DNA of 64,000 bases, from the NCBI RefSeq assembly GCF_033547095.1, contig NZ_CP137852.1:1-64000 (forward strand). The letters are read 5' to 3'. How positions within the stretch are numbered: the stretch's first letter is position 1; every line of letters starts with the position of its first letter. Under the pieces are notes generated by a model that did no database searches, was not told the DNA's origin, and saw only the letters and a list, made by a program, of their open reading frames with translations. Origin of the DNA: Sediminicoccus rosea (GTDB lineage Bacteria > Pseudomonadota > Alphaproteobacteria > Acetobacterales > Acetobacteraceae). Shown here piece by piece: positions 1 through 64,000 of the stretch. The position numbers were made by a program, and so were the translations under genes.

Positions 1-567
1 TTCCCAGATCATGCCATGGGCCGCGGTCACATAGAGATCCGCGTGCGGCAGCCCGTTGCCCAGCGCGCCCGCCGTGATGCAGACCGGCTCCATCTTCGGC
101 GAGGCGACGATGGAGTGATTGCGGATGCGCTGGCGCCCCACCCACCTCACCGGCACCGCACGCCCATCCGCCGTCAGGACCAGATCCCCGATGGCAAGGC
201 TTTCCACCGCGCGCTCACCGCTGGGCGTCGCGATCCGCGTGCCTTCCAGGAAGCAGACGGTGAAGGGACTCGCGATGATGTCACCCGGGTCGAGGGTGGT
301 CGGAACCTTGAAATCGTCCGGATTGGCCACGGTCGCGAAGACAAAGGCGCCGACGCCGTCCTGCGTGACCACCAGCAGCGTCTCGCCCCGGAAGGTGACT
401 GTGCCTTGGAAGGTCCAACTGCCCTCGATGGGATTGACCAGGGTCTCGCCGGGCTGGAAGGCGGCAGGGTCCGAACTGCCGGTGAACGACCCGGTGTCAC
501 CCCCGGCGATCTGTAGGTCACCGGCTGCATCATAGACCGCCGAAAAATTGTAGCTGAACACGGCCAT
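1..567 (-). CDS. Hint-domain protein (N-terminal part, runs off the window)
   Basis: The reading frame is open from an ATG at 567 to the window edge (189 codons), with a GAGGAG ribosome site about 8 nt upstream. Residues 1-100 form a beta-rich segment without a signal peptide. At Cys105 the motif CFLEGTRIATPSGERAVE begins a Hint (hedgehog/intein) domain, followed by GDLVLTADGRAVPVRWVGRQ and the stretch VTAAHGMIW near the edge. In this family the Cys at the start of the Hint module is the nucleophile for self-splicing or autoproteolysis; many alphaproteobacterial members sit at the end of secreted or surface proteins. The C-terminal part is outside the window, so the catalytic His/Asn end cannot be judged. 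The Hint assignment is firm; the function is unknown. Confidence 0.85.
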   Translation of the reverse strand, partial: MAVFSYNFSAVYDAAGDLQIAGGDTGSFTGSSDPAAFQPGETLVNPIEGSWTFQGTVTFRGETLLVVTQDGVGAFVFATVANPDDFKVPTTLDPGDIIASPFTVCFLEGTRIATPSGERAVESLAIGDLVLTADGRAVPVRWVGRQRIRNHSIVASPKMEPVCITAGALGNGLPHADLYVTAAHGMIWE

Positions 568-752
568 CGCGACATCTCCTCGGCAGGCGGAGCCGCCAAG
601 CCTCGCTCCCAGTGAAGTCTTGGCCGGGGAACTATGGTGAAGCCATCACCTTACAAGGGTTGGAATATCGCGCCATCCCAACCAATGTCGCAGCGTGGAA
701 AAGGACATCCACAAAGCCTACACTTTCATCATCCGGCCCGTTGTATGCCCGT

Positions 753-787
753 CATATTGGCATTCTATCGGATCATTCGCCGATATG
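753..787. promoter_or_regulatory. Imperfect inverted repeat upstream of the solute-binding protein gene
   Basis: CATATTGGC (753-761) and GCCGATATG (779-787) form an inverted repeat with one mismatch, centred about 87 nt before the ATG at 857. The 289-bp region between the divergent Hint gene and this gene is less GC-rich than its surroundings and holds no credible gene. It could be an operator; this is only a guess from symmetry and position. Confidence 0.25.
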
Positions 788-856
788 CTCAAAATCAGGG
801 CTTCTGTCCGGCATCGCCCACCCCGCAAGCTCCCGCCAGCCAACCGGAGCCTGCCG

Positions 857-2464
857 ATGAACGCCACCCGCCGCGCCCTGCTCGCAGCACCCCTCGCCGC
901 TACCCTCCCCTGGGATGTGACACAGGCGCAGACCCAGTCGGGCACCTTGCGCGTCGGCATGACCGCCTCCGCCGTGCCGCTCTCCAACGGGGTGCCGGAC
1001 CAGGGGGCGGAGGGGCACCGCTTCATGGGCATCACCCTCTATGACCAGCTGGCCATGTGGGACCTCAGCAAGTCCGACGTGCCGGTCACCATCCGCCCCG
1101 GCCTCGCCACCTCCTGGCGCACCGACCCGGCCGACCCGAAGCGCTGGATCATCACGCTGCGCGAAGGCGTGCGCTTCCATGACGGCAAGGTGATGACGGC
1201 CGATGATGTCGTCTTCTCCTACGACCGCGCCTTCAAGGCAGACGCCCCCTGGTTCGACCCCCGCGCCGCCGCCCAGGCGCGCATCCGCATGCCGACCATC
1301 GCCTCCTGGCGCGCGGAAGGCCCGCTCACCTTCATCATCGAGACCCGCACACCGGACAGCCTGGTGCCCTTCGGCCTCACCTGGGTCGGCATCACGCATC
1401 AGGGCGCATGGGAAGCCGCGGGCCGCGACTGGGACCGCTACCTGGACCGCGCCGTGGGCACCGGCCCCTATCGCCTGGAAACCTTCGCGGTGCGCGAGCG
1501 CTGCGTGATGCTGCGCAATTCCAATTACTGGGACGCGGCCCGCATCCCCCGCCACGAACGCCTGATCCTGCTGCCCCTGCCCGAAGCGAATACCCGCGTG
1601 GCCGCGCTGCGCTCCAACCAGGTGGACTTCATCGAGGCCCCGCCGCCCGATGCCATCCCCGCGCTGCGCGCGGCGAACATGACCATCGTCGCCAACACCT
1701 ATCCGCACAACTGGACCTGGCACCTGAACATGTCCGAGGGCTCGCCCTGGCGGGACATCCGCGTCCGCAAGGCCGCCAACCTCGCCATTGATCGCGCCGG
1801 CATGCGCTCCATGCTGGGGGACATGATGGTGCCCGGCGCCGGCCTGCTGCCGCCCGGTCACCCCTGGCACGGCACCCCGCGCGAGCCGATCCGCACCGAT
1901 GTCGCAGCTGCCCGCCGGCTGATGACGGAGGCCGGCTTCTCCCGCCAGAACCCGATCCGCACGCGCGTCGGCATCTCGCCCTCCGGCTCGGGCCAGATGC
2001 AGCCGTTGCCGATGAACGAGGCCGTGCAGCAGAACCTGCGCGACATCGGCATCGAGGTGACCTTCGAGGTGCTGGAGTGGAACGCGCTGCTCGGCATCTG
2101 GCGCGACGGCGCGCGGGCGCCCTCCAACCGCGGCATCAGCGCCATCAACATCAGCTACGCAGCGCTGGACCCCTTCACCGCGCTGGTGCGCTTCCTGAAG
2201 AGCGACATGGTGCCGCCCGCCGCCAACAACTGGGGCTATTTCAGCGACCCCTGGTATGACGACATCATGACGCGCGTCTATGCGGAGTTCGACCCGACGC
2301 GCCAGGCGGCGCTGCTCTCCGAACTGCACGCGCGCGTGGTGGATGACGCGCTGTTCCTCTTTGTCGCGCATGACCTCAATCCGCGCGCGATGAGCCGGCG
2401 CGTGCAGGGCTTCGTCCAGGCGCAGAGCTGGTTCCAGGACCTGACGCCGATCCGCATCACGTAA
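857..2464 (+). CDS. ABC transporter solute-binding protein, family 5 (peptide/nickel type)
   Basis: A 535-residue periplasmic binding protein of the DppA/OppA (SBP_bac_5) type. The ATG at 857 gives a signal peptide (NATRRALLAAPLAATL, ending near AQAQ) with a twin-arginine-like RR; an earlier in-frame ATG at 695 would put about 54 unlikely residues in front. Family hallmarks include WIITLREGVRFHDGKVMTAD with DDVVFSYDRAF after it, and a C-terminal segment naming a late lobe. No permease or ATPase gene lies next to it, so it is an orphan here and must share a transporter encoded elsewhere. It precedes the dicarboxyl-CoA-type beta-oxidation genes by 112 nt, but nothing in the sequence proves a shared substrate. 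Confidence 0.9.
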   Translation: MNATRRALLAAPLAATLPWDVTQAQTQSGTLRVGMTASAVPLSNGVPDQGAEGHRFMGITLYDQLAMWDLSKSDVPVTIRPGLATSWRTDPADPKRWIITLREGVRFHDGKVMTADDVVFSYDRAFKADAPWFDPRAAAQARIRMPTIASWRAEGPLTFIIETRTPDSLVPFGLTWVGITHQGAWEAAGRDWDRYLDRAVGTGPYRLETFAVRERCVMLRNSNYWDAARIPRHERLILLPLPEANTRVAALRSNQVDFIEAPPPDAIPALRAANMTIVANTYPHNWTWHLNMSEGSPWRDIRVRKAANLAIDRAGMRSMLGDMMVPGAGLLPPGHPWHGTPREPIRTDVAAARRLMTEAGFSRQNPIRTRVGISPSGSGQMQPLPMNEAVQQNLRDIGIEVTFEVLEWNALLGIWRDGARAPSNRGISAINISYAALDPFTALVRFLKSDMVPPAANNWGYFSDPWYDDIMTRVYAEFDPTRQAALLSELHARVVDDALFLFVAHDLNPRAMSRRVQGFVQAQSWFQDLTPIRIT

Positions 2465-2576
2465 CGGCCTCCAGGCGTGGGCGCTGCGCGCAGGGCGCAG
2501 CCCTCACCCCGTTGACATCCATGCTTCCCGCGCCGGACACTCGCGGGCAACGAGGATCAACGGGGAAACCAGTTCC

Positions 2577-4661
2577 ATGGCAGAAGAGCGCTTCGTCGAG
2601 CATGACCGCGACGGCGACATCCACATCCTGCGCATTGCCAATCCGCCGGTGAACACGCTGCGCACCGGCGTGCGCGCCGGCCTGCATGCGGGGATCGCGG
2701 CCGCCGTGAAGGAAGGGGCACGCGCCATCGTGCTGATCGGCGAGGGCCGCATGTTCTGCGCCGGTGCCGAAATGACCGAGTTCAACAAGCCCCGTCAGCC
2801 GCCCAGCCTGCCCGAGGTCTTCGACGCGATCGAGAATTGCAAGGTTCCTGTCGTCGCCGCCATCCATGGCTCGGCGCTGGGCGGTGGGCTGGAGCTGGCC
2901 CTGGCCTGCCATGCGCGCGTCGCGGTCGCCACCGCCCAGGTGGGCCTGCCCGAGGTGAAGCGCGGCTTCGTCCCCGGCGCCGGTGGCACGCAGCGCCTGC
3001 CCCGCCTGATCGGCCCCGAGGCCGCGCTGAAGATCGTGGTGACCGGTGAGCCGATCTCGGCGACCGAGGCCGCGAAGCTCGGCGTCATCAATGCCGTGGT
3101 GGATGCGCCGCTCGAGGCCTCCGCCGTCGCCTGGGCCCGCGCCCATGCCGGGGACAGCTTCGTGCTGGCCCGCAAGCGCGAGGACAAGATCAAGGGCGCC
3201 GACCTCGCCGCCTTCGACGCCGCCGCTGCAGCCCTGCTGAAGCGCACGCGCGGGCAGGAAAGCCCGAAGGGCTGCGTGACCGCCGTCCGCGCCTCCATCA
3301 CGCATTCCTTCGAGGATGGGCTGAACATCGAGCGCGAGCAGTTCCAGAAGCTGGTCGCCGGCGAGCAGAGCTTCGCGCTGCGCCACATCTTCTTCGGCGA
3401 GCGCGAGGCGGTGCGCGTCCCCGGCCTGCCGGAGGATGTGCAGGGCACGCCCGTGAAGAACGCCGTTGTCATCGGCGGCGGCACCATGGGCGGCGGCATC
3501 GCGATGAACTTCGCCAATGTCGGCATCCCCGTCACCATCGTGGAGACAAGCCAGGAAGCGCTGGACAAGGGCCTCGCGCGCTGCGAGGCGAATTGGCAGC
3601 GCTCAGTCACCTCGGGCCGCATGAGCCAGGCCGAGTATGAGAAGCGCCGCTCTTTCCTGAAGGGCAGCACCAGCCTGGATGTGGTGAAGGACGCCGACAT
3701 CGTGATCGAGGCGATCTTCGAGAACATGGAGGCGAAGAAGGAGCTCTTCGCCAAGCTGGACAAGCTGGCGCGGCCGGGCGTCGTGCTCGCCTCCAACACC
3801 TCGACGCTCTCAATCGACGAGATCGCCTCGGCCACCTCCCGCCCCGAATGGGTGATCGGGATGCATTTCTTCTCGCCGGCGAATGTGATGCGCCTGCTGG
3901 AAAACGTCCGCGGCGCGAAGACCAACAACATTGCCATCGCGACGGCCACGGAAGTCGGCAAGCGCATCGGCAAGCTGCCCGTGCTGGTCGGCAATTGCGA
4001 CGGCTTCGTCGGCAACCGCATGACCGGCAAGCGCACGCCGCAGGTCGAGAAGCTGCTGCTGGAAGGCTGCCTGCCGCAGGATATCGACCGCGTGATGGAG
4101 ACCTACGGCATGGCCATGGGCCCGTGTGCGACGGGCGACCTCGCCGGCCTCGACATCGGCGCAGCCGTTCGCAAGGCGCGCGGCACGGTCGCGCCCATCG
4201 CGGATGCCGTCGTGGCCCGCGGCCGCTTCGGTCAGAAGACCGGCAAGGGCTGGTACATGTATGACGAGAAGCGCAACCGCCTGGTGGACCCGGAGGTGGA
4301 GGCGATCATCCTCGACGTGGCCGAGAAGATGCAGGTCCGCCGCCGCAAGATCGAGGATGCCGAGATCCTGGAGCGCCTCCTGCTGCCGATGGTGAACGAG
4401 GGCGCGCGCATCCTGGAAGAGGGGGTCGCCTCCCGCGCCATCGATATCGACGTGATCTTCTGCAACGGCTTCGGCTGGCCCGCCTGGCGCGGCGGGCCGA
4501 TGTTCTGGGCCGACCGCATGGGCCTGAAGAATGTTCGCGACAAGCTGGCGCATTACGCCGCCGCGACCAATGATCCCAACCTGAAACCCGCCGCGCTGAT
4601 CGAGCAGCTGGCCGCCTCCGGGGGCAGTTTCGCCGCCGGCGGCGCCAAGAGCGCCGCGTAA
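2577..4661 (+). CDS. Bifunctional enoyl-CoA hydratase / 3-hydroxyacyl-CoA dehydrogenase (PimF/FadB-like)
   Basis: A 694-residue fusion enzyme for the hydration and NAD-dependent oxidation steps of beta-oxidation. The N-terminal crotonase domain (about 1-190) carries the two catalytic glutamates 20 residues apart, E106 in GGGLELALACH and E126 in GLPEVKRGFVPGAGG. The dehydrogenase domain begins near 293 with the Rossmann loop VIGGGTMGGGIAMN and has the characteristic GMHFFSPANVMRLLENV segment with the catalytic His. Two C-terminal helical domains follow. It starts an apparent operon with two acyl-CoA dehydrogenase genes (gaps of 11 and 6 nt). The gene trio resembles pimF-pimC-pimD of Rhodopseudomonas. 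No thiolase gene is adjacent, so the last step must be supplied from elsewhere. Confidence 0.93.
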   Translation: MAEERFVEHDRDGDIHILRIANPPVNTLRTGVRAGLHAGIAAAVKEGARAIVLIGEGRMFCAGAEMTEFNKPRQPPSLPEVFDAIENCKVPVVAAIHGSALGGGLELALACHARVAVATAQVGLPEVKRGFVPGAGGTQRLPRLIGPEAALKIVVTGEPISATEAAKLGVINAVVDAPLEASAVAWARAHAGDSFVLARKREDKIKGADLAAFDAAAAALLKRTRGQESPKGCVTAVRASITHSFEDGLNIEREQFQKLVAGEQSFALRHIFFGEREAVRVPGLPEDVQGTPVKNAVVIGGGTMGGGIAMNFANVGIPVTIVETSQEALDKGLARCEANWQRSVTSGRMSQAEYEKRRSFLKGSTSLDVVKDADIVIEAIFENMEAKKELFAKLDKLARPGVVLASNTSTLSIDEIASATSRPEWVIGMHFFSPANVMRLLENVRGAKTNNIAIATATEVGKRIGKLPVLVGNCDGFVGNRMTGKRTPQVEKLLLEGCLPQDIDRVMETYGMAMGPCATGDLAGLDIGAAVRKARGTVAPIADAVVARGRFGQKTGKGWYMYDEKRNRLVDPEVEAIILDVAEKMQVRRRKIEDAEILERLLLPMVNEGARILEEGVASRAIDIDVIFCNGFGWPAWRGGPMFWADRMGLKNVRDKLAHYAAATNDPNLKPAALIEQLAASGGSFAAGGAKSAA

Positions 4662-4672
4662 GGAACCCCGCC

Positions 4673-5875
4673 ATGGAACTCCGCTTCACCGAGGCTGAAC
4701 TGAACTTCCGGCAGGAGGTGCGCGACTTCCTCGCCGCCGAATGCCCGGCCGAGACGCGCGCGCACATGATCGCCGGCAAGTCGCCCACCAAGGCGATGGT
4801 CGTCGAGTGGCAGCGCAAGCTGAACGCGCGCGGCTGGGCCGCACCGGAATGGCCGGTGGAACATGGCGGCCCGGGCTGGTCGCCCGCGCAGAAATACATC
4901 TTCCGCGAGGAGCTGCAGATGTGGCCGGCGCCCTCGCCGCTCGGCTTCAACATCAACATGTGCGGCCCCGTGATCATCGAATTCGGCACGGAAGAGCAGA
5001 AGAAGCGCTTCCTGCCGCGCATGCGGAACCTGGACGATTGGTGGTGCCAGGGCTTCTCCGAGCCCGGCGCCGGCTCGGACCTCGCGGGGCTGAAGACCAA
5101 GGCCGTGCTCGAGAACGGCGAGTGGGTGATCAACGGGCAGAAGACCTGGACGACGCTTGCCCAACATGCCGACTGGATCTTCGTCCTCGCCCGCACCGAT
5201 CCTGCGGCGAAGAAGCAGGAAGGGATTTCCTTCTTCCTGGTGGACATGAAGTCCCCCGGCATCACCGTGCGCCCGATCATCACGATCGAGGGTGGGCATG
5301 AGGTGAACGAGGTCTTCTTCGACGATGTCCGCGTGCCGGCCGACCATCTGGTGGGCGAGGTGAACAAGGGCTGGGACTGCGCGAAGTTCCTGCTGGGCAA
5401 TGAGCGCTTCGGCCAGGCCCGCGTCGGCGCCAGCCGCGAGCGCATCCGCCGCCTGAAGATGATCGCCAAGGAAACCCTCGATGGCGGCCGCCCGCTGATC
5501 GAGGATCCGGAATTCCGCCGCCAGATGACAGAGATGGAGATCGAGCTGAAGGCGCTGGAGATGACCGTGATGCGCGTCATCGCCAACGAGACGAAGCGCG
5601 CCGGCACCGGCAAGCCCGACCCCGCGACCTCCGTGCTCAAGATCAAGGGCACCGAGATCCAGCAGGGCGTCTCCGAGCTCCTGATGAAGGCCGCCGGCCC
5701 CTATGCCTGGGTGGATGGCGACCCCGACGCCGAGGGCAGCAATGACTGGGATGTGGCGCCTGACTGGGCCTTCGGCCTCGCCGGGATCTACTTCAACTGG
5801 CGCAAGCAGAGCATCTACGGCGGGTCCAACGAGATCCAGCGCAACATCATGGCGAAAGCCTTTCTGGGACTGTGA
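4673..5875 (+). CDS. Acyl-CoA dehydrogenase, PimC-like large subunit
   Basis: A 400-residue FAD-dependent acyl-CoA dehydrogenase. It shows the N-terminal helical domain, the middle FAD-binding region (QGFSEPGAGSDLAGLKT, then GQKTWTTLAQHADW), and the C-terminal helix end IYGGSNEIQRNIMAKAFLGL. Length and signature match the large subunit of pimeloyl-CoA dehydrogenase-type enzymes, which work as heteromers with a shorter partner. The gene is 11 nt after the hydratase/dehydrogenase gene and 6 nt before the second subunit, consistent with one transcript and a 1:1 complex. The substrate (dicarboxyl-CoA, branched or long-chain acyl-CoA) is inferred only from the resemblance to Pim genes. Confidence 0.9.
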   Translation: MELRFTEAELNFRQEVRDFLAAECPAETRAHMIAGKSPTKAMVVEWQRKLNARGWAAPEWPVEHGGPGWSPAQKYIFREELQMWPAPSPLGFNINMCGPVIIEFGTEEQKKRFLPRMRNLDDWWCQGFSEPGAGSDLAGLKTKAVLENGEWVINGQKTWTTLAQHADWIFVLARTDPAAKKQEGISFFLVDMKSPGITVRPIITIEGGHEVNEVFFDDVRVPADHLVGEVNKGWDCAKFLLGNERFGQARVGASRERIRRLKMIAKETLDGGRPLIEDPEFRRQMTEMEIELKALEMTVMRVIANETKRAGTGKPDPATSVLKIKGTEIQQGVSELLMKAAGPYAWVDGDPDAEGSNDWDVAPDWAFGLAGIYFNWRKQSIYGGSNEIQRNIMAKAFLGL

Positions 5876-5881
5876 TGCACC

Positions 5882-7027
5882 ATGGATTTTGATCTCAACG
5901 AGTCCCAGTCGCTCCTGCAGGACAGCATCCGCAAGACGCTGACGGCGAAATACGGCTTCGAGAATCGCAAGGCCTATATGGCCAGCGAAACCGGCTGGAG
6001 CCGCGAGATGTGGGCGCAGTACGCCGAGCTGGGTCTGCTCGGCCTGCCCTTTGCGGAGGAGGATGGCGGCTTCGGCGGCGGGCCGGAGGAGACCATGCTC
6101 GTCGCCGAGCAGATGGGGCGCCACATCACGCTGGAACCCTGGTTCAGCACCGTCGTGCTGGGCGGCGGCTTCCTGCGCCATGGCGCGGACACCGCCCTGC
6201 GGCAGGAGATGGTGGAGGGCGTCGCCGCGGGCGAAACCCTGCTCGCCTTCGCGCAGACCGAGCGGCAGTCCCGCTATGACCTCTTCGACGTGCAGACCAC
6301 GGCGAAGAAGGATGGCGCGGGCTGGGTCATCACCGGCCGCAAGGGCATGGTGCTGCATGGCGACACGGCGGATCATTTCTTCGTGACCGCCCGCGTCTCC
6401 GGCGCGTCGCGCGACAAGGGCGGCATCGGCGTCTTCGTGGTGCCCGCCACGGCCGATGGCGTGTCGGTGCGCGGCTTCCGCACGGTGGATGGCCAGCGCG
6501 CGGCGGAGGTGGATTTCACCGGCGCCCGCGCCACCCATGTGCTGGGCGATGCCGAGGGCGGCCTGCCGCTGGTGGATCGCGTGGTGGATGAGGCCATCGC
6601 GGTGCTGGCCGCCGAGGCGATCGGCGCGATGGACGTGGTCCATGCCATGACGCTCGACTACATGAAGACGCGCCAGCAATTCGGCCGCGCCATCGGCAGC
6701 TTCCAGGCGCTGCAGCACAAGGCGGCGGACATGCTGGTGGCGATCGAGCAGTCGCGCAGCATGGCCTATTTCGCCACCATGGCGGCGCAGGGCAGTGATG
6801 CGGCAGAGCGGCGGCGCAACATGCACGCGGTGAAGGCGCAGATCGGCCGCTCGCAGCGGCTGGTGGGCCAGCAGAGCATCCAGCTGCATGGCGGCATCGC
6901 CATGACGATGGAATACGCCGCCGGCCACTACTTCAAGCGGCTGACGGTGAACGAGGCGATGTTCGGCGATACCGACCATCACCTGCGCGCGCTGGCGGAT
7001 GCGGGCGGCCTGGTTCAGGCCGCCTGA
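5882..7027 (+). CDS. Acyl-CoA dehydrogenase, PimD-like small subunit
   Basis: A 381-residue acyl-CoA dehydrogenase beginning MDFDLNESQSLLQDSIRKTL, a start typical of the PimD small-subunit group. The FAD-side segments are divergent: the usual TEPxxGSD loop is replaced by FAQTERQSRYDLFDVQTTAK. The C-terminus (LHGGIAMTMEYAAGHYFKRL) lacks the canonical catalytic-Glu segment of homomeric enzymes. This is the pattern expected of the non-catalytic or cofactor-sharing partner in heterotetrameric acyl-CoA dehydrogenases. It lies 6 nt after the large subunit gene. The pairing is inferred from family knowledge and gene order. Confidence 0.9.
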   Translation: MDFDLNESQSLLQDSIRKTLTAKYGFENRKAYMASETGWSREMWAQYAELGLLGLPFAEEDGGFGGGPEETMLVAEQMGRHITLEPWFSTVVLGGGFLRHGADTALRQEMVEGVAAGETLLAFAQTERQSRYDLFDVQTTAKKDGAGWVITGRKGMVLHGDTADHFFVTARVSGASRDKGGIGVFVVPATADGVSVRGFRTVDGQRAAEVDFTGARATHVLGDAEGGLPLVDRVVDEAIAVLAAEAIGAMDVVHAMTLDYMKTRQQFGRAIGSFQALQHKAADMLVAIEQSRSMAYFATMAAQGSDAAERRRNMHAVKAQIGRSQRLVGQQSIQLHGGIAMTMEYAAGHYFKRLTVNEAMFGDTDHHLRALADAGGLVQAA

Positions 7028-7045
7028 GACGGCCTGGCCCGCGCC

Positions 7046-7414
7046 TTATCGGGTGCGGGCTGGAGCCGAGGTGCCGCTGGAACTGGAATTGCCTGGCACT
7101 GAGGCGGCCAGGGCCGCGGCAGCGATCAAAGGCAATGCGATCAGGCTGGGTGCGGCAAGGCCGAGCCCGGCAGAACCGCCCCCGCCGGCTTCCAGCATGG
7201 GGCGCGTCATGGGCTGTGCCGCCGGCTGGCCGGGCGCCGGAAGCCGCGGGCGCGGCGCACGCACCAGGGGCGGCCCATCCACCCCGCGTGGCGGAATGAC
7301 GATATCCGCCCCCGCCGGCACCACGACGACGCGCTGCTGCGCGACCGCCGGGCCCGTCAGCGCGGGCGCGGCGAGCATCGCCAGAGCAACCAAGGCCAGA
7401 TTCATGCAACGCAT
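7046..7414 (-). CDS. Small secreted protein of unknown function
   Basis: A 122-residue protein with a clear Sec signal peptide (MNLALVALAMLAAPALTGPAVAQ). The mature part is rich in Pro, Arg and Ala (VVVPAGADIVIPPRGVDGPP), then a Gly-rich linker, a hydrophobic stretch (LAAPSLIALPLIAAAALAAS) and a Ser/Gly tail. The second hydrophobic segment could be a membrane anchor. The start may be the Met at 7405, three codons later; neither has a strong ribosome site. It lies between convergent beta-oxidation genes and the isobutyryl-CoA dehydrogenase-like gene. I do not recognise a family. Confidence 0.6.
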   Translation of the reverse strand: MRCMNLALVALAMLAAPALTGPAVAQQRVVVVPAGADIVIPPRGVDGPPLVRAPRPRLPAPGQPAAQPMTRPMLEAGGGGSAGLGLAAPSLIALPLIAAAALAASVPGNSSSSGTSAPARTR

Positions 7415-7455
7415 GGTTGTTCGTAATCCCGGCCGCCCCGCCGGGGCAAGCGGAA

Positions 7456-8592
7456 TCAGCGCCCCAGCACCTGCCGCGCGATGATGACGCGCATGATCTC
7501 GTTCGTCCCCTCCAGGATGCGGTGCACGCGCAGATCGCGCACGATCTTCTCGATGCCGTAGTCGGCCAGGTAGCCATAGCCGCCGAGCAATTGCAGCGCC
7601 TCATCCGCCACGCGGTGGCCCACATCGGTGACGTGGCGCTTGGCCATGGCGCAGAAGAGCGTGGCGTCGGGCGCCTTCTGGTCCAGCTTGGTGCAGGCGC
7701 GCCAGAGGAAGGTGCGCGCCACCTCCAGCTCCGTCGCCATGTCGGCCAGGCGGAACTGCGTCGCCTGGAAATCCGAGATCGCCTTGCCGAAGGCGCGGCG
7801 CGTCTTCACGTAGTCCAGCGCGATGTCGAGCGCGGCCTGCGCGCCGCCCAGCGAACAGGCGGCGATGTTCAGCCGGCCGCCATCCAGCCCCGCCATGGCG
7901 TAGCGGAAGCCCTGGCCCTCCTCGCCCAGCAGGGCCTCGGCGGGCACGCGCGTGTTCTCGAAGATCACCTGGCGCGTGGGCTGCGCGTTCCAGCCCATCT
8001 TCTTCTCATTCGCCCCGAAGCTGAGCCCCGGCGCCTCCTTCGGCACCAGCATCGCCGAGACGCCATCGGCCCCCGGCCCACCTGTGCGCGCCATGGTGAG
8101 ATACAGGTCGGACGCGCCGGCGCCGCTGATGAACTGCTTCACGCCGTCCATCACATAGCCTTCGTTGTCGCGCTTCGCCTTCGTCGCGAGCGCCACCGCA
8201 TCGCTGCCCGAACCCGGCTCGGTGAGGCAGTAGGAGGCGATCTTCTCCATGGTCAGCAGGCTGGGCAGCCATTGCGCGCGCTGCGCCTCGCCGCCCCAGC
8301 GGTCGATCATCCAGGCGACCATGTTGTGGATCGAGAGGAAGGCGCTGGTGGTGGGGCAGCCCGTCGCCAGCGCCTCGAACACCACCGCGGCGTCGAGCCG
8401 CGTGAGGCCGGAGCCGCCGCTTTCCTCGCGCACATAAAGCCCCGCCATGCCGAGGCCCGCCGCCTCGCGGAACACGTCCACCGGGAAGTGGCGCTCCTCG
8501 TCCCAGCGAAGCGCGTGGGGGGCGATGCGCTCGCGCGCGAAATCCAGCGCGGTGTCTCGCAGCGCCTTGGTGTCCTCGGGCAGGTCAAACAT
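7456..8592 (-). CDS. Acyl-CoA dehydrogenase, isobutyryl-CoA dehydrogenase-like
   Basis: A 378-residue homomeric-type acyl-CoA dehydrogenase. It has CLTEPGSGSDAVALATKA in the FAD region, RRAFGKAISDFQATQFRLAD in the C-terminal domain, and the catalytic-Glu end HRILEGTNEIMRVIIARQVL. SAFLSIHNM near residue 95 is typical of isobutyryl-CoA dehydrogenases (ACAD8 group), which act in valine breakdown. The ATG at 8592 is chosen because it lies 8 nt inside the 3' end of the upstream indolepyruvate oxidoreductase gene. The coupling suggests translation from the same mRNA and a common role in amino-acid or branched-chain 2-oxo-acid catabolism. Substrate specificity is inferred. Confidence 0.9.
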   Translation of the reverse strand: MFDLPEDTKALRDTALDFARERIAPHALRWDEERHFPVDVFREAAGLGMAGLYVREESGGSGLTRLDAAVVFEALATGCPTTSAFLSIHNMVAWMIDRWGGEAQRAQWLPSLLTMEKIASYCLTEPGSGSDAVALATKAKRDNEGYVMDGVKQFISGAGASDLYLTMARTGGPGADGVSAMLVPKEAPGLSFGANEKKMGWNAQPTRQVIFENTRVPAEALLGEEGQGFRYAMAGLDGGRLNIAACSLGGAQAALDIALDYVKTRRAFGKAISDFQATQFRLADMATELEVARTFLWRACTKLDQKAPDATLFCAMAKRHVTDVGHRVADEALQLLGGYGYLADYGIEKIVRDLRVHRILEGTNEIMRVIIARQVLGR

Positions 8593-11500
8593 GCGTGGCC
8601 TCCAGGGCGGCCCAGCGGGCGCGGGTGGCTTCGACATTGCGGCGCTTCACCGGGCCGAAGCCCTTGATGCCGGCCGCCGCCTCGGCCCATTCGCAGGCTT
8701 GGGCGTAATTGGTGGGGTGCAGGCCCGCGAGCAGCTTTTCGATGCCAGCGCGGTACTCGCCGATCAGCGCGCGCTCCATCCGCCGCTCCTCCGTGTGGCC
8801 GAAGGGGTCGAGCAGGGTGCCGCGCAGGGCCTTGCCATGGCGCAGCATCCCCATCGCGCTGAGCATCCAGGGGCCGAACGTCATCTTGCGGATGCGGCCA
8901 TCGGAACCCGGTTTGGCCAGCAGCGGCGGCGCCAGATGCAGGTTGATGCGCGTGGTGCCGGTGAAGCCCTCCGCCAGCTTGGCTTGCCAGGCGGCGTCCG
9001 TGTGCAGCCGCGCCACCTCGTACTCATCCTTGTAGGCCATCAGGCGGTAAAGCTGCGTCGCCACCGCCCGAGTCAGTCGCGTCTCGCCCGGCAGTTCCGC
9101 CGCTTGCACGCGAGCCACGAAATCGGCGTAGCGGGCCGCATAACGCGCGGATTGATAGGCCGTCAGGTCGGCCACGCGGCGGGCGATCATCGCCTCCAGC
9201 GTCTCCGGCGCTTTCGGTGCTGCTTCGGCGGCGAGCCGCCCCGCCTCGAAGGCGGCGAGGTTCTTCGGCACGACGGCGCCGTTCAGCTCGATGGCACGCC
9301 GCAGCGCCTCGCGCGACATGGGGATCAGCCCGCGCTGGAAGGCGGCGCCGAGAAGGTAGATGTTCAGGAAGATGAGATCGCCGAATTCGCGCTCGATGGT
9401 GCGGGCGGCGGGCAGGGCCACCACCTCGCGCGTCACGGCGCGCACGCTCTCCAGCATGGCGGCGGGGTCGTCGCGCGTCTCGGGGTTCAGCACGAAGCGG
9501 CCGGTGGGCGAGACATCGGCACTCAGCACGACGCGCGAGCGCCCGGGGCCCAGCAGGGGTCGCGCCATGCGGCCATGCGCGCCGACGAGATCGGCCGCGA
9601 TCATCGCATCCGTCTGGCCCTGGCCAATGCGCGGGCTGGTCACCACCTCGCCCACGCGCCCGATGCGCAATTGGGCGTAGACGCCGCCGCCCTTCTGCGC
9701 GAGGCCGAGATTGTCCAGAGAGCGGACCGGCCGCCCTTCCAGATGCGCGGCCATGGCCAGGATGGCGGAGAGCGCCGTCACCCCCTGCCCGCCCACACCG
9801 GCCAGCAGGATGTTCCAGGCCTCGCCGGGCGCCGCTTCCGGCAGCACAGGCAACGGCGCTTCGTTGGCGATGACGGGTGTCGGCGGCTTCACCGGCTCCG
9901 CACCTTCCAGCGTGAGGAAGGAGGGACAGAAACCCTCGACACAGGAAAAATCCTGGTTGCAGCCGGATTGGTCGATGCGACGCTTGCGGCCCCATTGGGT
10001 CTCGATCGGCTCGATGGCGATGCAGTTCGAGGCGCGCGAGCAATCGCCGCAATCCTCGCACACCCGTGGATTGATCACGGCGCGCTTCGTGGCCTTGGGG
10101 GCCAGGTCCCGCTTGCGCTGGCGGCGCTTCTCGGTCGCGCATTGCTGGTCGTAGATCAGCACGGAACAGCCGGGCACGTCGCGCATCATGCGCTGCACCG
10201 CATCGAGTTCACTGCGCGGGTAGAAGGCGACGCTACGCGGGATCAGCGGGTCGCCCCGATGGCGGTCCGGGTCATCGCCGACGATGACCACCTTCGTCGC
10301 ACCCTCCGCCACCATCTGCGCCGCGATGCGCGGCACGGTCATCTCGCCATCCAACGGCTGGCCGCCGGTCATGGCAACGGCGGAATTCACCAGGATCTTG
10401 TAGGTGATGTTGGCCTTGCTCGCGATCGCCGCGCGGATCGCCAGCACGCCGGAATGGCCATAGGTGCCGTCGCCCATGTTGGTGAAGACATGCGGCGTCT
10501 CGGTGAAATGGTGCTGGCCGATCCAGGCCGCGCCCTCGCCACCCATATGGCTGAACAGGTCGCTCTCGCGATTCATGTCCTTGGCCAGGTAGTGGCAACC
10601 GATGCCGGCCAGCGCGTGGCTGCCCTCGGGCACGCGGGTCGAGGTGTTGTGCGGGCAGCCCGGGCAGAAATAGGGCTGGCGTACATCCAGCGGCTCGGCG
10701 GCGGCGGCGGCCAGCGCGTCGAGTTCGGCGATGCGCGCGGCGAGGCGCTCGGTGCGGAGCGCCTCGGGAAGGGTCTTGGCGAGGCCGCGCAGGATCATCG
10801 CGGAATCAAGCTCGGCCAGGTCGCTCAGCACATCCTTGCCGTGCAGGCGCGGACGCTCGGATTCCGCATAAAGCGCCTCGCGCAGTTGCGACTCGAGGAA
10901 GCTGCGGCGGTCCTCCACCACCAGCACGCTTTCCAGCCCGCGGCAGAATTCGCGCGCGGCGTCCCCATCCAGCGGCCAGGCCAGGCCGACCTTCCAGATT
11001 CGCAAGCCACCCATCCGCGCGAGTTCCGGCGTGATGCCGGCATCGGCCAGCGCCTGTTTCAGCGTGGACCAGGCCTTGCCGCGCACCGCGATGCCGAAGC
11101 GTGCGTTCGGCGCCTCCTGCACGACGCGGTTGAAGCCGTTGATCCGGGCGAAGGCCAAGGCCGCCGGCAGCTTGAAATGCCGCACCCGCTCCTCGATCGG
11201 CAAGGCCGCATCCTTCAGGCGGATGTGCAGACCACCTGGCGGGATCGCCACGCCATTGGGCGCCACGGTCATCAGCGTGGCGGGGTCCACCGTCAGGCTC
11301 ATGGTGGCGTCCATCGTCTCCGCGATGCACTTCATGCCGACCCAGAGGCCCGAGAAGCGCGAGAGTGCGATGGCCTTCACGCCATATTCCAGCACCTCGC
11401 CCACATCGGCGGGGTCCAGCATCGGCATCTCAAGATCCGCGAAGGCATATTCGGAGCCGCTGGTGACGGTGGAAGACTTGGACGCCGGGTCGTCCCCCGC

Positions 11501-11938
11501 CAGCGCCAGCACGCCGCCGAGCGGGGCCGTGCCCGCCCCATTCGCATGGCGCAGCACATCGCCGCTGCGATCCACGCCCGGCCCCTTGCCGTACCAGATG
11601 GCGAAGACGCCCTGGTGCTTCGCCTTGGGATAGAGGTTGAGCTGCTGCGTGCCCCAGCAGGCCGTCGCCGCCAGATCTTCGTTCAGCCCAGGCTCGAAGA
11701 CGATGCGGTGCTCGGCCAGCCGCCTCTTCTGCTTCCAGAGCTCCCGGTCGTAGCCGCCGAGCGGCGAGCCGCGGTAACCGCTGATATAGGCCGCCGTGTC
11801 CGATCCCTCGGCATCATCCAGCTCGCGCCGCATCAGCGGAATGCGCACCAGCGCCTGCGTGCCGGTCAGCAGGGTCTCGCGCCCCGCCGCTTCCCAACGC
11901 TCCTCCAGGGAGATGTCGGCGCGGATGATGCTGTTCAT
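8585..11938 (-). CDS. Indolepyruvate ferredoxin oxidoreductase family protein (fused subunits)
   Basis: A 1117-residue single-chain oxidoreductase that oxidatively decarboxylates aryl or branched 2-oxo acids to acyl-CoA, passing electrons to ferredoxin. The N-terminus (TAAYISGYRGSPLGGYDREL) is the pyrimidine/transketolase-like domain. A thiamine-diphosphate domain follows, with PYFCPGCPHNTST near residue 426. A cysteine-rich segment (CEDCGDCSRASNC to CVEGFCPSF, about 625-670) would hold an iron-sulfur cluster, and the gamma domain starts at ILLAGVGGQGVTALSAILA. The ATG at 11938 has a GGAG site upstream and follows the divergent lrp gene by 112 nt. The length agrees with the proteobacterial long form. 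A local Lrp regulator is usual for this family. Confidence 0.93.
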   Translation of the reverse strand: MNSIIRADISLEERWEAAGRETLLTGTQALVRIPLMRRELDDAEGSDTAAYISGYRGSPLGGYDRELWKQKRRLAEHRIVFEPGLNEDLAATACWGTQQLNLYPKAKHQGVFAIWYGKGPGVDRSGDVLRHANGAGTAPLGGVLALAGDDPASKSSTVTSGSEYAFADLEMPMLDPADVGEVLEYGVKAIALSRFSGLWVGMKCIAETMDATMSLTVDPATLMTVAPNGVAIPPGGLHIRLKDAALPIEERVRHFKLPAALAFARINGFNRVVQEAPNARFGIAVRGKAWSTLKQALADAGITPELARMGGLRIWKVGLAWPLDGDAAREFCRGLESVLVVEDRRSFLESQLREALYAESERPRLHGKDVLSDLAELDSAMILRGLAKTLPEALRTERLAARIAELDALAAAAAEPLDVRQPYFCPGCPHNTSTRVPEGSHALAGIGCHYLAKDMNRESDLFSHMGGEGAAWIGQHHFTETPHVFTNMGDGTYGHSGVLAIRAAIASKANITYKILVNSAVAMTGGQPLDGEMTVPRIAAQMVAEGATKVVIVGDDPDRHRGDPLIPRSVAFYPRSELDAVQRMMRDVPGCSVLIYDQQCATEKRRQRKRDLAPKATKRAVINPRVCEDCGDCSRASNCIAIEPIETQWGRKRRIDQSGCNQDFSCVEGFCPSFLTLEGAEPVKPPTPVIANEAPLPVLPEAAPGEAWNILLAGVGGQGVTALSAILAMAAHLEGRPVRSLDNLGLAQKGGGVYAQLRIGRVGEVVTSPRIGQGQTDAMIAADLVGAHGRMARPLLGPGRSRVVLSADVSPTGRFVLNPETRDDPAAMLESVRAVTREVVALPAARTIEREFGDLIFLNIYLLGAAFQRGLIPMSREALRRAIELNGAVVPKNLAAFEAGRLAAEAAPKAPETLEAMIARRVADLTAYQSARYAARYADFVARVQAAELPGETRLTRAVATQLYRLMAYKDEYEVARLHTDAAWQAKLAEGFTGTTRINLHLAPPLLAKPGSDGRIRKMTFGPWMLSAMGMLRHGKALRGTLLDPFGHTEERRMERALIGEYRAGIEKLLAGLHPTNYAQACEWAEAAAGIKGFGPVKRRNVEATRARWAALEATHV

Positions 11939-12050
11939 GAAGGTCTCCGGTCCCGGACGGATTATGACGATGGGAGACTGCGCTGGAAAGCGCCGGAGGT
12001 TTTGCCGCATTCTGTTGTGCAGTGCCGAAATGCCAGAAGGATCTTCCGCC

Positions 12051-12506
12051 ATGGACGCCATTGACCGCCGGATCCTCCGCGCCCTGCATGGTGAAGCTCG
12101 GCTGACCAATGCGGAGCTCGCCGAGCGTGCCGGCCTCTCTCCCTCGCCCTGCTGGGCCCGCGTGCGGCGGCTCGAGCAGGCAGGCGTGATCCGCGGCTAC
12201 CGGGCCGAGCTGGACCAGGCGAAGCTCGGCCTGCCCGACACCGTCATCATCGAGGTCATGACCGAGAAGCATGACGGGGAGCAGCTGGCGCGCTTCGAGG
12301 AGGCCATCGCGAACATGCCCGAGGTGATCGAGGCCTGGCTCGTGACCGGCGAATACGACTACATCCTGAAGGCGGCGGTGGGGGGCACGGCTGGGTATGA
12401 GCGCCTGCTGCGCGAGAAGATCTACCGCCTGCCCGGCGTGCGCCACACGCGGACCGCCTTCGGCATCCGCTGCCTCAAGCAGGTCTTCACGCCGCTTCCG
12501 GCATGA
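12051..12506 (+). CDS. Lrp/AsnC family transcriptional regulator
   Basis: A 151-residue regulator: an N-terminal helix-turn-helix (MDAIDRRILRALHGEARLTN, LSPSPCWARVRRLEQAGVI) and a C-terminal ligand-binding RAM domain. The ATG at 12051 has AGAAGGA about 8 nt upstream; another in-frame ATG at 12030 would add seven residues. The gene is divergent from the indolepyruvate oxidoreductase gene across a 112-bp intergenic region, so it is the likely local regulator, responding to an amino acid or 2-oxo acid. The oxidoreductase link is inference from position. Confidence 0.92.
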   Translation: MDAIDRRILRALHGEARLTNAELAERAGLSPSPCWARVRRLEQAGVIRGYRAELDQAKLGLPDTVIIEVMTEKHDGEQLARFEEAIANMPEVIEAWLVTGEYDYILKAAVGGTAGYERLLREKIYRLPGVRHTRTAFGIRCLKQVFTPLPA

Positions 12507-12529
12507 AGCTTGGCCGCAGGGCTGATCCA

Positions 12530-12555
12530 CGTCTTTGGTGATGCCGCCAAAGACG
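12530..12555. terminator. Bidirectional terminator hairpin
   Basis: CGTCTTTGG (12530-12538) and CCAAAGACG (12547-12555) form a perfect 9-bp stem with an 8-nt loop, exactly in the gap between the convergent lrp gene and the hypothetical gene ending at 12564. There is no long T-run, as is common in very GC-rich genomes. Confidence 0.6.
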
Positions 12556-12563
12556 ACCAGACC

Positions 12564-13238
12564 CTAGGCCGGCAGCGGCCCCAGCAGCCCATGCTCCAGC
12601 GAGGTGCGATAGACCCGCGCCACGAAATCCTCGGCAAGGGCGGCCGCGCGCAGCGCCGCCACATCCTCCGGCACCAGGGGCGTCAGCGAGGGGAGGAAGC
12701 GCGGGATCGGCTGGACCGGCGCCGGGCGGCCGAGCAGCGCCTCGATCACCTCGTCGCTCAGCGGCGCCAGCGCGCCGCAGGTCATCTCGAAGCCGTCCAG
12801 ACGCATCAGACGGCCGGCGAAGGCGCAGCCCTGCGCCTCCTCCCGCGCCAGCATCTGGTCCTGGATATGCAGTGGCGTGCCGCGCAGCAGATCCTCCGCC
12901 ATGACGCCGCCCTCGGGATGGGTGGCGCCCACACGGAAGAAGGTGAAATGCGCGCGGGATAGGGCGGCCAGCACACGCGCCTCCTCGCTGCCCTCCGGGT
13001 AGTCGCCGGCCTTCGCCTCCCGGTCCAGCGCGCGCGTATGCCCGCCCACCGGGCCGAGCACGCCGAGGTCGAGCACGAGCTGGAACTGCGCCTCGTTCGA
13101 GACCCGCACCTCCTTCTCGTGCCAGACGCCGAGCGCGCGCCCCTGCGAGGCCGCGCTGGCCTGGGGGATGCGGCGCGCGGCCGCACTCAGGATGCGCTCG
13201 CGGATGGCGCGATAGGCCTCGTAGGCGGTGCTGCTCAT
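12564..13238 (-). CDS. Hypothetical protein, partner of the Ldh-type dehydrogenase
   Basis: A 224-residue soluble protein with no signal peptide or membrane segment, beginning MSSTAYEAYRAIRERILSAA. The ATG at 13238 lies 1 nt after the TGA of the upstream dehydrogenase gene, so the two are probably translated together. The sequence has many acidic and Arg residues and the segment AHFTFFRVGATHPEGGVMAE, but I do not recognise a family. Close coupling suggests a role in the same metabolic step as the dehydrogenase. No function is assigned. Confidence 0.8.
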   Translation of the reverse strand: MSSTAYEAYRAIRERILSAAARRIPQASAASQGRALGVWHEKEVRVSNEAQFQLVLDLGVLGPVGGHTRALDREAKAGDYPEGSEEARVLAALSRAHFTFFRVGATHPEGGVMAEDLLRGTPLHIQDQMLAREEAQGCAFAGRLMRLDGFEMTCGALAPLSDEVIEALLGRPAPVQPIPRFLPSLTPLVPEDVAALRAAALAEDFVARVYRTSLEHGLLGPLPA

Positions 13239-13239
13239 C

Positions 13240-14334
13240 TCAGATGCCTTCCGGCCCGTTGATGCCGAGCGAGGCGGCCGTGTCGAGGATGCCCTGCCAG
13301 GCATCGCGCGGCAGGGGCAGGCCGGTCACGCGGCGCTGCGCGCGGCGCTCATTCTCGGGGTCGCCAGGCGCCATGATCGGCGCCTCGGGGTCAGCCGGGC
13401 GGCACGACTTCACCCAGGCGACATAGTCCTGCGCGGCCTGATGGAAGGCCGCCTCATCGGCGAAATGCGCGGGCGAGAGGTAGATGGAGAGCATGCCATT
13501 GGCGATGCGCCCGCGCTCGCCGATGGGGCCGGAGCAGCCGCCGCCGGTCAGGGCACCGGCCAGCAATTCGCAGATGAAGGCGAGGCCGGAGCCCTTATGG
13601 TCGCCGAAGGCGCGGATGGCGCCGGTGCCGCCCGCGGGGTTGCGCGGGCCGACAGGCGGATAATCGCCATAGAGCGTGCGCGGATCGCCCGACATCCGGC
13701 CATCGGCCGTGATGAGCGCGTTCTCCGGCAGCGCCTTGCCGCCATTCGAGGCGACCAACACCTTGCCCTCGGCCACGAAGGAGGTGGCGAAGTCGAGGAT
13801 CACCGGCCCCCCCGGCAGGGGCACGCCGACGCAGAAGGGGGCGGTCGAGAAGCGCCGCTCGGCGCCGCCGAAGGGGGCCACCAGCACCGAGCCCGCGACG
13901 TTGACGAAATGGATGGAGATCAGCCCCTCCGCCGTCGCCATCTCGGCATAGTCGCCGGTGCGGCCGATATGGCCGGCATTGCGCAGGCCCACGATGCAGG
14001 CGCCATTCGCCCGCGCGCGCTCGATGCCCAGGCGCGTGGCCTGCTCCGCTACCGTCTGGCCGAAGCCGAACTTGCCGTCGAGCAGCACGAAACTGCCGCC
14101 ATCGGTGACGATCTCAGCCGTCTGTCCGGCCAGCACATGGCCCGCCCGCTGCCAATCCACGTAGCGCGGCACGCGCACCACGCCGTGGCTGTCATGGCCC
14201 GCGAGATTGGCGCCGACCAGGTGGTTGGAGATCCGCGCGGCCTCCGCCGGCGCGCAGCCCGAAGCGGTGAAGATGCGGGTGACGAAGCCCTCGAGCTCGG
14301 CTTCGGGGATATAGACGTAGTCAGGCTCGGCCAT
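13240..14334 (-). CDS. Ldh family (malate/L-lactate/ureidoglycolate-type) dehydrogenase
   Basis: A 364-residue NAD(P)-dependent dehydrogenase of the Ldh2 fold, distinct from classical Rossmann lactate dehydrogenases. The family signature GHDSHGVVRVPRYVDW (near residue 55), LRNAGHIGRTGDYAEMA with the active-site His, and GPVILDFATS are all present. A strong GGAGGA site precedes the ATG at 14334. The gene is followed with 1-nt spacing by a hypothetical gene. The substrate cannot be told from sequence: relatives reduce or oxidise malate, lactate, ureidoglycolate, 2,3-diketogulonate or sulfolactate. Confidence 0.92.
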   Translation of the reverse strand: MAEPDYVYIPEAELEGFVTRIFTASGCAPAEAARISNHLVGANLAGHDSHGVVRVPRYVDWQRAGHVLAGQTAEIVTDGGSFVLLDGKFGFGQTVAEQATRLGIERARANGACIVGLRNAGHIGRTGDYAEMATAEGLISIHFVNVAGSVLVAPFGGAERRFSTAPFCVGVPLPGGPVILDFATSFVAEGKVLVASNGGKALPENALITADGRMSGDPRTLYGDYPPVGPRNPAGGTGAIRAFGDHKGSGLAFICELLAGALTGGGCSGPIGERGRIANGMLSIYLSPAHFADEAAFHQAAQDYVAWVKSCRPADPEAPIMAPGDPENERRAQRRVTGLPLPRDAWQGILDTAASLGINGPEGI

Positions 14335-14400
14335 GGTGGTTCCTCCGGTCGGGGAGGAAACTGCCCCTCGCCGGGCGGCGCGTCCAGACCCGGCGATGCT

Positions 14401-14778
14401 TCAGCCGGGCCGCAGGGCGCAGGCCGCCGCGCGCAAGGTGAGCACGCTGTTCGCCAGTGAACCCGCATGGGCCCGCATCAGCCCGACCTGGACTTCCTGC
14501 CCGGGCCGCATGGGAAAGCTGGCCGTCCCGAAGACACGCAACCCGTTGCCCGCCAGGTCCCCGCTCAGGGTGAAGTCCAGGGCCGAGGCTCCGGAATTGC
14601 GCATCGTCACGTTGACCTGGCCATCTTGGGCCCAGGCCCTCTGGACGAAGACGCTGCAGCCATCCACGCGGGAGGGCGTGTAGAGCAGCGCGGCGCCGAT
14701 GAAGCTCCGGTTTTCGTTGGCCTGCGCCATGGCGGGAAGCACGAGCGCGAGGCAGGCGAAGGGGATGAGCTTGCGCAA
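14401..14778 (-). CDS. Small secreted protein, paralogue A
   Basis: A 125-residue protein with a signal peptide (MRKLIPFACLALVLPAMAQA). The start is a TTG at 14778 with GGAG about 8 nt upstream. The mature domain is beta-rich with Cys residues at CSVFVQ and near the end (RAAACALRPG) that could form a disulfide. The segment MRAHAGSLANSVLTLRAAAC closely matches the end of the next gene upstream (APFGGSLANSVLQVRVTAC), so the two are tandem paralogues 24 nt apart. It probably acts in the periplasm or outside. No known family is recognised. Confidence 0.75.
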   Translation of the reverse strand: MRKLIPFACLALVLPAMAQANENRSFIGAALLYTPSRVDGCSVFVQRAWAQDGQVNVTMRNSGASALDFTLSGDLAGNGLRVFGTASFPMRPGQEVQVGLMRAHAGSLANSVLTLRAAACALRPG

Positions 14779-14802
14779 GGCGGGGACTCCGATGGCGCGG
14801 CC

Positions 14803-15195
14803 TCAGGAGGCCTGGGTGCAGGCCGTGACGCGCACCTGCAGGACGCTGTTGGCGAGCGAGCCGCCGAAAGGCGCCATGATGTCGCGGTCCGCGGTGGCGC
14901 CCGCCGGGATCTGGAACGGGCCATGCGGCGAGGATTTGCGCTGTCCATCGCCCTGCAGCTCGACATGGGCGGTGACGCTGACCGGCGTCGTGCCGCGGTT
15001 GCGGAAGACCACATGGATGGAGGCACTCCAGCCGCTGCCTTGCAGATAGGCGCGGTCCAGCGCGATCCGGCAGGGCGAGCCCGAGAGGGGCGTCAGCACG
15101 AGACGGGTGCCGCTCCAGCTTGTGGTCTGGGCGGCGGCGGGCAGGGCGCCCGCCATGCCCGAGGCGAACAGCGCGGCCGCGATGATGTGGCGCAT
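14803..15195 (-). CDS. Small secreted protein, paralogue B
   Basis: A 130-residue protein with a signal peptide (MRHIIAAALFASGMAGALPAAAQ). It has the same plan as the gene after it: Cys early in the mature part (GSPCRIALDRAYLQ), a middle segment with NRGTTPVSVTAHVELQGDG that reads like an immunoglobulin-like or beta-sandwich fold, and the ending GSLANSVLQVRVTAC. The paralogue downstream has NSGASALDFTLSGDLAGNG at the equivalent place. Function is unknown; extracytoplasmic location and a single disulfide are inferred. Confidence 0.75.
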   Translation of the reverse strand: MRHIIAAALFASGMAGALPAAAQTTSWSGTRLVLTPLSGSPCRIALDRAYLQGSGWSASIHVVFRNRGTTPVSVTAHVELQGDGQRKSSPHGPFQIPAGATADRDIMAPFGGSLANSVLQVRVTACTQAS

Positions 15196-15216
15196 GAAGA
15201 ACGGTCCTGATACTCA

Positions 15217-15238
15217 CCATGCCGATGATCCGGCATGG
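15217..15238. terminator. Hairpin between the sugar ABC operon and the small secreted genes
   Basis: CCATGCCG (15217-15224) and CGGCATGG (15231-15238) form a perfect 8-bp stem with a 6-nt loop, 22 nt upstream of the ATG at 15195 and about 70 nt after the ABC ATPase stop on the same strand. It could terminate the long upstream operon or regulate the secreted genes; the sequence does not decide. Confidence 0.4.
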
Positions 15239-15307
15239 CGCGAGGATGGAACACCCGCCCGGCCTTCACCATCCCGCCCGGACGATGGCGGCAATCGGCG
15301 ATGCCTC

Positions 15308-16396
<1,089 letters not shown>

Positions 16397-16403
16397 GGCG
16401 GGA

Positions 16404-17300
16404 TCAGCCCTTGGTTGCGCCGGCGGTCAGGCCGGCGATGTAGTAGTCCATGAGGAAGGCGTAGACGATCACGGGCGGCAGCGCGGCCAGCAGCGCGCCG
16501 GCCATGAGCTGGCCCCAGGCGAAGGTGTCGCCGCGGATCAGCTGGCTCACCACGCCGATGGTCAGCGGCATCTCGTCCGGCCGGGTGATGAAGGCCGTCG
16601 GATAGACGAAGGCCGCCCAACTGACCGTGAAGGCGAAGATGGTGGCGGCGATGATGCCGGGCAGCGCCACGGGGATGAAGATCTTCAGCAGCATCTGGGG
16701 CCAGGAGGCGCCGTCGATCAGCGCCGCCTCGTCCAGCTCCTTCGGGATGGAGGCGAAGTAGCCGATCATGATCCAGGTGCAGAACGGCACGGTCAGCGTC
16801 GGATAGACCAGCACCAGCCCCCAGGTGGAGTTGAGCAGGCCGAGCGAACCCACGATCTGGTAGAGCGGGATGAAGAGCAGCGTGTCCGGCACGAGATAGG
16901 TGAGGAAGACGCCGGTCGCCAGCATCTGGCTGCCCCAGAAGCGCATCCGCGCCAGCGCGAAGGCGGCCAGCACCGAGATCACCATGGTGATCGCCACCAC
17001 CAGCACCGTGATCTTCACGCTGTTGTACATGAAGCCGCGGAACATCGGGTTGCCGATGATGGCCCAGTAGTTCTCCAGCGTCGGGTCGCGCACGATCCAG
17101 GGATTGGCGCCGAGATCCGCCACCTCGGCACTCGTCTTCAGGCTGGTCAGCAGCATGTAGAAGGGCGGCGCCAGCATCACGATGGCGGCGAAGATGAGCG
17201 AGGCATAGGCGGTCCAGAGCGCCCAGCGCCGCTCGGCGCGGAGGCTGCCGGCCTTGTGGTAGATGCCGGGGACGTCCCGGCCGGTCGCGGCGGACATCAC
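16404..17300 (-). CDS. Sugar ABC transporter permease (MalG/UgpE type)
   Basis: A 298-residue inner-membrane permease with six predicted membrane segments. The coupling-helix EAA loop reads [28 protein letters not shown], typical of the second (MalG-like) permease. Its ATG overlaps the stop of the first permease gene by 4 nt, so the two permeases are translationally coupled to give a heterodimer. Confidence 0.94.
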
Positions 17301-18235
17301 GCCTCCTCCTTGTTGCGCTGGTTGATGCCGCGCAGCACGAAATACGCGATGACGGCGAGCAGCGGGAACATGAACAGGCTGACCGCGGCCCCGCGCGGGA
17401 TGTTCCCCGAGAGCACGCCCACCTGGAAGGCGTAGCTGGCGAAGACATGCGTCAGGTCGCGCGGGCCGCCATTGGTCAGCACGCGGACGATGTCGTAATT
17501 CGCGAAGGTGACGATCAGGCTGAACAGCACGGTGATGGAGATGATGTTGCGCATCATTGGCAGCGTCACGTAGCGCAGGCGCTGCCAGGAGGTGGCGCCG
17601 TCGATCGCCGCCGCCTCATAGAGCTGCTCCGGCACGGATTTCAGCGCGGCCAGGTACATGATCATGAAGAAGGGCGCGCCGTACCACACGTTCACGATGA
17701 TGATGGAGATGCGCGCCCACCAGGGCTCGCCCAGCCAGGGCACGCCGGGCAGGCCGAAGACGTTGATCAGCCAGTTGATGGAGGAATAGGAGGGCTCAAA
17801 CATCCACCACCAGCCGAGCGTGGAGAGGGCGGGCGGAATCACCCAGGGCACCAGCAGCATGCCGCGCCACTTGCGCTGACCCTTTGTGGGGATGTGATGC
17901 AGCATATGCGCGAGCCAGAAGCCGATCAGCGCCTTCAGCAGCACGGCGGTGATGGCGAAGAAGCAGCTCTGCCAGATCACCATCCGGAAGGTTTCGGAAT
18001 CGAGCAGGATGTTGAAGTTCTCGAGCCCGATGAAGGTCGTCATGCGACGGTTCAGGGTGGAGAGATACATCGCATACATGGCGGGCCAGGCGACCAGCCC
18101 GCCGATCACCGCGATCAGCGGCAGCGTCATGATGAAGGCGATGGTCGAGCGCCGCCGCGCGAAGCGTTGCAGTGTATTGCCCGGCTTGCGCGCATGCGCG
18201 GCCGCAAGCCGGCCCTCGGTGGCGTCCAATGCCAT
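17297..18235 (-). CDS. Sugar ABC transporter permease (MalF/UgpA type)
   Basis: A 312-residue permease with a cytoplasmic N-terminal tail (RLAAAHARKPGNTLQRFARR) followed by six membrane segments. The EAA loop (EQLYEAAAIDGATSWQRLRYVTLPMM) matches the MalF/UgpA group. It lies 72 nt after the binding protein gene; the spacer has inverted C-rich/G-rich runs that may give differential expression of the abundant binding protein, as is common in such operons. Confidence 0.94.
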   Translation of the reverse strand: MALDATEGRLAAAHARKPGNTLQRFARRRSTIAFIMTLPLIAVIGGLVAWPAMYAMYLSTLNRRMTTFIGLENFNILLDSETFRMVIWQSCFFAITAVLLKALIGFWLAHMLHHIPTKGQRKWRGMLLVPWVIPPALSTLGWWWMFEPSYSSINWLINVFGLPGVPWLGEPWWARISIIIVNVWYGAPFFMIMYLAALKSVPEQLYEAAAIDGATSWQRLRYVTLPMMRNIISITVLFSLIVTFANYDIVRVLTNGGPRDLTHVFASYAFQVGVLSGNIPRGAAVSLFMFPLLAVIAYFVLRGINQRNKEEA

Positions 18236-18307
18236 CTCGCCCCCTTCCCCCTCGAACGAAAGGGCGCGGGCGGGGGATCACCCCGTCCGCCCCCTCCTTG
18301 GATGGTC

Positions 18308-19666
18308 TTAGCCGCCGCGGCGCATGTTGTTGATCTCGCGCTCGAGCCAGGTCAGCGCCTGCTCGATCGTCTCGCCGCCCTGGGCGACACGTGCGATGAC
18401 CTTGGTGTTCAGCGCCTGGATGTACATCTGGCTGGCGAGTTCCGCCGGCGCGGGCGCGAAGGCGATATGCGCCTTGGCCTGATGGTGCGGCTTGTTCGGG
18501 TAGTTGAAGACGGTGCCGACGGGCGGGCCCTCCGTCTCCCAGATCCTGAAGTTGCTCATAGAATCGAAGGGCGGGATGTCGTAGCCGTTCGACGTGTTGG
18601 TGGTCAGCTCCGCCGCCTCGCGCGTGCTGAGGAATTCCAGGAACTGCTTGGCCACCGTCTTGTTGCGGCCGAAGCTCCAGATGCCCGAACTCCAGGGCAG
18701 GTAGGCCAGGAAGCGGCCGCGCGGGCCCGACGGCATCGGGATGGTCCAGCAGCGCTCGGCCACCTGCGGCGCATCGCGCTTGGCGACGGCCCAGGCGGAG
18801 GGCGGGTTGAAGATGAGCGCCGAACGGCCGGAGATCAGCGCGCGGTTGTTCGCCGCGTCATCCCAGGCCCAGACGTCATTCGGCAGGAAGCGCGAGAGGC
18901 GGACCGCATAGTCCATCACCTGGCGCAGCTGCTGGTTGCCGCGAATGGTGGGATTGCCGCGCTCATCGGTCACGCGGGCGCCATAGCTCTCGAACAGCGC
19001 GCCCACCCAGTCCACGGAATCGGTGAACTGGCCCATCGGCAGGCCGAAGGGGAAGCCGGCGCGGTGGCAGGCCTCGGCGGCGCGCAGGAAGGTGTCCCAG
19101 TTCCAGGTGTCGGCGCCGGGGCCGGCGCGGTTCTCGGCGGGCCACATGGCGCGGACGTCGATGCCCGCATGCTCCTGCATCAGGTCGAAGCGGACGCAGG
19201 CGGGCTTGTTCTGGGTGCCGGAGGTGGCGGGCACGGCGCGCCAGGCGCCACGGTGCTTGCCGAGGAACTCGGCGGCCGGGTTCACCGCGCCGTAGCGGCC
19301 GATGAGGCGCGTCATCACGTCATCCACCGGCTCCAGCTGGTCGGCATAGGCGCCGATATCCCAGGGCGAGAGCGAGAGGATGTCATGCCCGCTGCGCGAC
19401 TGCGCCTGGGCGGCGGCGGTGAGCTGCAGCTGGTTGCCCACCGTCGTGATGAAGTCGAGGTTGACGTTGACGCGGTTGCGCTCGCCGAATTGCTGCGCGA
19501 GCTGGCGCAGCGCGCCGTTGCCGGTGGGCACCCAATGGTCCCAGAAGGCGCAGCGCAGCGTGGTCGTCGGCTGGCCGAAGACCGCAGGCGCGCTCAGCGT
19601 GCCGACGGCGAGAACGCCGGCGCCCGCGCCGAGGGCGGCGCGACGGGACAGATCCTTGTTGGACAT
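18308..19666 (-). CDS. Sugar ABC transporter solute-binding protein
   Basis: A 452-residue family-1 extracellular binding protein, first gene of the importer operon. The N-terminus (SRRAALGAGAGVLAVGTLSA) is a twin-arginine-type signal. It contains the usual periplasmic-binding features, such as FAPAPAELASQMYIQALNTK near the C-terminus, and PFGLPMGQFTDSVDWVGALF. It is divergent from the DauA-like dehydrogenase gene across 146 bp, which probably holds both promoters. The ligand is unknown; family members bind sugars, glycerol phosphate or polyols. Confidence 0.93.
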   Translation of the reverse strand: MSNKDLSRRAALGAGAGVLAVGTLSAPAVFGQPTTTLRCAFWDHWVPTGNGALRQLAQQFGERNRVNVNLDFITTVGNQLQLTAAAQAQSRSGHDILSLSPWDIGAYADQLEPVDDVMTRLIGRYGAVNPAAEFLGKHRGAWRAVPATSGTQNKPACVRFDLMQEHAGIDVRAMWPAENRAGPGADTWNWDTFLRAAEACHRAGFPFGLPMGQFTDSVDWVGALFESYGARVTDERGNPTIRGNQQLRQVMDYAVRLSRFLPNDVWAWDDAANNRALISGRSALIFNPPSAWAVAKRDAPQVAERCWTIPMPSGPRGRFLAYLPWSSGIWSFGRNKTVAKQFLEFLSTREAAELTTNTSNGYDIPPFDSMSNFRIWETEGPPVGTVFNYPNKPHHQAKAHIAFAPAPAELASQMYIQALNTKVIARVAQGGETIEQALTWLEREINNMRRGG

Positions 19667-19812
19667 TCCTGAACTCCCTTGGATGTTTCCGCGCGGTCTC
19701 CGCCGCTGGCCGGAAGGTTACGCACGCTCCGGCATGCTGTGCAACCGGCTTGCTGCCCGCGCCCAGAACCCCCCGCTTGCCGCTCCGCGGTGGGCGGACA
19801 AGGATGCCCGCC

Positions 19813-20919
19813 ATGGACACGCATCATTTCGACGCCCTCGTGATCGGGGCGGGCATCGCTGGCGCCACCTCCGGCGCGCATCTCTCCGCCACGCACCGCG
19901 TGGCGCTGCTGGAGGCCGAGGAATCCGCCGGCTACCACACCACCGGCCGCTCCGCCGCCATCTGGATCCTCAGCTATGGCAGCGCCGATGCACGGCTGCT
20001 GACCGGCGCCTCCCGCGGCTTCTTCGAGGCGCCGCCGTCTGGCTTCACCGAGGCGAAGCTCGCGCATCACCGCCCCGTGCTGACCCTGGCCGATGCGGCC
20101 CAGGCGGCGGAGCTGGCGGCCTCGCTCGATGCCGGGCGGGTCGCGATCCCGCTGGCGGAAGCACGCGCCATCGTGCCCGCCATCCGCCCCGGCTGGGCGG
20201 TTGCCGCGGCCATCGAGCAGGACGCCTTCGACATTGACGTGGCGGCGCTGCACCAGGGCTTCCTCGCGCAGATCCGGCGCGCGGGGGGCGTGCTGGCGCT
20301 GCGGAACAAGGCCGGCCGCATCTGGCACGGGAAGGGCCTCTGGCACGCCGAGACCAGCACGGGCGACGTCTTCACCGCGCCCGCCATCGTCAACGCCGCG
20401 GGCGCCTGGGGCGATGTGGTGGCCGAGATCGCGGGCGTCGCCAAGATCGGCCTGCAGCCCAAGCGCCGCACCGCGCTGATCGTGGACCCGGGCCGCTGGC
20501 AGAGCGCCGATTGGCCGCTCGTGGGTGATATGCACCACAGCTGGTATGTGCGGCCCGAGGCGCGCGGCAAGCTCATGGTCAGCCCCGCCGACGAGACGGA
20601 CAGCGAACCCTGCGACGCGCAGCCCGATGAGCTGGACGTCGCCATCGCGGTGGACCGCATGCAGCAGGCGCTCGACATCCCGGTGCATCGCGTCGAGCAT
20701 CGCTGGGCCGGGCTGCGGAGCTTCACGCCGGACCGCGGGCTCGCCATCGGGCCCTGCGCCGCGCCCGGCTTCTTCTGGTTCTGCGGCCAGGGCGGCTACG
20801 GCATCCAGACCGCGCCCGCCGCCGGCCGCCTGCTGGCGCAGCTGGTGCGCGGCACGGCGCCCGATGCCGACATCGCCGCCGCCATCCCCCTCACCGACCC
20901 CCGGAGATTTGCGGCATGA
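19813..20919 (+). CDS. FAD-dependent oxidoreductase, DauA-like (D-amino acid / D-arginine dehydrogenase type)
   Basis: A 368-residue flavoprotein of the DAO superfamily. It starts with the FAD-binding Rossmann motif VIGAGIAGATSGAHLS, followed by the conserved GYHTTGRSAAIW. Segments GLQPKRRTALIV, HRWAGLRSFTPDRG and FFWFCGQGGYGIQTAPAAGR closely follow the pattern of D-arginine dehydrogenase DauA. Such enzymes oxidise amino acids to 2-oxo acids and pass electrons to the respiratory chain. The ATG at 19813 has AAGGA 8 nt upstream; an in-frame ATG at 19804 is a minor alternative. The gene overlaps the next (a PLP dehydratase) by 4 nt. The exact substrate is inferred. Confidence 0.88.
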   Translation: MDTHHFDALVIGAGIAGATSGAHLSATHRVALLEAEESAGYHTTGRSAAIWILSYGSADARLLTGASRGFFEAPPSGFTEAKLAHHRPVLTLADAAQAAELAASLDAGRVAIPLAEARAIVPAIRPGWAVAAAIEQDAFDIDVAALHQGFLAQIRRAGGVLALRNKAGRIWHGKGLWHAETSTGDVFTAPAIVNAAGAWGDVVAEIAGVAKIGLQPKRRTALIVDPGRWQSADWPLVGDMHHSWYVRPEARGKLMVSPADETDSEPCDAQPDELDVAIAVDRMQQALDIPVHRVEHRWAGLRSFTPDRGLAIGPCAAPGFFWFCGQGGYGIQTAPAAGRLLAQLVRGTAPDADIAAAIPLTDPRRFAA

Positions 20920-21887
20920 CGCCGAGTTTCGATGATGTGCAGGCCGCCGCGCGCCGCATGAAGGGCCGCATCCGCCGCACGCCCATGTTGCGCCACCGCG
21001 CGCTGGATGCGGCGGCGGGCGGCGTTGTGCTGGTCAAGCCCGAGCCGCTGCAGATCACCGGCAGCTTCAAGCTGCGCGGCGCCACCAATGCCGCGATGCT
21101 GCTGCCGCCCGAGGCGCGGGCGGCCGGCATCGTCACCCATTCCTCCGGCAATCACGGCCAGGCGATCGCCGCCGCCTGCCAGGCGCTGGGCATGCCCGCG
21201 CTCATCGCCATGCCCCAGGATGCGCCGGCCGTGAAGGTCGAGGCGACGCGCGCCTGGGGCGCCGAGATCCATTTCTTCGACCGCCATGGCGTGGACCGTG
21301 ACGTGCTGGCGCAGGAGCTTGCTGCGAAGCGCGGCGCCACCGTCATCCCGCCCTTCGACCATGCCGATGTCATCGCGGGGCAAGGCACCGCCATCCTCGA
21401 ATTGCTGGAGGATGCGCGGACCGAGGGCTTCAGGCCGGACCAGATCGCCATCTGCACCGGCGGCGGCGGGCTGCTGGCAGGCTCCGCCCTCTCGGCCAAG
21501 GCGCTTGCCCCCCAGGCGCGGATCTTCGCGGTGGAGCCCGAGGGCTGGGACGATTACGGCCGCTCGCTGCGCGCCGGCCAGCGCATCGCCAATGACGGCC
21601 AGGGTTCGGGGCTCTGCGACGCGCTGCTCTCGAAGCAGCCGGGCCAGCTCACCCTCGCGGTGAACGCGCCGCGCGTGGAGGACGGGCTGGTGGTGACGCC
21701 GGCGGAGGTCTTCGCCGCCATGCGCTTCGCCTTCACCCATCTCAAGCTGGTGGTGGAGCCGGGCGGCGCCGTCGCGCTGGCAGCCGTGCTCGCCGGCAAG
21801 CTCGCGACGCGCGATGCGGTGACGGGCATCATCCTGAGCGGCGGCAATGTGGATGCGGGGGTCTTCGCCCAGGCCATGGCGGCCTGA
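20916..21887 (+). CDS. PLP-dependent threonine/serine dehydratase-like enzyme
   Basis: A 323-residue fold-type II PLP enzyme. The Schiff-base lysine sits in GSFKLRGATNA, the substrate loop reads SSGNHGQAIAAACQA, and the phosphate-binding loop reads CTGGGGLLAGS. The length lacks a regulatory ACT domain, so it is the catabolic or racemase-like short form (threonine ammonia-lyase, serine dehydratase/racemase or hydroxyaspartate dehydratase). Its ATG overlaps the TGA of the DauA-like gene (ATGA), so the two probably act in one amino-acid degradation route. Confidence 0.92.
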   Translation: MTPSFDDVQAAARRMKGRIRRTPMLRHRALDAAAGGVVLVKPEPLQITGSFKLRGATNAAMLLPPEARAAGIVTHSSGNHGQAIAAACQALGMPALIAMPQDAPAVKVEATRAWGAEIHFFDRHGVDRDVLAQELAAKRGATVIPPFDHADVIAGQGTAILELLEDARTEGFRPDQIAICTGGGGLLAGSALSAKALAPQARIFAVEPEGWDDYGRSLRAGQRIANDGQGSGLCDALLSKQPGQLTLAVNAPRVEDGLVVTPAEVFAAMRFAFTHLKLVVEPGGAVALAAVLAGKLATRDAVTGIILSGGNVDAGVFAQAMAA

Positions 21888-21892
21888 GGCGC

Positions 21893-22504
21893 ATGTCCCT
21901 GACCGGCCTCCTGCGCGGCGGATTCACCTTGCCGGCACTGGGCGTCGGGCTCGCGATCTTCCTCGTGCTTCTGCCGACACGCCTGTCACCGGAGACGGCG
22001 GCGATGCTGGGCTGGTCCGCCCATGTCGTCACCTACGCAGCGCTGCTGCTGCACCGCCTGGGCAAGGCCCCGCCCGAGGCGATGCGCCGGCGCGCGCGGG
22101 AGATGGCGGAAGGCCGCAGCATGGTCACCTGGCTGTCCGTGCTGGCGGCCGGCGCCTCGCTGCTCTTTCTCGTGCTGCGTTGGGACGGGCTGGTGGGCGT
22201 CCTCGCCATCCCCGCCATCATCCTCTCCTGGTTCTACGTCCACCTGCTCTTCGCGCAGGACTACGCGCATGAATACTGGACGCAGGAATGCGGGATCGAA
22301 TTCCCGGGCGGCGACGGCACGCCGGAATTCAGCGAGTTCCTCTACCTCGCCTTCACCATCGGCATGACCTTCCAGGTGAGCGACGTCACCACCAGCAGCC
22401 CCGTCATCCGGCGGCTGGTGCTCACCCATGGCCTCGTGTCCTTCGGCTTCAACGCGGTCATCCTCGCCGCCGCCGTGAACATCGTGGCGGGCGGATCGAA
22501 CTGA
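21893..22504 (+). CDS. DUF1345 family membrane protein
   Basis: A 203-residue inner-membrane protein with about five hydrophobic segments. The family signature is the central FYVHLLFAQDYAHEYW, then GGDGTPEFSEFLYLAFTIGM and TFQVSDVTTSS, all hallmarks of DUF1345. The gene follows the dehydratase by 5 nt and so probably belongs to its operon. The biochemical function of the family is not established. Confidence 0.9.
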   Translation: MSLTGLLRGGFTLPALGVGLAIFLVLLPTRLSPETAAMLGWSAHVVTYAALLLHRLGKAPPEAMRRRAREMAEGRSMVTWLSVLAAGASLLFLVLRWDGLVGVLAIPAIILSWFYVHLLFAQDYAHEYWTQECGIEFPGGDGTPEFSEFLYLAFTIGMTFQVSDVTTSSPVIRRLVLTHGLVSFGFNAVILAAAVNIVAGGSN

Positions 22505-22511
22505 ACCGGGT

Positions 22512-23510
22512 TCAATCCACCCGTGCGCCCGAGGCGCGGATCAGCGGCGCGAAGGCCGCCTCGTTCGCGGCGCGGAAGGTCGCGAAATCCTCGGGCGTCG
22601 TGTACCAGGTGGCGGCGCCGTTCTCCTCGAAGCGGCGCTTCAGGTCGGCGCTTTCGAGCGACTCCTTCGTCAGCTGGTTCAGCCGATGAATGATGGCGGG
22701 CGGCATCCCCGCCGGGCCCATCACGCCACCCCAGGAGGTGATCTCGAAGCCCGGCAGGAATTCCGCCATGGCCGGGATCTCGGGCGCCTGCGGGCTGCGC
22801 GTCGCCCCCGTCACGGCAAGCGCGCGCAACCGTCCCTCGCGCGCCAGGGCCAGGCCCTGCGGGATGTTGTCGAAGATCATGTGCACGCGGCCGCCCTGGA
22901 TATCCACATGCGCCGGCGCCGCGCCGCGATAGGGCACGTGCAGCATGTCCACGCCCGCCATCGCCTTGAACATCTCGCCCGAGAGATGGACCGTGGTGCC
23001 GGAGCCGGAGGAGGCATAGGCGTAGCGCCCCGGATTGGCCTTCAGCAGCGCGATCAGCTCAGGCACCGAGCGCGCCGGCACGTCGTTGTTCACCACCAGG
23101 AGGTTGGGCAACTGCCACAGGCCGGAGACGAGCGAGAAATCCTGCGAGGGGTTGAAGGGCAGCCGCCCGTAGAGCGTGGGCCCGATGGAGAGCGGCGCCA
23201 CGCTGGCCAGGCCGATGGTGTTGCCGTCCGGCGCCGCGCGCGCGATCGCCTCCGTGCCGACATTCCCGCCGGAGCCGGAGCGGTTCTCGACGATGAACTG
23301 CTGCCCCGTCATCTCGCTCATCTTGAGGCACCAGAGGCGCGAGAGGATGTCCGTGCCGCCGCCCGGGGGGAACAATCCGATGAAGCGGATGGGGCCGGTG
23401 GGCCAGGCCTGCGGCTGGGCCTGCACCAGGGCAGGCGTGGCCAAGGCGGGCATCGCCAGGAGCCCAAGGGCAGACCGCCGGCTGACGCCGGCCTTGTTCG
23501 ACTTTGGCAT
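22512..23510 (-). CDS. Bug family (TctC-like) solute-binding protein
   Basis: A 332-residue tripartite-tricarboxylate-type binding protein. The ATG at 23510 has GGGAGGAAT upstream and starts a signal peptide with SRRSALGLLAMPALATPALV. Bug family hallmarks are WPTGPIRFIGLFPPGGGTDI, VENRSGSGGNVGTEAIARA and HVPYRGAAPAHVDIQGGRV. No tctA/tctB genes are nearby, so it is one of the many orphan Bug proteins found in this group of bacteria. It likely binds a carboxylate. It ends 7 nt from the convergent DUF1345 gene. Confidence 0.93.
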   Translation of the reverse strand: MPKSNKAGVSRRSALGLLAMPALATPALVQAQPQAWPTGPIRFIGLFPPGGGTDILSRLWCLKMSEMTGQQFIVENRSGSGGNVGTEAIARAAPDGNTIGLASVAPLSIGPTLYGRLPFNPSQDFSLVSGLWQLPNLLVVNNDVPARSVPELIALLKANPGRYAYASSGSGTTVHLSGEMFKAMAGVDMLHVPYRGAAPAHVDIQGGRVHMIFDNIPQGLALAREGRLRALAVTGATRSPQAPEIPAMAEFLPGFEITSWGGVMGPAGMPPAIIHRLNQLTKESLESADLKRRFEENGAATWYTTPEDFATFRAANEAAFAPLIRASGARVD

Positions 23511-23636
23511 GATTCCTCCCCGGGGCTTGGCGCCCCTGGGCCGCATCGGCGCGCGGATGGCCGTCCAGCGTCAAGAAAATTCGACCACACGCCCGCTCGG
23601 CTTGCCCCGGGCGCCCTTTGCCGGGATGCTGCGCCC

Positions 23637-24287
23637 GTGCTGCTCCGCCGTTTCCTGCCCCTCCTGCTGCTGCTGCCCACGGCCTGCACGCTGCCGCTCA
23701 ACAGCGCGCTGCGTGACTGGGCGCGTCAGGCAAGCTTCGCCGTGGCCCGCACCGCGCCGGAGGAAGACGCGCCGCAACGCACAGCGCGCGGCGCGCTCGC
23801 CGCCTATTTCTACGCGCTCGGCGCCATGTGGGACGGGGCGCCGCTGAACTTCCAGCCTGCCGCCTTCGCCCCGGGCAGCACCGAGCCCACGATCCTCGCC
23901 CTCTCCGCAGCGCTCGCCACCGCCAGCGCCGACGCGCCGCCCCGCTGGGCCACGAACGAGGTCACATCCCCGCGCCCCACCTATGAGGATCGGCGCCTGT
24001 CGCGCCTGATCCGCGCGGCCGATGCGCCCGTGCAGCAACTGCTGCTCCAGCTCAAGACCGGCGTCGCACCGGCCGAGGCCGCGGTGCTCACCCGCATCGG
24101 CGAGGGGCATGCGGTGCTGCTGGCGCAGGCCGGGCGCCTCTCGCAACGCGAGACCGAACGGGACATCCTGCAGCAGATGGACGCCCTCTCCCGCGACATG
24201 CGCCGCCTGCCCCCCGCCGCCCCGCAGATCACGGCGGAGGGCGCCGCTCCCTTGCCACCGAGCCTCGCCGCGATCTTCCCGCCATGA
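23637..24287 (+). CDS. Lipoprotein of unknown function, paralogue 1
   Basis: A 216-residue lipoprotein. The GTG at 23637 gives a short signal peptide (LLRRFLPLLLLLPTAC) with a lipobox ending at Cys. The mature part is helical, with RDWARQASFAVAR just after the lipid anchor and TRIGEGHAVLLAQAGRLSQR near the C-terminus, followed by helix SLSRDMRRLP-like sequence. These two segments recur in the next gene (RDWASTASLAL, SQVGQGHALLKAQASSITQE), so they are tandem paralogues. The stop codon overlaps the next start (ATGA). Function unknown. Confidence 0.78.
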   Translation: MLLRRFLPLLLLLPTACTLPLNSALRDWARQASFAVARTAPEEDAPQRTARGALAAYFYALGAMWDGAPLNFQPAAFAPGSTEPTILALSAALATASADAPPRWATNEVTSPRPTYEDRRLSRLIRAADAPVQQLLLQLKTGVAPAEAAVLTRIGEGHAVLLAQAGRLSQRETERDILQQMDALSRDMRRLPPAAPQITAEGAAPLPPSLAAIFPP

Positions 24288-24889
24288 CGCCTCCCAGGAC
24301 CACAGCGATGCGCCTTCCCCTTCTGGCGCTGCTGGCCTTCACCGGCTGCGGCGCGCCCGACTACACGCCGGTGCGCGACTGGGCCTCCACCGCGAGCCTC
24401 GCACTCGACGAGCCGGCCTTGGGCCAGACGGGCAGCCTCGCCATGCAGCAGGCCCTCGTCACCTACCTCCATGCCGTGTCGGTGCTCGCCTCGGACGGCG
24501 TGCTGCCCTATCGCGAGAGCCCCTTCTCCACGCTGGCCATCACCGCGGGGCAGGATTCCGAGCGCGGCGGCCAGGCGGTCGCGGCGCTCGGGCTGCTGCT
24601 GCGCCACGCCAACCGCACCAATGCCCAGGCGCCGCAGCTGCGCGACAACATCGTCGCCGCCGATCCGCATGTGCAGGCGCTGGTGCAGTCCCTCGCCGCC
24701 ACCATGGCGCGCGAGGGCACGGACAGCCCGGCGCGGCGGCAATACCTTTTCGTCCTGAGCCAGGTCGGCCAGGGGCATGCGCTGCTCAAGGCCCAGGCCT
24801 CCAGCATCACGCAGGAGGAGGCGGTTCAGCGCATCCGCGCCGCCGAGGATCAGCTGCGCCGCAGCGCCGCCCGGACCTGGCCCGGATGA
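24284..24889 (+). CDS. Lipoprotein of unknown function, paralogue 2
   Basis: A 201-residue lipoprotein with signal MRLPLLALLAFTGC. The ATG at 24284 overlaps the preceding stop; a second ATG at 24308 with an AGGACC site upstream would give the shorter classic signal and is an equally good start. It is paralogous to the gene before it: DYTPVRDWASTASLALDE after the Cys, then VLSQVGQGHALLKAQASSIT near the end. Its stop also overlaps the following barrel gene. The pair is likely a set of lipid-anchored partners for the barrel protein. No known domain is recognised. Confidence 0.78.
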   Translation: MTPPRTTAMRLPLLALLAFTGCGAPDYTPVRDWASTASLALDEPALGQTGSLAMQQALVTYLHAVSVLASDGVLPYRESPFSTLAITAGQDSERGGQAVAALGLLLRHANRTNAQAPQLRDNIVAADPHVQALVQSLAATMAREGTDSPARRQYLFVLSQVGQGHALLKAQASSITQEEAVQRIRAAEDQLRRSAARTWPG

Positions 24890-25917
24890 GGCGCGTCACC
24901 CTCTCCACCGCCCTTTGCACCAGCCTTCTCACGGGGCTGCTCGCCGCGGCACCCGCCCGCGCGCAGCAGGTGGATGGCATCCTGCGCGACGCCCTGACCT
25001 CCCAGATCAACGAGCGCCTCTCCGCGCTGCGCGCGCTGCAGCAATCCCGGCGCGGCGGCGTGCTCGGCCTCTTCGGCTACAACGCGATCCCCGACGGCTC
25101 GACCAACGCGGTCGAGATCACGCGCGGCGAGGCCTCTTCTTCCACCATCTCGCCCACGCTGCAGCTGGGCCAGCTGGGCTTCGGCTTCACCGTCTCCGAG
25201 GCGTTTCCGATCTTCCTGGAGAGCTATATCGGCTATGCGCGCTACGACCCGCGCGCCTACATCGCGGGCGGGGACGAGACGCGAAGCCTGCCGATGCGCT
25301 GGAACAACGTCATCGGCACCGTCGGCGTGGGCTACGACATCCGCCTCGCCGAGTATCTCTGGCTGCGGCCGATCATCAACGGCTCGCTCGGCTATGCCGC
25401 CTCGGACGCCTCGCTCCTTGGCTCCTTCATCAACTGGCGGCGTGAACGGGACATCTCCTTCCTCACCGACAAGCACATGAACGTCTATGGCCTGGGCGGG
25501 GCGCTGATGCTGGCCTATTACGACTACACGCCAGCGCGGAACATCGATGTCGAGCTGCGCTACACGCAGATGCGGCTGCAGACCTTCGGCGACACGCCGG
25601 AGGCCGTCCGCGGTAATTCCACCGCCCGCACCCTGGGCCTCTGGGCACGCTACCGCTGGCCCACCGGCATCGAGGCCTTCGGGCGCCCGTTGCGCTGGGT
25701 GGTGGACGGCTCCGGCTCGCTCTACCTGGGCGACCAGCGCGACTCGATCGGCTTCGGCTGGGCGGTGAAGATCGGCGGCGGCATCGAGTTCGACGTAGGC
25801 CGGCACGAGATCGGCCTGGCGGGCATCAACCTCAGCCGCGTGCGGCTGATCGCACGCTATTTCTACGGCGATGGCGGCGTCACCGGCACCAGCGTCGGCA
25901 TCGGGATGAGCTTTTAG
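24886..25917 (+). CDS. Predicted outer-membrane beta-barrel protein
   Basis: A 343-residue protein with a signal peptide (TALCTSLLTGLLAAAPARAQ). The mature protein has alternating aromatic/hydrophobic strands separated by short turns (GFTVSEAFPIFLESYIGYAR, NVIGTVGVGYDIRLAEYLWL, LGGALMLAYYDYTPARNIDV) and ends in a Phe after GVGIGMSF-like sequence, the usual C-terminal signal of barrel proteins for the BAM complex. It is ATGA-coupled to two lipoprotein genes, so the three form one operon. It could be a channel, adhesin or exopolysaccharide/lipid exporter; the sequence shows a barrel but no family I can name. Confidence 0.8.
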   Translation: MRRVTLSTALCTSLLTGLLAAAPARAQQVDGILRDALTSQINERLSALRALQQSRRGGVLGLFGYNAIPDGSTNAVEITRGEASSSTISPTLQLGQLGFGFTVSEAFPIFLESYIGYARYDPRAYIAGGDETRSLPMRWNNVIGTVGVGYDIRLAEYLWLRPIINGSLGYAASDASLLGSFINWRRERDISFLTDKHMNVYGLGGALMLAYYDYTPARNIDVELRYTQMRLQTFGDTPEAVRGNSTARTLGLWARYRWPTGIEAFGRPLRWVVDGSGSLYLGDQRDSIGFGWAVKIGGGIEFDVGRHEIGLAGINLSRVRLIARYFYGDGGVTGTSVGIGMSF

Positions 25918-25929
25918 GAGGGTCTTGGC

Positions 25930-25967
25930 GCCCTCCCACGCCGGGCGCGCGCTCGGCTTCGCGCCGC
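25930..25967. repeat. Intergenic palindromic element, copy 1
   Basis: This copy holds GCCCTC, then 3 nt, then CGCCGGGCGCGCGC, followed by CGGCTTCGCGCCGC. The same arrangement, with 20 of the first 23 bases identical, occurs at 50384. It lies between the convergent barrel gene and the AlgJ-like gene, where it may also serve as a terminator. Confidence 0.6.
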
Positions 25968-26013
25968 CGCGGTCGCGCAGGGGGTGCGGGCAGCCTGGGC
26001 GCGGCGGCCGCCC

Positions 26014-27132
26014 TCACTGCGCCAGGAAGGCGCGCTCGTCTTCCGTCACCGGCTGCGCCATGGCGCGTTCCAGCACTTCCCAGATGATCACGCGCGGCGG
26101 GGCCTCTCGGAAAGTCGCACCCGAGAAATAGGCTCGCGCCGCACCGGCGAAGCCGCCGCCGGCCTGGGCCAGGTTGGTCACCGCCGCACCCAGCGCCTCC
26201 TGCAGGAAGCCATGGAAATTCGCGTTCAGCGAGTAGGAGGAGCCGATCAGCGCCACCTGCGGCTGGCCCTCGTCATCCAGCAGCCCGCCGCCACCGCCCG
26301 CCGCGGGCGCAGGGGCCGTGGTGGTGGCCAGATGCTGGCGGTCCGGCGCGGGGCGCCAGCCATCGGGCATGATGTCGAGGCCCATCAGGCGCAGCAGGTC
26401 GCCCGGGCCGTTCGTCTCCTCGGCCGCGAAGCGGGTGGTGAAGCCGCCGGGACGATCCAGGTTCAGCCCGCGCGCCGCGGCCGCGATCTGCCGCGCGGCC
26501 AGCGCCGCGCCATCCTGGTTCCAATGCGTATCGGTGCGCCAATAGGCCGGCTTCTCGCGAGCGAGCGCCCGCAGCGGCTCCAGCAGCGGGATGGGCGTGA
26601 TGCCCCGCGCCGCGAAGGTGGAGACGAGCTCCGCGTAACGCTGCTCGGCCTGGGCCGAGAGCGGCGCGCCGCAGAGTTCCTCGCGATGCACCCGCGCCTT
26701 GTCGGGCACGATGGTGACGAGAAGGGTGATGTTCTGCGCCGCCAGCCGATCGCGGATACGGGCCAGGCCCTCCACGCGCTCGCGCATGGCGGGGCCGGGG
26801 TCGGGCCAGGGGCGCAGCTCTTCGGTGAGGAAGAGCCAGTCATTGCAGCCGACGCGCACCTGCGGCCCGCCCGAATCGAAGAAGCGCCAGCGGAAGAAGC
26901 CGCCGGCCGCGCGCACATAGGGGTCCACCGGCAGGTTGTGCGCCATCACATAGTTCACCGCGGCGGCGAAGCGCCCGGCGAGGAAGGCCTCCAGGTTCAG
27001 CGTGGGCGCCAGGCGCCGCTGCGCGGAATCCGAGGCGATGGCGGAGACGCCCTGCCACGCACCCCAGCCCAGGATGGCGATGACCACCGCCGCCTGGAGG
27101 GTCGCCATCCGCTTGATCCAGCTCTCGATCAT
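26014..27132 (-). CDS. AlgJ/AlgX-like SGNH-fold O-acetyltransferase component
   Basis: A 372-residue protein with an N-terminal signal anchor (ATLQAAVVIAILGWGAWQGV). The catalytic Asp-x-His motif appears as YWRTDTHWNQDG near residue 200, and the nucleophile region as LIGSSYSLNANFHGFLQEAL. This is the periplasmic SGNH-type partner that moves an acyl group from the MBOAT membrane protein to an exopolysaccharide such as alginate or cellulose. It follows the algI-like gene by 10 nt in the same direction. The polymer acted on is not evident; the nearby bcsD gene suggests cellulose. Confidence 0.88.
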   Translation of the reverse strand: MIESWIKRMATLQAAVVIAILGWGAWQGVSAIASDSAQRRLAPTLNLEAFLAGRFAAAVNYVMAHNLPVDPYVRAAGGFFRWRFFDSGGPQVRVGCNDWLFLTEELRPWPDPGPAMRERVEGLARIRDRLAAQNITLLVTIVPDKARVHREELCGAPLSAQAEQRYAELVSTFAARGITPIPLLEPLRALAREKPAYWRTDTHWNQDGAALAARQIAAAARGLNLDRPGGFTTRFAAEETNGPGDLLRLMGLDIMPDGWRPAPDRQHLATTTAPAPAAGGGGGLLDDEGQPQVALIGSSYSLNANFHGFLQEALGAAVTNLAQAGGGFAGAARAYFSGATFREAPPRVIIWEVLERAMAQPVTEDERAFLAQ

Positions 27133-27142
27133 GGCGTGCTCC

Positions 27143-28564
27143 TCAGAACTGGAAGTAGAGGAAGGGAACGGCGGCGCGGCTGTAGAGCAGGATCATCCCC
27201 AGGATGAACCCCGCCGTCGGCGCCCAGAACCAGCACAGGCGCCAGAAGCCGCCCATCGCCTCCACCGGCCGCTGCCAGGGCAGGCGCGTGCCGAACAGGG
27301 GCAGGTAGACCAGCACGATGCCGATCAGCACGCACCACCACTGGTCGGGCGTGACCTGCCATGCCAGCGCATCGGAGAGACCCACGCTGGAGGGCCAGAA
27401 CATGGCGCCGTACATGGCGAAGGCGCTGGTCACGTCATGCGCGCGGAAGGCGACCCAGCCGAGGATGACGGCCAGCATCAGCAGCGCATTGCCCAGGATG
27501 AAGGGCATCGGCCCATTCCCCGCCGCCCGCCAGTAGCGGTGCAGCGCGAGCAGCCCGCCATGCCAGAAGCCCCAGATGATGAAGGTCCAGTTGGCGCCAT
27601 GCCAGAAGCCGCCGATCACCATGGTGAGCAGCAGGTTCACATAGGTGCGCACCGGGCCTTTCCGGTTGCCGCCCAGCGAGATGTAGAGGTAGTCGCGCAG
27701 GAAGCGGCTCAGCGTCATGTGCCAGCGCTGCCAGAATTCCTGGATATTGCCCGCGAGATAGGGGTTGTTGAAGTTCTCCGGGAATCGGAAGGCGCACATC
27801 TGCGCGAGGCCGATCGCCATGGCCGAATAGCCGGCGAAGTCGAAGAACAACTGCAGCGTGTAGCCGACCGCCCCCGCCCAGGCATCAGCCATGGAGGGGT
27901 TGGGCAGCGCATAGACCACGTCCACCATCGGCGCGATCGTGTCGGCGATCAGCACCTTCATGCAGAAGCCGATCATGAAGCGCCGGGCGCCCAGGCCGAA
28001 CTTCTCCCAAGTGTGGACGCGGTACTTCAGGTCATGCTCGATCTCGGCGTAGCGCACGATCGGGCCGGCGATGAGCTGGCTGAAGATGGCCTTGTAGGCC
28101 GCATAGGCCACGAAATTGCGGCTGACCGGCACGTCCTTGCGCCAGACGTCGATCAGGTAGCTGACTGATTGCAGCACATAGAAGCTGAGGCCGATGGGCA
28201 GGATGATCTCATGCCAGGGGGTGGGGGCGAAGCCCATCGCCGTCACCACCTGGTTGAAGCTCTGCACGCCGAAATTCGCGTATTTGAAATAGGCGAGCAC
28301 GCCGAGATTGCCGATCAGGCCCGCCATCATCCAGCGGAAGCGGGAATCGGAGCCTTCCTCGGCGGCGTTCACGCGCAGCGCGATGAAGAAGGTGTAGAGC
28401 GTCACCCCCCCGAGCAGCGCGAGGAAATCCACCCGCCACCAGGCATAGAAGGCCCAGGAGAGCAGCAGGATCGTCCAGTTCCTGAACCGGGCCGGCGTGA
28501 GGAAGTAGAGGACAAAGAACAGCGGCAGGAAGAGGAAGAGGAACTCGAAGGAAGCGAAGATCAT
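27143..28564 (-). CDS. MBOAT O-acyltransferase, AlgI-like
   Basis: A 473-residue multi-pass membrane acyltransferase of the MBOAT/AlgI/WssH family. Family motifs are WQRWHMTLSRFLRDYLYISL, then GGNRKGPVRTYVN, and VIGGFWHGANWTFIIWGFWH, which holds the presumed catalytic His near residue 320. Such proteins carry an acetyl group across the inner membrane for attachment to a secreted polysaccharide. It is transcribed with the algJ-like gene and is divergent from bcsD; a cluster of inverted repeats lies in between. Confidence 0.93.
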   Translation of the reverse strand: MIFASFEFLFLFLPLFFVLYFLTPARFRNWTILLLSWAFYAWWRVDFLALLGGVTLYTFFIALRVNAAEEGSDSRFRWMMAGLIGNLGVLAYFKYANFGVQSFNQVVTAMGFAPTPWHEIILPIGLSFYVLQSVSYLIDVWRKDVPVSRNFVAYAAYKAIFSQLIAGPIVRYAEIEHDLKYRVHTWEKFGLGARRFMIGFCMKVLIADTIAPMVDVVYALPNPSMADAWAGAVGYTLQLFFDFAGYSAMAIGLAQMCAFRFPENFNNPYLAGNIQEFWQRWHMTLSRFLRDYLYISLGGNRKGPVRTYVNLLLTMVIGGFWHGANWTFIIWGFWHGGLLALHRYWRAAGNGPMPFILGNALLMLAVILGWVAFRAHDVTSAFAMYGAMFWPSSVGLSDALAWQVTPDQWWCVLIGIVLVYLPLFGTRLPWQRPVEAMGGFWRLCWFWAPTAGFILGMILLYSRAAVPFLYFQF

Positions 28565-28665
28565 GCGCTCACGCCTTTCGGGATGCGCGGATTCCGGGCC
28601 TGGGCCGGCCGGGCGAGGCGGCAGGACGGCGCACGGCCCATATCACTTCCCCCGATCTGTCCAAA

Positions 28666-28710
28666 AATGGTGATTCCGCTTACCATTGCGCGAATTGGTT
28701 GCGCAATGGT
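28666..28710. promoter_or_regulatory. Operator-like cluster of AATGGT half-sites between algI-like gene and bcsD
   Basis: A perfect 10-bp inverted repeat, ACCATTGCGC (28682-28691) and GCGCAATGGT (28701-28710), has a 9-nt spacer. A third half-site AATGGT lies at 28666-28671 and pairs with ACCATT at 28682. This sits inside the 248-bp divergent promoter region, about 100 nt from each start codon, and is AT-richer than the coding DNA. A regulator binding here could control both genes. Confidence 0.5.
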
Positions 28711-28812
28711 CAACCCGGGCACAGCTTGCGGTCGTGGTGCAACAGGCCGGATTTCCGGCGGGCCCGGCCTGCGCTATAGGCTGGAGTTGGCTCTTCCTCT
28801 CAAGGCGCGCGC

Positions 28813-29289
28813 GTGCAGGACCAGATCAACGATCCCGATGCCCTGACCTACATCGCCCGGCGCGGCGTGGCGCCGCAATGGCGTCTCTTTCTGCGCGCGA
28901 TGATGGAAACACTGGAAACTCATCTCGACCACGGAGCGCGCGAGGGGCTGCTGCGGATGGTCGGCGCCCGCATGGCGGCGCTGATGCCGCTGCCGGCCTG
29001 CGCGACCCTGGCCGAGCTCGAGGCCCGGATGAACGACACGCTGGCCGCGGCCGATTGGGGCTATGTCCGCCTCAGCTTCGACGCGAACAGCAACAGCGTG
29101 ATGCTGCGCCATGTGGCGGCGCCTCTGGTCGGCACGCATGCGGACCTGACCGGCGCCTGGCTCGGCTCGGTGCTCGAAGGCCTCTATGGCACCTGGTTCA
29201 GCCATCAGCCCGGCGCGGAGCCGGGCATCCAGGTCCGCCGCTGGGGCGGGGATGGCGGGGCCATGTTGCTGCGCTACGCACGGGGATAG
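28813..29289 (+). CDS. bcsD: Cellulose synthase subunit D (BcsD/CesD) homologue
   Basis: A 158-residue soluble protein starting at GTG 28813. It matches the length and conserved pattern of BcsD: MVGARMAALMPLPACATLAE, then a WGYVRLSFD segment, VGTHADLTGAWLGSVLEGLY with GTWFSHQPGAEPG after it. In Komagataeibacter, BcsD forms an octameric ring in the periplasm that arranges cellulose chains into crystalline fibrils. Here it is separate from any bcsABC genes and is divergent from AlgI/AlgJ-type acyltransferase genes. It ends 9 nt from the convergent monooxygenase gene. The BcsD identification comes from remembered family motifs and is fairly firm. Confidence 0.85.
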   Translation: MQDQINDPDALTYIARRGVAPQWRLFLRAMMETLETHLDHGAREGLLRMVGARMAALMPLPACATLAELEARMNDTLAAADWGYVRLSFDANSNSVMLRHVAAPLVGTHADLTGAWLGSVLEGLYGTWFSHQPGAEPGIQVRRWGGDGGAMLLRYARG

Positions 29290-29298
29290 CCCCCGGCG

Positions 29299-30591
29299 TC
29301 AGCCCGGGTTCCGCAGGTTCTCCCGCAGCGTCCTGCCCGCATAGTCGCGGCGGAAGATTCCGCGCCGCTGCAATTCCGGCACGACCATCCGGCCGAATTC
29401 CTCGAAGGTGGCGGGGAAAATGGTGGGCGGCAGGATGAAGCCGTCGCAGGCGCCGGAGGTGAACCAGTCCTCCATGATGTCGGCGATCATGGAAGGCGTG
29501 CCGGCCACCAGGGCGCGCGGCTGGCGCACCGCCTCGGCGAAGGTGATGCCCTTCGCCTTGGCCACCTGCAGCATCCGGTCCCGGTGGCCCTGCACGCCCT
29601 GGTTGGTGTCAGCCGCCGCCATCGCCTCGGGCGTGTCCACCTTGCTGAGATCCGCCACGACGGACCAGGAGCTGGAGGCGATGACCAGCTCCGGATCCAC
29701 CAGCGATTCCAGATGCGCCGCCTTTTCGCGGGCGATGCTCTCCGTCTCGCCCACCACCACGGTCATCGAGGGCAGCACGGCGCATTCATCAGGATTGCGG
29801 CCGATCGCCTCCATCCGCGCGCGGATGTCCGTGCGGTAGGCGAGCGAATCGGCCTTGGTGGCGGGGGTGGCGAAGATCATCTCGGCCCAGCGGGCGGCGA
29901 AGGCGCGGCCGCGCGGCGAGGCGCCGGCCTGCATGATGCCCGGCCGCACCTGCGGGCTGCGCGGAATGGAGAGCGGGCCCCGCGTGCTGATGTATTTCCC
30001 CTGGTAGTTGGCGTAGCGCACCTTGGACGGGTCGGCGAAGACGCCGCGCTCGCGGTCCAGCACGAGCGCGTCTTCCTCCCAGCCATTCCACAGCGCGTCG
30101 CAGGCCTCCATCACCTCATCGGCCATGTCGTAGCGCTCCTCCTTCGGAGGCAGGCCCGGCATGCCACAGTTCTGCGCCTCGAAATCGCGCCCGGTGGTGA
30201 CGACATTCCACGCAGCGCGCCCGTTGCTGATGAGATCGAGCGAGCCGAGATAGCGCGCGATGACATAGGGCGCGATGAAGCTGGTGGAGAGCGTGACGCC
30301 GATGCCCAGATGCTCCGTCGCCCGCGCCATCAGCGGTGCGATCACCATGGGGTCGAGCAGGCTGAGCTGCCCGCCGCGGCCGAGATAATCGTCGTAGCTG
30401 CCCTTGTAGAGATCGGGGATGCCGAGGCCGTCCGCGAAGAAGCAGGCGTCGAAGCGCGCGGCCTCCAGCACGCGGGCGCAATGCTCCCAGCGGCGCGGAT
30501 CGAAGAGGTCATCCAGCGTCGCCGAGGGATGGCGCCAGGTGCTGGGATAGCTCGCATTGGGGCCGGACTTCAGATAGGCCACCAGATGCAT
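29299..30591 (-). CDS. LLM-class flavin-dependent monooxygenase (NtaA/SnaA/DszA family)
   Basis: A 430-residue TIM-barrel monooxygenase that uses reduced FMN. The start MHLVAYLKSGPNASYPSTWR and segments DACFFADGLGIPDLYKGSYD, RYLGSLDLISNGRAAWNVVT and GDLSKVDT-like sequence match the nitrilotriacetate monooxygenase subfamily. The ATG at 30591 lies just after a 24-bp tandem repeat; the frame stays open through the repeat, which would add VTTREGSR repeats, but the conserved domain begins at 30591. It is preceded by a CnbZ-like gene on the same strand. A flavin reductase partner is not adjacent. Confidence 0.9.
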   Translation of the reverse strand: MHLVAYLKSGPNASYPSTWRHPSATLDDLFDPRRWEHCARVLEAARFDACFFADGLGIPDLYKGSYDDYLGRGGQLSLLDPMVIAPLMARATEHLGIGVTLSTSFIAPYVIARYLGSLDLISNGRAAWNVVTTGRDFEAQNCGMPGLPPKEERYDMADEVMEACDALWNGWEEDALVLDRERGVFADPSKVRYANYQGKYISTRGPLSIPRSPQVRPGIMQAGASPRGRAFAARWAEMIFATPATKADSLAYRTDIRARMEAIGRNPDECAVLPSMTVVVGETESIAREKAAHLESLVDPELVIASSSWSVVADLSKVDTPEAMAAADTNQGVQGHRDRMLQVAKAKGITFAEAVRQPRALVAGTPSMIADIMEDWFTSGACDGFILPPTIFPATFEEFGRMVVPELQRRGIFRRDYAGRTLRENLRNPG

Positions 30592-30594
30592 CTT

Positions 30595-30659
30595 GCGCGT
30601 CGTCACGCGACTCCCCTCGCGCGTCGTCACGCGACTCCCCTCGCGCGTCGTCACGCGAC
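30595..30659. repeat. 24-bp tandem repeat, 2.7 copies
   Basis: The unit GCGCGTCGTCACGCGACTCC + CCTC occurs at 30595-30618 and 30619-30642, with 17 nt of a third at 30643-30659. On the minus strand each unit carries GAGGGGAG and a TGA. The repeat starts in the last codons of the CnbZ-like gene and ends 3 nt before the monooxygenase ATG, so it lies in the translation-start region of that gene. Confidence 0.9.
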
Positions 30660-31430
30660 GCACTCCTCGGAAATCGCGCGCAGATCCACCTCGAAGGCCA
30701 GGCCGGTGACGGGTGGATGCGCCGGTACCAGCGTCAGGCCGCCCCAGGCCAGCGGCAGGCGCCCGGTGACGATCTCCAGCACCGGCTCCAGCGGATGGAT
30801 GGTGTAGGCCTGCGCGCCCGTCACGCGATGTTCCTCCACGCCGAGTTCGGCCATGCGGGCACGCAGCTCCGCCATCACATACTCGGCCTTCACGCGCAGG
30901 CCGGCGGGCGAGACATCGGCGCCGCCCACGATGCCTTCCTCGAAGCTCGCGGCGGCGCTGGTCTCAGGCTTGCCGGAGATGAAGAAATCCGTGCCGCCCG
31001 CGCCCTCGGCCTGGCCCGCCCTTGGCACGGTGAAGGTGACGGCGAACAGCGCCACCTCGGCCGGTGGCGCCAGGATGGGCGCGAGGTTGCTGCGCCCGAT
31101 CGGATAGGGCGGGTGCGCCGCGAAGCCATTGGCCCGCAGCGCGGCCAGATAGGTCTCGTTGAAGGCCAGGAATTCCGCGATGGGCAGCGGCAGGGGCGAA
31201 CGCAGCTCGCAAGCGGCCAGCGCCTCGGGCGGGCGGCCCAGCGCGTCGAGGATGGCGCGCGCGGCGGCGAGGCCCCGGGCGAGCGGCAGGGGTTCGCGGA
31301 AGCGCACGCGCCGCAGGGCGAATCCCGGCTCGGCCGCGACGCCGCCGGAGAATTGCCGGCCAGGCACGAAGCGGTAGCCGCCAGGGGCGAAGGGGACGGA
31401 TCGGGGTTGCATTCCGGAAGTCTGGCCCAT
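30651..31430 (-). CDS. CnbZ-like protein (2-amino-5-chloromuconate deaminase family)
   Basis: A 259-residue protein whose pattern (FAPGGYRFVPGRQFSGGVAA, REPLPLARG, ELRSPLPLPIAEFLAFNETY, PIGRSNLAPILAPPAE) agrees with the family annotated after CnbZ, a deaminase related to aminomuconate breakdown. The C-terminus (GVEEHRVTGAQAYTIHPLEP) has the look of a RidA-type trimer-forming module. An alternative start lies at 31412. The gene is followed by the LLM monooxygenase gene, 59 nt away across the tandem repeat. The role here is probably handling a reactive imine/enamine or ring-cleavage intermediate; this is inference. Confidence 0.65.
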   Translation of the reverse strand: MGQTSGMQPRSVPFAPGGYRFVPGRQFSGGVAAEPGFALRRVRFREPLPLARGLAAARAILDALGRPPEALAACELRSPLPLPIAEFLAFNETYLAALRANGFAAHPPYPIGRSNLAPILAPPAEVALFAVTFTVPRAGQAEGAGGTDFFISGKPETSAAASFEEGIVGGADVSPAGLRVKAEYVMAELRARMAELGVEEHRVTGAQAYTIHPLEPVLEIVTGRLPLAWGGLTLVPAHPPVTGLAFEVDLRAISEECVA

Positions 31431-31453
31431 CGGCCCCGCGATGCAAGCCTGGA

Positions 31454-34231
31454 TTACGGCGCGAGAAGCTCGCGCGTCTGCGCCACCGCCTCGGCGAGCG
31501 TGACGCGGCGCGGCGTCACACCCTCCGGCAGGCCGGCCAGCACGCGCGAGGGGCAGGCGCGGTCCAGCAGGACAAACACGCCCTTGTCATCCGCGCGCCG
31601 CACCAGGCGGCCGAAGGCCTGGCGCAGCTTGTGCCGCGCATGCGTGTCGTCATGGCCCTGCGGCGCACCCTCGCTCAGGTGCAGGCGGCGCTCGCGGTGC
31701 AGGATGGTGCGGCGCGGCCAGGGCACGCGGTCGAAGACCAGCAGGCGCAGCGCGCGGCCCGGCACATCCACGCCGTCGCGCATCGCATCCGTGCCGAGCA
31801 GGCAGGAGTTCTCCTCCGCGCGGAAGATGTCCACCAGCGTGGCATTGTCCATCGCGTCCACATGCTGGGAATAGAGCGGGATGCCGCGCGCCTCCAGCGC
31901 GGGCGCGATGCGGTGCGCCACTTCGCGCAGGCGCCGGATGGCGGTGAAGAGGCCGAGCGCGCCACCGCCCGAGGCGAGGAACAATTGCTGCATGGCGCTC
32001 GCCACCGGGCCCGATTGCCGCGCATCCACGTCGGTCACGATGAAGGTGCGCGTATTGGCTGCATAGTCGAAGGGCGATGGCAGCGCGGCGCGGATGGCGG
32101 GCAGCGGCAGATGCACGGCACCGGTGCGCGCCTCGGCCTCGCGCCAGGCGGCCTCGGGGTCGTCGCGCTTCGCGGCGTCGGTCAGGGTGGCGGAGGTGAT
32201 GAGAAGCCCATGCGCCGGTGCGGCCACCACCTGGGCGAAGGGGATGGTCGGGTCCAGCCAGTGGCGGTGCAGGCCGGCATCCACGTCCCGCCCCTCGCGC
32301 CGGTCGAGCTGGAGCCAGTCCACCATCACGGGGCGCGTGCCCGGCTCGGGCTGGGGGGCGGCGAGCTGCCCCAGCATGGCGCGCCAAGCGCCGAGCGGCA
32401 TGAGGGCGCGCCGCTCGATGCCGCGCATGGCCGTCTCCAGCCGGATGCGCTCGCCGACTTCCGGCTCCTCCTCGCCCTCGGGGGTTTCGAGCTTGGCGGC
32501 CAGCGCGTCGCGCAGGCGGGTCAGCGGCTGTTCCAGCGCCTGCAGGGCGGCGGCCAGGGCGGCGCCGGATTCCAGCACCGCCTCGCTCACCGGATGCAGG
32601 TCCACCTCGAGCGTGTAGATGCCGTCATCCTCCACGGCGCGGGCCAGGATCTGCTGGCGGGCGGCGTGCAGGAAGGTCTCGGTCGGATTGCCATCGGCGG
32701 GCAGCGCGCCATCGCCCATGCGGGCATACCAGCCGCCGCCGGGCAGGCAGCGCGCGGCGTGCAGCGCCTCCTCCATCGGGGCCAGCAGTTGCGGGATGTC
32801 GCCCGCCAATTCCTGGATGCGGGCGCGCAGGCCCTTGGCGCGGGAACGGCCACCCTCGGCACCGAGCAGCCAGCGGCGCAGCTCCGCCGCCTCGACGCCC
32901 GTCAGCGCGGAGGAGAAGGCGCTGTCCGCCGCGTCGAAGAGGTGATGCCCTTCATCGAAGACATAGCGCGTGGGCCTGCCATCCTCGCCCCCGCCGAGTG
33001 CCGCCTGCACCATGACCAGCGCATGGTTGGCGACGACGAGCCGCGCGGTGCGGGCGCGGCGGATCGAGTGTTCGACGAAGCATTTCTTGTAGTGCGCGCA
33101 GGCCGAGCGGATGCACTCCCCGCGCCGGTCGGCGAGGCCCATGAGCGCGCCGGGCTGGAACAGCTCGCCGATCCAGCCGGGGAAATCGCCGCCTTGGATG
33201 TCGCCATCACGCGTGGCCCCCGCCCAGCGCGCAACGAGCGCCAGCGGCAGCGCCATCTGGCGCATGGCGGACTGGCCCAGCGCCTCCTCCAGGTTGAGCA
33301 GGCAGAGGTAGTTCTCGCGCCCCTTGCGGACGGTGACGCGCGCCCGCCGCTCCTCCGGATCGGGGAAGAGCTGCATCAGCTCCTGGTCGATCTGGCGCTG
33401 CAGATTGCGGGTGTAGGTGCTGATCCAGACGGGCGCGCCGTTGCGCTCGGCCCAGAGGCTGGAGGGCGCGATGTAGCCCAGCGTCTTGCCGGTGCCCGTG
33501 CCCGCCTCGGCCAGGATCATGTGGGGCGCGCCCTCGGCCTCCCTCGGGGCAAAGGCGCCGGCGGCGGCGGAGGCGAAATCGGCCTGCTGCGGGCGTTGCT
33601 CGGCCCCCGCGCCCAGCATCTCGGCCAGGCGGCGGCGCGAATCGGCGCCGCTGACGGCATGGCTCGCGGGCGGCGGCGGGGCGGCCGTCTCCTCCCATTC
33701 CGGCAGGCGCCGCCAGGTCTTGAAGGCGTTGCGGTCGGGCTTGGCGTCGGGCTGACCCAGCGCGGCCAGCACGCTCGGCACCCAGGGCCATTGCGCGGCG
33801 CCGGCGAGTTGCGCCGCCATGCCCGCGGCCTCCTTCCCCGAGGGGGCGCGCGCTTCGTCGGCCAGCGCGCGCAACAGGCGCGAGGCGATTTCGGGCAGCA
33901 GCGCGGCTGCGGCCTCGTCATCCTCCGGCGGCGGCAGGTCCAGCACCAGGGCGAGGCCGCGCGGCGTCGGCGGGGCGCTGCGGGCGGGGAGCGCGAAGGC
34001 GAAGAGCTCCAGCAGGTCGAAGGCGTCGAGGAAGCGGGGAAGGTCCAGCCGCTTCGCCGTGGAAGGCGCATGGACCAGCAGGGGCGGCGGATATTCGGCC
34101 AGCGCCTCGGCGATGCGCCCGCCGGTTAGCGTCAGCACCTCGCCATCCGGCGTGAGCAGCGTGGCGCGGCCGTGCGCGGCGACAAGGGCCGGCGCGTCGG
34201 GCAGCAGGAGGCGGGGGGAGACGGCGGCCAT
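31454..34231 (-). CDS. DinG/YoaA-type ATP-dependent DNA helicase (XPD-like)
   Basis: A 925-residue superfamily 2 helicase. Walker A is GTGTGKTLGYIAP near residue 245; four cysteines typical of the iron-sulfur domain follow in GECIRSACAHYKKCFVE near 374-384; the DEAH box is DEGHHLFD near 424. The C-terminal helicase domain has GLFTAIRRLREVA, LLGTDAMRDGVDVPGRALRL and QAFGRLVRRADDKGVFVLLD. The N-terminal 220 residues are an extra domain seen in alphaproteobacterial members. It probably unwinds damaged or R-loop DNA. The fourth ligand should be checked by alignment. It is monocistronic; the CnbZ-like gene follows after 23 nt. Confidence 0.92.
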   Translation of the reverse strand: MAAVSPRLLLPDAPALVAAHGRATLLTPDGEVLTLTGGRIAEALAEYPPPLLVHAPSTAKRLDLPRFLDAFDLLELFAFALPARSAPPTPRGLALVLDLPPPEDDEAAAALLPEIASRLLRALADEARAPSGKEAAGMAAQLAGAAQWPWVPSVLAALGQPDAKPDRNAFKTWRRLPEWEETAAPPPPASHAVSGADSRRRLAEMLGAGAEQRPQQADFASAAAGAFAPREAEGAPHMILAEAGTGTGKTLGYIAPSSLWAERNGAPVWISTYTRNLQRQIDQELMQLFPDPEERRARVTVRKGRENYLCLLNLEEALGQSAMRQMALPLALVARWAGATRDGDIQGGDFPGWIGELFQPGALMGLADRRGECIRSACAHYKKCFVEHSIRRARTARLVVANHALVMVQAALGGGEDGRPTRYVFDEGHHLFDAADSAFSSALTGVEAAELRRWLLGAEGGRSRAKGLRARIQELAGDIPQLLAPMEEALHAARCLPGGGWYARMGDGALPADGNPTETFLHAARQQILARAVEDDGIYTLEVDLHPVSEAVLESGAALAAALQALEQPLTRLRDALAAKLETPEGEEEPEVGERIRLETAMRGIERRALMPLGAWRAMLGQLAAPQPEPGTRPVMVDWLQLDRREGRDVDAGLHRHWLDPTIPFAQVVAAPAHGLLITSATLTDAAKRDDPEAAWREAEARTGAVHLPLPAIRAALPSPFDYAANTRTFIVTDVDARQSGPVASAMQQLFLASGGGALGLFTAIRRLREVAHRIAPALEARGIPLYSQHVDAMDNATLVDIFRAEENSCLLGTDAMRDGVDVPGRALRLLVFDRVPWPRRTILHRERRLHLSEGAPQGHDDTHARHKLRQAFGRLVRRADDKGVFVLLDRACPSRVLAGLPEGVTPRRVTLAEAVAQTRELLAP

Positions 34232-34324
34232 GGGCGCCTGCTTATGCGCCAGGGGGCGCGGCGCGCCAACCTCGGCGGCGGCGCGCTTCCGGTCCGGGTG
34301 GCGGGCGTGCTATTTGGACAATGC

Positions 34325-34401
34325 GTCTCCGTAGCTCAGCAGGATAGAGCACCAGATTCCTAATCTGGGGGCCGTGGGTTCGAATCCCGCCGGGGACACC
34401 A
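34325..34401 (+). tRNA. tRNA-Arg(CCT)
   Basis: A 77-nt cloverleaf. Acceptor stem GTCTCCG pairs with CGGGGAC (one T-G), followed by A and an encoded CCA at 34399-34401. The D arm has TAGCTCAGCAGGATAGAGCA, the anticodon arm CCAGA-TTCCTAA-TCTGG gives anticodon CCT, and the T arm contains GGTTCGAATCC. The rest of the 315-bp gap (34232-34546) holds the promoter upstream and nothing recognisable downstream. Confidence 0.96.
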
Positions 34402-34546
34402 GAACACTCATCCATTTCATGCGGCTTTCGGCCCTTCCACCGCAAGGCATGCGTGGGCTTCCATGCGGGGCAGGCGATCCGGTTCGGTATCGATCGTCTT
34501 GCAGCCGCCCGGCCCGTCCACCAAGGCGCGTGTCCGACCAACAACC

Positions 34547-35869
34547 TCAGGTCTCGCGTCTGCTGACCTCGCCGAGCGGCGGCAGGCTCGCCACGCGTCG
34601 CGCATCAGGCGGATGTCGGTCGCTGCCGCCGGCGCCGATTTGAAGCGCTGAAAGCGCTAATGCGGCGACCTTGGCAGGGGGTTGGTCGAACAGGCATTCG
34701 GGCTGCGCCATGCCACGCGGGCAGCGGGCCATCCAGAGTTCGTCGATCCACCAGCAGCCCCCGCAGCGCACCGGATCCACATTGATGTTGCGGGCGTAGC
34801 CGAAGTAGTCGGACGGCGTCGGCCCGAACAGCACCAGGCTGCGGCGACCGTAGCAGGCCGCGAGGTGGACAAGCCCGCCCTCGTTGTCGAGGTGCAGCGA
34901 CGTCGCCCGCAGCAGTCCTGCGACCTCGCGCAAGGTGGTCTGGTCGATCAGGTTCAAGTCGACGCCCGGTATGGGATCGCTCGTCGTCGTGCCGATCTGC
35001 ACGACGACCAGGTCGGGCCGGGCAGCCTTCAGCGCGGCCACGACATCGGCAAAGTGCGGATAGCACTTGGTGGCACGCGGGGCTGTGATGACGAAATTGG
35101 TGTCGAAGCCGTTGTGCACGGTCACGAAGGGCCGGCCTTCAAGCCCGAGGCGCGCCAGCACCGTCTCGTCCGCCGCGATCGGCAGGTGATCCCCCCCATA
35201 CTCCAGCCCGGCGAGTGAATGCAGGAAGTCGTTGCGGTTGCGGTTCGCATACACCGCCTTGCGCGCCAGCCCGTTGTCCAGCAGCGGGTGATGCAGGATG
35301 TAGGGTTCCAGGCCGCCACGGCGTCGCGAACGGCTGATGTGGCTCACGACTTCCATCATGCGCGGCGCCAGACGAAGGCGCGCCCAGCGCACAGCGTCAT
35401 AGACGATGACGAGCGTCTGGTTGAGGCGCAGCCGTATGTCGTAAGCACGACCCGCGAGGCCCTCGAGCGTGTCGGGGTATGCGCGATCGAACCCGGGCAC
35501 TGCGGAAAACACCCATTGCGCCAAGCCGGGCGAGGGCGCGAAGACGTCGAAGGAGAATGGCTCGACCTTGGCGGCGAGGTCACGCATGCACCGCGCGATG
35601 ACAATGAGGTCTCCAAGCCCGCCCGACACGGTGATGACGACCGCAAGCCGCCCTTCGTTGCGGATGGCCTCAAGGCGCCGCGTCTCCTTGGCCAGGCGCC
35701 AGGGCATCAGATACCGCCCTAAGCCCCAGACATGCGTCGCGAAGAACGATACCTTCGCGGCAAGCGATTTGTAGAGATAAAGGGAGGCTGCGCACCTCGA
35801 CCCAGTTTCATAATATACGTCTGCGGTCCGCCGCGCGACGCGCTGTATTCTTGGAATCATCAGCGGCAT
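34547..35869 (-). CDS. Glycosyltransferase, family 9-like (heptosyltransferase fold)
   Basis: A 440-residue putative glycosyltransferase. The N-terminal domain begins near VVITVSGGLGDLIVIARCMR, the usual GT9 start (GDxI). The C-terminal donor domain has HLDNEGGLVHLAACYGRRSL and LFGPTPSDYFGY, matching the GT9 pattern of D/N-SG-xHLA and GPT. A cluster of Cys residues follows (CGGCWWIDELWMARCPRGMAQ). The length is above the usual 350. It lies just past tRNA-Arg on the opposite strand and behind an AT-rich leader, signs of possible acquisition. Its acceptor, perhaps LPS or an exopolysaccharide, is unknown. Confidence 0.75.
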   Translation of the reverse strand: MPLMIPRIQRVARRTADVYYETGSRCAASLYLYKSLAAKVSFFATHVWGLGRYLMPWRLAKETRRLEAIRNEGRLAVVITVSGGLGDLIVIARCMRDLAAKVEPFSFDVFAPSPGLAQWVFSAVPGFDRAYPDTLEGLAGRAYDIRLRLNQTLVIVYDAVRWARLRLAPRMMEVVSHISRSRRRGGLEPYILHHPLLDNGLARKAVYANRNRNDFLHSLAGLEYGGDHLPIAADETVLARLGLEGRPFVTVHNGFDTNFVITAPRATKCYPHFADVVAALKAARPDLVVVQIGTTTSDPIPGVDLNLIDQTTLREVAGLLRATSLHLDNEGGLVHLAACYGRRSLVLFGPTPSDYFGYARNINVDPVRCGGCWWIDELWMARCPRGMAQPECLFDQPPAKVAALALSALQIGAGGSDRHPPDARRVASLPPLGEVSRRET

Positions 35870-36148
35870 ATCTGTTGTATTTGACAGCGCATGTATTAAT
35901 CGCCTGGCGGCCCGTTAGTAAGAACTAAACATGATCTTCTCTATTCATTCAACTTCAATATTCGGACCATTGATCACGCCGGCCAGTCAGAATTTTCGTA
36001 CAGAAAAATGTGAGAATTTACGTGAATCGGACACTTCCTCGTTATTTCACGATTTCGAGATCGCGTGCAAGGGGCACGCCCGGGCCAGGCGCAAGCAGGT
36101 CACTCGGGCCCGGCGACAGGATGGATCGCGTGCAGCGCAAAGCGGTCG
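35870..36148. other. AT-rich intergenic region
   Basis: About 280 bp between the glycosyltransferase start and the LysR stop. Positions 35870-36060 are far AT-richer than any other part of the window (for example TATTCATTCAACTTCAATAT). I see no gene in it. It should hold the promoter of the glycosyltransferase gene. The direct repeat GATCGCGTGCA occurs at about 36059 and 36124, which may be a relic of insertion. No copy of the tRNA 3' end was found here. Confidence 0.6.
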
Positions 36149-37036
36149 TCACGCCCCCCGCAACACGGCGATGAAGGCGCGGGCCGCCGGGCCCGGCGGC
36201 CGTTCGCGGTGGTGGATGGCGGCCAGCATCGCGGCCGGACGGTCGCGGAACGGGATGGCCCCCTGCAGCAGCACCATCCGGCCCGCGGCCAGATCCTCGG
36301 CCACCATGGCCCGCGGCATGCTGCCCCAGCCAAGCCCTGCGCGCAGCAGCGCCAGCTTCGTCGTCACATCCGGCACATACCAGCGGTTGATGCCGACGAC
36401 GCCGTGGTCCCGCCCACGCCGCGCCGCGCGCTCCACACTCACCGCCACCTGGAGGTGTTCGCCCAGCACCTCCGGCGCCAGCGGCCCCTCCAGCGCGGCC
36501 AGCGGATGGTCGCGCGCGGCGACGAAGACCATGTCGAGATCGGTCAGCAGGCTGCGCTCCGCCCAGTCGGGCAGGCCGGGCAGGTCCAGCGCGAGGGCCA
36601 GGTCCGCCTCGCCCTCCAGCAGGCTGGCGACGGCCTGCTCGTCGGGCTGGATCAGCAGCCGCAACTGCACGCCGGGATAGCCGCCATGCAGCCGCGCCAG
36701 CGCGGGCGTCACCACGTCCAGCGGCGTCAGGCTCGACAGCGCCACGGTCAGCTCCGCTTCCACCCCCTGGGCGATCCCGGCGGCCTGGCGGCGATAGGCC
36801 GCGACATCCTCCACCACCCGCCGCGCGCGCGGCAGCAGCGCCCGCCCCGCCTCGCTCAGCACCGGGCGATAGGCGGTGCGGTCGAAGAGGGGCAGGCCAG
36901 TCTGCTCCTCCAGCTTCTGCACGGCATAGGTCACGGCGGATTGCGCGCGCCCCAGGCGACGGGCCGCGCCGGCGAAGCTCCCAGTCTCGGCGATGGCTAC
37001 GAAGACGGTGAACTGGTCGAGGGTGAGGGCATCCAT
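36149..37036 (-). CDS. LysR family transcriptional regulator
   Basis: A 295-residue regulator. The N-terminal winged helix reads DQFTVFVAIAETGSFAGAAR, then RLGRAQSAVTYAVQKLEEQT and LPLFDRT, followed by the substrate-binding domain. It is divergent from a QorB-like gene, with two palindromes in the shared 121-bp region, one starting 3 nt upstream of its own ATG, which fits autorepression. The inducer is unknown, perhaps an electrophile or quinone given the neighbour. Confidence 0.93.
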   Translation of the reverse strand: MDALTLDQFTVFVAIAETGSFAGAARRLGRAQSAVTYAVQKLEEQTGLPLFDRTAYRPVLSEAGRALLPRARRVVEDVAAYRRQAAGIAQGVEAELTVALSSLTPLDVVTPALARLHGGYPGVQLRLLIQPDEQAVASLLEGEADLALALDLPGLPDWAERSLLTDLDMVFVAARDHPLAALEGPLAPEVLGEHLQVAVSVERAARRGRDHGVVGINRWYVPDVTTKLALLRAGLGWGSMPRAMVAEDLAAGRMVLLQGAIPFRDRPAAMLAAIHHRERPPGPAARAFIAVLRGA

Positions 37037-37038
37037 AT

Positions 37039-37092
37039 CTTCAAATCATTTGAAGTTATGATCCGAAATTGTTCCGGTTTTTGAAGTTTCAA
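37039..37092. promoter_or_regulatory. LysR operator palindromes
   Basis: CTTCAAATCATTTGAAG (37039-37055) is a perfect palindrome and contains a T-N11-A LysR box. TTGAAGTTTCAA (37081-37092) is a second inverted repeat of the same TTGAA/TTCAA half-site. Their centres are about 40 bp (four helical turns) apart, matching the paired recognition and activation sites of LysR proteins. They lie between the LysR and QorB-like start codons. Confidence 0.75.
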
Positions 37093-37157
37093 GATGCCCC
37101 ATTTGCCCCGCAAGCGCGCCGACCAGGGGCGCGAACCGCATGATCCAGGAGCATCCC

Positions 37158-38051
37158 ATGACCGAGACCCTCTTCGTCACCGGCGCCTCCGGCCAGCTCG
37201 GCCGCGCCGTCATCCATCACCTGCTGGCCAGCGAGGGCGTGGCCCCCGGCCGCATCCTCGCCGGCACGCGCGACCCGTCGAAGCTCGCCGACCTCGCCGC
37301 GCGCGGAATCCGCGTGGTGGCGCTCGATTTCGAGCAGCCCGCGGGCATGGCCCAGGCCTTCGCTGGCGTCGGCCGCCTGCTGCTCATCTCCACCGACGCG
37401 CTGGACCGGCCCGGCCGGCGCCTCGCGCAGCACCATGCCGCGGTGGCGGCGGCGCGGGCGGCCGGGGTGGGCCATGTCCTCTACACCTCCATGCCCAATC
37501 CGGAGGATTCGCTGGTGCCCTTCGCGCCGGATCACCTCGGCACCGAGGTGGCGCTGCGCGAGAGCGGCCTCGGCTGGAGCATCCTGCGCAACGCCTGGTA
37601 CCAGGAGAACCTGCTGATGGAGCTGGGTGCCGCGCTCGAGCGCGGGCAATGGACCACGGCGGCGGGCGAGGGCCGCTACGCCCCCATCTCGCGCGAGGAT
37701 TGCGCCCGCGCGGCCGCGGCGGCCCTGGCGGGCAAGGCCGAGGCCGGGCGCATCTACAACCTCAGCGGCCCCGAATTGCTGGCGATGGACGACATCGCGG
37801 CCCACGCGAGCGAAGTCTTCGGCCGTCCCGTGGTCGCGGTGAAGCTGGACGAGGCCAAGCGGGCCGGCATCCTCGTCCAGGCCGGCCTGCCACCCTTCAT
37901 CGCGCCGGTGCTGGTGGCGAGCGAGGCGAATATCCGCGCCGGCAAGTTCGCGCTGCTCAGCGATGATGTGCGCGCGCTGACCGGCCGCGCGCCGGCGCCG
38001 CTGGCGGCGACCTTCGCCGCCATCCGGGATGCCGGCCGGGCGGCGGCCTGA
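37158..38051 (+). CDS. NmrA/QorB-type NAD(P)-dependent oxidoreductase
   Basis: A 297-residue atypical short-chain dehydrogenase. It begins TETLFVTGASGQLGRAVIHH (Rossmann), then LAGTRDPSKLADLAARGIRV, the NADPH-selecting region; GHVLYTSMPNPEDS and SILRNAWYQENLL follow the QorB (quinone oxidoreductase 2) pattern. The ATG at 37158 has CAGGAG upstream. It is divergent from the LysR gene that probably controls it. Reduction of quinones or reactive aldehydes is the likely role, by family. Confidence 0.9.
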   Translation: MTETLFVTGASGQLGRAVIHHLLASEGVAPGRILAGTRDPSKLADLAARGIRVVALDFEQPAGMAQAFAGVGRLLLISTDALDRPGRRLAQHHAAVAAARAAGVGHVLYTSMPNPEDSLVPFAPDHLGTEVALRESGLGWSILRNAWYQENLLMELGAALERGQWTTAAGEGRYAPISREDCARAAAAALAGKAEAGRIYNLSGPELLAMDDIAAHASEVFGRPVVAVKLDEAKRAGILVQAGLPPFIAPVLVASEANIRAGKFALLSDDVRALTGRAPAPLAATFAAIRDAGRAAA

Positions 38052-38059
38052 CCGCGCGG

Positions 38060-38085
38060 CGCGGCCCGGCTCCGTCCGGGCCGCG
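38060..38085. terminator. Bidirectional terminator hairpin
   Basis: CGCGGCCCGG (38060-38069) and CCGGGCCGCG (38076-38085) form a perfect 10-bp stem with a 6-nt loop between the convergent QorB-like and sensor-kinase genes. No T-run follows. Confidence 0.6.
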
Positions 38086-38090
38086 TGGCG

Positions 38091-39899
38091 TCACGCGCCC
38101 TCGGCGGCCGCCATGGGGAGGGTGATGGTGAACACCGCCCCCGCCACCGCATTGCCCGCCGTGATCGTTCCCCCCATCGCGGTCACCAGCCCGTGGGAAA
38201 TCGACAGGCCGAGGCCTGTGCCGTTGTCGGGCCCCTTCGTCGTCACGAAGGGCTCGAACACATGCGCCGCGATCTCGGGCGGAATGCCCCCGCCAGTGTC
38301 GGCGACCCGCAGCCGCACGGTGCCCTCGGCCGCCTCGGTGGCAAGGGTGACCCGGCGCGGTGCCCCCTCGGGCGCATGGGCCAGGGCGTCCCGCGCGTTG
38401 ATCAGCAGATTCGTCAGCACCTGCTCCAGCGCGACGGGATGGCCGAGCACGAACCGCGCATCCGGCGCGATGTCCGTCACCACCTCGATGTCCGCATCGC
38501 GCATCAAGCCGCCGATCAGGACCATCACATTCCCGATGGCGGCCTCGACCGGGATCGCGCGCACCGGCGCGCCCGGCGGCTCGCCCCGGGCAAAGCGCCG
38601 GAGATTGCTGATGATGCTGCGCGCCCGGACCACCTGCCCGATCACCGTCTCCAGCCGCGCATCAATCCCGGCGGCCTCGATCCGTTGCGCGTCCAGCTGC
38701 GCCATCTCGGTCCCGGTCATGATCGCCTGGAGCGGCTGCGTCAGTTCATGCGCCAGCCCCGTCGCCATCTCGCCCAGCGAGGCGAGGCGCCCCGAGGCCG
38801 CCGCCCGGGCCTGGGCCTCGCGTTCATTCGTGATGTTGATGCTGTAGCCGACGAGCGTGATGCCCCCATCGGGCCGCCGCTCCTCCACCCGCATGCTGGT
38901 CCGCAGCCACGTCACCCCGCTGCCGTCCGGCCGCCGCATGGACCAGTCGGCGGTGGCGGTGCCGGACCGCCGGGCGTTCTCCATCGCTCGCGTCACCGGA
39001 CTGCGATCCTCGGCGAGGGTCGCGAGGTTGTCGAAGTCGTTCAGGGCGCCCGGCGGAAAGCCGGTGACCGCCTCGACATTGCCGCCCCGGTAGAGCAGGC
39101 GCGTGCGGCCATCGGCGTCGAACTCGCGCACGAAGATCAGGGCGGGCAGGCCGCCATGCAGGCGCTCCACCGTGGCGCGCCCCTCCTTGAGGGAGGCAGC
39201 GCGGCGCTCGCCTTCGTCCAGCGCGTCCCATTCACGGGCCACGGTGAGCATCAGGAAGGGCAGGGTCGTTCCATACAGGGCGGTCAGCAGCCCTGGCACA
39301 CCGATGAACAGCGCCTCCGCGCCCTCAGAGGGACCAAATCCGAAGAGGAGCGAGGACAGGATGATCGCGACCAGGACAATGACGACGAGGCCGACGAGCA
39401 TGGCCATGTCCAGCGCCGCGCGCAGCCTGTGCCGCCGGTAGATCCTGACGAGGTCGAGGATCGCCCAGGCGAAGATGCCGTAGATCAGGATGGAAAGGGA
39501 ACCGACCCGCAATTCGCGCGCCGCCATGAAGCCTGGAACAAGGCAGGCCATCAGCCAGAGCAAGGGCGGCAGGAGGACGATCGCGCGGGGCGGTGAATGC
39601 CCGGCCAATTGCCTGGCGCCGAGCCAGAGCAACGCCACAGCGAGCAACTGGATCGCGTTGACGAAGCTGAACGCGAATTCGGGCGGCACGTCGGCCCGCA
39701 CCGCATGACCGAAGGAGGCGAAGGCCTGCACCATCGCTGCGCCGATCCAGGCGGCGGGCACCGCCCTTGCCCCGCGCTGTGCGCTGTATTGGCTGCTCCG
39801 CACCAGCAGGACGCTGCCGACAAGTCCGATGAAGCCCGCGGAGAAGAGAATGGAGGGTGCGTCGAGAAGCCCAGCCAAGGATCGGATTCCGCGAAGCAA
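38091..39899 (-). CDS. Membrane-bound sensor histidine kinase with PAS domain
   Basis: A 602-residue kinase. Residues about 10-225 contain six or seven membrane helices (for example ALDMAMLVGLVVIVLVAIIL). A PAS domain follows (about 245-370, with GGNVEAVTGFPPGAL and GITLVGYSINITNERE). The H-box is GLAHELTQPLQAIMTG, with the phosphoryl His near 383. The ATPase domain has N-box TNLLINARDALAH, G1 DTGGGIPPEI and G2 GTGLGLSISHGLV. No receiver or response-regulator gene is adjacent, so it is an orphan kinase. The signal is unknown. Confidence 0.92.
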   Translation of the reverse strand: MLRGIRSLAGLLDAPSILFSAGFIGLVGSVLLVRSSQYSAQRGARAVPAAWIGAAMVQAFASFGHAVRADVPPEFAFSFVNAIQLLAVALLWLGARQLAGHSPPRAIVLLPPLLWLMACLVPGFMAARELRVGSLSILIYGIFAWAILDLVRIYRRHRLRAALDMAMLVGLVVIVLVAIILSSLLFGFGPSEGAEALFIGVPGLLTALYGTTLPFLMLTVAREWDALDEGERRAASLKEGRATVERLHGGLPALIFVREFDADGRTRLLYRGGNVEAVTGFPPGALNDFDNLATLAEDRSPVTRAMENARRSGTATADWSMRRPDGSGVTWLRTSMRVEERRPDGGITLVGYSINITNEREAQARAAASGRLASLGEMATGLAHELTQPLQAIMTGTEMAQLDAQRIEAAGIDARLETVIGQVVRARSIISNLRRFARGEPPGAPVRAIPVEAAIGNVMVLIGGLMRDADIEVVTDIAPDARFVLGHPVALEQVLTNLLINARDALAHAPEGAPRRVTLATEAAEGTVRLRVADTGGGIPPEIAAHVFEPFVTTKGPDNGTGLGLSISHGLVTAMGGTITAGNAVAGAVFTITLPMAAAEGA

Positions 39900-40033
39900 G
39901 GGGTAAGGCGGGCGCGGGCCGCGATGCGCCTGCCCAGCTTCATATCACGCCCGCAATCGACGCTAGCAGGCGGCCACCCGACCCGGCAAGGCGAGGGCGG
40001 TGGCCCGGACGAGGGAATCCGGGCCGCGCGCCG

Positions 40034-41620
40034 CTAGGTCCGGCGCAGGTTCCACAGCATCGGGTTCGGCGCCTGCAGCACGCCCGTCAGGTCGCTGCGG
40101 AACGCCGTGCGCAGGCGGAACAGGCCGGTGGGTGCGATCGGCACCGCCTCCCACAGCAGCGCCTGGAGGCGCTGGAAGGCGGCGGCCTGGGCCTCGGCGT
40201 CGGCGGCCAGCGTCCAGGCCTCCACCTCGGCCTCCACCGCCGCGTCGGTCGGCCAGCCGGCCCAGGCCTGGGCGCCGTTCATGCGGATCGCCCAGCTCAC
40301 CGCCGGGTTGGCGATGGTGGCGGCGGGGCCGTTGGTGTTGTGCAGGTTCCAGCCGCCCTGCGCGGGCGGGGCGCGGTTGGCGCGGCGGGCGATGATGCTG
40401 GCCCAGTCGCTCTCCACCGCCTGGATGTTCACGCCGAGGCGCCGCATCAGGTCCACCGTCACGCGGCCCTGCTGCGTCACCGCCGGAAAGTCGCTCGGAT
40501 TGATGTGAATGATCGGCTCGCCGTTGTAGCCGGCCTCGCGCAGCGCATCGCGGGCGCGCTGCATCGCCACCTCGCCGCGCGGTGCCGCGGGGAATTCGGT
40601 GGCACCAGGCAGGCCGCAGGGGAACATGGCGTGGCATTGCTGCCAGTCCTGCGGTAGGGCCACGGCCTGCATGTAGTCGGGCTGCACCACCACGTCGCGG
40701 ATGGCGCGGCGCACGCGCACATCGTTGAAGGGCGGGTGCAGGTGGTTGAAGCGGATGAAGCCGAGGAAGCCGTTGGGGTCGTAGATCTGCGTGCGGGTGC
40801 CGCGGTCGCGGTCCAGCACGGGCACAAGGTCCGGCAGCGGGTATTCGATCCAGTCGATCTCGCCGGTGCGGAGTGCGGCGGCCGCCGTCCCGCCATCCGG
40901 GATCCAGATGATCTCCAACCGGTCGAAATGCACGCGCTTGCCGCCCGCCGCGGCCTCGGCCGGTTCCTCGCGCGGGAGATAGGCCTCGTTGCGCGCATAG
41001 GCCGCGCGGGAGCCGGGGGTGTATTCGGCGGCAAGGAAGCGCCAGGGACCGGAGCCGATCATCGCCTCTGGGCCGAGGGCGCGGTCCGGCGGCGTGCTGG
41101 CGAAGCGCTCGGGCATCATGAAGCAGGGTGACGCGCCGGGCTTGGCCAGCGCATCGAGCAGCGCGGGGAAGGGCCGGTTCAGGCGGAACTGGATGGTCGC
41201 GTCATCCGGCGCGGAGAGTTCCGCCACCGCGCGCATCAGCACCTGGCCGAAGCCGTCACGCACCGCCCAGCGGCGGATGCTGGCCACGCAGTCACGGCCG
41301 CGCACCGGCTCGCCATCATGGAAGCGCAGGCCGGGGCGCAGCGTGATGGTCCAGGTCAGGCCATCGGCCGAGACGCTATGCCCCTGGGCCATCTGCGGAT
41401 GCGGGCGCAGCGCGCGGTCGGCACCGTAGAGCGTGTCGAAGACGCAATAGGCATGCGTCGTCACGATCGTCGTCGGGTTGAAGATCGGGTCCAGCACCGC
41501 GAGCGCGGCCTGCGGCATGAAGCGCAGGGTGCGGGCGCGCGCGGACTGCGCGAGGGCGGGGCCAAAGGGGGAAGTTGAAGCACTGGCGCCAGCAAGGGCC
41601 AGGAAAGCGCGGCGGTCCAT
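40034..41620 (-). CDS. Family-5 solute-binding protein under a TPP riboswitch
   Basis: A 528-residue periplasmic binding protein of the DppA/OppA type with an N-terminal signal (MDRRAFLALAGASASTSPFG, cleavage near ALAQ). Family features: LRPGLRFHDGEPVRGRD, IGSGPWRFLAAEYTPGS and RFNHLHPPFNDVRVRRAIRD. No permease or ATPase gene is next to it. The ATG at 41620 has GGAGG 6 nt upstream, and the leader holds a complete TPP riboswitch plus a hairpin that hides this site. The protein is therefore probably made when thiamine diphosphate is scarce and may bind thiamine, a precursor, or a peptide-like thiamine salvage compound. The ligand is inferred from regulation only. Confidence 0.9.
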   Translation of the reverse strand: MDRRAFLALAGASASTSPFGPALAQSARARTLRFMPQAALAVLDPIFNPTTIVTTHAYCVFDTLYGADRALRPHPQMAQGHSVSADGLTWTITLRPGLRFHDGEPVRGRDCVASIRRWAVRDGFGQVLMRAVAELSAPDDATIQFRLNRPFPALLDALAKPGASPCFMMPERFASTPPDRALGPEAMIGSGPWRFLAAEYTPGSRAAYARNEAYLPREEPAEAAAGGKRVHFDRLEIIWIPDGGTAAAALRTGEIDWIEYPLPDLVPVLDRDRGTRTQIYDPNGFLGFIRFNHLHPPFNDVRVRRAIRDVVVQPDYMQAVALPQDWQQCHAMFPCGLPGATEFPAAPRGEVAMQRARDALREAGYNGEPIIHINPSDFPAVTQQGRVTVDLMRRLGVNIQAVESDWASIIARRANRAPPAQGGWNLHNTNGPAATIANPAVSWAIRMNGAQAWAGWPTDAAVEAEVEAWTLAADAEAQAAAFQRLQALLWEAVPIAPTGLFRLRTAFRSDLTGVLQAPNPMLWNLRRT

Positions 41621-41626
41621 CCATTT

Positions 41627-41658
41627 CCTCCATGCGGCGCGCGGACGACGAATGGAGG
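41627..41658 (-). promoter_or_regulatory. Ribosome-site-sequestering hairpin (riboswitch expression platform)
   Basis: On the minus strand CCTCCAT (41658-41652) is the exact complement of ATGGAGG (41633-41627), and the latter contains the GGAGG ribosome site of the gene starting at 41620. The 18-nt loop in between is GC-rich. This hairpin lies just after the TPP aptamer and would block translation when formed. Confidence 0.65.
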
Positions 41659-41694
41659 GATGGCCCCCAGGCGCAGGACGCGCAGAGGGCCGAA

Positions 41695-41820
41695 AGCACC
41701 GCTCCCTTCGCCGGTACGAACCGGATCAGGTTCCAGGGATCGCGGGATGCATCCCGCCTCTCAGCCCGGCGACCGCGCGGGGGTTTCGCGCGGGGGGTCA
41801 GGGCTCACCCAGGTGACGCT
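41695..41820 (-). promoter_or_regulatory. TPP riboswitch (THI element)
   Basis: Read on the minus strand the aptamer has all consensus parts. P1 is AGCGTC (41820-41815) with GGTGCT (41700-41695). P2 is GGGT with ATCCC. P3 is AGCCC with GGGCT, extended by a CCGCGCG/CGCGCGG hairpin. CTGAGA follows, then a P3a hairpin GCGGGATGCATCCCGC, then CCTGGAACCTGATCCGG and TACCGGCGAAGGGA of P4/P5. Thiamine diphosphate binding would lower expression of the gene at 41620. The remainder of the 354-bp gap to the next gene (41821-41974) shows only its promoter region. Confidence 0.95.
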
Positions 41821-41974
41821 GTCGTGATGGGCCTCCCCGAGGCGGCTGGCAAGCCCTGGCCGCAGGAAAACCGGGCGGCATAATGCGCGCCAGGTCATGC
41901 AACTTGCGATTGAAGTGCCGCGAGCGTCCCTGTTAGCCTGCCACCCGCCGCCGAAGGCCAAAGGGAGAGAAACG

Positions 41975-42976
41975 ATGACGCTGTCACGCCGCGCGGGCCT
42001 CGGGCTCGCCGCCATGGGTCTTGCCGCCCCCTTCATGGCGGCCCCCTCCATGCCGGCCCGGGCCGCGGCCCCCTTCCGCAACCAGGCCGCCCCCGCCTGG
42101 TATCGCTTCCGCATCGGCGAGTTCGAGGCGACGGTGATTTCCGACGGCGCGCTCCCGCTCGGCAAGCCGGGCGATGGGTTTCCGGGCGCCCCGCCGGCCG
42201 AGATGAACCGCATCCTCACCGACAACTTCCTGCCGACCGACGGCGTTGTGCTGGAGCAGAACATCCTGGTGCTGAACACCGGCCGGCAGCTCATCCTCTT
42301 CGACACCGGCATGGGCGAGAGCATGGGCAATGACAGCCGCATGTTCGGCCCCACCACGGGGCGCATGGTGCAGAATCTCCGCGCCGCCGGGATCGAGCCA
42401 GCGCAGATCGACATCGTCGCCGTCACCCACGCGCATTGCGACCATTGCTGGGGCCTGGTGGATGCATCCGGCGCGCGCGTCTTCCCCAACGCGCAGGTCG
42501 CGATCAGCGAGCTGGACCTGCGCTTCTGGACGGATGACGCGAACAAGCGCGGCCCAGCCTTCATGCCCATCTTCATCGAGGGCGCGAAGCGCAACCTCAA
42601 CGCCTATCGGGATCGGATCATTCCGGTGCGCGACGAACAGCCGGTGGTGCCCGGCGTCACGGCCCTGGCCACGCCGGGGCACACTATCGGGCACCATGTC
42701 TTCGCCATCAGCAGCGGCGGGCGGACGGTGATCAACTCCGGCGACCTCGCGCACCACCATGCCATCATGCTGCGCCGCCCCGCCTGGGAATTCGCCTTCG
42801 ACAGCGACCCCGCGCAATCCGCCCGCTCGCGCGCCCGCATGCTGGACCGCGTGGCGACGGACCGGCACGCGCTGCTGAGCTACCACTTCCCCTGGCCGGG
42901 CCTTGGCCATGTCGCGCGGCAGGGGGATGGCTATGCCTGGGTGCCGGCGCCGATGAACGTGACCGGGCTGGGTTGA
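41975..42976 (+). CDS. Tat-exported metallo-beta-lactamase-fold hydrolase
   Basis: A 333-residue MBL-fold enzyme. The ATG at 41975 has GGGAGAG upstream and starts a twin-arginine signal (LSRRAGLGLAAMGLAAPFMA). The metal motif is VTHAHCDHCWG (HxHxDH), with further ligands in ALATPGHTIGHHVFA and VINSGDLAHHH and the late His in LLSYHFPWPG. Family members are lactonases, glyoxalase II-like or sulfatase-like enzymes. It lies 84 nt upstream of the TRAP permease genes, so it may act on the same compound in the periplasm. Substrate unknown. Confidence 0.9.
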   Translation: MTLSRRAGLGLAAMGLAAPFMAAPSMPARAAAPFRNQAAPAWYRFRIGEFEATVISDGALPLGKPGDGFPGAPPAEMNRILTDNFLPTDGVVLEQNILVLNTGRQLILFDTGMGESMGNDSRMFGPTTGRMVQNLRAAGIEPAQIDIVAVTHAHCDHCWGLVDASGARVFPNAQVAISELDLRFWTDDANKRGPAFMPIFIEGAKRNLNAYRDRIIPVRDEQPVVPGVTALATPGHTIGHHVFAISSGGRTVINSGDLAHHHAIMLRRPAWEFAFDSDPAQSARSRARMLDRVATDRHALLSYHFPWPGLGHVARQGDGYAWVPAPMNVTGLG

Positions 42977-43060
42977 GGCGGGCTTGGATGACGGCGGTTT
43001 AAGTCGCCTGCATCCTTCTTTCCGATACAGTCCCAGCCAAGCAAGGTTTGGGGGAAGCGC

Positions 43061-43612
43061 TTGGACAAGCCCTTCGAGGGAATCGCGCAGGCGCAGGAGG
43101 CCGGCTACGCCGATGACCTGCGCCATTTCTCCTTCCGCAACTACGGCGTCGAGGACTGGGTCGGCCTCGGCCTGCTCTGGGTGCTGGGCATCCTCGTCTT
43201 CACGCAGTTCTTCAGCCGCTACGTCCTGAACGACAGCGTCGCCTGGACGGAGGAAGTCGCGCGCTACCTGCTGATCATCCTCACCTTCATCGGCAGCGCC
43301 GGGGCGGTCCGGCGCGGCACGCATATCCGCGTCGAGGCGCTGGAAATGGCCCTGCCGCCGCGCGGACGGCGCGTGCTCTGGGCCGTGCAGGATCTCGGCC
43401 GGCTGGCCTTCTGGGGCTTCGGCGCCTGGATCAGCGTGGACCTGTCCGAGCGCATGGGCGTGATGCCGATGGACAGCCTGAATGCCTCGCTCGCCTGGGT
43501 CTATTGGCCGGTGGCGGCGGGCTTCGCCGGCATGTTCCTCCGCGAGTGCTGGTGGGTCTGGCGCCGCTGGCGGCACGGAGATGCGCCAAGCCAGCAGGAT
43601 GTGCTGGCTTGA
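43061..43612 (+). CDS. TRAP transporter small permease (DctQ family)
   Basis: A 183-residue membrane protein with four hydrophobic segments. The start is a TTG at 43061 behind GGGGGAAG. The DctQ signature is WTEEVARYLLIILTFIGSAG followed by RRGTHIRVE. It works with the large DctM permease 200 nt downstream. No DctP-type binding protein gene is in the window next to it. Confidence 0.9.
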   Translation: MDKPFEGIAQAQEAGYADDLRHFSFRNYGVEDWVGLGLLWVLGILVFTQFFSRYVLNDSVAWTEEVARYLLIILTFIGSAGAVRRGTHIRVEALEMALPPRGRRVLWAVQDLGRLAFWGFGAWISVDLSERMGVMPMDSLNASLAWVYWPVAAGFAGMFLRECWWVWRRWRHGDAPSQQDVLA

Positions 43613-43621
43613 TATCTGTGT

Positions 43622-43807
43622 GCCCTCAGGCGCCGGCCGCGGGGCGACCGGATTCGTGCGTGGCAGCTCTCACATGACGAAGGCCTGCGCGACTTTAGAG
43701 GATTTGGCCGCACCGCGGCCGGCGCGCCGCGACCTCCTCCCCAACCCGCGCCACATCTCCACGGCGCGAAGGCCAGGCGGCGGAGCCGCCGCCCGCTGCT
43801 TGAGGGC
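43622..43807. repeat. Intergenic palindromic element, copy 2
   Basis: Fills the 203-bp gap between the dctQ and dctM genes. GCGCCGGCCGCGG (43630-43642) has a perfect inverted copy at 43713-43725. The left end begins GCCCTCAGG and the right end GCTTGAGGGCAT (43798-43809) is the exact inverse of the 12-mer ATGCCCTCAAGC found at 50382. No gene fits this gap. Confidence 0.55.
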
Positions 43808-43815
43808 ATGAAAAC

Positions 43816-45096
43816 ATGACCGCCGCCATCCTGCTCTTCGGCTTCTTCGGGCTTCTCGCGCTCGGCCTGCCGGTCGCCATCGCGCTGGCCGGCGCCTCCA
43901 TCATCTTTGCGCTGGTGGATGGCTCGATTCCGCTGCTCGCCATCGTGCATCGCATGGTGGGCGGCGTGGATTCCTTCCCACTGCTCTGCGTGCCCTTCTT
44001 CATCTTCGCCGGCATGCTGATGAACTCGTCCGGCATCACCGAGCGCATCTATGACTTCGCGGTGGCCGCCGTCGGCTGGATGAAGGGCGGGCTCGGCCAG
44101 GTGAATGTCGTGGGCTCGGTCGTCTTCGCGGGCATGAGCGGCACGGCGGTGGGCGATGCCGCGGGCCTCGGCACCATCGAGGTGCGGGCCATGCGCGCCC
44201 ATGGCTATGACCCGAAATTCGCCGTCGGCATCACGGCGGCCAGTTCCATGCTGGGGCCGCTGCTGCCGCCCTCATTGCCGCTCGTGATCTACGGCGTCTC
44301 GGCCAATGCGAGCATCGGGCAGCTCTTCGCCGCCGGCATCGTGCCGGGCCTGCTGCTCGCCTCCTGCCTGATGGTGATGGTCTGGTGGTATGCGCGGCGG
44401 TACGGCTATGGCGCGGACGCCAAGTTCCGCGTCTATGAGCTGGGCCGCACGCTGATGCGCGGCCTGCTGCCGCTGCTCACTCCGGTGCTGATCATCGGCG
44501 GCATGCGCTTCGGCCTCTTCACACCGACCGAGGGCGCGATCTGCGCGGTGGCCTATGCGCTCTTCCTCGGCGTCATCGTCTACCGCACCCTCGGCTTCCG
44601 CGCGATCTGCAAGGTGAGCTTCGAGACGGTGGAGGTGACGGCCACCATCCTCCTCATCGTCGCCGCATCGGAGATCTTCGGCTGGCTGCTGACGACGACG
44701 CGCGTCAGCGAGCAGGTGGTGGGCTGGGTGCTCTCCATCACCGAGCAGAAATGGCTGATCCTGCTGATCGCCAATGTCTTCCTGCTGCTGGTGGGCCTGG
44801 CGATCGAGCCGCTGCCGGCCATCCTGATCCTGGTGCCGATCATGCTGCCCATCATGGAAAGCATCGGCGTGGACCCGGTGCATTTCGGGCTGATCATGGT
44901 GCTGAACCTGTGCATCGGGCTGCTGACGCCGCCCGTGGGCATCGTGCTCTTCATCCTGGCCCGCGTGGGCGGCATCTCCTTCGAGGATGCGGCCCGCGGC
45001 GTCATGCCCTTCCTGGTGCCGCTGGTGGGCGTGCTGCTGCTCTGCACCTATGTGCCGGAGGTGGTGATGTACCTGCCCAACCGGTGGTATCGGTAG
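43816..45096 (+). CDS. TRAP transporter large permease (DctM family)
   Basis: A 426-residue, roughly 12-helix ion-coupled permease. Family signs: FGFFGLLALGLPVAIALAGA, GSVVFAGMSGTAVGDAAGLG, MLGPLLPPSLPLVIYGVSAN and LNLCIGLLTPPVGIVLFILA. It takes up a carboxylate or similar solute together with DctQ and a periplasmic DctP protein, which is not encoded nearby. It ends 9 nt from the convergent phaR gene. Confidence 0.93.
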   Translation: MTAAILLFGFFGLLALGLPVAIALAGASIIFALVDGSIPLLAIVHRMVGGVDSFPLLCVPFFIFAGMLMNSSGITERIYDFAVAAVGWMKGGLGQVNVVGSVVFAGMSGTAVGDAAGLGTIEVRAMRAHGYDPKFAVGITAASSMLGPLLPPSLPLVIYGVSANASIGQLFAAGIVPGLLLASCLMVMVWWYARRYGYGADAKFRVYELGRTLMRGLLPLLTPVLIIGGMRFGLFTPTEGAICAVAYALFLGVIVYRTLGFRAICKVSFETVEVTATILLIVAASEIFGWLLTTTRVSEQVVGWVLSITEQKWLILLIANVFLLLVGLAIEPLPAILILVPIMLPIMESIGVDPVHFGLIMVLNLCIGLLTPPVGIVLFILARVGGISFEDAARGVMPFLVPLVGVLLLCTYVPEVVMYLPNRWYR

Positions 45097-45105
45097 GGCG
45101 CGCGG

Positions 45106-45645
45106 TCAGCCCTTCGCCTTCAGCGCGCTCAGCTCGGCCTTCAGCGCCGCATTCTCGCTCTTCAGCGCGTCCAGCTCGCTGCGGCCCTGGAAGGGCGAGA
45201 AGAGGTTCATCGCGCGCTCCATCATCAGCATGTTGCGCTGGCTGATCTCCTCCAGGCTGAAGGGCTTCAGCGCCTGCTCCATGCCCCGCCGCATCTCCTC
45301 CTGCTGGCGAGAGAAGCCGGTCATCGTGGCTTCCAGGTAGCGCGGCAGCACACCTTGCAGACTATCCCCATAGAAACCGATCAATTGCCGCAGGAAGCTC
45401 TCGGGCAGGAGGTGGCTGCCCTTCGCCTCTTCCTCGACGATGATCTGCGTGAGGACGGAGCGTGTGATGTCATCGCCCGATTTCGCGTCATAGACCACGA
45501 AATCGCGGCCGGCGCGGACCATCTGGGCCAGATCCTCCAGGGTGACGTAGCTGCTGCTCTCGGTGTTGTAGAGGCGCCGGTTCGCGTATTTCTTGACGAC
45601 GACGGGTGGTTTCGCCGGCTTGGTCTCGGCCGATTGATCGGGCAT
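45106..45645 (-). CDS. phaR: Polyhydroxyalkanoate synthesis repressor PhaR
   Basis: A 179-residue repressor. The N-terminal PHB/PHA DNA-binding domain reads VVVKKYANRRLYNTESSSYV, TLEDLAQMVRAGRDFVVYDA and GDDITRSVLTQIIVEEE. The PHB-accumulation domain follows (LLPESFLRQLIGFYGDSLQG), and a leucine-zipper-like C-terminus (LDALKSENAALKAELSALKA). In the family it senses PHA granules and represses phasin genes. It is divergent from a PHA-synthase-like pair across 151 bp, a plausible target. Confidence 0.96.
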   Translation of the reverse strand: MPDQSAETKPAKPPVVVKKYANRRLYNTESSSYVTLEDLAQMVRAGRDFVVYDAKSGDDITRSVLTQIIVEEEAKGSHLLPESFLRQLIGFYGDSLQGVLPRYLEATMTGFSRQQEEMRRGMEQALKPFSLEEISQRNMLMMERAMNLFSPFQGRSELDALKSENAALKAELSALKAKG

Positions 45646-45796
45646 TCGGGCACCCCAGTTTGGCTTTGGTTGGAGTTTCTGGCTTCGGTCGGAGTTCTGG
45701 CGTTTGTTGCAGTGCGAGCGTAGCACAGCCGGCATGGGAAGCCGCAAGGCTTCGCGCTATGTTGGTCCCTCCATCAACACATAGTCACGGGCATGG

Positions 45797-46201
45797 ATGA
45801 ACTCCCCCGAGGATCTCGACCGCCTGGCCGCCGACTGGATCGCCCTCTGGGAGAGCGAACTGGCGGGCCTGGGCCAGGATGCGGAACTGGCCGAGGCCTG
45901 GTCCGCCTCGGTCGCGTTGATGGCGGCCTTCTGGCGCGCCCAATCGGCGCAGATGGCGGCGGCGGCCAAGTGGCAGGCCCCGCATGAACCCGGCACGCCC
46001 TCCTCCTCCCCGGCGGGGCCCGCGCCCGCTCAACCTGCACCTGATCCTGGGCGCCAGCCGGGGGATGGCGGCGATGATGACGCCGCTGCCCTCCGCGCCC
46101 GGCTCGCCGAGCTGGAACGCCGGCTGGCCGCGCTCGAAGGCGGGCCAGGCGGAGGCAGCCCGGATCGCCGCAAGCCTCGGGCCCCTCGGCGCAAGCCCTG
46201 A
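45797..46201 (+). CDS. Small coiled-coil protein, phasin/PhaE-like
   Basis: A 134-residue protein. Residues 1-62 form helices with aromatic repeats (LAADWIALWESELAGLGQDA, ALMAAFWRAQSAQMAAAAKW), then a Pro-rich linker, a coiled-coil LRARLAELERRLAALEGG and a basic tail (RKPRAPRRKP). The plan is like phasin or PhaE subunits that assist a PHA synthase. The last 218 nt overlap, in another frame, the 5' part of the PhaC-like gene. It is divergent from phaR, the likely regulator. The family link is inferred from context and shape. Confidence 0.65.
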   Translation: MNSPEDLDRLAADWIALWESELAGLGQDAELAEAWSASVALMAAFWRAQSAQMAAAAKWQAPHEPGTPSSSPAGPAPAQPAPDPGRQPGDGGDDDAAALRARLAELERRLAALEGGPGGGSPDRRKPRAPRRKP

Positions 46202-47207
46202 GGCATTTCGCGGCGCGGTGCTGCGCCGCCTCTGGCGGGAGGATGCGGCCCTGCTGCGCGGCCTCGCCGCCTATCGCCGCCATCCGCACGCCCGGCGACT
46301 GAGCGACCCGGCCGTCCTCTGGCAGGAGGGCTCGGCCCGGCTGCTGGATTATGGCGGCGCCGGACGGCCCGTCCTCTTCGTCCCCTCGCTCGTCAACCGC
46401 GCCCATGTGCTGGACCTGGACGAGGGCGCCTCCCTCATGCGCTTCCTGGCCGGGCAGGGTGTCCACCCGCTGCTGCTGGACTGGGGCTGGCCCGGCCCGG
46501 TGGAGCGCCGCTTCACCCTGACCGACCATATCGCCGGCCGGCTGGAGCGCGCGCTGATGGCCGCCCCGCATGGCCTCATCCTGGCCGGCTATTGCATGGG
46601 CGGGCTGCTGGCGCTCGCCGCCGCGCAGCGCCGCCCGGATCGCGTGGCGGGCCTCGCCCTGCTCGCCACCCCCTGGGATTTCGGCGCCATCCCGCAGGCC
46701 CCCAGCATGGCGAAGCTGTTGCCGGGGCTGGAACCGATGATGACGCCGATGAACGCGCTCAGCGTGGACATGCTGCAAAGCCTCTTCGCCATGCTCGACC
46801 CCTATTCGATCGCGGAGAAATTCCGCGCCTTCGGCCGGCTGGACCAGGCCTCCGCCCGCGCCCACCGCTTCGTGGTGCTGGAGGACTGGCTGAATGACGG
46901 CGTGCCGCTGGCCGCCCCCGTAGCGCGGGAGACGCTGGGCGAGTGGTATGGCCGCAATACGACGGCCCGGGGGGAATGGGCGGTGGCCGGCCTGCCGGTG
47001 ACGCCCGGGGACTGGCGCGGGCCGAGCTTCATCGCCGTCCCGGCGCGGGACCGGATTGTGCCGCCCGCCGCCGCCCTGCCGCTGGCCGCCGCCCTGCCAG
47101 GGGCACAGGTCCATCTCGCGCGGGCCGGGCATATCGGCATGGTGGCGGGCGAGAATGCCGAAGGCGCTCTGTGGCGGCCGCTGCTGGAATGGCTGCGCGG
47201 GCTGTAG
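45984..47207 (+). CDS. PHA synthase (PhaC)-like alpha/beta-fold protein
   Basis: A protein of up to 407 residues with an alpha/beta-hydrolase fold. The nucleophile elbow is ILAGYCMGGLLALAAA with Cys, as in PHA synthases, instead of Ser. The Asp lies in VPARDRIVPPAAALP and the His in AGHIGMVAGE. The segment AAYRRHPHARRLSDPAVLWQ with EGSARLLDYG is typical of PhaC-like proteins. The start is uncertain: ATG 45984 retains the N-terminal GPRPLNLHL segment I recall from relatives but overlaps the upstream gene by 218 nt; GTG 46218 would avoid the overlap. It could polymerise or depolymerise hydroxyacyl units. Confidence 0.8.
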   Translation: MNPARPPPPRRGPRPLNLHLILGASRGMAAMMTPLPSAPGSPSWNAGWPRSKAGQAEAARIAASLGPLGASPEAFRGAVLRRLWREDAALLRGLAAYRRHPHARRLSDPAVLWQEGSARLLDYGGAGRPVLFVPSLVNRAHVLDLDEGASLMRFLAGQGVHPLLLDWGWPGPVERRFTLTDHIAGRLERALMAAPHGLILAGYCMGGLLALAAAQRRPDRVAGLALLATPWDFGAIPQAPSMAKLLPGLEPMMTPMNALSVDMLQSLFAMLDPYSIAEKFRAFGRLDQASARAHRFVVLEDWLNDGVPLAAPVARETLGEWYGRNTTARGEWAVAGLPVTPGDWRGPSFIAVPARDRIVPPAAALPLAAALPGAQVHLARAGHIGMVAGENAEGALWRPLLEWLRGL

Positions 47208-47279
47208 CCGCAGCGCAAGCCAGACATACCGGGCGCAAACTTGCCCCTCCCCGCCTCTCACTTTATAGGCGCGGCCAAA

Positions 47280-49358
47280 GTGAAGGCGTTGCACATCTTG
47301 GCCAGCATCGACTCCCCCAGCACCTCCCCCAACCTCGCCCTCGCCGCCCAGGCCGCGATCCTCGCGCTGCCGGTGACGGAAGAGCGGCGAATGGCGGATT
47401 GCATCCGCGTCCTCGCCATGGACGCCGTTGAAAAGGCCAAGTCCGGCCATCCCGGCATGCCGATGGGCATGGCCGATGTGGCGACCGTCCTCTTCACGCG
47501 CTTCCTGAAATACGACGCGGCCGACCCGCGCTGGGCCGACCGGGATCGCTTCGTGCTCAGCGCCGGGCATGGCTCCATGCTGCTCTACGGGCTGCTGCAC
47601 CTGACCGGCCATGCAGGCATGGAGATGGAGGTGCTGAAGAACTTCCGGCAGCTCCATTCCGCCGCCGCCGGCCACCCGGAATATGGCGAGCACCCGGCCA
47701 TCGAGATGACCACCGGCCCGCTCGGCCAGGGCATCTCCACCGCCGTCGGCATGGCGATGGCCGAGCGCATGCTGGCCGCCCGCTTCGGCAAGTCGCTGGT
47801 GGATCACCGCACCTGGGTCATCTGCTCCGACGGCGACCTGCAGGAGGGCATCAGCCACGAGGCGGCGGCGCTGGCAGGCCATCTCGGGCTCGACAAGCTG
47901 ACCGTCCTCTGGGACGACAACCACATCTCCATTGATGGCGACACCGCCCTCTCCTTCAGCGAGGACGTGCTGCGCCGCTACCAGGCCTATGGCTGGGCGG
48001 TGAAGCGGGTGGACGGGCATGACCACGCGCAGCTCGCCGCCGCCATGGCCGCCGCGACACGCAGCAAGAAGCCGACCATCATCGCCTGCCGGACCATCAT
48101 CGGCTTCGCGGCGCCGAAGAAGGCGGGCACCGCCGGCAGCCATGGCGCGCCGCTGGGCGCCGACGAGATCACCGGGGCCAAATCGGCGCTCGGCTGGAAC
48201 GCGGAGCCCTTCACCATCCCCGAGGGGTTGAAGGCGCGCTGGGAAGAGGCCGGCCGCCGGTCGGCCGGCACGCGCCGCTCCTGGCTGAAGCGCCTCGCCA
48301 AGCACCCGATGCGCGTGGAGTTCGAGCGCGCCATGGCCGGCAAGCTGCCGGAGAACTGGGCCGAGGGGCTGAACGCGCTGCGTGCGACCTTCGCCACCGA
48401 GAAGCCGAAGATCGGCAGCCGCATCGCCAGCCAGCGCAGCCTGGGCGCGCTGGTGCCGGCGGTGCCCGAGATGGTGGGCGGCAGCGCCGACCTCACCGGC
48501 TCCAACAACACCGACGTGAAGGGCGTGCCCGCCATCGGGCCGGGCAACTTCAACGGCCGCTACGTCCATTGGGGCGTGCGCGAGCATGGCATGGCGGCGG
48601 CCATGAACGGCATGGCGCTGCATGGCGGCATCATCCCCTATGGCGGCACCTTCCTGATCTTCGCCGACTACCTGCGCCCCGCGCTGCGCCTCGCGGCGCT
48701 GATGCACCAGCGCGTCATCCATGTGCTGACGCATGACAGCATCGGCCTCGGCGAGGACGGCCCGACGCACCAGCCGGTCGAGACCATCGCCTCGCTGCGC
48801 GCCATCCCCAACCTCGCCGTCTTCCGCCCCGCCGATGCGATGGAAACCGCCGAGTGCTGGGAACTGGCGCTGCGCCGCACGGAGGGCCCCTCGGTGCTGG
48901 CCCTCTCGCGCCAGGCGCTGCCCGCGCTGCGCGAGGATGCGACCGAGAACCGCTCCGCCCGCGGCGCCTATGTGCTGGCCGAGGCCGAGGGCGCGCGCGA
49001 CGTGACGCTCATCGCCACCGGCAGCGAAGTGCAGTTGGCGATCGCCGCCCGCGCCACGCTGGCCGAGCAGGGCATTCAGGCCGCCGTCGTCTCCTTCCCC
49101 TGCTGGGAGATCTTCGCCCAGCAGGACGAAGCCTACCGAGCCAGCGTCCTGGGCACTGCGCCGCGCATCGGCATCGAGGCCGGCATCGGCTTCGGCTGGG
49201 AGCGCTGGACGGATGCCTTCGTCGGCATGAACGGCTTCGGCGCCTCGGCGCCCGCCGAGAAACTCTTCGAGCATTTCGGGATCACGGCCCCCGCTCTCGT
49301 CACGGCCGCGAAGTCGCTTCTGGGCCAAGGCCCCAACACACAGGGACAATCCAAATGA
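47280..49358 (+). CDS. tkt: Transketolase
   Basis: A ThDP enzyme of about 692 residues that transfers two-carbon units between sugar phosphates. Motifs: [38 protein letters not shown], the ThDP motif [20 protein letters not shown] with later DDNHISIDG, and [18 protein letters not shown] in the pyrimidine domain. The start is unclear: GTG 47280 is used here; TTG 47241 or 47301 and ATG 47391 are other options, and none has a strong ribosome site. Its stop overlaps the gap start (ATGA), placing it first in the tkt-gap-pgk operon. Confidence 0.93.
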
Positions 49359-50377
49359 CGGTGAAGATTGCCATCAATGGCTTCGGGCGCATCGGCCGCC
49401 TGGTTCTGCGCGCGGCCTGCGAGAGCGGGCGTGACGACGTGGAGTTCGTGGCCATCAACGACCTCGGCTCGGTCGAGGCGAATGCCCACCTGTTCCGCCA
49501 TGACAGCGTGCATGGCCGCTTCCCGGGCGAGGTGATCGTCAACGGCGACAGCATCACCATCAAGGCGCATGGCAAGACCTGGGGCCCGATCAAGGTGACG
49601 GCCGAGCGCGACCCCTCCAAGCTGCAATGGAACGGCGTGGACGTGGCGGCCGAGTGCACCGGCATCTTCACCGCGCGCGACAAGGCCTCGATGCTGCTCG
49701 GCACCGGCGCGAAGAAGGTGCTGATCTCCGCGCCTGGCGACGGCGCGGACAAGACCATCGTCTATGGCGTGAACCACACGACGCTGACGGCCGAGGACAA
49801 GATCGTCTCCAACGCCTCCTGCACCACCAACTGCCTGGCGCCCATCGCCAAGGTGCTGCACGACCATTTCGGCATCCTGCGCGGCTACATGGTCACCATC
49901 CATGCCTATACGGGTGACCAGAACACGGTGGACACGCTGCACAAGGACCTGCACCGCGCCCGCGCCGCCGCCGTCTCCGCCATCCCGACCTCGACCGGCG
50001 CGGCCAAGGCCGTGGGCCTCGTCATGCCGGAGCTGAAGGGCAAGCTGGACGGCACCGCCATCCGCATCCCGACGCCGAACGTCTCGCTCGTCTCGCTCGA
50101 CTTCGTGCCGGCCAAGACCGAGGGCCTGACGAAGGAGGCGATCAACGCCGTGATGAAGGCGGCGGCCGAGAGCGGCCCGCTGAAGGGGATCCTCGGCTAC
50201 AACACGGCGCCGCTGGTCTCGATCGACTTCAACCACGACCCGCACAGCTCAACCTTCGATGCGACGCAGACGCAGGTGGTGGATGGTGGTCTGGTCCGCG
50301 TGATGTCCTGGTATGACAATGAGTGGGGCTTCAGCAATCGCATGAGCGACACGGCGGCCTACTACGGCAAGCTTTGA
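49355..50377 (+). CDS. gap: Glyceraldehyde-3-phosphate dehydrogenase, type I
   Basis: A 340-residue enzyme of glycolysis and the Calvin/gluconeogenic direction. It starts [20 protein letters not shown] with the NAD-binding loop, has the catalytic site [20 protein letters not shown], and ends [20 protein letters not shown]. The ATG at 49355 overlaps the transketolase TGA by 4 nt. A palindromic intergenic element separates it from pgk. Confidence 0.97.
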
Positions 50378-50383
50378 TTTGAT

Positions 50384-50448
50384 GCCCTCAAGCGCCGGGC
50401 GCGCGCGTTCGCGCGCTTGGCTTCGCGCCGCTTAGGGCGCGCCCGGCG
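50384..50448. repeat. Intergenic palindromic element, copy 3
   Basis: CGCCGGGCGCGC (50393-50404) and GCGCGCCCGGCG (50437-50448) are perfect inverted repeats around a loop with its own GCGCG-TTC-GCGCGC hairpin and GGCTTCGCGCCGC. The left end GCCCTCAAG-CGCCGGGCG matches the element at 25930, and ATGCCCTCAAGC (50382-50393) matches the inverted end at 43798. It lies in the 162-bp gap between gap and pgk, where it could attenuate or process the mRNA. Confidence 0.65.
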
Positions 50449-50539
50449 GAACTGATTGTCTGGGCGCGCCGGCCGCCTTGCGGCCGGATTCTCCGAGGGC
50501 GGCTCCTCTTCTTCCGATCCGTTCCCCTGGAGATGTTTC

Positions 50540-51730
50540 ATGCCCGCGTTCCGCACCCTCGATGACCTCGATCCGCGCGGCAAGCGCGTGCTGCTCCGCG
50601 CCGACCTGAACCTCCCGGTGAAGGACGGCAAGATCACCGACATGACGCGCATCGAGCGCCTCTGCCCCACCATCGCGGAGCTTTGCGCCAAGGGCGCGCG
50701 CGTCATCGTCTGCTCCCACTTCGACCGGCCCAAGGGCAAGCGCGTGCCGGAGATGTCGCTGAAGCCGATGCAGGCCGCACTCTCGGCCTCGCTCGGCAAG
50801 CCCGTCGCCTTCGTGGATGACTGCATCGGCGGTGAAGCCGAGGCCGCTGCCGCCGCGCTGAAGGATGGCGAGGTGCTGCTGCTCGAGAACACGCGCTACC
50901 ACGCGGGCGAGGAGAAGAACGACGCGGCGCTGGCCGCTGGCCTCGCGAAGCTCGCTGATGTGTTCGTGAACGATGCCTTCTCCGCTGCCCACCGCGCACA
51001 TTCCAGCACCGAGGGCGTGGCGCGCCTGCTGCCCGCCTATGCCGGCCGCCTGATGCAGCAGGAGTTGGAGGCGCTGGATGCGGCGCTCGGCAATCCGCAG
51101 CGGCCCGTGGTGGCGATTGTCGGTGGGGCGAAGGTCTCCACCAAGCTCGATCTGCTGGGGAACCTCTCCTCCAAGGTGGATGTGCTGGTGATTGGCGGCG
51201 CCATGGCCAACACCTTCCTGGCCGCGCAGGGCCATTCGGTCGGCAAATCGCTGCAGGAAGCGGACATGCATGACACGGCGCGGGAGATCCTGGCCGGCGC
51301 CAAGGCGCGCGGCTGCGAGATCGTCCTGCCGCTGGACCTGGTGGTGGCCGAGGGCTTCGCCGCGCATTCGCCCAACCGCGTGGTGGGGCTGGATGGCGTG
51401 CCGGCGGACATGATGGCGCTGGATGTGGGCCCTGCCACGGTGGCCGATGTGGTGAAGCGCTTGTCGGCGGCCAAGACGCTGGTCTGGAACGGCCCCTTCG
51501 GCGCCTTCGAGATCGCGCCCTTCGATGCGGCGACGGTGGCGGTGGCGAAGGAGGTGGCGCGCCTCACCGAGGCCGGGCAGCTGCGCTCGGTGGGCGGTGG
51601 TGGCGACACGGTCTCCGCGCTGCGCCATGCCGGCGTCTCCGAGCGGATGAGCTATGTCTCCTCCGCCGGCGGCGCGTTTCTCGAGTGGCTGGAAGGGAAA
51701 GAGCTCCCCGGCGTGGCAGCTCTTTCTTAG
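50540..51730 (+). CDS. pgk: Phosphoglycerate kinase
   Basis: A 396-residue kinase. The N-terminus [20 protein letters not shown] with [12 protein letters not shown], the basic site [29 protein letters not shown], and the nucleotide-binding end [20 protein letters not shown] all match. The ATG at 50540 has CTGGAG upstream. It is the last gene of the tkt-gap-pgk set and is followed by strong hairpins. Confidence 0.97.
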
Positions 51731-51736
51731 CGGTTT

Positions 51737-51780
51737 GCAAAGGCCTGGGCCTTTGCTGGGGTTCCAGGGGGCAAAGCCCC
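51737..51780. terminator. Double hairpin terminator after pgk
   Basis: GCAAAGGCC (51737-51745) pairs perfectly with GGCCTTTGC (51748-51756). A second hairpin, GGGGC-AAA-GCCCC (51768-51780), follows. They sit between the convergent pgk and SMP-30 genes and probably serve both directions. Confidence 0.65.
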
Positions 51781-51787
51781 TTGGTGG

Positions 51788-52702
51788 CTAATAGGGAAGC
51801 TTCAGCCCCGCTTCCCGCCACGGCATGCTGACCAGCTTCCCGGTATTCGACAGCGTGATGTAGGCCGTCTTCATGTCGGCCCCGCCGAAGCAGATATTGG
51901 TCGGCATGCGTTCCGGCATCTTCACCACGTCCAGGATTTCGCCCGCGGGTGAGACAGTGGTGATTTCTCCTGAGACCAGCGTGGCGACGACGATGTTGCC
52001 CGCCGCCGTGATGGCCAGGCTGTCCAGCCGGCGGAAGCCCGGGAATTGGCAGAGCAGCGAGCCACCGCTGGTGCTGGGCCAGGGGTTCTTGCGGAGGTGG
52101 CCCGGCCCCATGATGTCGAAGGCCCAGAGGCGGCCGGTCTCGGTTTCCGCGACGTAGAGCTTCTCGCCATCCGGGCTGATGCCGATGCCATTGGCGCCGC
52201 CGAAGATGGGGAAGGCCGCTTCCACGATGCGGCTGCCGTCCAGCGCCGCCCAATAGACGCCGCCATGGTCACGGTCCCGCGCGCGGACCTTGCCGAGGTC
52301 GCTGAACCAGAAGCCGCCCTTGCCGTCGAGCTGCAGGTCGTTCGGGCCCTTCAGCATGACGTCGCCGCAGCGGTCATAGAGGGTGCGGACGCTGCCGGTG
52401 GCGAGGTCCACCACCTCGATGCGACCATTGGTGTAGTCGGGCGCGGTGCCGGAGGGGCGGAGGATCTCCGGCTCCTCATGCCAGGTGAAGCCGCCATTGT
52501 TGCAGAGGATGAGGGTGTTGTCGGGGCCGGCGGCCAGGCCGTTCGGGCCGCCGCCAGTGCGCGCGATGATGCTGCGCGTGCCATCGGGGCTGATGCGGGA
52601 GATCACCTGCGCCTCGATCTCGACGAGGGCGATGGAGCCGTCGGGCAGCACCACCGGGCCCTCGGGGAATCGGAGGCCGGTGGCCAGTGTTGTGAGACTC
52701 AT
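51788..52702 (-). CDS. SMP-30/gluconolactonase family protein
   Basis: A 304-residue six-bladed beta-propeller hydrolase. Typical segments: GLRFPEGPVVLPDGSIALVE, GPNGLAAGPDNTLILCNNGG, KGPNDLQLDGKGGFWFSDLG with the metal-binding Asn/Asp, and GANGIGISPDGEKLYVAETE. It opens sugar or other lactones, with a divalent metal. The ATG at 52702 has AGGA upstream. It is divergent, 88 bp apart, from the hydantoinase/oxoprolinase genes, so the two may share regulation. Confidence 0.92.
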   Translation of the reverse strand: MSLTTLATGLRFPEGPVVLPDGSIALVEIEAQVISRISPDGTRSIIARTGGGPNGLAAGPDNTLILCNNGGFTWHEEPEILRPSGTAPDYTNGRIEVVDLATGSVRTLYDRCGDVMLKGPNDLQLDGKGGFWFSDLGKVRARDRDHGGVYWAALDGSRIVEAAFPIFGGANGIGISPDGEKLYVAETETGRLWAFDIMGPGHLRKNPWPSTSGGSLLCQFPGFRRLDSLAITAAGNIVVATLVSGEITTVSPAGEILDVVKMPERMPTNICFGGADMKTAYITLSNTGKLVSMPWREAGLKLPY

Positions 52703-52790
52703 GCGCGGTCCTCCTATTTGGGTTGGGGCCCTTTTGGTTCGGGCCAGGATGCGCCACGCTCGCGGTGCCGCCAAGATGGAGCCGTGCCGC

Positions 52791-54479
52791 ATGGATCCCG
52801 TCACACTTGCCGTTCTCTCCGCCCGCTTCACCGCGATCGTCGAGGAGATGGGCGAGGGCCTGCTGCGCACCGCCTATAGCCAGATCCTGAATTCCAGCCG
52901 CGACTTCTCCATCGCGGTGACGGATGGCGATTGCCGGCTGGTGGCGCAGGCGGACCACATTCCCGTGCATGTCGGCGCCATGCCCTTCGCGGCGAAGGCG
53001 GTGCGGGACGCGTTTGGCGAGCGGATGAAGCCGGGCGACGTGTTTCTCCTGAACGACCCCTGGCATGGCGGTTCGCATCTGCCGGATCTGACGATCGTCG
53101 TGCCCGTCTTTGAAGGTGGGCAGATTCGGTTCTTCTCCGTGGTTCGCGCGCATCAGAGCGACATCGGCGGCGGCACGCATGGCGGCTACAACCCGGGCGC
53201 CACGGAGATCTGGCAGGAAGGGCTGCGCATCCCGCCCATCCTGCTCGGCGAACATGGCGCGATGCGCGAGGACCTGGTCGCGATGCTGGCGCTCAATACG
53301 CGCATCAACCGGGATTTCCGGGGCGATCTCGCGGCGATGCTGGGCGCGGCCAAGCTCGGCGCCAACCGGCTGAATGACCTGCTGGCGCAGCATGGTGGCG
53401 CGGGACTGATGGCGGCGGTGGAGACCATCCTCGAGCTCTCGCACGCCCATACGCGGCGCATCCTGGAAGCCTGGCCGGATGGCACCTGGACCGGCACGGC
53501 GCTGCTGGATGATGACGGCCATGGGAACGAGAACATCGCCATCCGCGCCACCTGCACCAAGCAGGGCGGCACCCTGACCGTGGATCTGAGCGCCAGCGAC
53601 GACCAGGTGCCGGGCTTCGTGAATTCCTCCTACCCGAACATGTTCTCGGCGGTCTGCATGGCCTTCGCCTATCTGTTGGATGCGGATGTGCAGAAGAACG
53701 AGGGGGCGTTTCGCGCGCTGCGCGTCGTGGCGCGCGAGGGCAGCGTGGTCTGGGCGCGGGAGGGCGCGGCGGTCACCCTCTGCACCAGCCATTGCAGCAA
53801 TGAGATCGTGGAGGCGATCATGCGCGCCATGCAGCATGCCTGCCCCGAGCGCGCGATGGGCGGCTGGGGGCGGCGCTTCCGCATCGCCATCACGGGGCGC
53901 GACGCGCGCCGTCCGGAGCGGAAATTCGTCTGGCACCTGTTTCATGCGCGGCCCGGCGGCGGCGGGCATGCGAAGGGCGATGGCTGGTCCACCGCCGGCG
54001 AGTGGCATTCGGCAGGCGGTTTGAAATTCGGCAGCGTCGAGATGGCCGAGGCGCGCTTCCCGCTGCATTTCCGCCGCCATGAATTCTGCGCGGGCACGGC
54101 GGGCCCCGGCCAGTTCCGCGGCGGCCATGGCGCAGAGCTGGAGCTGGTGCTGGAGAGCGACGGCCCCGCGCGCGGCAACACCGCGGGCGATGGCGCTCGG
54201 CATGGCAGCGCGGGCATGTGCGGCGGCCAGGACAGCGCGCCACACCGCTACGCGCTGCGCCACGCCGATGGCACGGAGCGCCTGCTCAGGACGAAGGAGG
54301 TGGGCGTGGAGATCCAGCCCGGCGAGGTGCTGCACATCCGCTCGGCCGGCGGCGGCGGCTGGGGCGACCCGGCGCAACGCGACCCCGCGCTGATCGCGCG
54401 CGATATCGAGGAAGGGCTTGCTGCGCCGCCGATTCACGCCCTGGGCGAGGTGGCCCCTGGCGATCGGAGGCAATCCTGA
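52791..54479 (+). CDS. Hydantoinase B / oxoprolinase beta-type subunit
   Basis: A 562-residue HyuB-family subunit. Signature segments are ILNSSRDFSIAVTDGDCRLV, FLLNDPWHGGSHLPDLTIVV, VRAHQSDIGGGTHGGYNPGA and TGPGQFRGGHGAELELVLES-like sequence near the C-terminus. HyuB pairs with HyuA in ATP-dependent opening of hydantoin, 5-oxoproline or N-methylhydantoin rings, or in acetone/acetophenone carboxylation. The ATG at 52791 is preferred (GGAG 9 nt upstream); 52776 is an alternative. Its stop overlaps hyuA. Confidence 0.92.
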   Translation: MDPVTLAVLSARFTAIVEEMGEGLLRTAYSQILNSSRDFSIAVTDGDCRLVAQADHIPVHVGAMPFAAKAVRDAFGERMKPGDVFLLNDPWHGGSHLPDLTIVVPVFEGGQIRFFSVVRAHQSDIGGGTHGGYNPGATEIWQEGLRIPPILLGEHGAMREDLVAMLALNTRINRDFRGDLAAMLGAAKLGANRLNDLLAQHGGAGLMAAVETILELSHAHTRRILEAWPDGTWTGTALLDDDGHGNENIAIRATCTKQGGTLTVDLSASDDQVPGFVNSSYPNMFSAVCMAFAYLLDADVQKNEGAFRALRVVAREGSVVWAREGAAVTLCTSHCSNEIVEAIMRAMQHACPERAMGGWGRRFRIAITGRDARRPERKFVWHLFHARPGGGGHAKGDGWSTAGEWHSAGGLKFGSVEMAEARFPLHFRRHEFCAGTAGPGQFRGGHGAELELVLESDGPARGNTAGDGARHGSAGMCGGQDSAPHRYALRHADGTERLLRTKEVGVEIQPGEVLHIRSAGGGGWGDPAQRDPALIARDIEEGLAAPPIHALGEVAPGDRRQS

Positions 54480-56506
54480 TGCGCTACACCATCGGCGTCG
54501 ATGTCGGCGGCACCTTCACGGATGTGGTCGGCGTGGATGAGGAGGGCCGCGAATTCCTCGCCAAGGCGCCCAGCACCCCGCAGGATCAGAGCGAGGGTGT
54601 GGTGGATGGCCTCTCCAACCTCGCCGCCGCCATTGGCCTGACGCTGGCGGAGCTGCTGGAGACGACGACGCGCATCGTCCATGGCACCACCGTCGCCACC
54701 AATGCGCTGCTGGAGCGGCGCGGGGCGAAGGCTGCGATGCTCACCACGGAAGGCCATCGCGATGTGACGGCGATGCGCGAGGGGCTGAAGCCCGCGCGCT
54801 ACGACCTGCGCCTGCCGCAGCCGCCCGCGCTTATTCCCCGCCAGCTCCGCCTGCCGGTGCGCGAGCGGCTGCGCGCCGATGGCCGCGTGGACATCCCGCT
54901 GGATGCGGCGAGCCTGGAATCAGCCATCGCCACCCTGCGCGCGGCCGAGGTGGAATCGGTCGCCATCTGCTTCCTCCATTCCTGGGCGGCGCCCCAGCAT
55001 GAGCATGCCGCGGCGGAAGCGGTGCGGGCGGCGCTGCCCGGCGTCTTCGTCACCTGCTCGGCCGATGTGCTGCCGCAGATCAAGGAGTTCGAGCGCTTCT
55101 CGACCACGGCGGTGAACGCCTATGTCGGCCCCGTCGTCTCCCGCTACCTGACGCGGCTGGAGGCACGGCTGCGCGCGGCCGGCTACGTGCAGCCGGTCTT
55201 CGTCATCCTCTCGCATGGCGGCATGGCCCCGATCGCGGAGGCCGCGCGGCTCGCCGTCGGGACCGCGCTCTCGGGCCCGGCGGGCGGTGTGGCTGCGGCC
55301 GTGGCGTTGGCAAAGCGCGGGATGGGGGGGCAGCTGGTCACGCTCGACATGGGCGGCACCTCCACCGACATCGCGCTGATCCAGGACGGCGCCGCCACGC
55401 TCGGGCGCGGGCGGGAGGTGGGCGGCGAGCGCATCGCGCTGGACAGCCTCGACATCATCACGCTGGGCGCCGGCGGCGGCTCCATCGCGCATCTGGGCGC
55501 GCGCGGCACGCTGGAGGTCGGGCCGCAATCCGCCGGCGCGCGGCCTGGCCCCGCCTGCTACGGGCATGGCGGCACCGAGCCCACGGTCACGGATGCGAAC
55601 CTGGCACTGGGCTATCTCGACGCCACGCGCTTCCTGGGAGGTGCCAGGCTACTGGATGCGGCGGCCTCCGAGCGCGCCATCGCGGCGTTGGCGGGCAAGC
55701 TCCAACTCTCGACCGAGGCGACGGCGCTTGGCATCCATCGCCTGGTGAATGCGCGCATGGCCGATGGCGTGCGGGTGGCCACCGTCCGGCGCGGCGTGGA
55801 CCCGCGCGGCGCCACGCTGCTCGCCTTCGGCGGCGCGGCCGGGCTGCATGCAAGCGCGGTGGCACGGGATCTCGGCATGGCGCGCATCGCCGTCCCGCTC
55901 TTCGCCGCGGGGCTCTCCGCCTGGGGCATGCTGCAGACGGAACTGCGGCACGAGATCGCGCGCAGCGTCGTCAGCGCCACCGCCATGCCGGGGGATGCGG
56001 CGCTCGCCGCGCTTTTCGACGGGTTGGAGGAAGAAGCCCGCGCGCAACTCGCCCAATGGTTCCAGGGCCAGGTGCGCGCCCACCGCGCGGCCGACCTCCG
56101 CTATGGCGAGCAGGTCTTCGAGATCACGGTGAACCTGGACGGCGTGCCGATGACGCAGGCTGGCCTGCGCGAGGCCTTCCACGCCCGCCACCGCGCCCTC
56201 TTCACCTATGACCTGCCGGAGGAGGAGGTGGTGCTGGTCACCGCCCGCGCCGCCGCCGCCGGCCTGCTGCCGCCCCTGCCACAGCGCCCGGCCGGGGCGG
56301 CCCAGCCCGCCGCCCCGCTCGGCACGCGCCGGGCGCTGCTGGAGGACGGGTGGATGGATCTGCCGGTCTGGGATTTCGCGGCACTGGCGGGCGGGCAGGC
56401 AGTGGCCGGCCCCGCCATCATCGAAAGCGCGACCACCACCATCCTGCTGCTGCCCGGCGATCAGGCGGCGATGGATGCGCGGGGCTGGCTCACCATCGCG
56501 CTGTGA
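54479..56506 (+). CDS. Hydantoinase A / oxoprolinase alpha-type subunit
   Basis: A 675-residue HyuA-family subunit with an actin-like ATPase fold. It starts MRYTIGVDVGGTFTDVVGVD, has IVHGTTVATNALLERRGAKA, LSGPAGGVAAAVALAKRGMG and LDMGGTSTDIALIQDG. The start overlaps the hyuB stop (TGATG) and is preceded by GGAGG. It is the catalytic partner of HyuB. The substrate is not visible; oxoproline, hydantoins and related lactams are possible. Confidence 0.93.
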   Translation: MRYTIGVDVGGTFTDVVGVDEEGREFLAKAPSTPQDQSEGVVDGLSNLAAAIGLTLAELLETTTRIVHGTTVATNALLERRGAKAAMLTTEGHRDVTAMREGLKPARYDLRLPQPPALIPRQLRLPVRERLRADGRVDIPLDAASLESAIATLRAAEVESVAICFLHSWAAPQHEHAAAEAVRAALPGVFVTCSADVLPQIKEFERFSTTAVNAYVGPVVSRYLTRLEARLRAAGYVQPVFVILSHGGMAPIAEAARLAVGTALSGPAGGVAAAVALAKRGMGGQLVTLDMGGTSTDIALIQDGAATLGRGREVGGERIALDSLDIITLGAGGGSIAHLGARGTLEVGPQSAGARPGPACYGHGGTEPTVTDANLALGYLDATRFLGGARLLDAAASERAIAALAGKLQLSTEATALGIHRLVNARMADGVRVATVRRGVDPRGATLLAFGGAAGLHASAVARDLGMARIAVPLFAAGLSAWGMLQTELRHEIARSVVSATAMPGDAALAALFDGLEEEARAQLAQWFQGQVRAHRAADLRYGEQVFEITVNLDGVPMTQAGLREAFHARHRALFTYDLPEEEVVLVTARAAAAGLLPPLPQRPAGAAQPAAPLGTRRALLEDGWMDLPVWDFAALAGGQAVAGPAIIESATTTILLLPGDQAAMDARGWLTIAL

Positions 56507-57325
56507 TCAGGCGGGACGGTCCTGGCCGTCCCATCCGGATTTGCGCTCGTAATGCCGGTAATACTTGTCGGTGATCTGCTGCGTCATCACCACGATGGCG
56601 ACATCGGTGGTGTTGAACTGCTCGTCGAGCACCGCGCCATCGCCCACATAGCCGCCGAGCCGCAGATAGCCCTTGATGAGCGGCGGCAGGGACATCAGGG
56701 CCCTTTTGGCATCGAAGCTCCCGGCCGGCAGGCGGTTCATCGGCAGGTAGCGGGATTCCACCGCGCGCGGGCAAAGCTCCGGCGGCGCCTGGTGGTTCTG
56801 CGCGAGATAGGAAAGCTGCGCCGCATTGGCGTCGAGGTCGGTGCCCGGCAGGCTGGCGCAGCCGAACATCAACCCGATCTTGTGGTTGAACACATAGGCA
56901 GCGATGCCGCGCCAGAGCAGCTGCAGCGTGCCGCGGGTGCGATAGGCGACATCGGTGCAGGAGCGGCCCAGTTCCAGGATACCATGCTGGTAGGCGAGGA
57001 TGGGCGCGATGTCGTACTCATCCTCGGAATAGAAGCGGCCGATGCGCTGGGCGGCGCTGCGGCGGATCAGGCGGTAGGTGCCCACCACGCTCTCGGGCCC
57101 CTCGCCGCGGTCATGGTCCACCACCAGCAGGTGGTCGGCCACGGCGTCATAGGCGTCGGCGTCGAGGCGGCTTGCCGTCGTGGCGGCATCGGCGCGGGCG
57201 CCCATCTCCTCGTAGAAGACCCGGTAGCGCAGCGCCTGGGCGGCGACGACCTCGGCCTCGCTCGTCGCGACGCGGACGCCGAGGTTGCTCGAGCGGATCT
57301 CCTCGAAGGGCGGCGCCTCAGTCAT
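56507..57325 (-). CDS. olsB: Ornithine-acyl[ACP] N-acyltransferase OlsB
   Basis: A 272-residue GNAT-like acyltransferase that adds a 3-hydroxyacyl chain to ornithine, the first step of ornithine-lipid synthesis. Characteristic segments: QALRYRVFYEEMGA, LELGRSCTDVAYRTRGTLQL, FGCASLPGTDLDANAAQLSY and LPPLIKGYLRLGGYVGDGAV. OlsA, the second acyltransferase, is not nearby. Its ATG overlaps the fur stop by 4 nt (ATGA), so Fur and OlsB are co-translated, an unusual pairing. Membrane-associated location is expected. Confidence 0.9.
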   Translation of the reverse strand: MTEAPPFEEIRSSNLGVRVATSEAEVVAAQALRYRVFYEEMGARADAATTASRLDADAYDAVADHLLVVDHDRGEGPESVVGTYRLIRRSAAQRIGRFYSEDEYDIAPILAYQHGILELGRSCTDVAYRTRGTLQLLWRGIAAYVFNHKIGLMFGCASLPGTDLDANAAQLSYLAQNHQAPPELCPRAVESRYLPMNRLPAGSFDAKRALMSLPPLIKGYLRLGGYVGDGAVLDEQFNTTDVAIVVMTQQITDKYYRHYERKSGWDGQDRPA

Positions 57326-57768
57326 CGGCGGCGGCCGAAGATCTCAAGGCGCAGCTGGACGAGTTCGAAGCCGAGCCGGGCGGCGATCTCGCGCGCCAGG
57401 GCATCGTGCTCGGCGTCGGAGAATTCGATCACGTTGCCCGTGTCCACGTCGATCAGATGGTGATGGATGCCGCGGTCGGCTGGGTCGAAGCGGGCGCGGC
57501 CGCCGCCGAAGTCGCGGCGCTCCAGGATGCCCTTTTCTTCCAGCAGGCGGACGGTGCGATAGACGGTGGCAACGGAGACGCGGTTGTCCAGCGCCACGGC
57601 GCGCCGGTACAGCTCCTCCACATCGGGGTGGTCTTCGCTTTCGGAGAGGACGCGCGCGATCAACCGGCGCTGGCCTGTCATCTTCAGGCCGCGCTCCACG
57701 CACATCTGCTCGATCCGGGACATGCGGTCGCTGATGGTCCCGCCCTCTCTGCCTTCCTGACCCGACAT
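57322..57768 (-). CDS. Fur family transcriptional regulator
   Basis: A 148-residue metal-responsive repressor. The winged helix reads LKMTGQRRLIARVLSESEDH, then VSVATVYRTVRLLEEKGILE. The metal site is GGRARFDPADRGIHHHLIDV (three His at 102-104) and the dimerisation domain follows. There is no CxxC pair, only Cys23, as in many alphaproteobacterial Fur/Mur proteins. The ATG at 57768 is supported by family length. It lies 82 nt after mucR and is coupled to olsB. Whether it senses iron, manganese or another metal is not decided. Confidence 0.92.
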   Translation of the reverse strand: MSGQEGREGGTISDRMSRIEQMCVERGLKMTGQRRLIARVLSESEDHPDVEELYRRAVALDNRVSVATVYRTVRLLEEKGILERRDFGGGRARFDPADRGIHHHLIDVDTGNVIEFSDAEHDALAREIAARLGFELVQLRLEIFGRRR

Positions 57769-57818
57769 CACCGGGCGCGCTTCAGCCCATAGAGCAAGTC
57801 GGCGCCTGAATGAAGCCG

Positions 57819-57839
57819 CCCCGGCCCGTCGGGCCGGGG
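57819..57839 (-). terminator. Terminator-like hairpin between mucR and fur
   Basis: CCCCGGCCC (57819-57827) and GGGCCGGGG (57831-57839) form a perfect 9-bp stem with a GTC loop, 12 nt after the mucR stop. No T-run follows, so partial read-through into fur is possible. Confidence 0.5.
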
Positions 57840-57850
57840 GGCGGCGCGCA

Positions 57851-58270
57851 TCAGGCGCCGGGCTTGCGGGATTGCGTGCCGAGGCCGATCTGCTTGGCGA
57901 GCGACGAACGATGCTTCGCATAGTTCGGGGCGACCATCGGGTATTCGGGCGGCAGGCCCCACTTGTCGCGATACTGATCGGGCGTCATGCCATAGGAGGT
58001 CTGCAAGTGGCGCTTCAGCATCTTGAGCTTCTTGCCGTCCTCGAGACAGATCAGGTAGTCCGGCGTGATGGATTTTTTCACCGGAACCGCGGGCATCTTC
58101 TTTTCCGCCTCAACCCGCGCCGGAACCGTGCCGAGCGATGCCAGCGTGCGGTGCACTTCGACGATCAGCGTCGGCAAATCATTCACCGAGACCGGGTTGT
58201 TCGAAACATGCGCAGATACGATTTCGGCGGTCAAACCCAAGAGATCGCCGCCGCTTGAGACATCGGACAT
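57851..58270 (-). CDS. MucR/Ros family transcriptional regulator
   Basis: A 139-residue regulator with the family core TPDYLICLEDGKKLKMLKRH and YGMTPDQYRDKWGLPPEYPM, then VAPNYAKHRSSLAKQIGLG. The zinc-finger ligands are partly lost: Cys75, Asp78 and His88 remain, but the final His seen as THYGM in relatives is TSYGM here. MucR proteins control exopolysaccharide, motility and cell-cycle genes and often bind their own AT-rich promoter, which fits the AT-richer 106 bp upstream of this gene. The ATG at 58270 has GGAAAG upstream. Confidence 0.93.
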   Translation of the reverse strand: MSDVSSGGDLLGLTAEIVSAHVSNNPVSVNDLPTLIVEVHRTLASLGTVPARVEAEKKMPAVPVKKSITPDYLICLEDGKKLKMLKRHLQTSYGMTPDQYRDKWGLPPEYPMVAPNYAKHRSSLAKQIGLGTQSRKPGA

Positions 58271-58376
58271 GGTTTTTCTTTCCAGAATCAATCCCACAAG
58301 TGATTAGCGAGTTCTTCTGTCGCTTTGCAAGATGCTTTCGTAGCGTTTCCCGGCAAGAAGCCAGAAATCAGCAAGG

Positions 58377-58607
58377 ATGAATCCCTTGGTCATCGACGTT
58401 ACAGCCGACACCTGCCCCATGACCTTCGTTCGCACTCGGTTACAATTGGACAAACTACCGATCGGTGCAGTCCTCGACATTCTCTACAAGGGTGAGGAAC
58501 CGCGTCAGAACCTCGCGCGCAGCCTCACCGAGCAGGGGCACGCGATCCTGGAGCAGGAGCATGGCGCGGACGGCCACGGGCGGCTGCGCGTGCGCAAGGG
58601 CGGCTGA
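58377..58607 (+). CDS. TusA-like sulfurtransferase family protein
   Basis: A 76-residue protein of the SirA/TusA fold. The active-site motif is DTCPMTFVRTRLQLDKLPIG, with the sulfur-carrying Cys but Thr in place of the final Pro of CPxP. The segment GAVLDILYKGEEPRQNLARS replaces the usual GExLxVxxDDP. Family members pass persulfide sulfur to tRNA, molybdenum cofactor or other acceptors. It is divergent from mucR by 106 bp and stands alone. Confidence 0.85.
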   Translation: MNPLVIDVTADTCPMTFVRTRLQLDKLPIGAVLDILYKGEEPRQNLARSLTEQGHAILEQEHGADGHGRLRVRKGG

Positions 58608-58646
58608 AGCCGCCCCGCCGCTGGCCATGCGAAACGCGGACGGGCC

Positions 58647-60047
58647 TCAGCGGCCCGTCATGATGCGCTCGACCAGCTGCTTCACCGTCGGCACGAAGCC
58701 GTTGGAATAGAAGGGGTCGGAGCTGAAACGATAGGCGTTGTGCCCGGCGAACATCAGGTTGTTCTCCAGGCTGCCGTCATGCGCGATGTCTTGCAGCGTC
58801 TTCTGGATGCAGAAGCTGCGCGGATCGGCCTTCTTGCCCGTGCTGAAATCGGGCTCGACCTGCGTCCAGTTGCTGAAGCGGCAATGGCTGAGGCAGCCCA
58901 TGCAGGCCACCTGGTCGGCCAGGATCTCCTGCGCGTTGGGCGGCGTCACGAAGATCAGCGTGGAATCCGGCGTGCGCATGGCTTCCGTGAAGCCGGCCTG
59001 GGTCCAAGCCTGGGCGCGGGCGCGGTCACCCGGCGTCAGCCAGACCAGGCGCTTGCGCGGGCCCACGCCGAATTCGGCCGTGTGCTCGCCGACCGGCTCG
59101 GAGGTATAGGCCACCTGGCGCTCGTTCCGGGCTTCCAGGTCCCGCAGGAAGTCGTTGCGGACGGCGGAGGAGTAGAAGCCGGTCGGCGAGAAGGGCTGCA
59201 GCAGCACGTCACCCGGCTGAAGCTGCGTCAGGCGCTGCTTCCAGGCCTCGCTGATCGGGCTTTCCTTGGTCAGCAGCGGGCGGGTGCCGAACTGGAAGGC
59301 GATGGGGCCAAGCTCGGGGTTGTCGATCCAATCGGACCATTCCTCGAGCCACCAGACGCCGCCCGCCATGATGATGGGCGTCTCGTCCAGGCCGAAGGCG
59401 CGCATCTGCTCCCGCAACTTGCGGACGCGCTCATAGGGCGCCTCGGGCTTCTTCGGATCCTCGCTGTTGGACAGGCCATTGTGGCCGCCGGCCAGCCAGG
59501 GATCCTCATAGACCACGCCGCCCAGCCATTCGCTGACCTTGGAGTAGCTGCGCTTCCAAAGCGCGCTGAAGGCCCGGGCGGAGGAGACGATGGGGTAGTA
59601 GTGGACGCCGAAATCCTTGGCGATCTCGGCCAGGCGATAGGGCATGCCGGCGCCGCAGGTCACGCCGTTGACGAGACCCTTGGCCCCTTCCAGCACGCCG
59701 CGGATCACACGTTCCGCGCCCCCCATCTCCCAGAGGATATTGGCATGGATGCGGGCATTCTTGCCGCCCACGTCCCGCGCCTCGCGCGCCTGGGCGATGC
59801 CGCCGGCGATGCCATAGGCCACCAGCTCCTCATGGCGGTCGCGCCGGGTCTTGCCGGAATAGACCTGCCGGATGGTTCGGCCCTCGCTGTCATAGCTGTC
59901 AGCGTTCACGGCGGAGAAGGTGCCGACGCCGCCGGCCGCCGCCCAGGCGCCCGCCGTCAGGCCATTGCTCACGGCGACGCCCTTGCCACCCTCGACGAGG
60001 GGGAGGACGTCCACGCCGCCCATGCGGATGCTGTTGATCGCCTTCAC
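58647..60047 (-). CDS. Nitronate monooxygenase-like flavoprotein
   Basis: A 466-residue FMN-dependent TIM-barrel protein of the nitronate monooxygenase/2-nitropropane dioxygenase superfamily. Notable parts: VSNGLTAGAWAAAGGVGTFS, ARIHANILWEMGGAERVIRG, IIMAGGVWWLEEWSDWIDNP and PIAFQFGTRPLLTKESPISE. A cysteine-containing segment VACMGCLSHCRFSNWTQVEP near the end is unusual for this superfamily and could bind metal or form a disulfide. The GTG start at 60047 (VKAINSIRMGG) is preferred to the ATG at 60023 because of a GAGG upstream. It stands alone behind the PNPase terminator. Confidence 0.82.
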   Translation of the reverse strand: MKAINSIRMGGVDVLPLVEGGKGVAVSNGLTAGAWAAAGGVGTFSAVNADSYDSEGRTIRQVYSGKTRRDRHEELVAYGIAGGIAQAREARDVGGKNARIHANILWEMGGAERVIRGVLEGAKGLVNGVTCGAGMPYRLAEIAKDFGVHYYPIVSSARAFSALWKRSYSKVSEWLGGVVYEDPWLAGGHNGLSNSEDPKKPEAPYERVRKLREQMRAFGLDETPIIMAGGVWWLEEWSDWIDNPELGPIAFQFGTRPLLTKESPISEAWKQRLTQLQPGDVLLQPFSPTGFYSSAVRNDFLRDLEARNERQVAYTSEPVGEHTAEFGVGPRKRLVWLTPGDRARAQAWTQAGFTEAMRTPDSTLIFVTPPNAQEILADQVACMGCLSHCRFSNWTQVEPDFSTGKKADPRSFCIQKTLQDIAHDGSLENNLMFAGHNAYRFSSDPFYSNGFVPTVKQLVERIMTGR

Positions 60048-60094
60048 TGCTGCCGCCTCTGCCGTGCCGAATTCTTGAAATGTTAAGTTATGGC

Positions 60095-60130
60095 GAAACC
60101 GTCCGGCGCAAGAAAGCACCGGACGGTTTC
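60095..60130 (-). terminator. Intrinsic terminator of pnp
   Basis: GAAACCGTCCGG (60095-60106) and CCGGACGGTTTC (60119-60130) form a perfect 12-bp stem with a 12-nt loop, 29 nt after the pnp stop on the minus strand; TTTCGCC follows. A separate palindrome, GTCACC-T-GGTGAC, lies at 60140-60152. Confidence 0.8.
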
Positions 60131-60159
60131 CTTGTTCAAGTCACCTGGTGACCCCGGAC

Positions 60160-62364
<2,205 letters not shown>

Positions 62365-62781
62365 GCGTCGTCCTTCTGCCCCCAGACCGGGGGCGTCCTT
62401 CTTGCCCCGCACAAGGGCGGGGGCTGTGATTTGCGACGCGGCAGGAAGGCAGTCCAACCACCGGGGCACCCTTGGGAAGGGAGGCTTCCGGCGTCTCGGG
62501 CGACATGGAGGCCGGGGATCTTCACCCCGCGGCGGTGCCATGTGGCCGGAAACGCCGCCAGACCCATCATCCGTTCAGGAGGGCTCGGAGGCTCTGACAA
62601 CCCGCCGCAGGCGCAAGCGGTTTGAACCGCCCTGGGCCATGCCCGGGGCGGTTCCCGGCGTTATGGACCGGAAATCGCCCGGGCGCCAGCGCGATTTGCG
62701 CGCGGCGGCCGGGCAGGTTTCGCTTGGCCGATGCCCGGCCCTGGCCAATGATGGGGTCCCAACCGAAGGAGCGGCTTCCTG
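62365..62781. other. 417-bp intergenic region with hairpins, no gene
   Basis: This region between divergent pnp and the Bug gene has no credible coding sequence; its frames are shadows. It holds a possible pnp leader with hairpin CCCCC-AGAC-CGGGGG (about 62380) and GAACCGCCC (62624-62632) with the perfect inverse GGGCGGTTC (62646-62654), which may be a terminator or attenuator. A ribosome site AAGGAG lies just before the Bug GTG. Confidence 0.6.
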
Positions 62782-63756
62782 GTGCGACGGTTCATCCCCC
62801 TTCTCCCCCTCGGCCTCTGCCTTGGCCTCGCCGCCCTGGCTCAACCCGCCTCGGCCCAGGCCTGGCCCGACCGGCCGCTGCGCCTGCTCGTGCCCTTCGC
62901 GCCCGGCGGCGTGACCGACAGCGTGGGCCGGCTGAGCGCCGAGGCGCTCGGGGCCAGGCTCGGCCAATCGGTCGTGGTGGAGAACCGCACCGGCGCGGGC
63001 GGCGCCATCGCGGTGGAGGCGGTGGCCCGCAGCCGGCCGGATGGCTACACCCTGCTGACCGCCAGCGCCTCGCAGATGGTGATGCTGCCGGCGCTGACAC
63101 GGGTGCCCTATGACGCGGCGCGGGATTTCGCGCCCATCTCGATCATCGGCGCCAATCCGCAGGTTCTGGCCGTCTCGGCGCGGATCGGGGTGAACAGCCT
63201 GCCGGAATTCATCGCCTATCTGCGCGCCAATCCGGGGCGGGTGAATTATTCCAGCGGGGGCAACGGCTCCTCCAACCACCTGGCCATGGCACTGCTGCTG
63301 CACCGCGCGGGCGTGGCCGCCGAGCATGTCCCGTATCGCGGCGGCGCGCCCGCCATGCAGGCGCTGCTGGCGGGCGATGTCGGGGCCTATTTCGGCAACC
63401 CCTCCGACATCATCCCGCACCAGGGCACCGGGGCGATCCGCGTGCTGGCGGTGGCGGGGGCGGAGCGCATGGCGGCACTGCCGGGCGTGCCGACCGTGGC
63501 CGAGCAGGGCTTCCCCGGCTTCCGCGCCGAGACCTGGAACGGCATCGCCGCACCGGCCGGCACGCCGGAGCCGGCGATCGCCCGCATGGCGCAGATCCTG
63601 GGCGCGGCCTGCGGCGAGGCCGCCTTCCGCGCGGCGCTGGAGCGGATGGGCACGGTGCCGGTCTGCTCCACCCCTGCGGAATTCCGCGCCGCGATGGAGC
63701 GCGACGGGCCGCAATGGGCGGAGCTGGTCCGGGTGGCGGGGCTGAAGCTGGAGTAG
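62782..63756 (+). CDS. Bug family (TctC-like) solute-binding protein
   Basis: A 324-residue binding protein starting at GTG 62782 with AAGGAG 10 nt upstream. The signal peptide (RRFIPLLPLGLCLGLAALAQ) is followed by AWPDRPLRLLVPFAPGGVTD and VVENRTGAGGAIAVEAVARS, then HVPYRGGAPAMQALLAGDVG, the standard Bug family plan. No TctAB permease genes are in the window. It is a second orphan Bug protein, about 40% of its motifs differing from the copy at 22512-23510. Ligand unknown. Confidence 0.93.
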   Translation: MRRFIPLLPLGLCLGLAALAQPASAQAWPDRPLRLLVPFAPGGVTDSVGRLSAEALGARLGQSVVVENRTGAGGAIAVEAVARSRPDGYTLLTASASQMVMLPALTRVPYDAARDFAPISIIGANPQVLAVSARIGVNSLPEFIAYLRANPGRVNYSSGGNGSSNHLAMALLLHRAGVAAEHVPYRGGAPAMQALLAGDVGAYFGNPSDIIPHQGTGAIRVLAVAGAERMAALPGVPTVAEQGFPGFRAETWNGIAAPAGTPEPAIARMAQILGAACGEAAFRAALERMGTVPVCSTPAEFRAAMERDGPQWAELVRVAGLKLE

Positions 63757-63770
63757 GTGTCGGCCGGCGC

Positions 63771-64000
63771 CTACATTCCCAACGCGCGGCGGTAGAGGTC
63801 GAGCAGCGTCTCCTGCTCCTCCACCTCGGCCGGTTCCTGCTTGCGCAGGCGGATGATCTGGCGGACGACCTTCACGTCGAATCCGGCGGATTTCGCCTCG
63901 GCGTAGATGTCCTTGATGTCGTCGGCCAGCGCCTTGCGCTCTTCCTCGAGGCGCTCGATGCGCTCGACGATGGAGCGCAGCCGGTCGGCCGCGATGCCGC
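63771..64000 (-). CDS. gapR: GapR (DUF2312) nucleoid-associated protein, C-terminal part
   Basis: The last 76 residues of a protein that continues past the window edge. [40 protein letters not shown] and [11 protein letters not shown] are the GapR hallmarks, a small alphaproteobacterial protein that binds overtwisted AT-rich DNA ahead of replication and transcription. The stop is at 63771, 14 nt from the convergent Bug gene. The N-terminus is not visible. Confidence 0.93.

Follow-up and report, generated by a model that had tools for sequence, protein, structure and literature searches.

ThiXYZ, with its binding protein ThiY, is an NMT1/THI5-type importer of HMP (4-amino-5-hydroxymethyl-2-methylpyrimidine) or formylaminopyrimidine. 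Control of thiamin and thiamin-precursor transporter genes by TPP riboswitches (RF00059, the THI element) is well established, and PMC3766115 counts 19 TPP-linked transporter groups. In Pelagibacter, ThiV serves HMP uptake and its gene lies behind a TPP riboswitch, as reported in PMC11452348. Family-5 solute-binding proteins (SBPs) can share a transporter: PMC12728205 reports that DppA1-5 of Pseudomonas aeruginosa use one Dpp permease. PMC3284542 reports that ThiB and family-5 SBPs rise together in Ketogulonicigenium under glutathione; no conclusion here rests on this. The open-access literature matches listed for our searches contain no description of a TPP-controlled family-5 SBP, and an earlier annotation of the gene is possible; nor do they include a paper that treats Roseococcus or Roseomonas as thiamine auxotrophs. 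The riboswitch and the SBP fold are already known. What appears to be new is their conserved pairing, along with the thiC-less setting and the absence of a dedicated permease.

The locus lies in a window of 64,000 nucleotides from Sediminicoccus rosea. We consider it probable that it encodes a TPP-repressed SBP for a B1 vitamer, with the permease encoded elsewhere. Its proposed role is like that of ThiXYZ, and its SBP family differs from that of ThiY. As with ThiV, a thiC-less organism carries a TPP riboswitch before a gene for what would be pyrimidine uptake; ThiV is a sodium symporter, whereas the window protein belongs to the periplasmic ABC-type SBPs and has no dedicated permease. P. aeruginosa DppA1-5 offer a described parallel for several family-5 SBPs on one permease; those proteins bind peptides, and the abstract of PMC12728205 does not describe riboswitch control. 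The features of the locus are as follows.

40034-41620, minus strand: family-5 (cluster C) solute-binding protein, 528 aa (SBP_bac_5, PF00496, E 1.1e-57)
41627-41658, minus strand: predicted Shine-Dalgarno-sequestering hairpin, anti-Shine-Dalgarno CCTCC (41658-41654) pairing with Shine-Dalgarno GGAGG (41631-41627)
41685-41820, minus strand: TPP riboswitch aptamer (RF00059) with an extended P3 arm, from a covariance-model match and conservation before orthologs
41824-41853, minus strand: promoter-like CTTGCC-N18-CATCAC just before the aptamer, found by eye, and by eye also in the leaders of loci L016 and L017

The initial annotation had placed a TPP aptamer at 41820-41695 on the minus strand. 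Indeed, when a 501-base stretch was searched with permissive filters, positions 1-105 of the 105-position RF00059 model matched at 41820-41685 with 53.4 bits (E 9.3e-10), and a whole-genome search recovered the same aptamer at E 2.3e-9. The score is 0.9 bit short of the Rfam gathering score of 54.3, and for this reason a gathering-threshold Rfam scan of the window reported a tRNA alone. Given the full-length match, we regard the "no TPP riboswitch" outcome of that default scan as a false negative. The alignment contains a long insert in the P3 arm, and the shortfall in score goes with this insert; the element thus departs from the usual RF00059 member in its insert, in its sub-gathering score and in controlling a family-5 SBP. 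By eye, the aptamer core (CTGAGA ... GAACCTGATCCGG ... ACCGGCGAAGGGA) is intact and identical in many relatives. We still assign the window element to RF00059 because the orthologous leaders of near relatives with the same layout (genomes G005, G015 and G019) score 56.7-57.9 bits, above the gathering threshold. Folded without constraint, the aptamer stretch does no better than its shuffles (z -0.69, 42 of 200 as good), so it is the covariance model, together with conservation, that carries the call. In the first genome set, 8 of 19 SBP-linked aptamers fall below the gathering threshold (35.6-53.4 bits), and default annotation therefore misses them, which makes such aptamers a blind spot of default Rfam annotation. 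A sigma-70 consensus scan did not find a promoter at the window leader. That TPP controls the SBP gene is, in our judgment, close to certain.

Read along the minus strand, the aptamer (41820-41685) is followed by a linker with a G+C-rich hairpin, by the Shine-Dalgarno hairpin and by the start codon at 41620. The hairpin at 41658-41627 had been proposed to pair with the GGAGG ribosome site, and this holds up: its arms of 13 nt each (41627-41639 and 41646-41658) are 85% complementary, and folded alone it reaches -15.9 kcal/mol (z -2.97), with 2 of 200 shuffles equally good. The fold of the 86-nt linker is less clear (z -1.52, 18 of 200 shuffles as good). We then considered 66 of 69 leaders, L071, L073 and L091 being left out as no start with a Shine-Dalgarno sequence was found. 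Pairing of the Shine-Dalgarno sequence with the upstream linker averages 0.71 in these leaders versus 0.56 in shuffles, and it exceeds the leader's own shuffled mean in 51 of the 66 (binomial p 1e-5, for sequences that are related). Only 17 of the 66 have 3 or fewer of 60 shuffles as good; for the window leader the figure is 13 of 60. Overall, the pairing is modestly above shuffles. A consensus scan found no terminator between the aptamer and the SBP gene, its sole terminator-like site lying upstream of the leader. Since the pairing exceeds shuffles and no terminator was seen, the riboswitch likely represses the SBP at translation, judging from the sequence. A full-length model match with a downstream Shine-Dalgarno-sequestering hairpin is what the locus shares with TPP riboswitches of the translational type.

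The protein is a family-5 SBP, as first annotated: PF00496 is its sole Pfam match at E <= 0.001, with no match to PF09084. By eye, its N-terminus resembles a Tat signal peptide (RR-AFLALAGA...ALAQ). Among named families, the nearest are SBPs for glutathione, nickel and dipeptides, yet in each of the nine NCBIfam families with a match the score falls far short of the cut-off; for the equivalogs, GsiB gives 75.3 bits against 594, NikA 62.2 against 393 and DppA 39 against 1005. A predicted model (mean pLDDT 83.4) yields Foldseek matches of the DppA, OppA and NikA class. Closest both by sequence (387 bits, about 40% identity) and by fold is 8VDX, an extracellular SBP of Bordetella bronchiseptica; its entry title names no ligand, and the sole literature match for it concerns cytochrome c. 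In a quick LG+G4 tree, which gave warnings on long paralog branches, 81 orthologs (the window protein and the best 80 of 116 relatives) fall into a single group (SH-aLRT 100) that excludes 12 paralogs. At 22 positions the residue is at least 97% conserved among the 81 orthologs and shared by at most 1 of the 12 paralogs; these include T55, C59, W193, Y260, Y280, F285, R308, D325, H330, Q384, N430, D459 and W490. This pattern points to a special ligand.

The initial annotation had suggested looking for the riboswitch and such a binding protein together in relatives. They do occur together. Orthologs are present in 20 of 41 genomes (S. rosea and 40 relatives), the other 19 at 62-96% identity to the window protein, and RF00059 is directly upstream in all 19 testable genomes of this first set, S. 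rosea included; in G017 too little contig remains for the test, only 48 bases separating the gene start from its end. Scanning named genomes gave 116 relatives, of which the best 80 (59-95% identity) were kept. Nearly all of their titles name a genus of the Roseomonas group or an alphaproteobacterial MAG of no set placement; a few MAGs carry odd labels (Asaia, Microbispora). Two of these best 80 loci, L076 and L111, are cut by contig ends; of the 78 that could be tested, 68 have the aptamer core, 91-244 nt ahead of the point where the protein match starts. The pairing is therefore no accident. The initial annotation had also said that finding the gene in relatives without any riboswitch would count against its reading. 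This does occur, in the remaining 10 of 78 loci: Dankookia rubra, Belnapia moabensis, B. arida, B. rosea, a Belnapia MAG, Roseicella frigidaeris, Roseicella sp. DB1501, Paeniroseomonas aquatica, Paracraurococcus ruber and a Craurococcus MAG. Rfam searches found nothing at L114, L116, L118 and L128 (E <= 0.1) or at L119, L120, L129 and L130 (gathering threshold only), while absence at L099 and L127 was read from the aptamer-core search. These loci are a minority nested among riboswitch-bearing lineages, with at least four changes on the SBP tree that do not distinguish gain from loss, and thiC is present in all seven of their genomes whose status is known. Synteny was considered as a cause of the linkage and ruled out: when 12 neighbours from the window were looked up across 81 loci (window plus best 80 of 116), each recurred in at most 9, so the linkage is not a by-product of conserved gene order.

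We then turned to the thiamine genes. No ThiC was found in the S. rosea genome (98.7% complete, 2 contigs) by a search that was positive in 13 of 14 known genomes used as a control. ThiG lies behind the only other TPP riboswitch of the genome; the gap between the two fits ThiS, which could be made out by eye when the homologous leaders L040, L046 and L053 were read. ThiE and ThiD are present. A TenA-like protein scores 119.7 bits, below the cut-off of 130; it is the weaker of two PF03070 matches, and the stronger was rejected as TenA, being PqqC. Thiamine pyrophosphokinase (TPK_catalytic) was found in none of 25 genomes (control, 7 of 14), and ThiB exceeded its cut-off in none of them, with weak matches in 12 (control over cut-off, 1 of 14). 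Nine genomes of this set lack thiC and have the ortholog (G000, which is S. rosea, G002, G003, G004, G010, G011, G014, G015 and G018). A strong ThiG match is present in 8 of the 9, as is ThiE in 8 and ThiD in 8, and the three misses fall in assemblies of 91%, 74% and 84% completeness. Since the pyrimidine branch is missing and the thiazole branch is kept, the gene pattern suggests that the pyrimidine, or a compound yielding it, is taken up, and favours the pyrimidine moiety over thiamine itself.

The same question can be put to the named isolates, which account for 43 of the best 80 loci and to which the RF00059 and ThiC counts were confined. ThiC is absent from 13 of 42 such genomes. Each of the 13 has one RF00059 match, in a search whose stricter filters can lose weak matches, and in 12 it stands directly before the SBP gene; in Roseomonas rosulenta (G058) the lone match is near one contig end and the SBP starts 33 bases from the end of another contig. 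Merging both sets by hand (8 genomes with identical coordinates) gave 54 different genomes with the ortholog, 19 without ThiC and 35 with thiC. Its occurrence in these 35 means that the SBP is not tied to auxotrophy. Seventeen of the 19 thiC-less genomes have a single RF00059 match, directly before the SBP in 16; the other two, S. rosea and G015, have an extra one before thiG. Linkage is seen in 18 of 18 testable thiC-less genomes versus 27 of 34 testable thiC-bearing ones (Fisher two-sided p 0.08, one-sided 0.04, kinship uncorrected). The riboswitch was thus never seen missing where ThiC is missing, a statistically weak result. The state of thiC changes at least seven times on the SBP tree, which does not tell gain from loss, and acquisition of thiC by transfer and repeated loss are equally possible. 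In the close relatives G009 (L152) and G006 (L153), thiC stands in differing surroundings; in G009 it adjoins ORFs that by eye resemble an IS3-type transposase.

The SBP had been described as an orphan without permease or ATPase genes. A tblastn search with S. rosea DppBCDF (E <= 1e-15, matches over 150 aa) agreed, finding no Dpp-type permease in the 64-kb window; the only match there is to an ATPase, of 28-30% identity, at 15686-16384. In a search with the same proteins at E <= 1e-10, none of 80 loci, many of them cut short by contig ends, showed a Dpp-type permease less than 5 kb from the SBP. The nearest candidates for an adjacent permease in relatives, DppB/DppC at L107 (36%, from 5.6 kb) and ATPases at L075 (6.4 kb) and L130 (7.4 kb), were rejected. 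Elsewhere, the S. rosea genome carries one dppBCDF operon that includes four family-5 SBPs in tandem (L146, G000:C1:2943000-2962000, positions 3358-13979, minus strand). The same operon, with 85-92% identity per gene and 2-4 SBPs, is found in G003, G004, G010, G011 and G018, so that dppBCDF with multiple SBPs is present in 6 of 6 thiC-less genomes examined, S. rosea included (dppF of G018 is past a contig end). A permease that apparently serves several SBPs is thus available. That it also partners the window SBP is a suggestion to which we give roughly even weight.

Taken together, these data suggest the following course of events. At high TPP the aptamer would close and the downstream hairpin would bury the Shine-Dalgarno sequence, leaving the SBP untranslated; at low TPP the Shine-Dalgarno sequence would be freed, and the SBP would be made and exported to the periplasm. 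There it could bind HMP or a close vitamer and hand it to a Dpp/Gsi-type ABC permease common to other SBPs, and ThiD and ThiE would join the imported pyrimidine to the thiazole from the ThiG branch. In this group of Roseomonas-like bacteria, the arrangement most likely serves cells that cannot make half of vitamin B1 and scavenge it from outside. The initial annotation had proposed uptake of thiamine, a precursor or a derivative through a shared permease. This proposal is strengthened by linkage without synteny, by the absence of thiC with a retained thiazole branch, by the lack of TPK and of any ThiB over cut-off and by the multi-SBP dppBCDF operon; its thiamine option is now less favoured than the pyrimidine. 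The SBP likely takes up thiamine or a precursor. For an HMP-type pyrimidine as the main cargo, the chances seem about balanced.

The same circuit could carry thiamine or a phosphorylated form of it (TMP, TPP), making the SBP a functional replacement for ThiBPQ. Family-5 pockets accept larger ligands, which counts for this cargo, as does the lack of an above-cut-off ThiB in all 25 genomes. TPP riboswitches also commonly control thiamine transporters (PMC3766115). Imported thiamine, however, would need a kinase other than TPK, and with whole thiamine as the main supply it would be difficult to see why 8 of the 9 thiC-less genomes in the first set retain the thiazole branch; we consider this cargo rather unlikely. 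We reasoned that the protein might instead be an ordinary importer of peptides, glutathione or amines under TPP control, supplying, for example, a thiazole precursor such as cysteine or glycine. The best named matches, GsiB, NikA and DppA, would suit such a role, though all are far under their cut-offs, and so would the many family-5 paralogs of the same genome (11 matches in G000). Yet with thiC lost and the thiazole genes retained, it is the pyrimidine that is missing, and the 22 ortholog-specific positions point to a special ligand; an ordinary importer is improbable. Least probable is a decayed aptamer in S. rosea with regulation lost. A score just below the gathering threshold and the missing riboswitch of 10 relatives fit decay, but by eye the core shows no damage and matches that of many relatives exactly, and leaders with the same layout pass the threshold.

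Returning to pyrimidine uptake, we tentatively propose, at somewhat less than even confidence, a class of B1-precursor uptake in which an HMP-specialised, TPP-switched family-5 SBP works on a general peptide-type permease, and in which Roseomonas-group lineages dispense with thiC and keep the thiazole branch. If true, family-5 SBPs, usually named just peptide-type, would join the B1 salvage repertoire, and thiC-less life in part of a large Acetobacteraceae group would be explained. It would also follow that a general permease can be given a new task through a riboswitch on a single SBP.

Two further thiC-less genomes have no ortholog. In G021, from another genus, the one riboswitch stands before genes for a TonB-dependent receptor and for an SBP of the NMT1/THI5 type, the family of ThiY (L151, 4797-8141, minus strand), and a PF03070 (TenA/PqqC family) match lies about 2 kb away; judging by gene content, the receptor is a possible outer-membrane route for a B1 vitamer. 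In G022 (91% complete), neither ortholog nor riboswitch was found.

Several neighbours of the SBP gene in the window deserve a brief description. About 135 bases behind it on the same strand is a sensor histidine kinase gene (38091-39899, minus strand), with no response regulator noticed beside it; the SBP and kinase were considered as one module and rejected, since just 2 of the 81 loci, one of them the window, have this kinase close to the SBP. Genes for the small and large TRAP permease subunits (DctQ and DctM) lie at 43061-45093 (plus strand), with no DctP binding protein noticed alongside. They were rejected as partners, standing beside the SBP in only 7 of 81 loci, and TRAP systems are not known to use family-5 SBPs. 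Divergent from the SBP gene, at 41897-42973 (plus strand), is a gene for a protein of the metallo-beta-lactamase fold, whose best NCBIfam match, the AidB-type quorum-quenching lactonase, gives 148.8 bits where the cut-off is 360.
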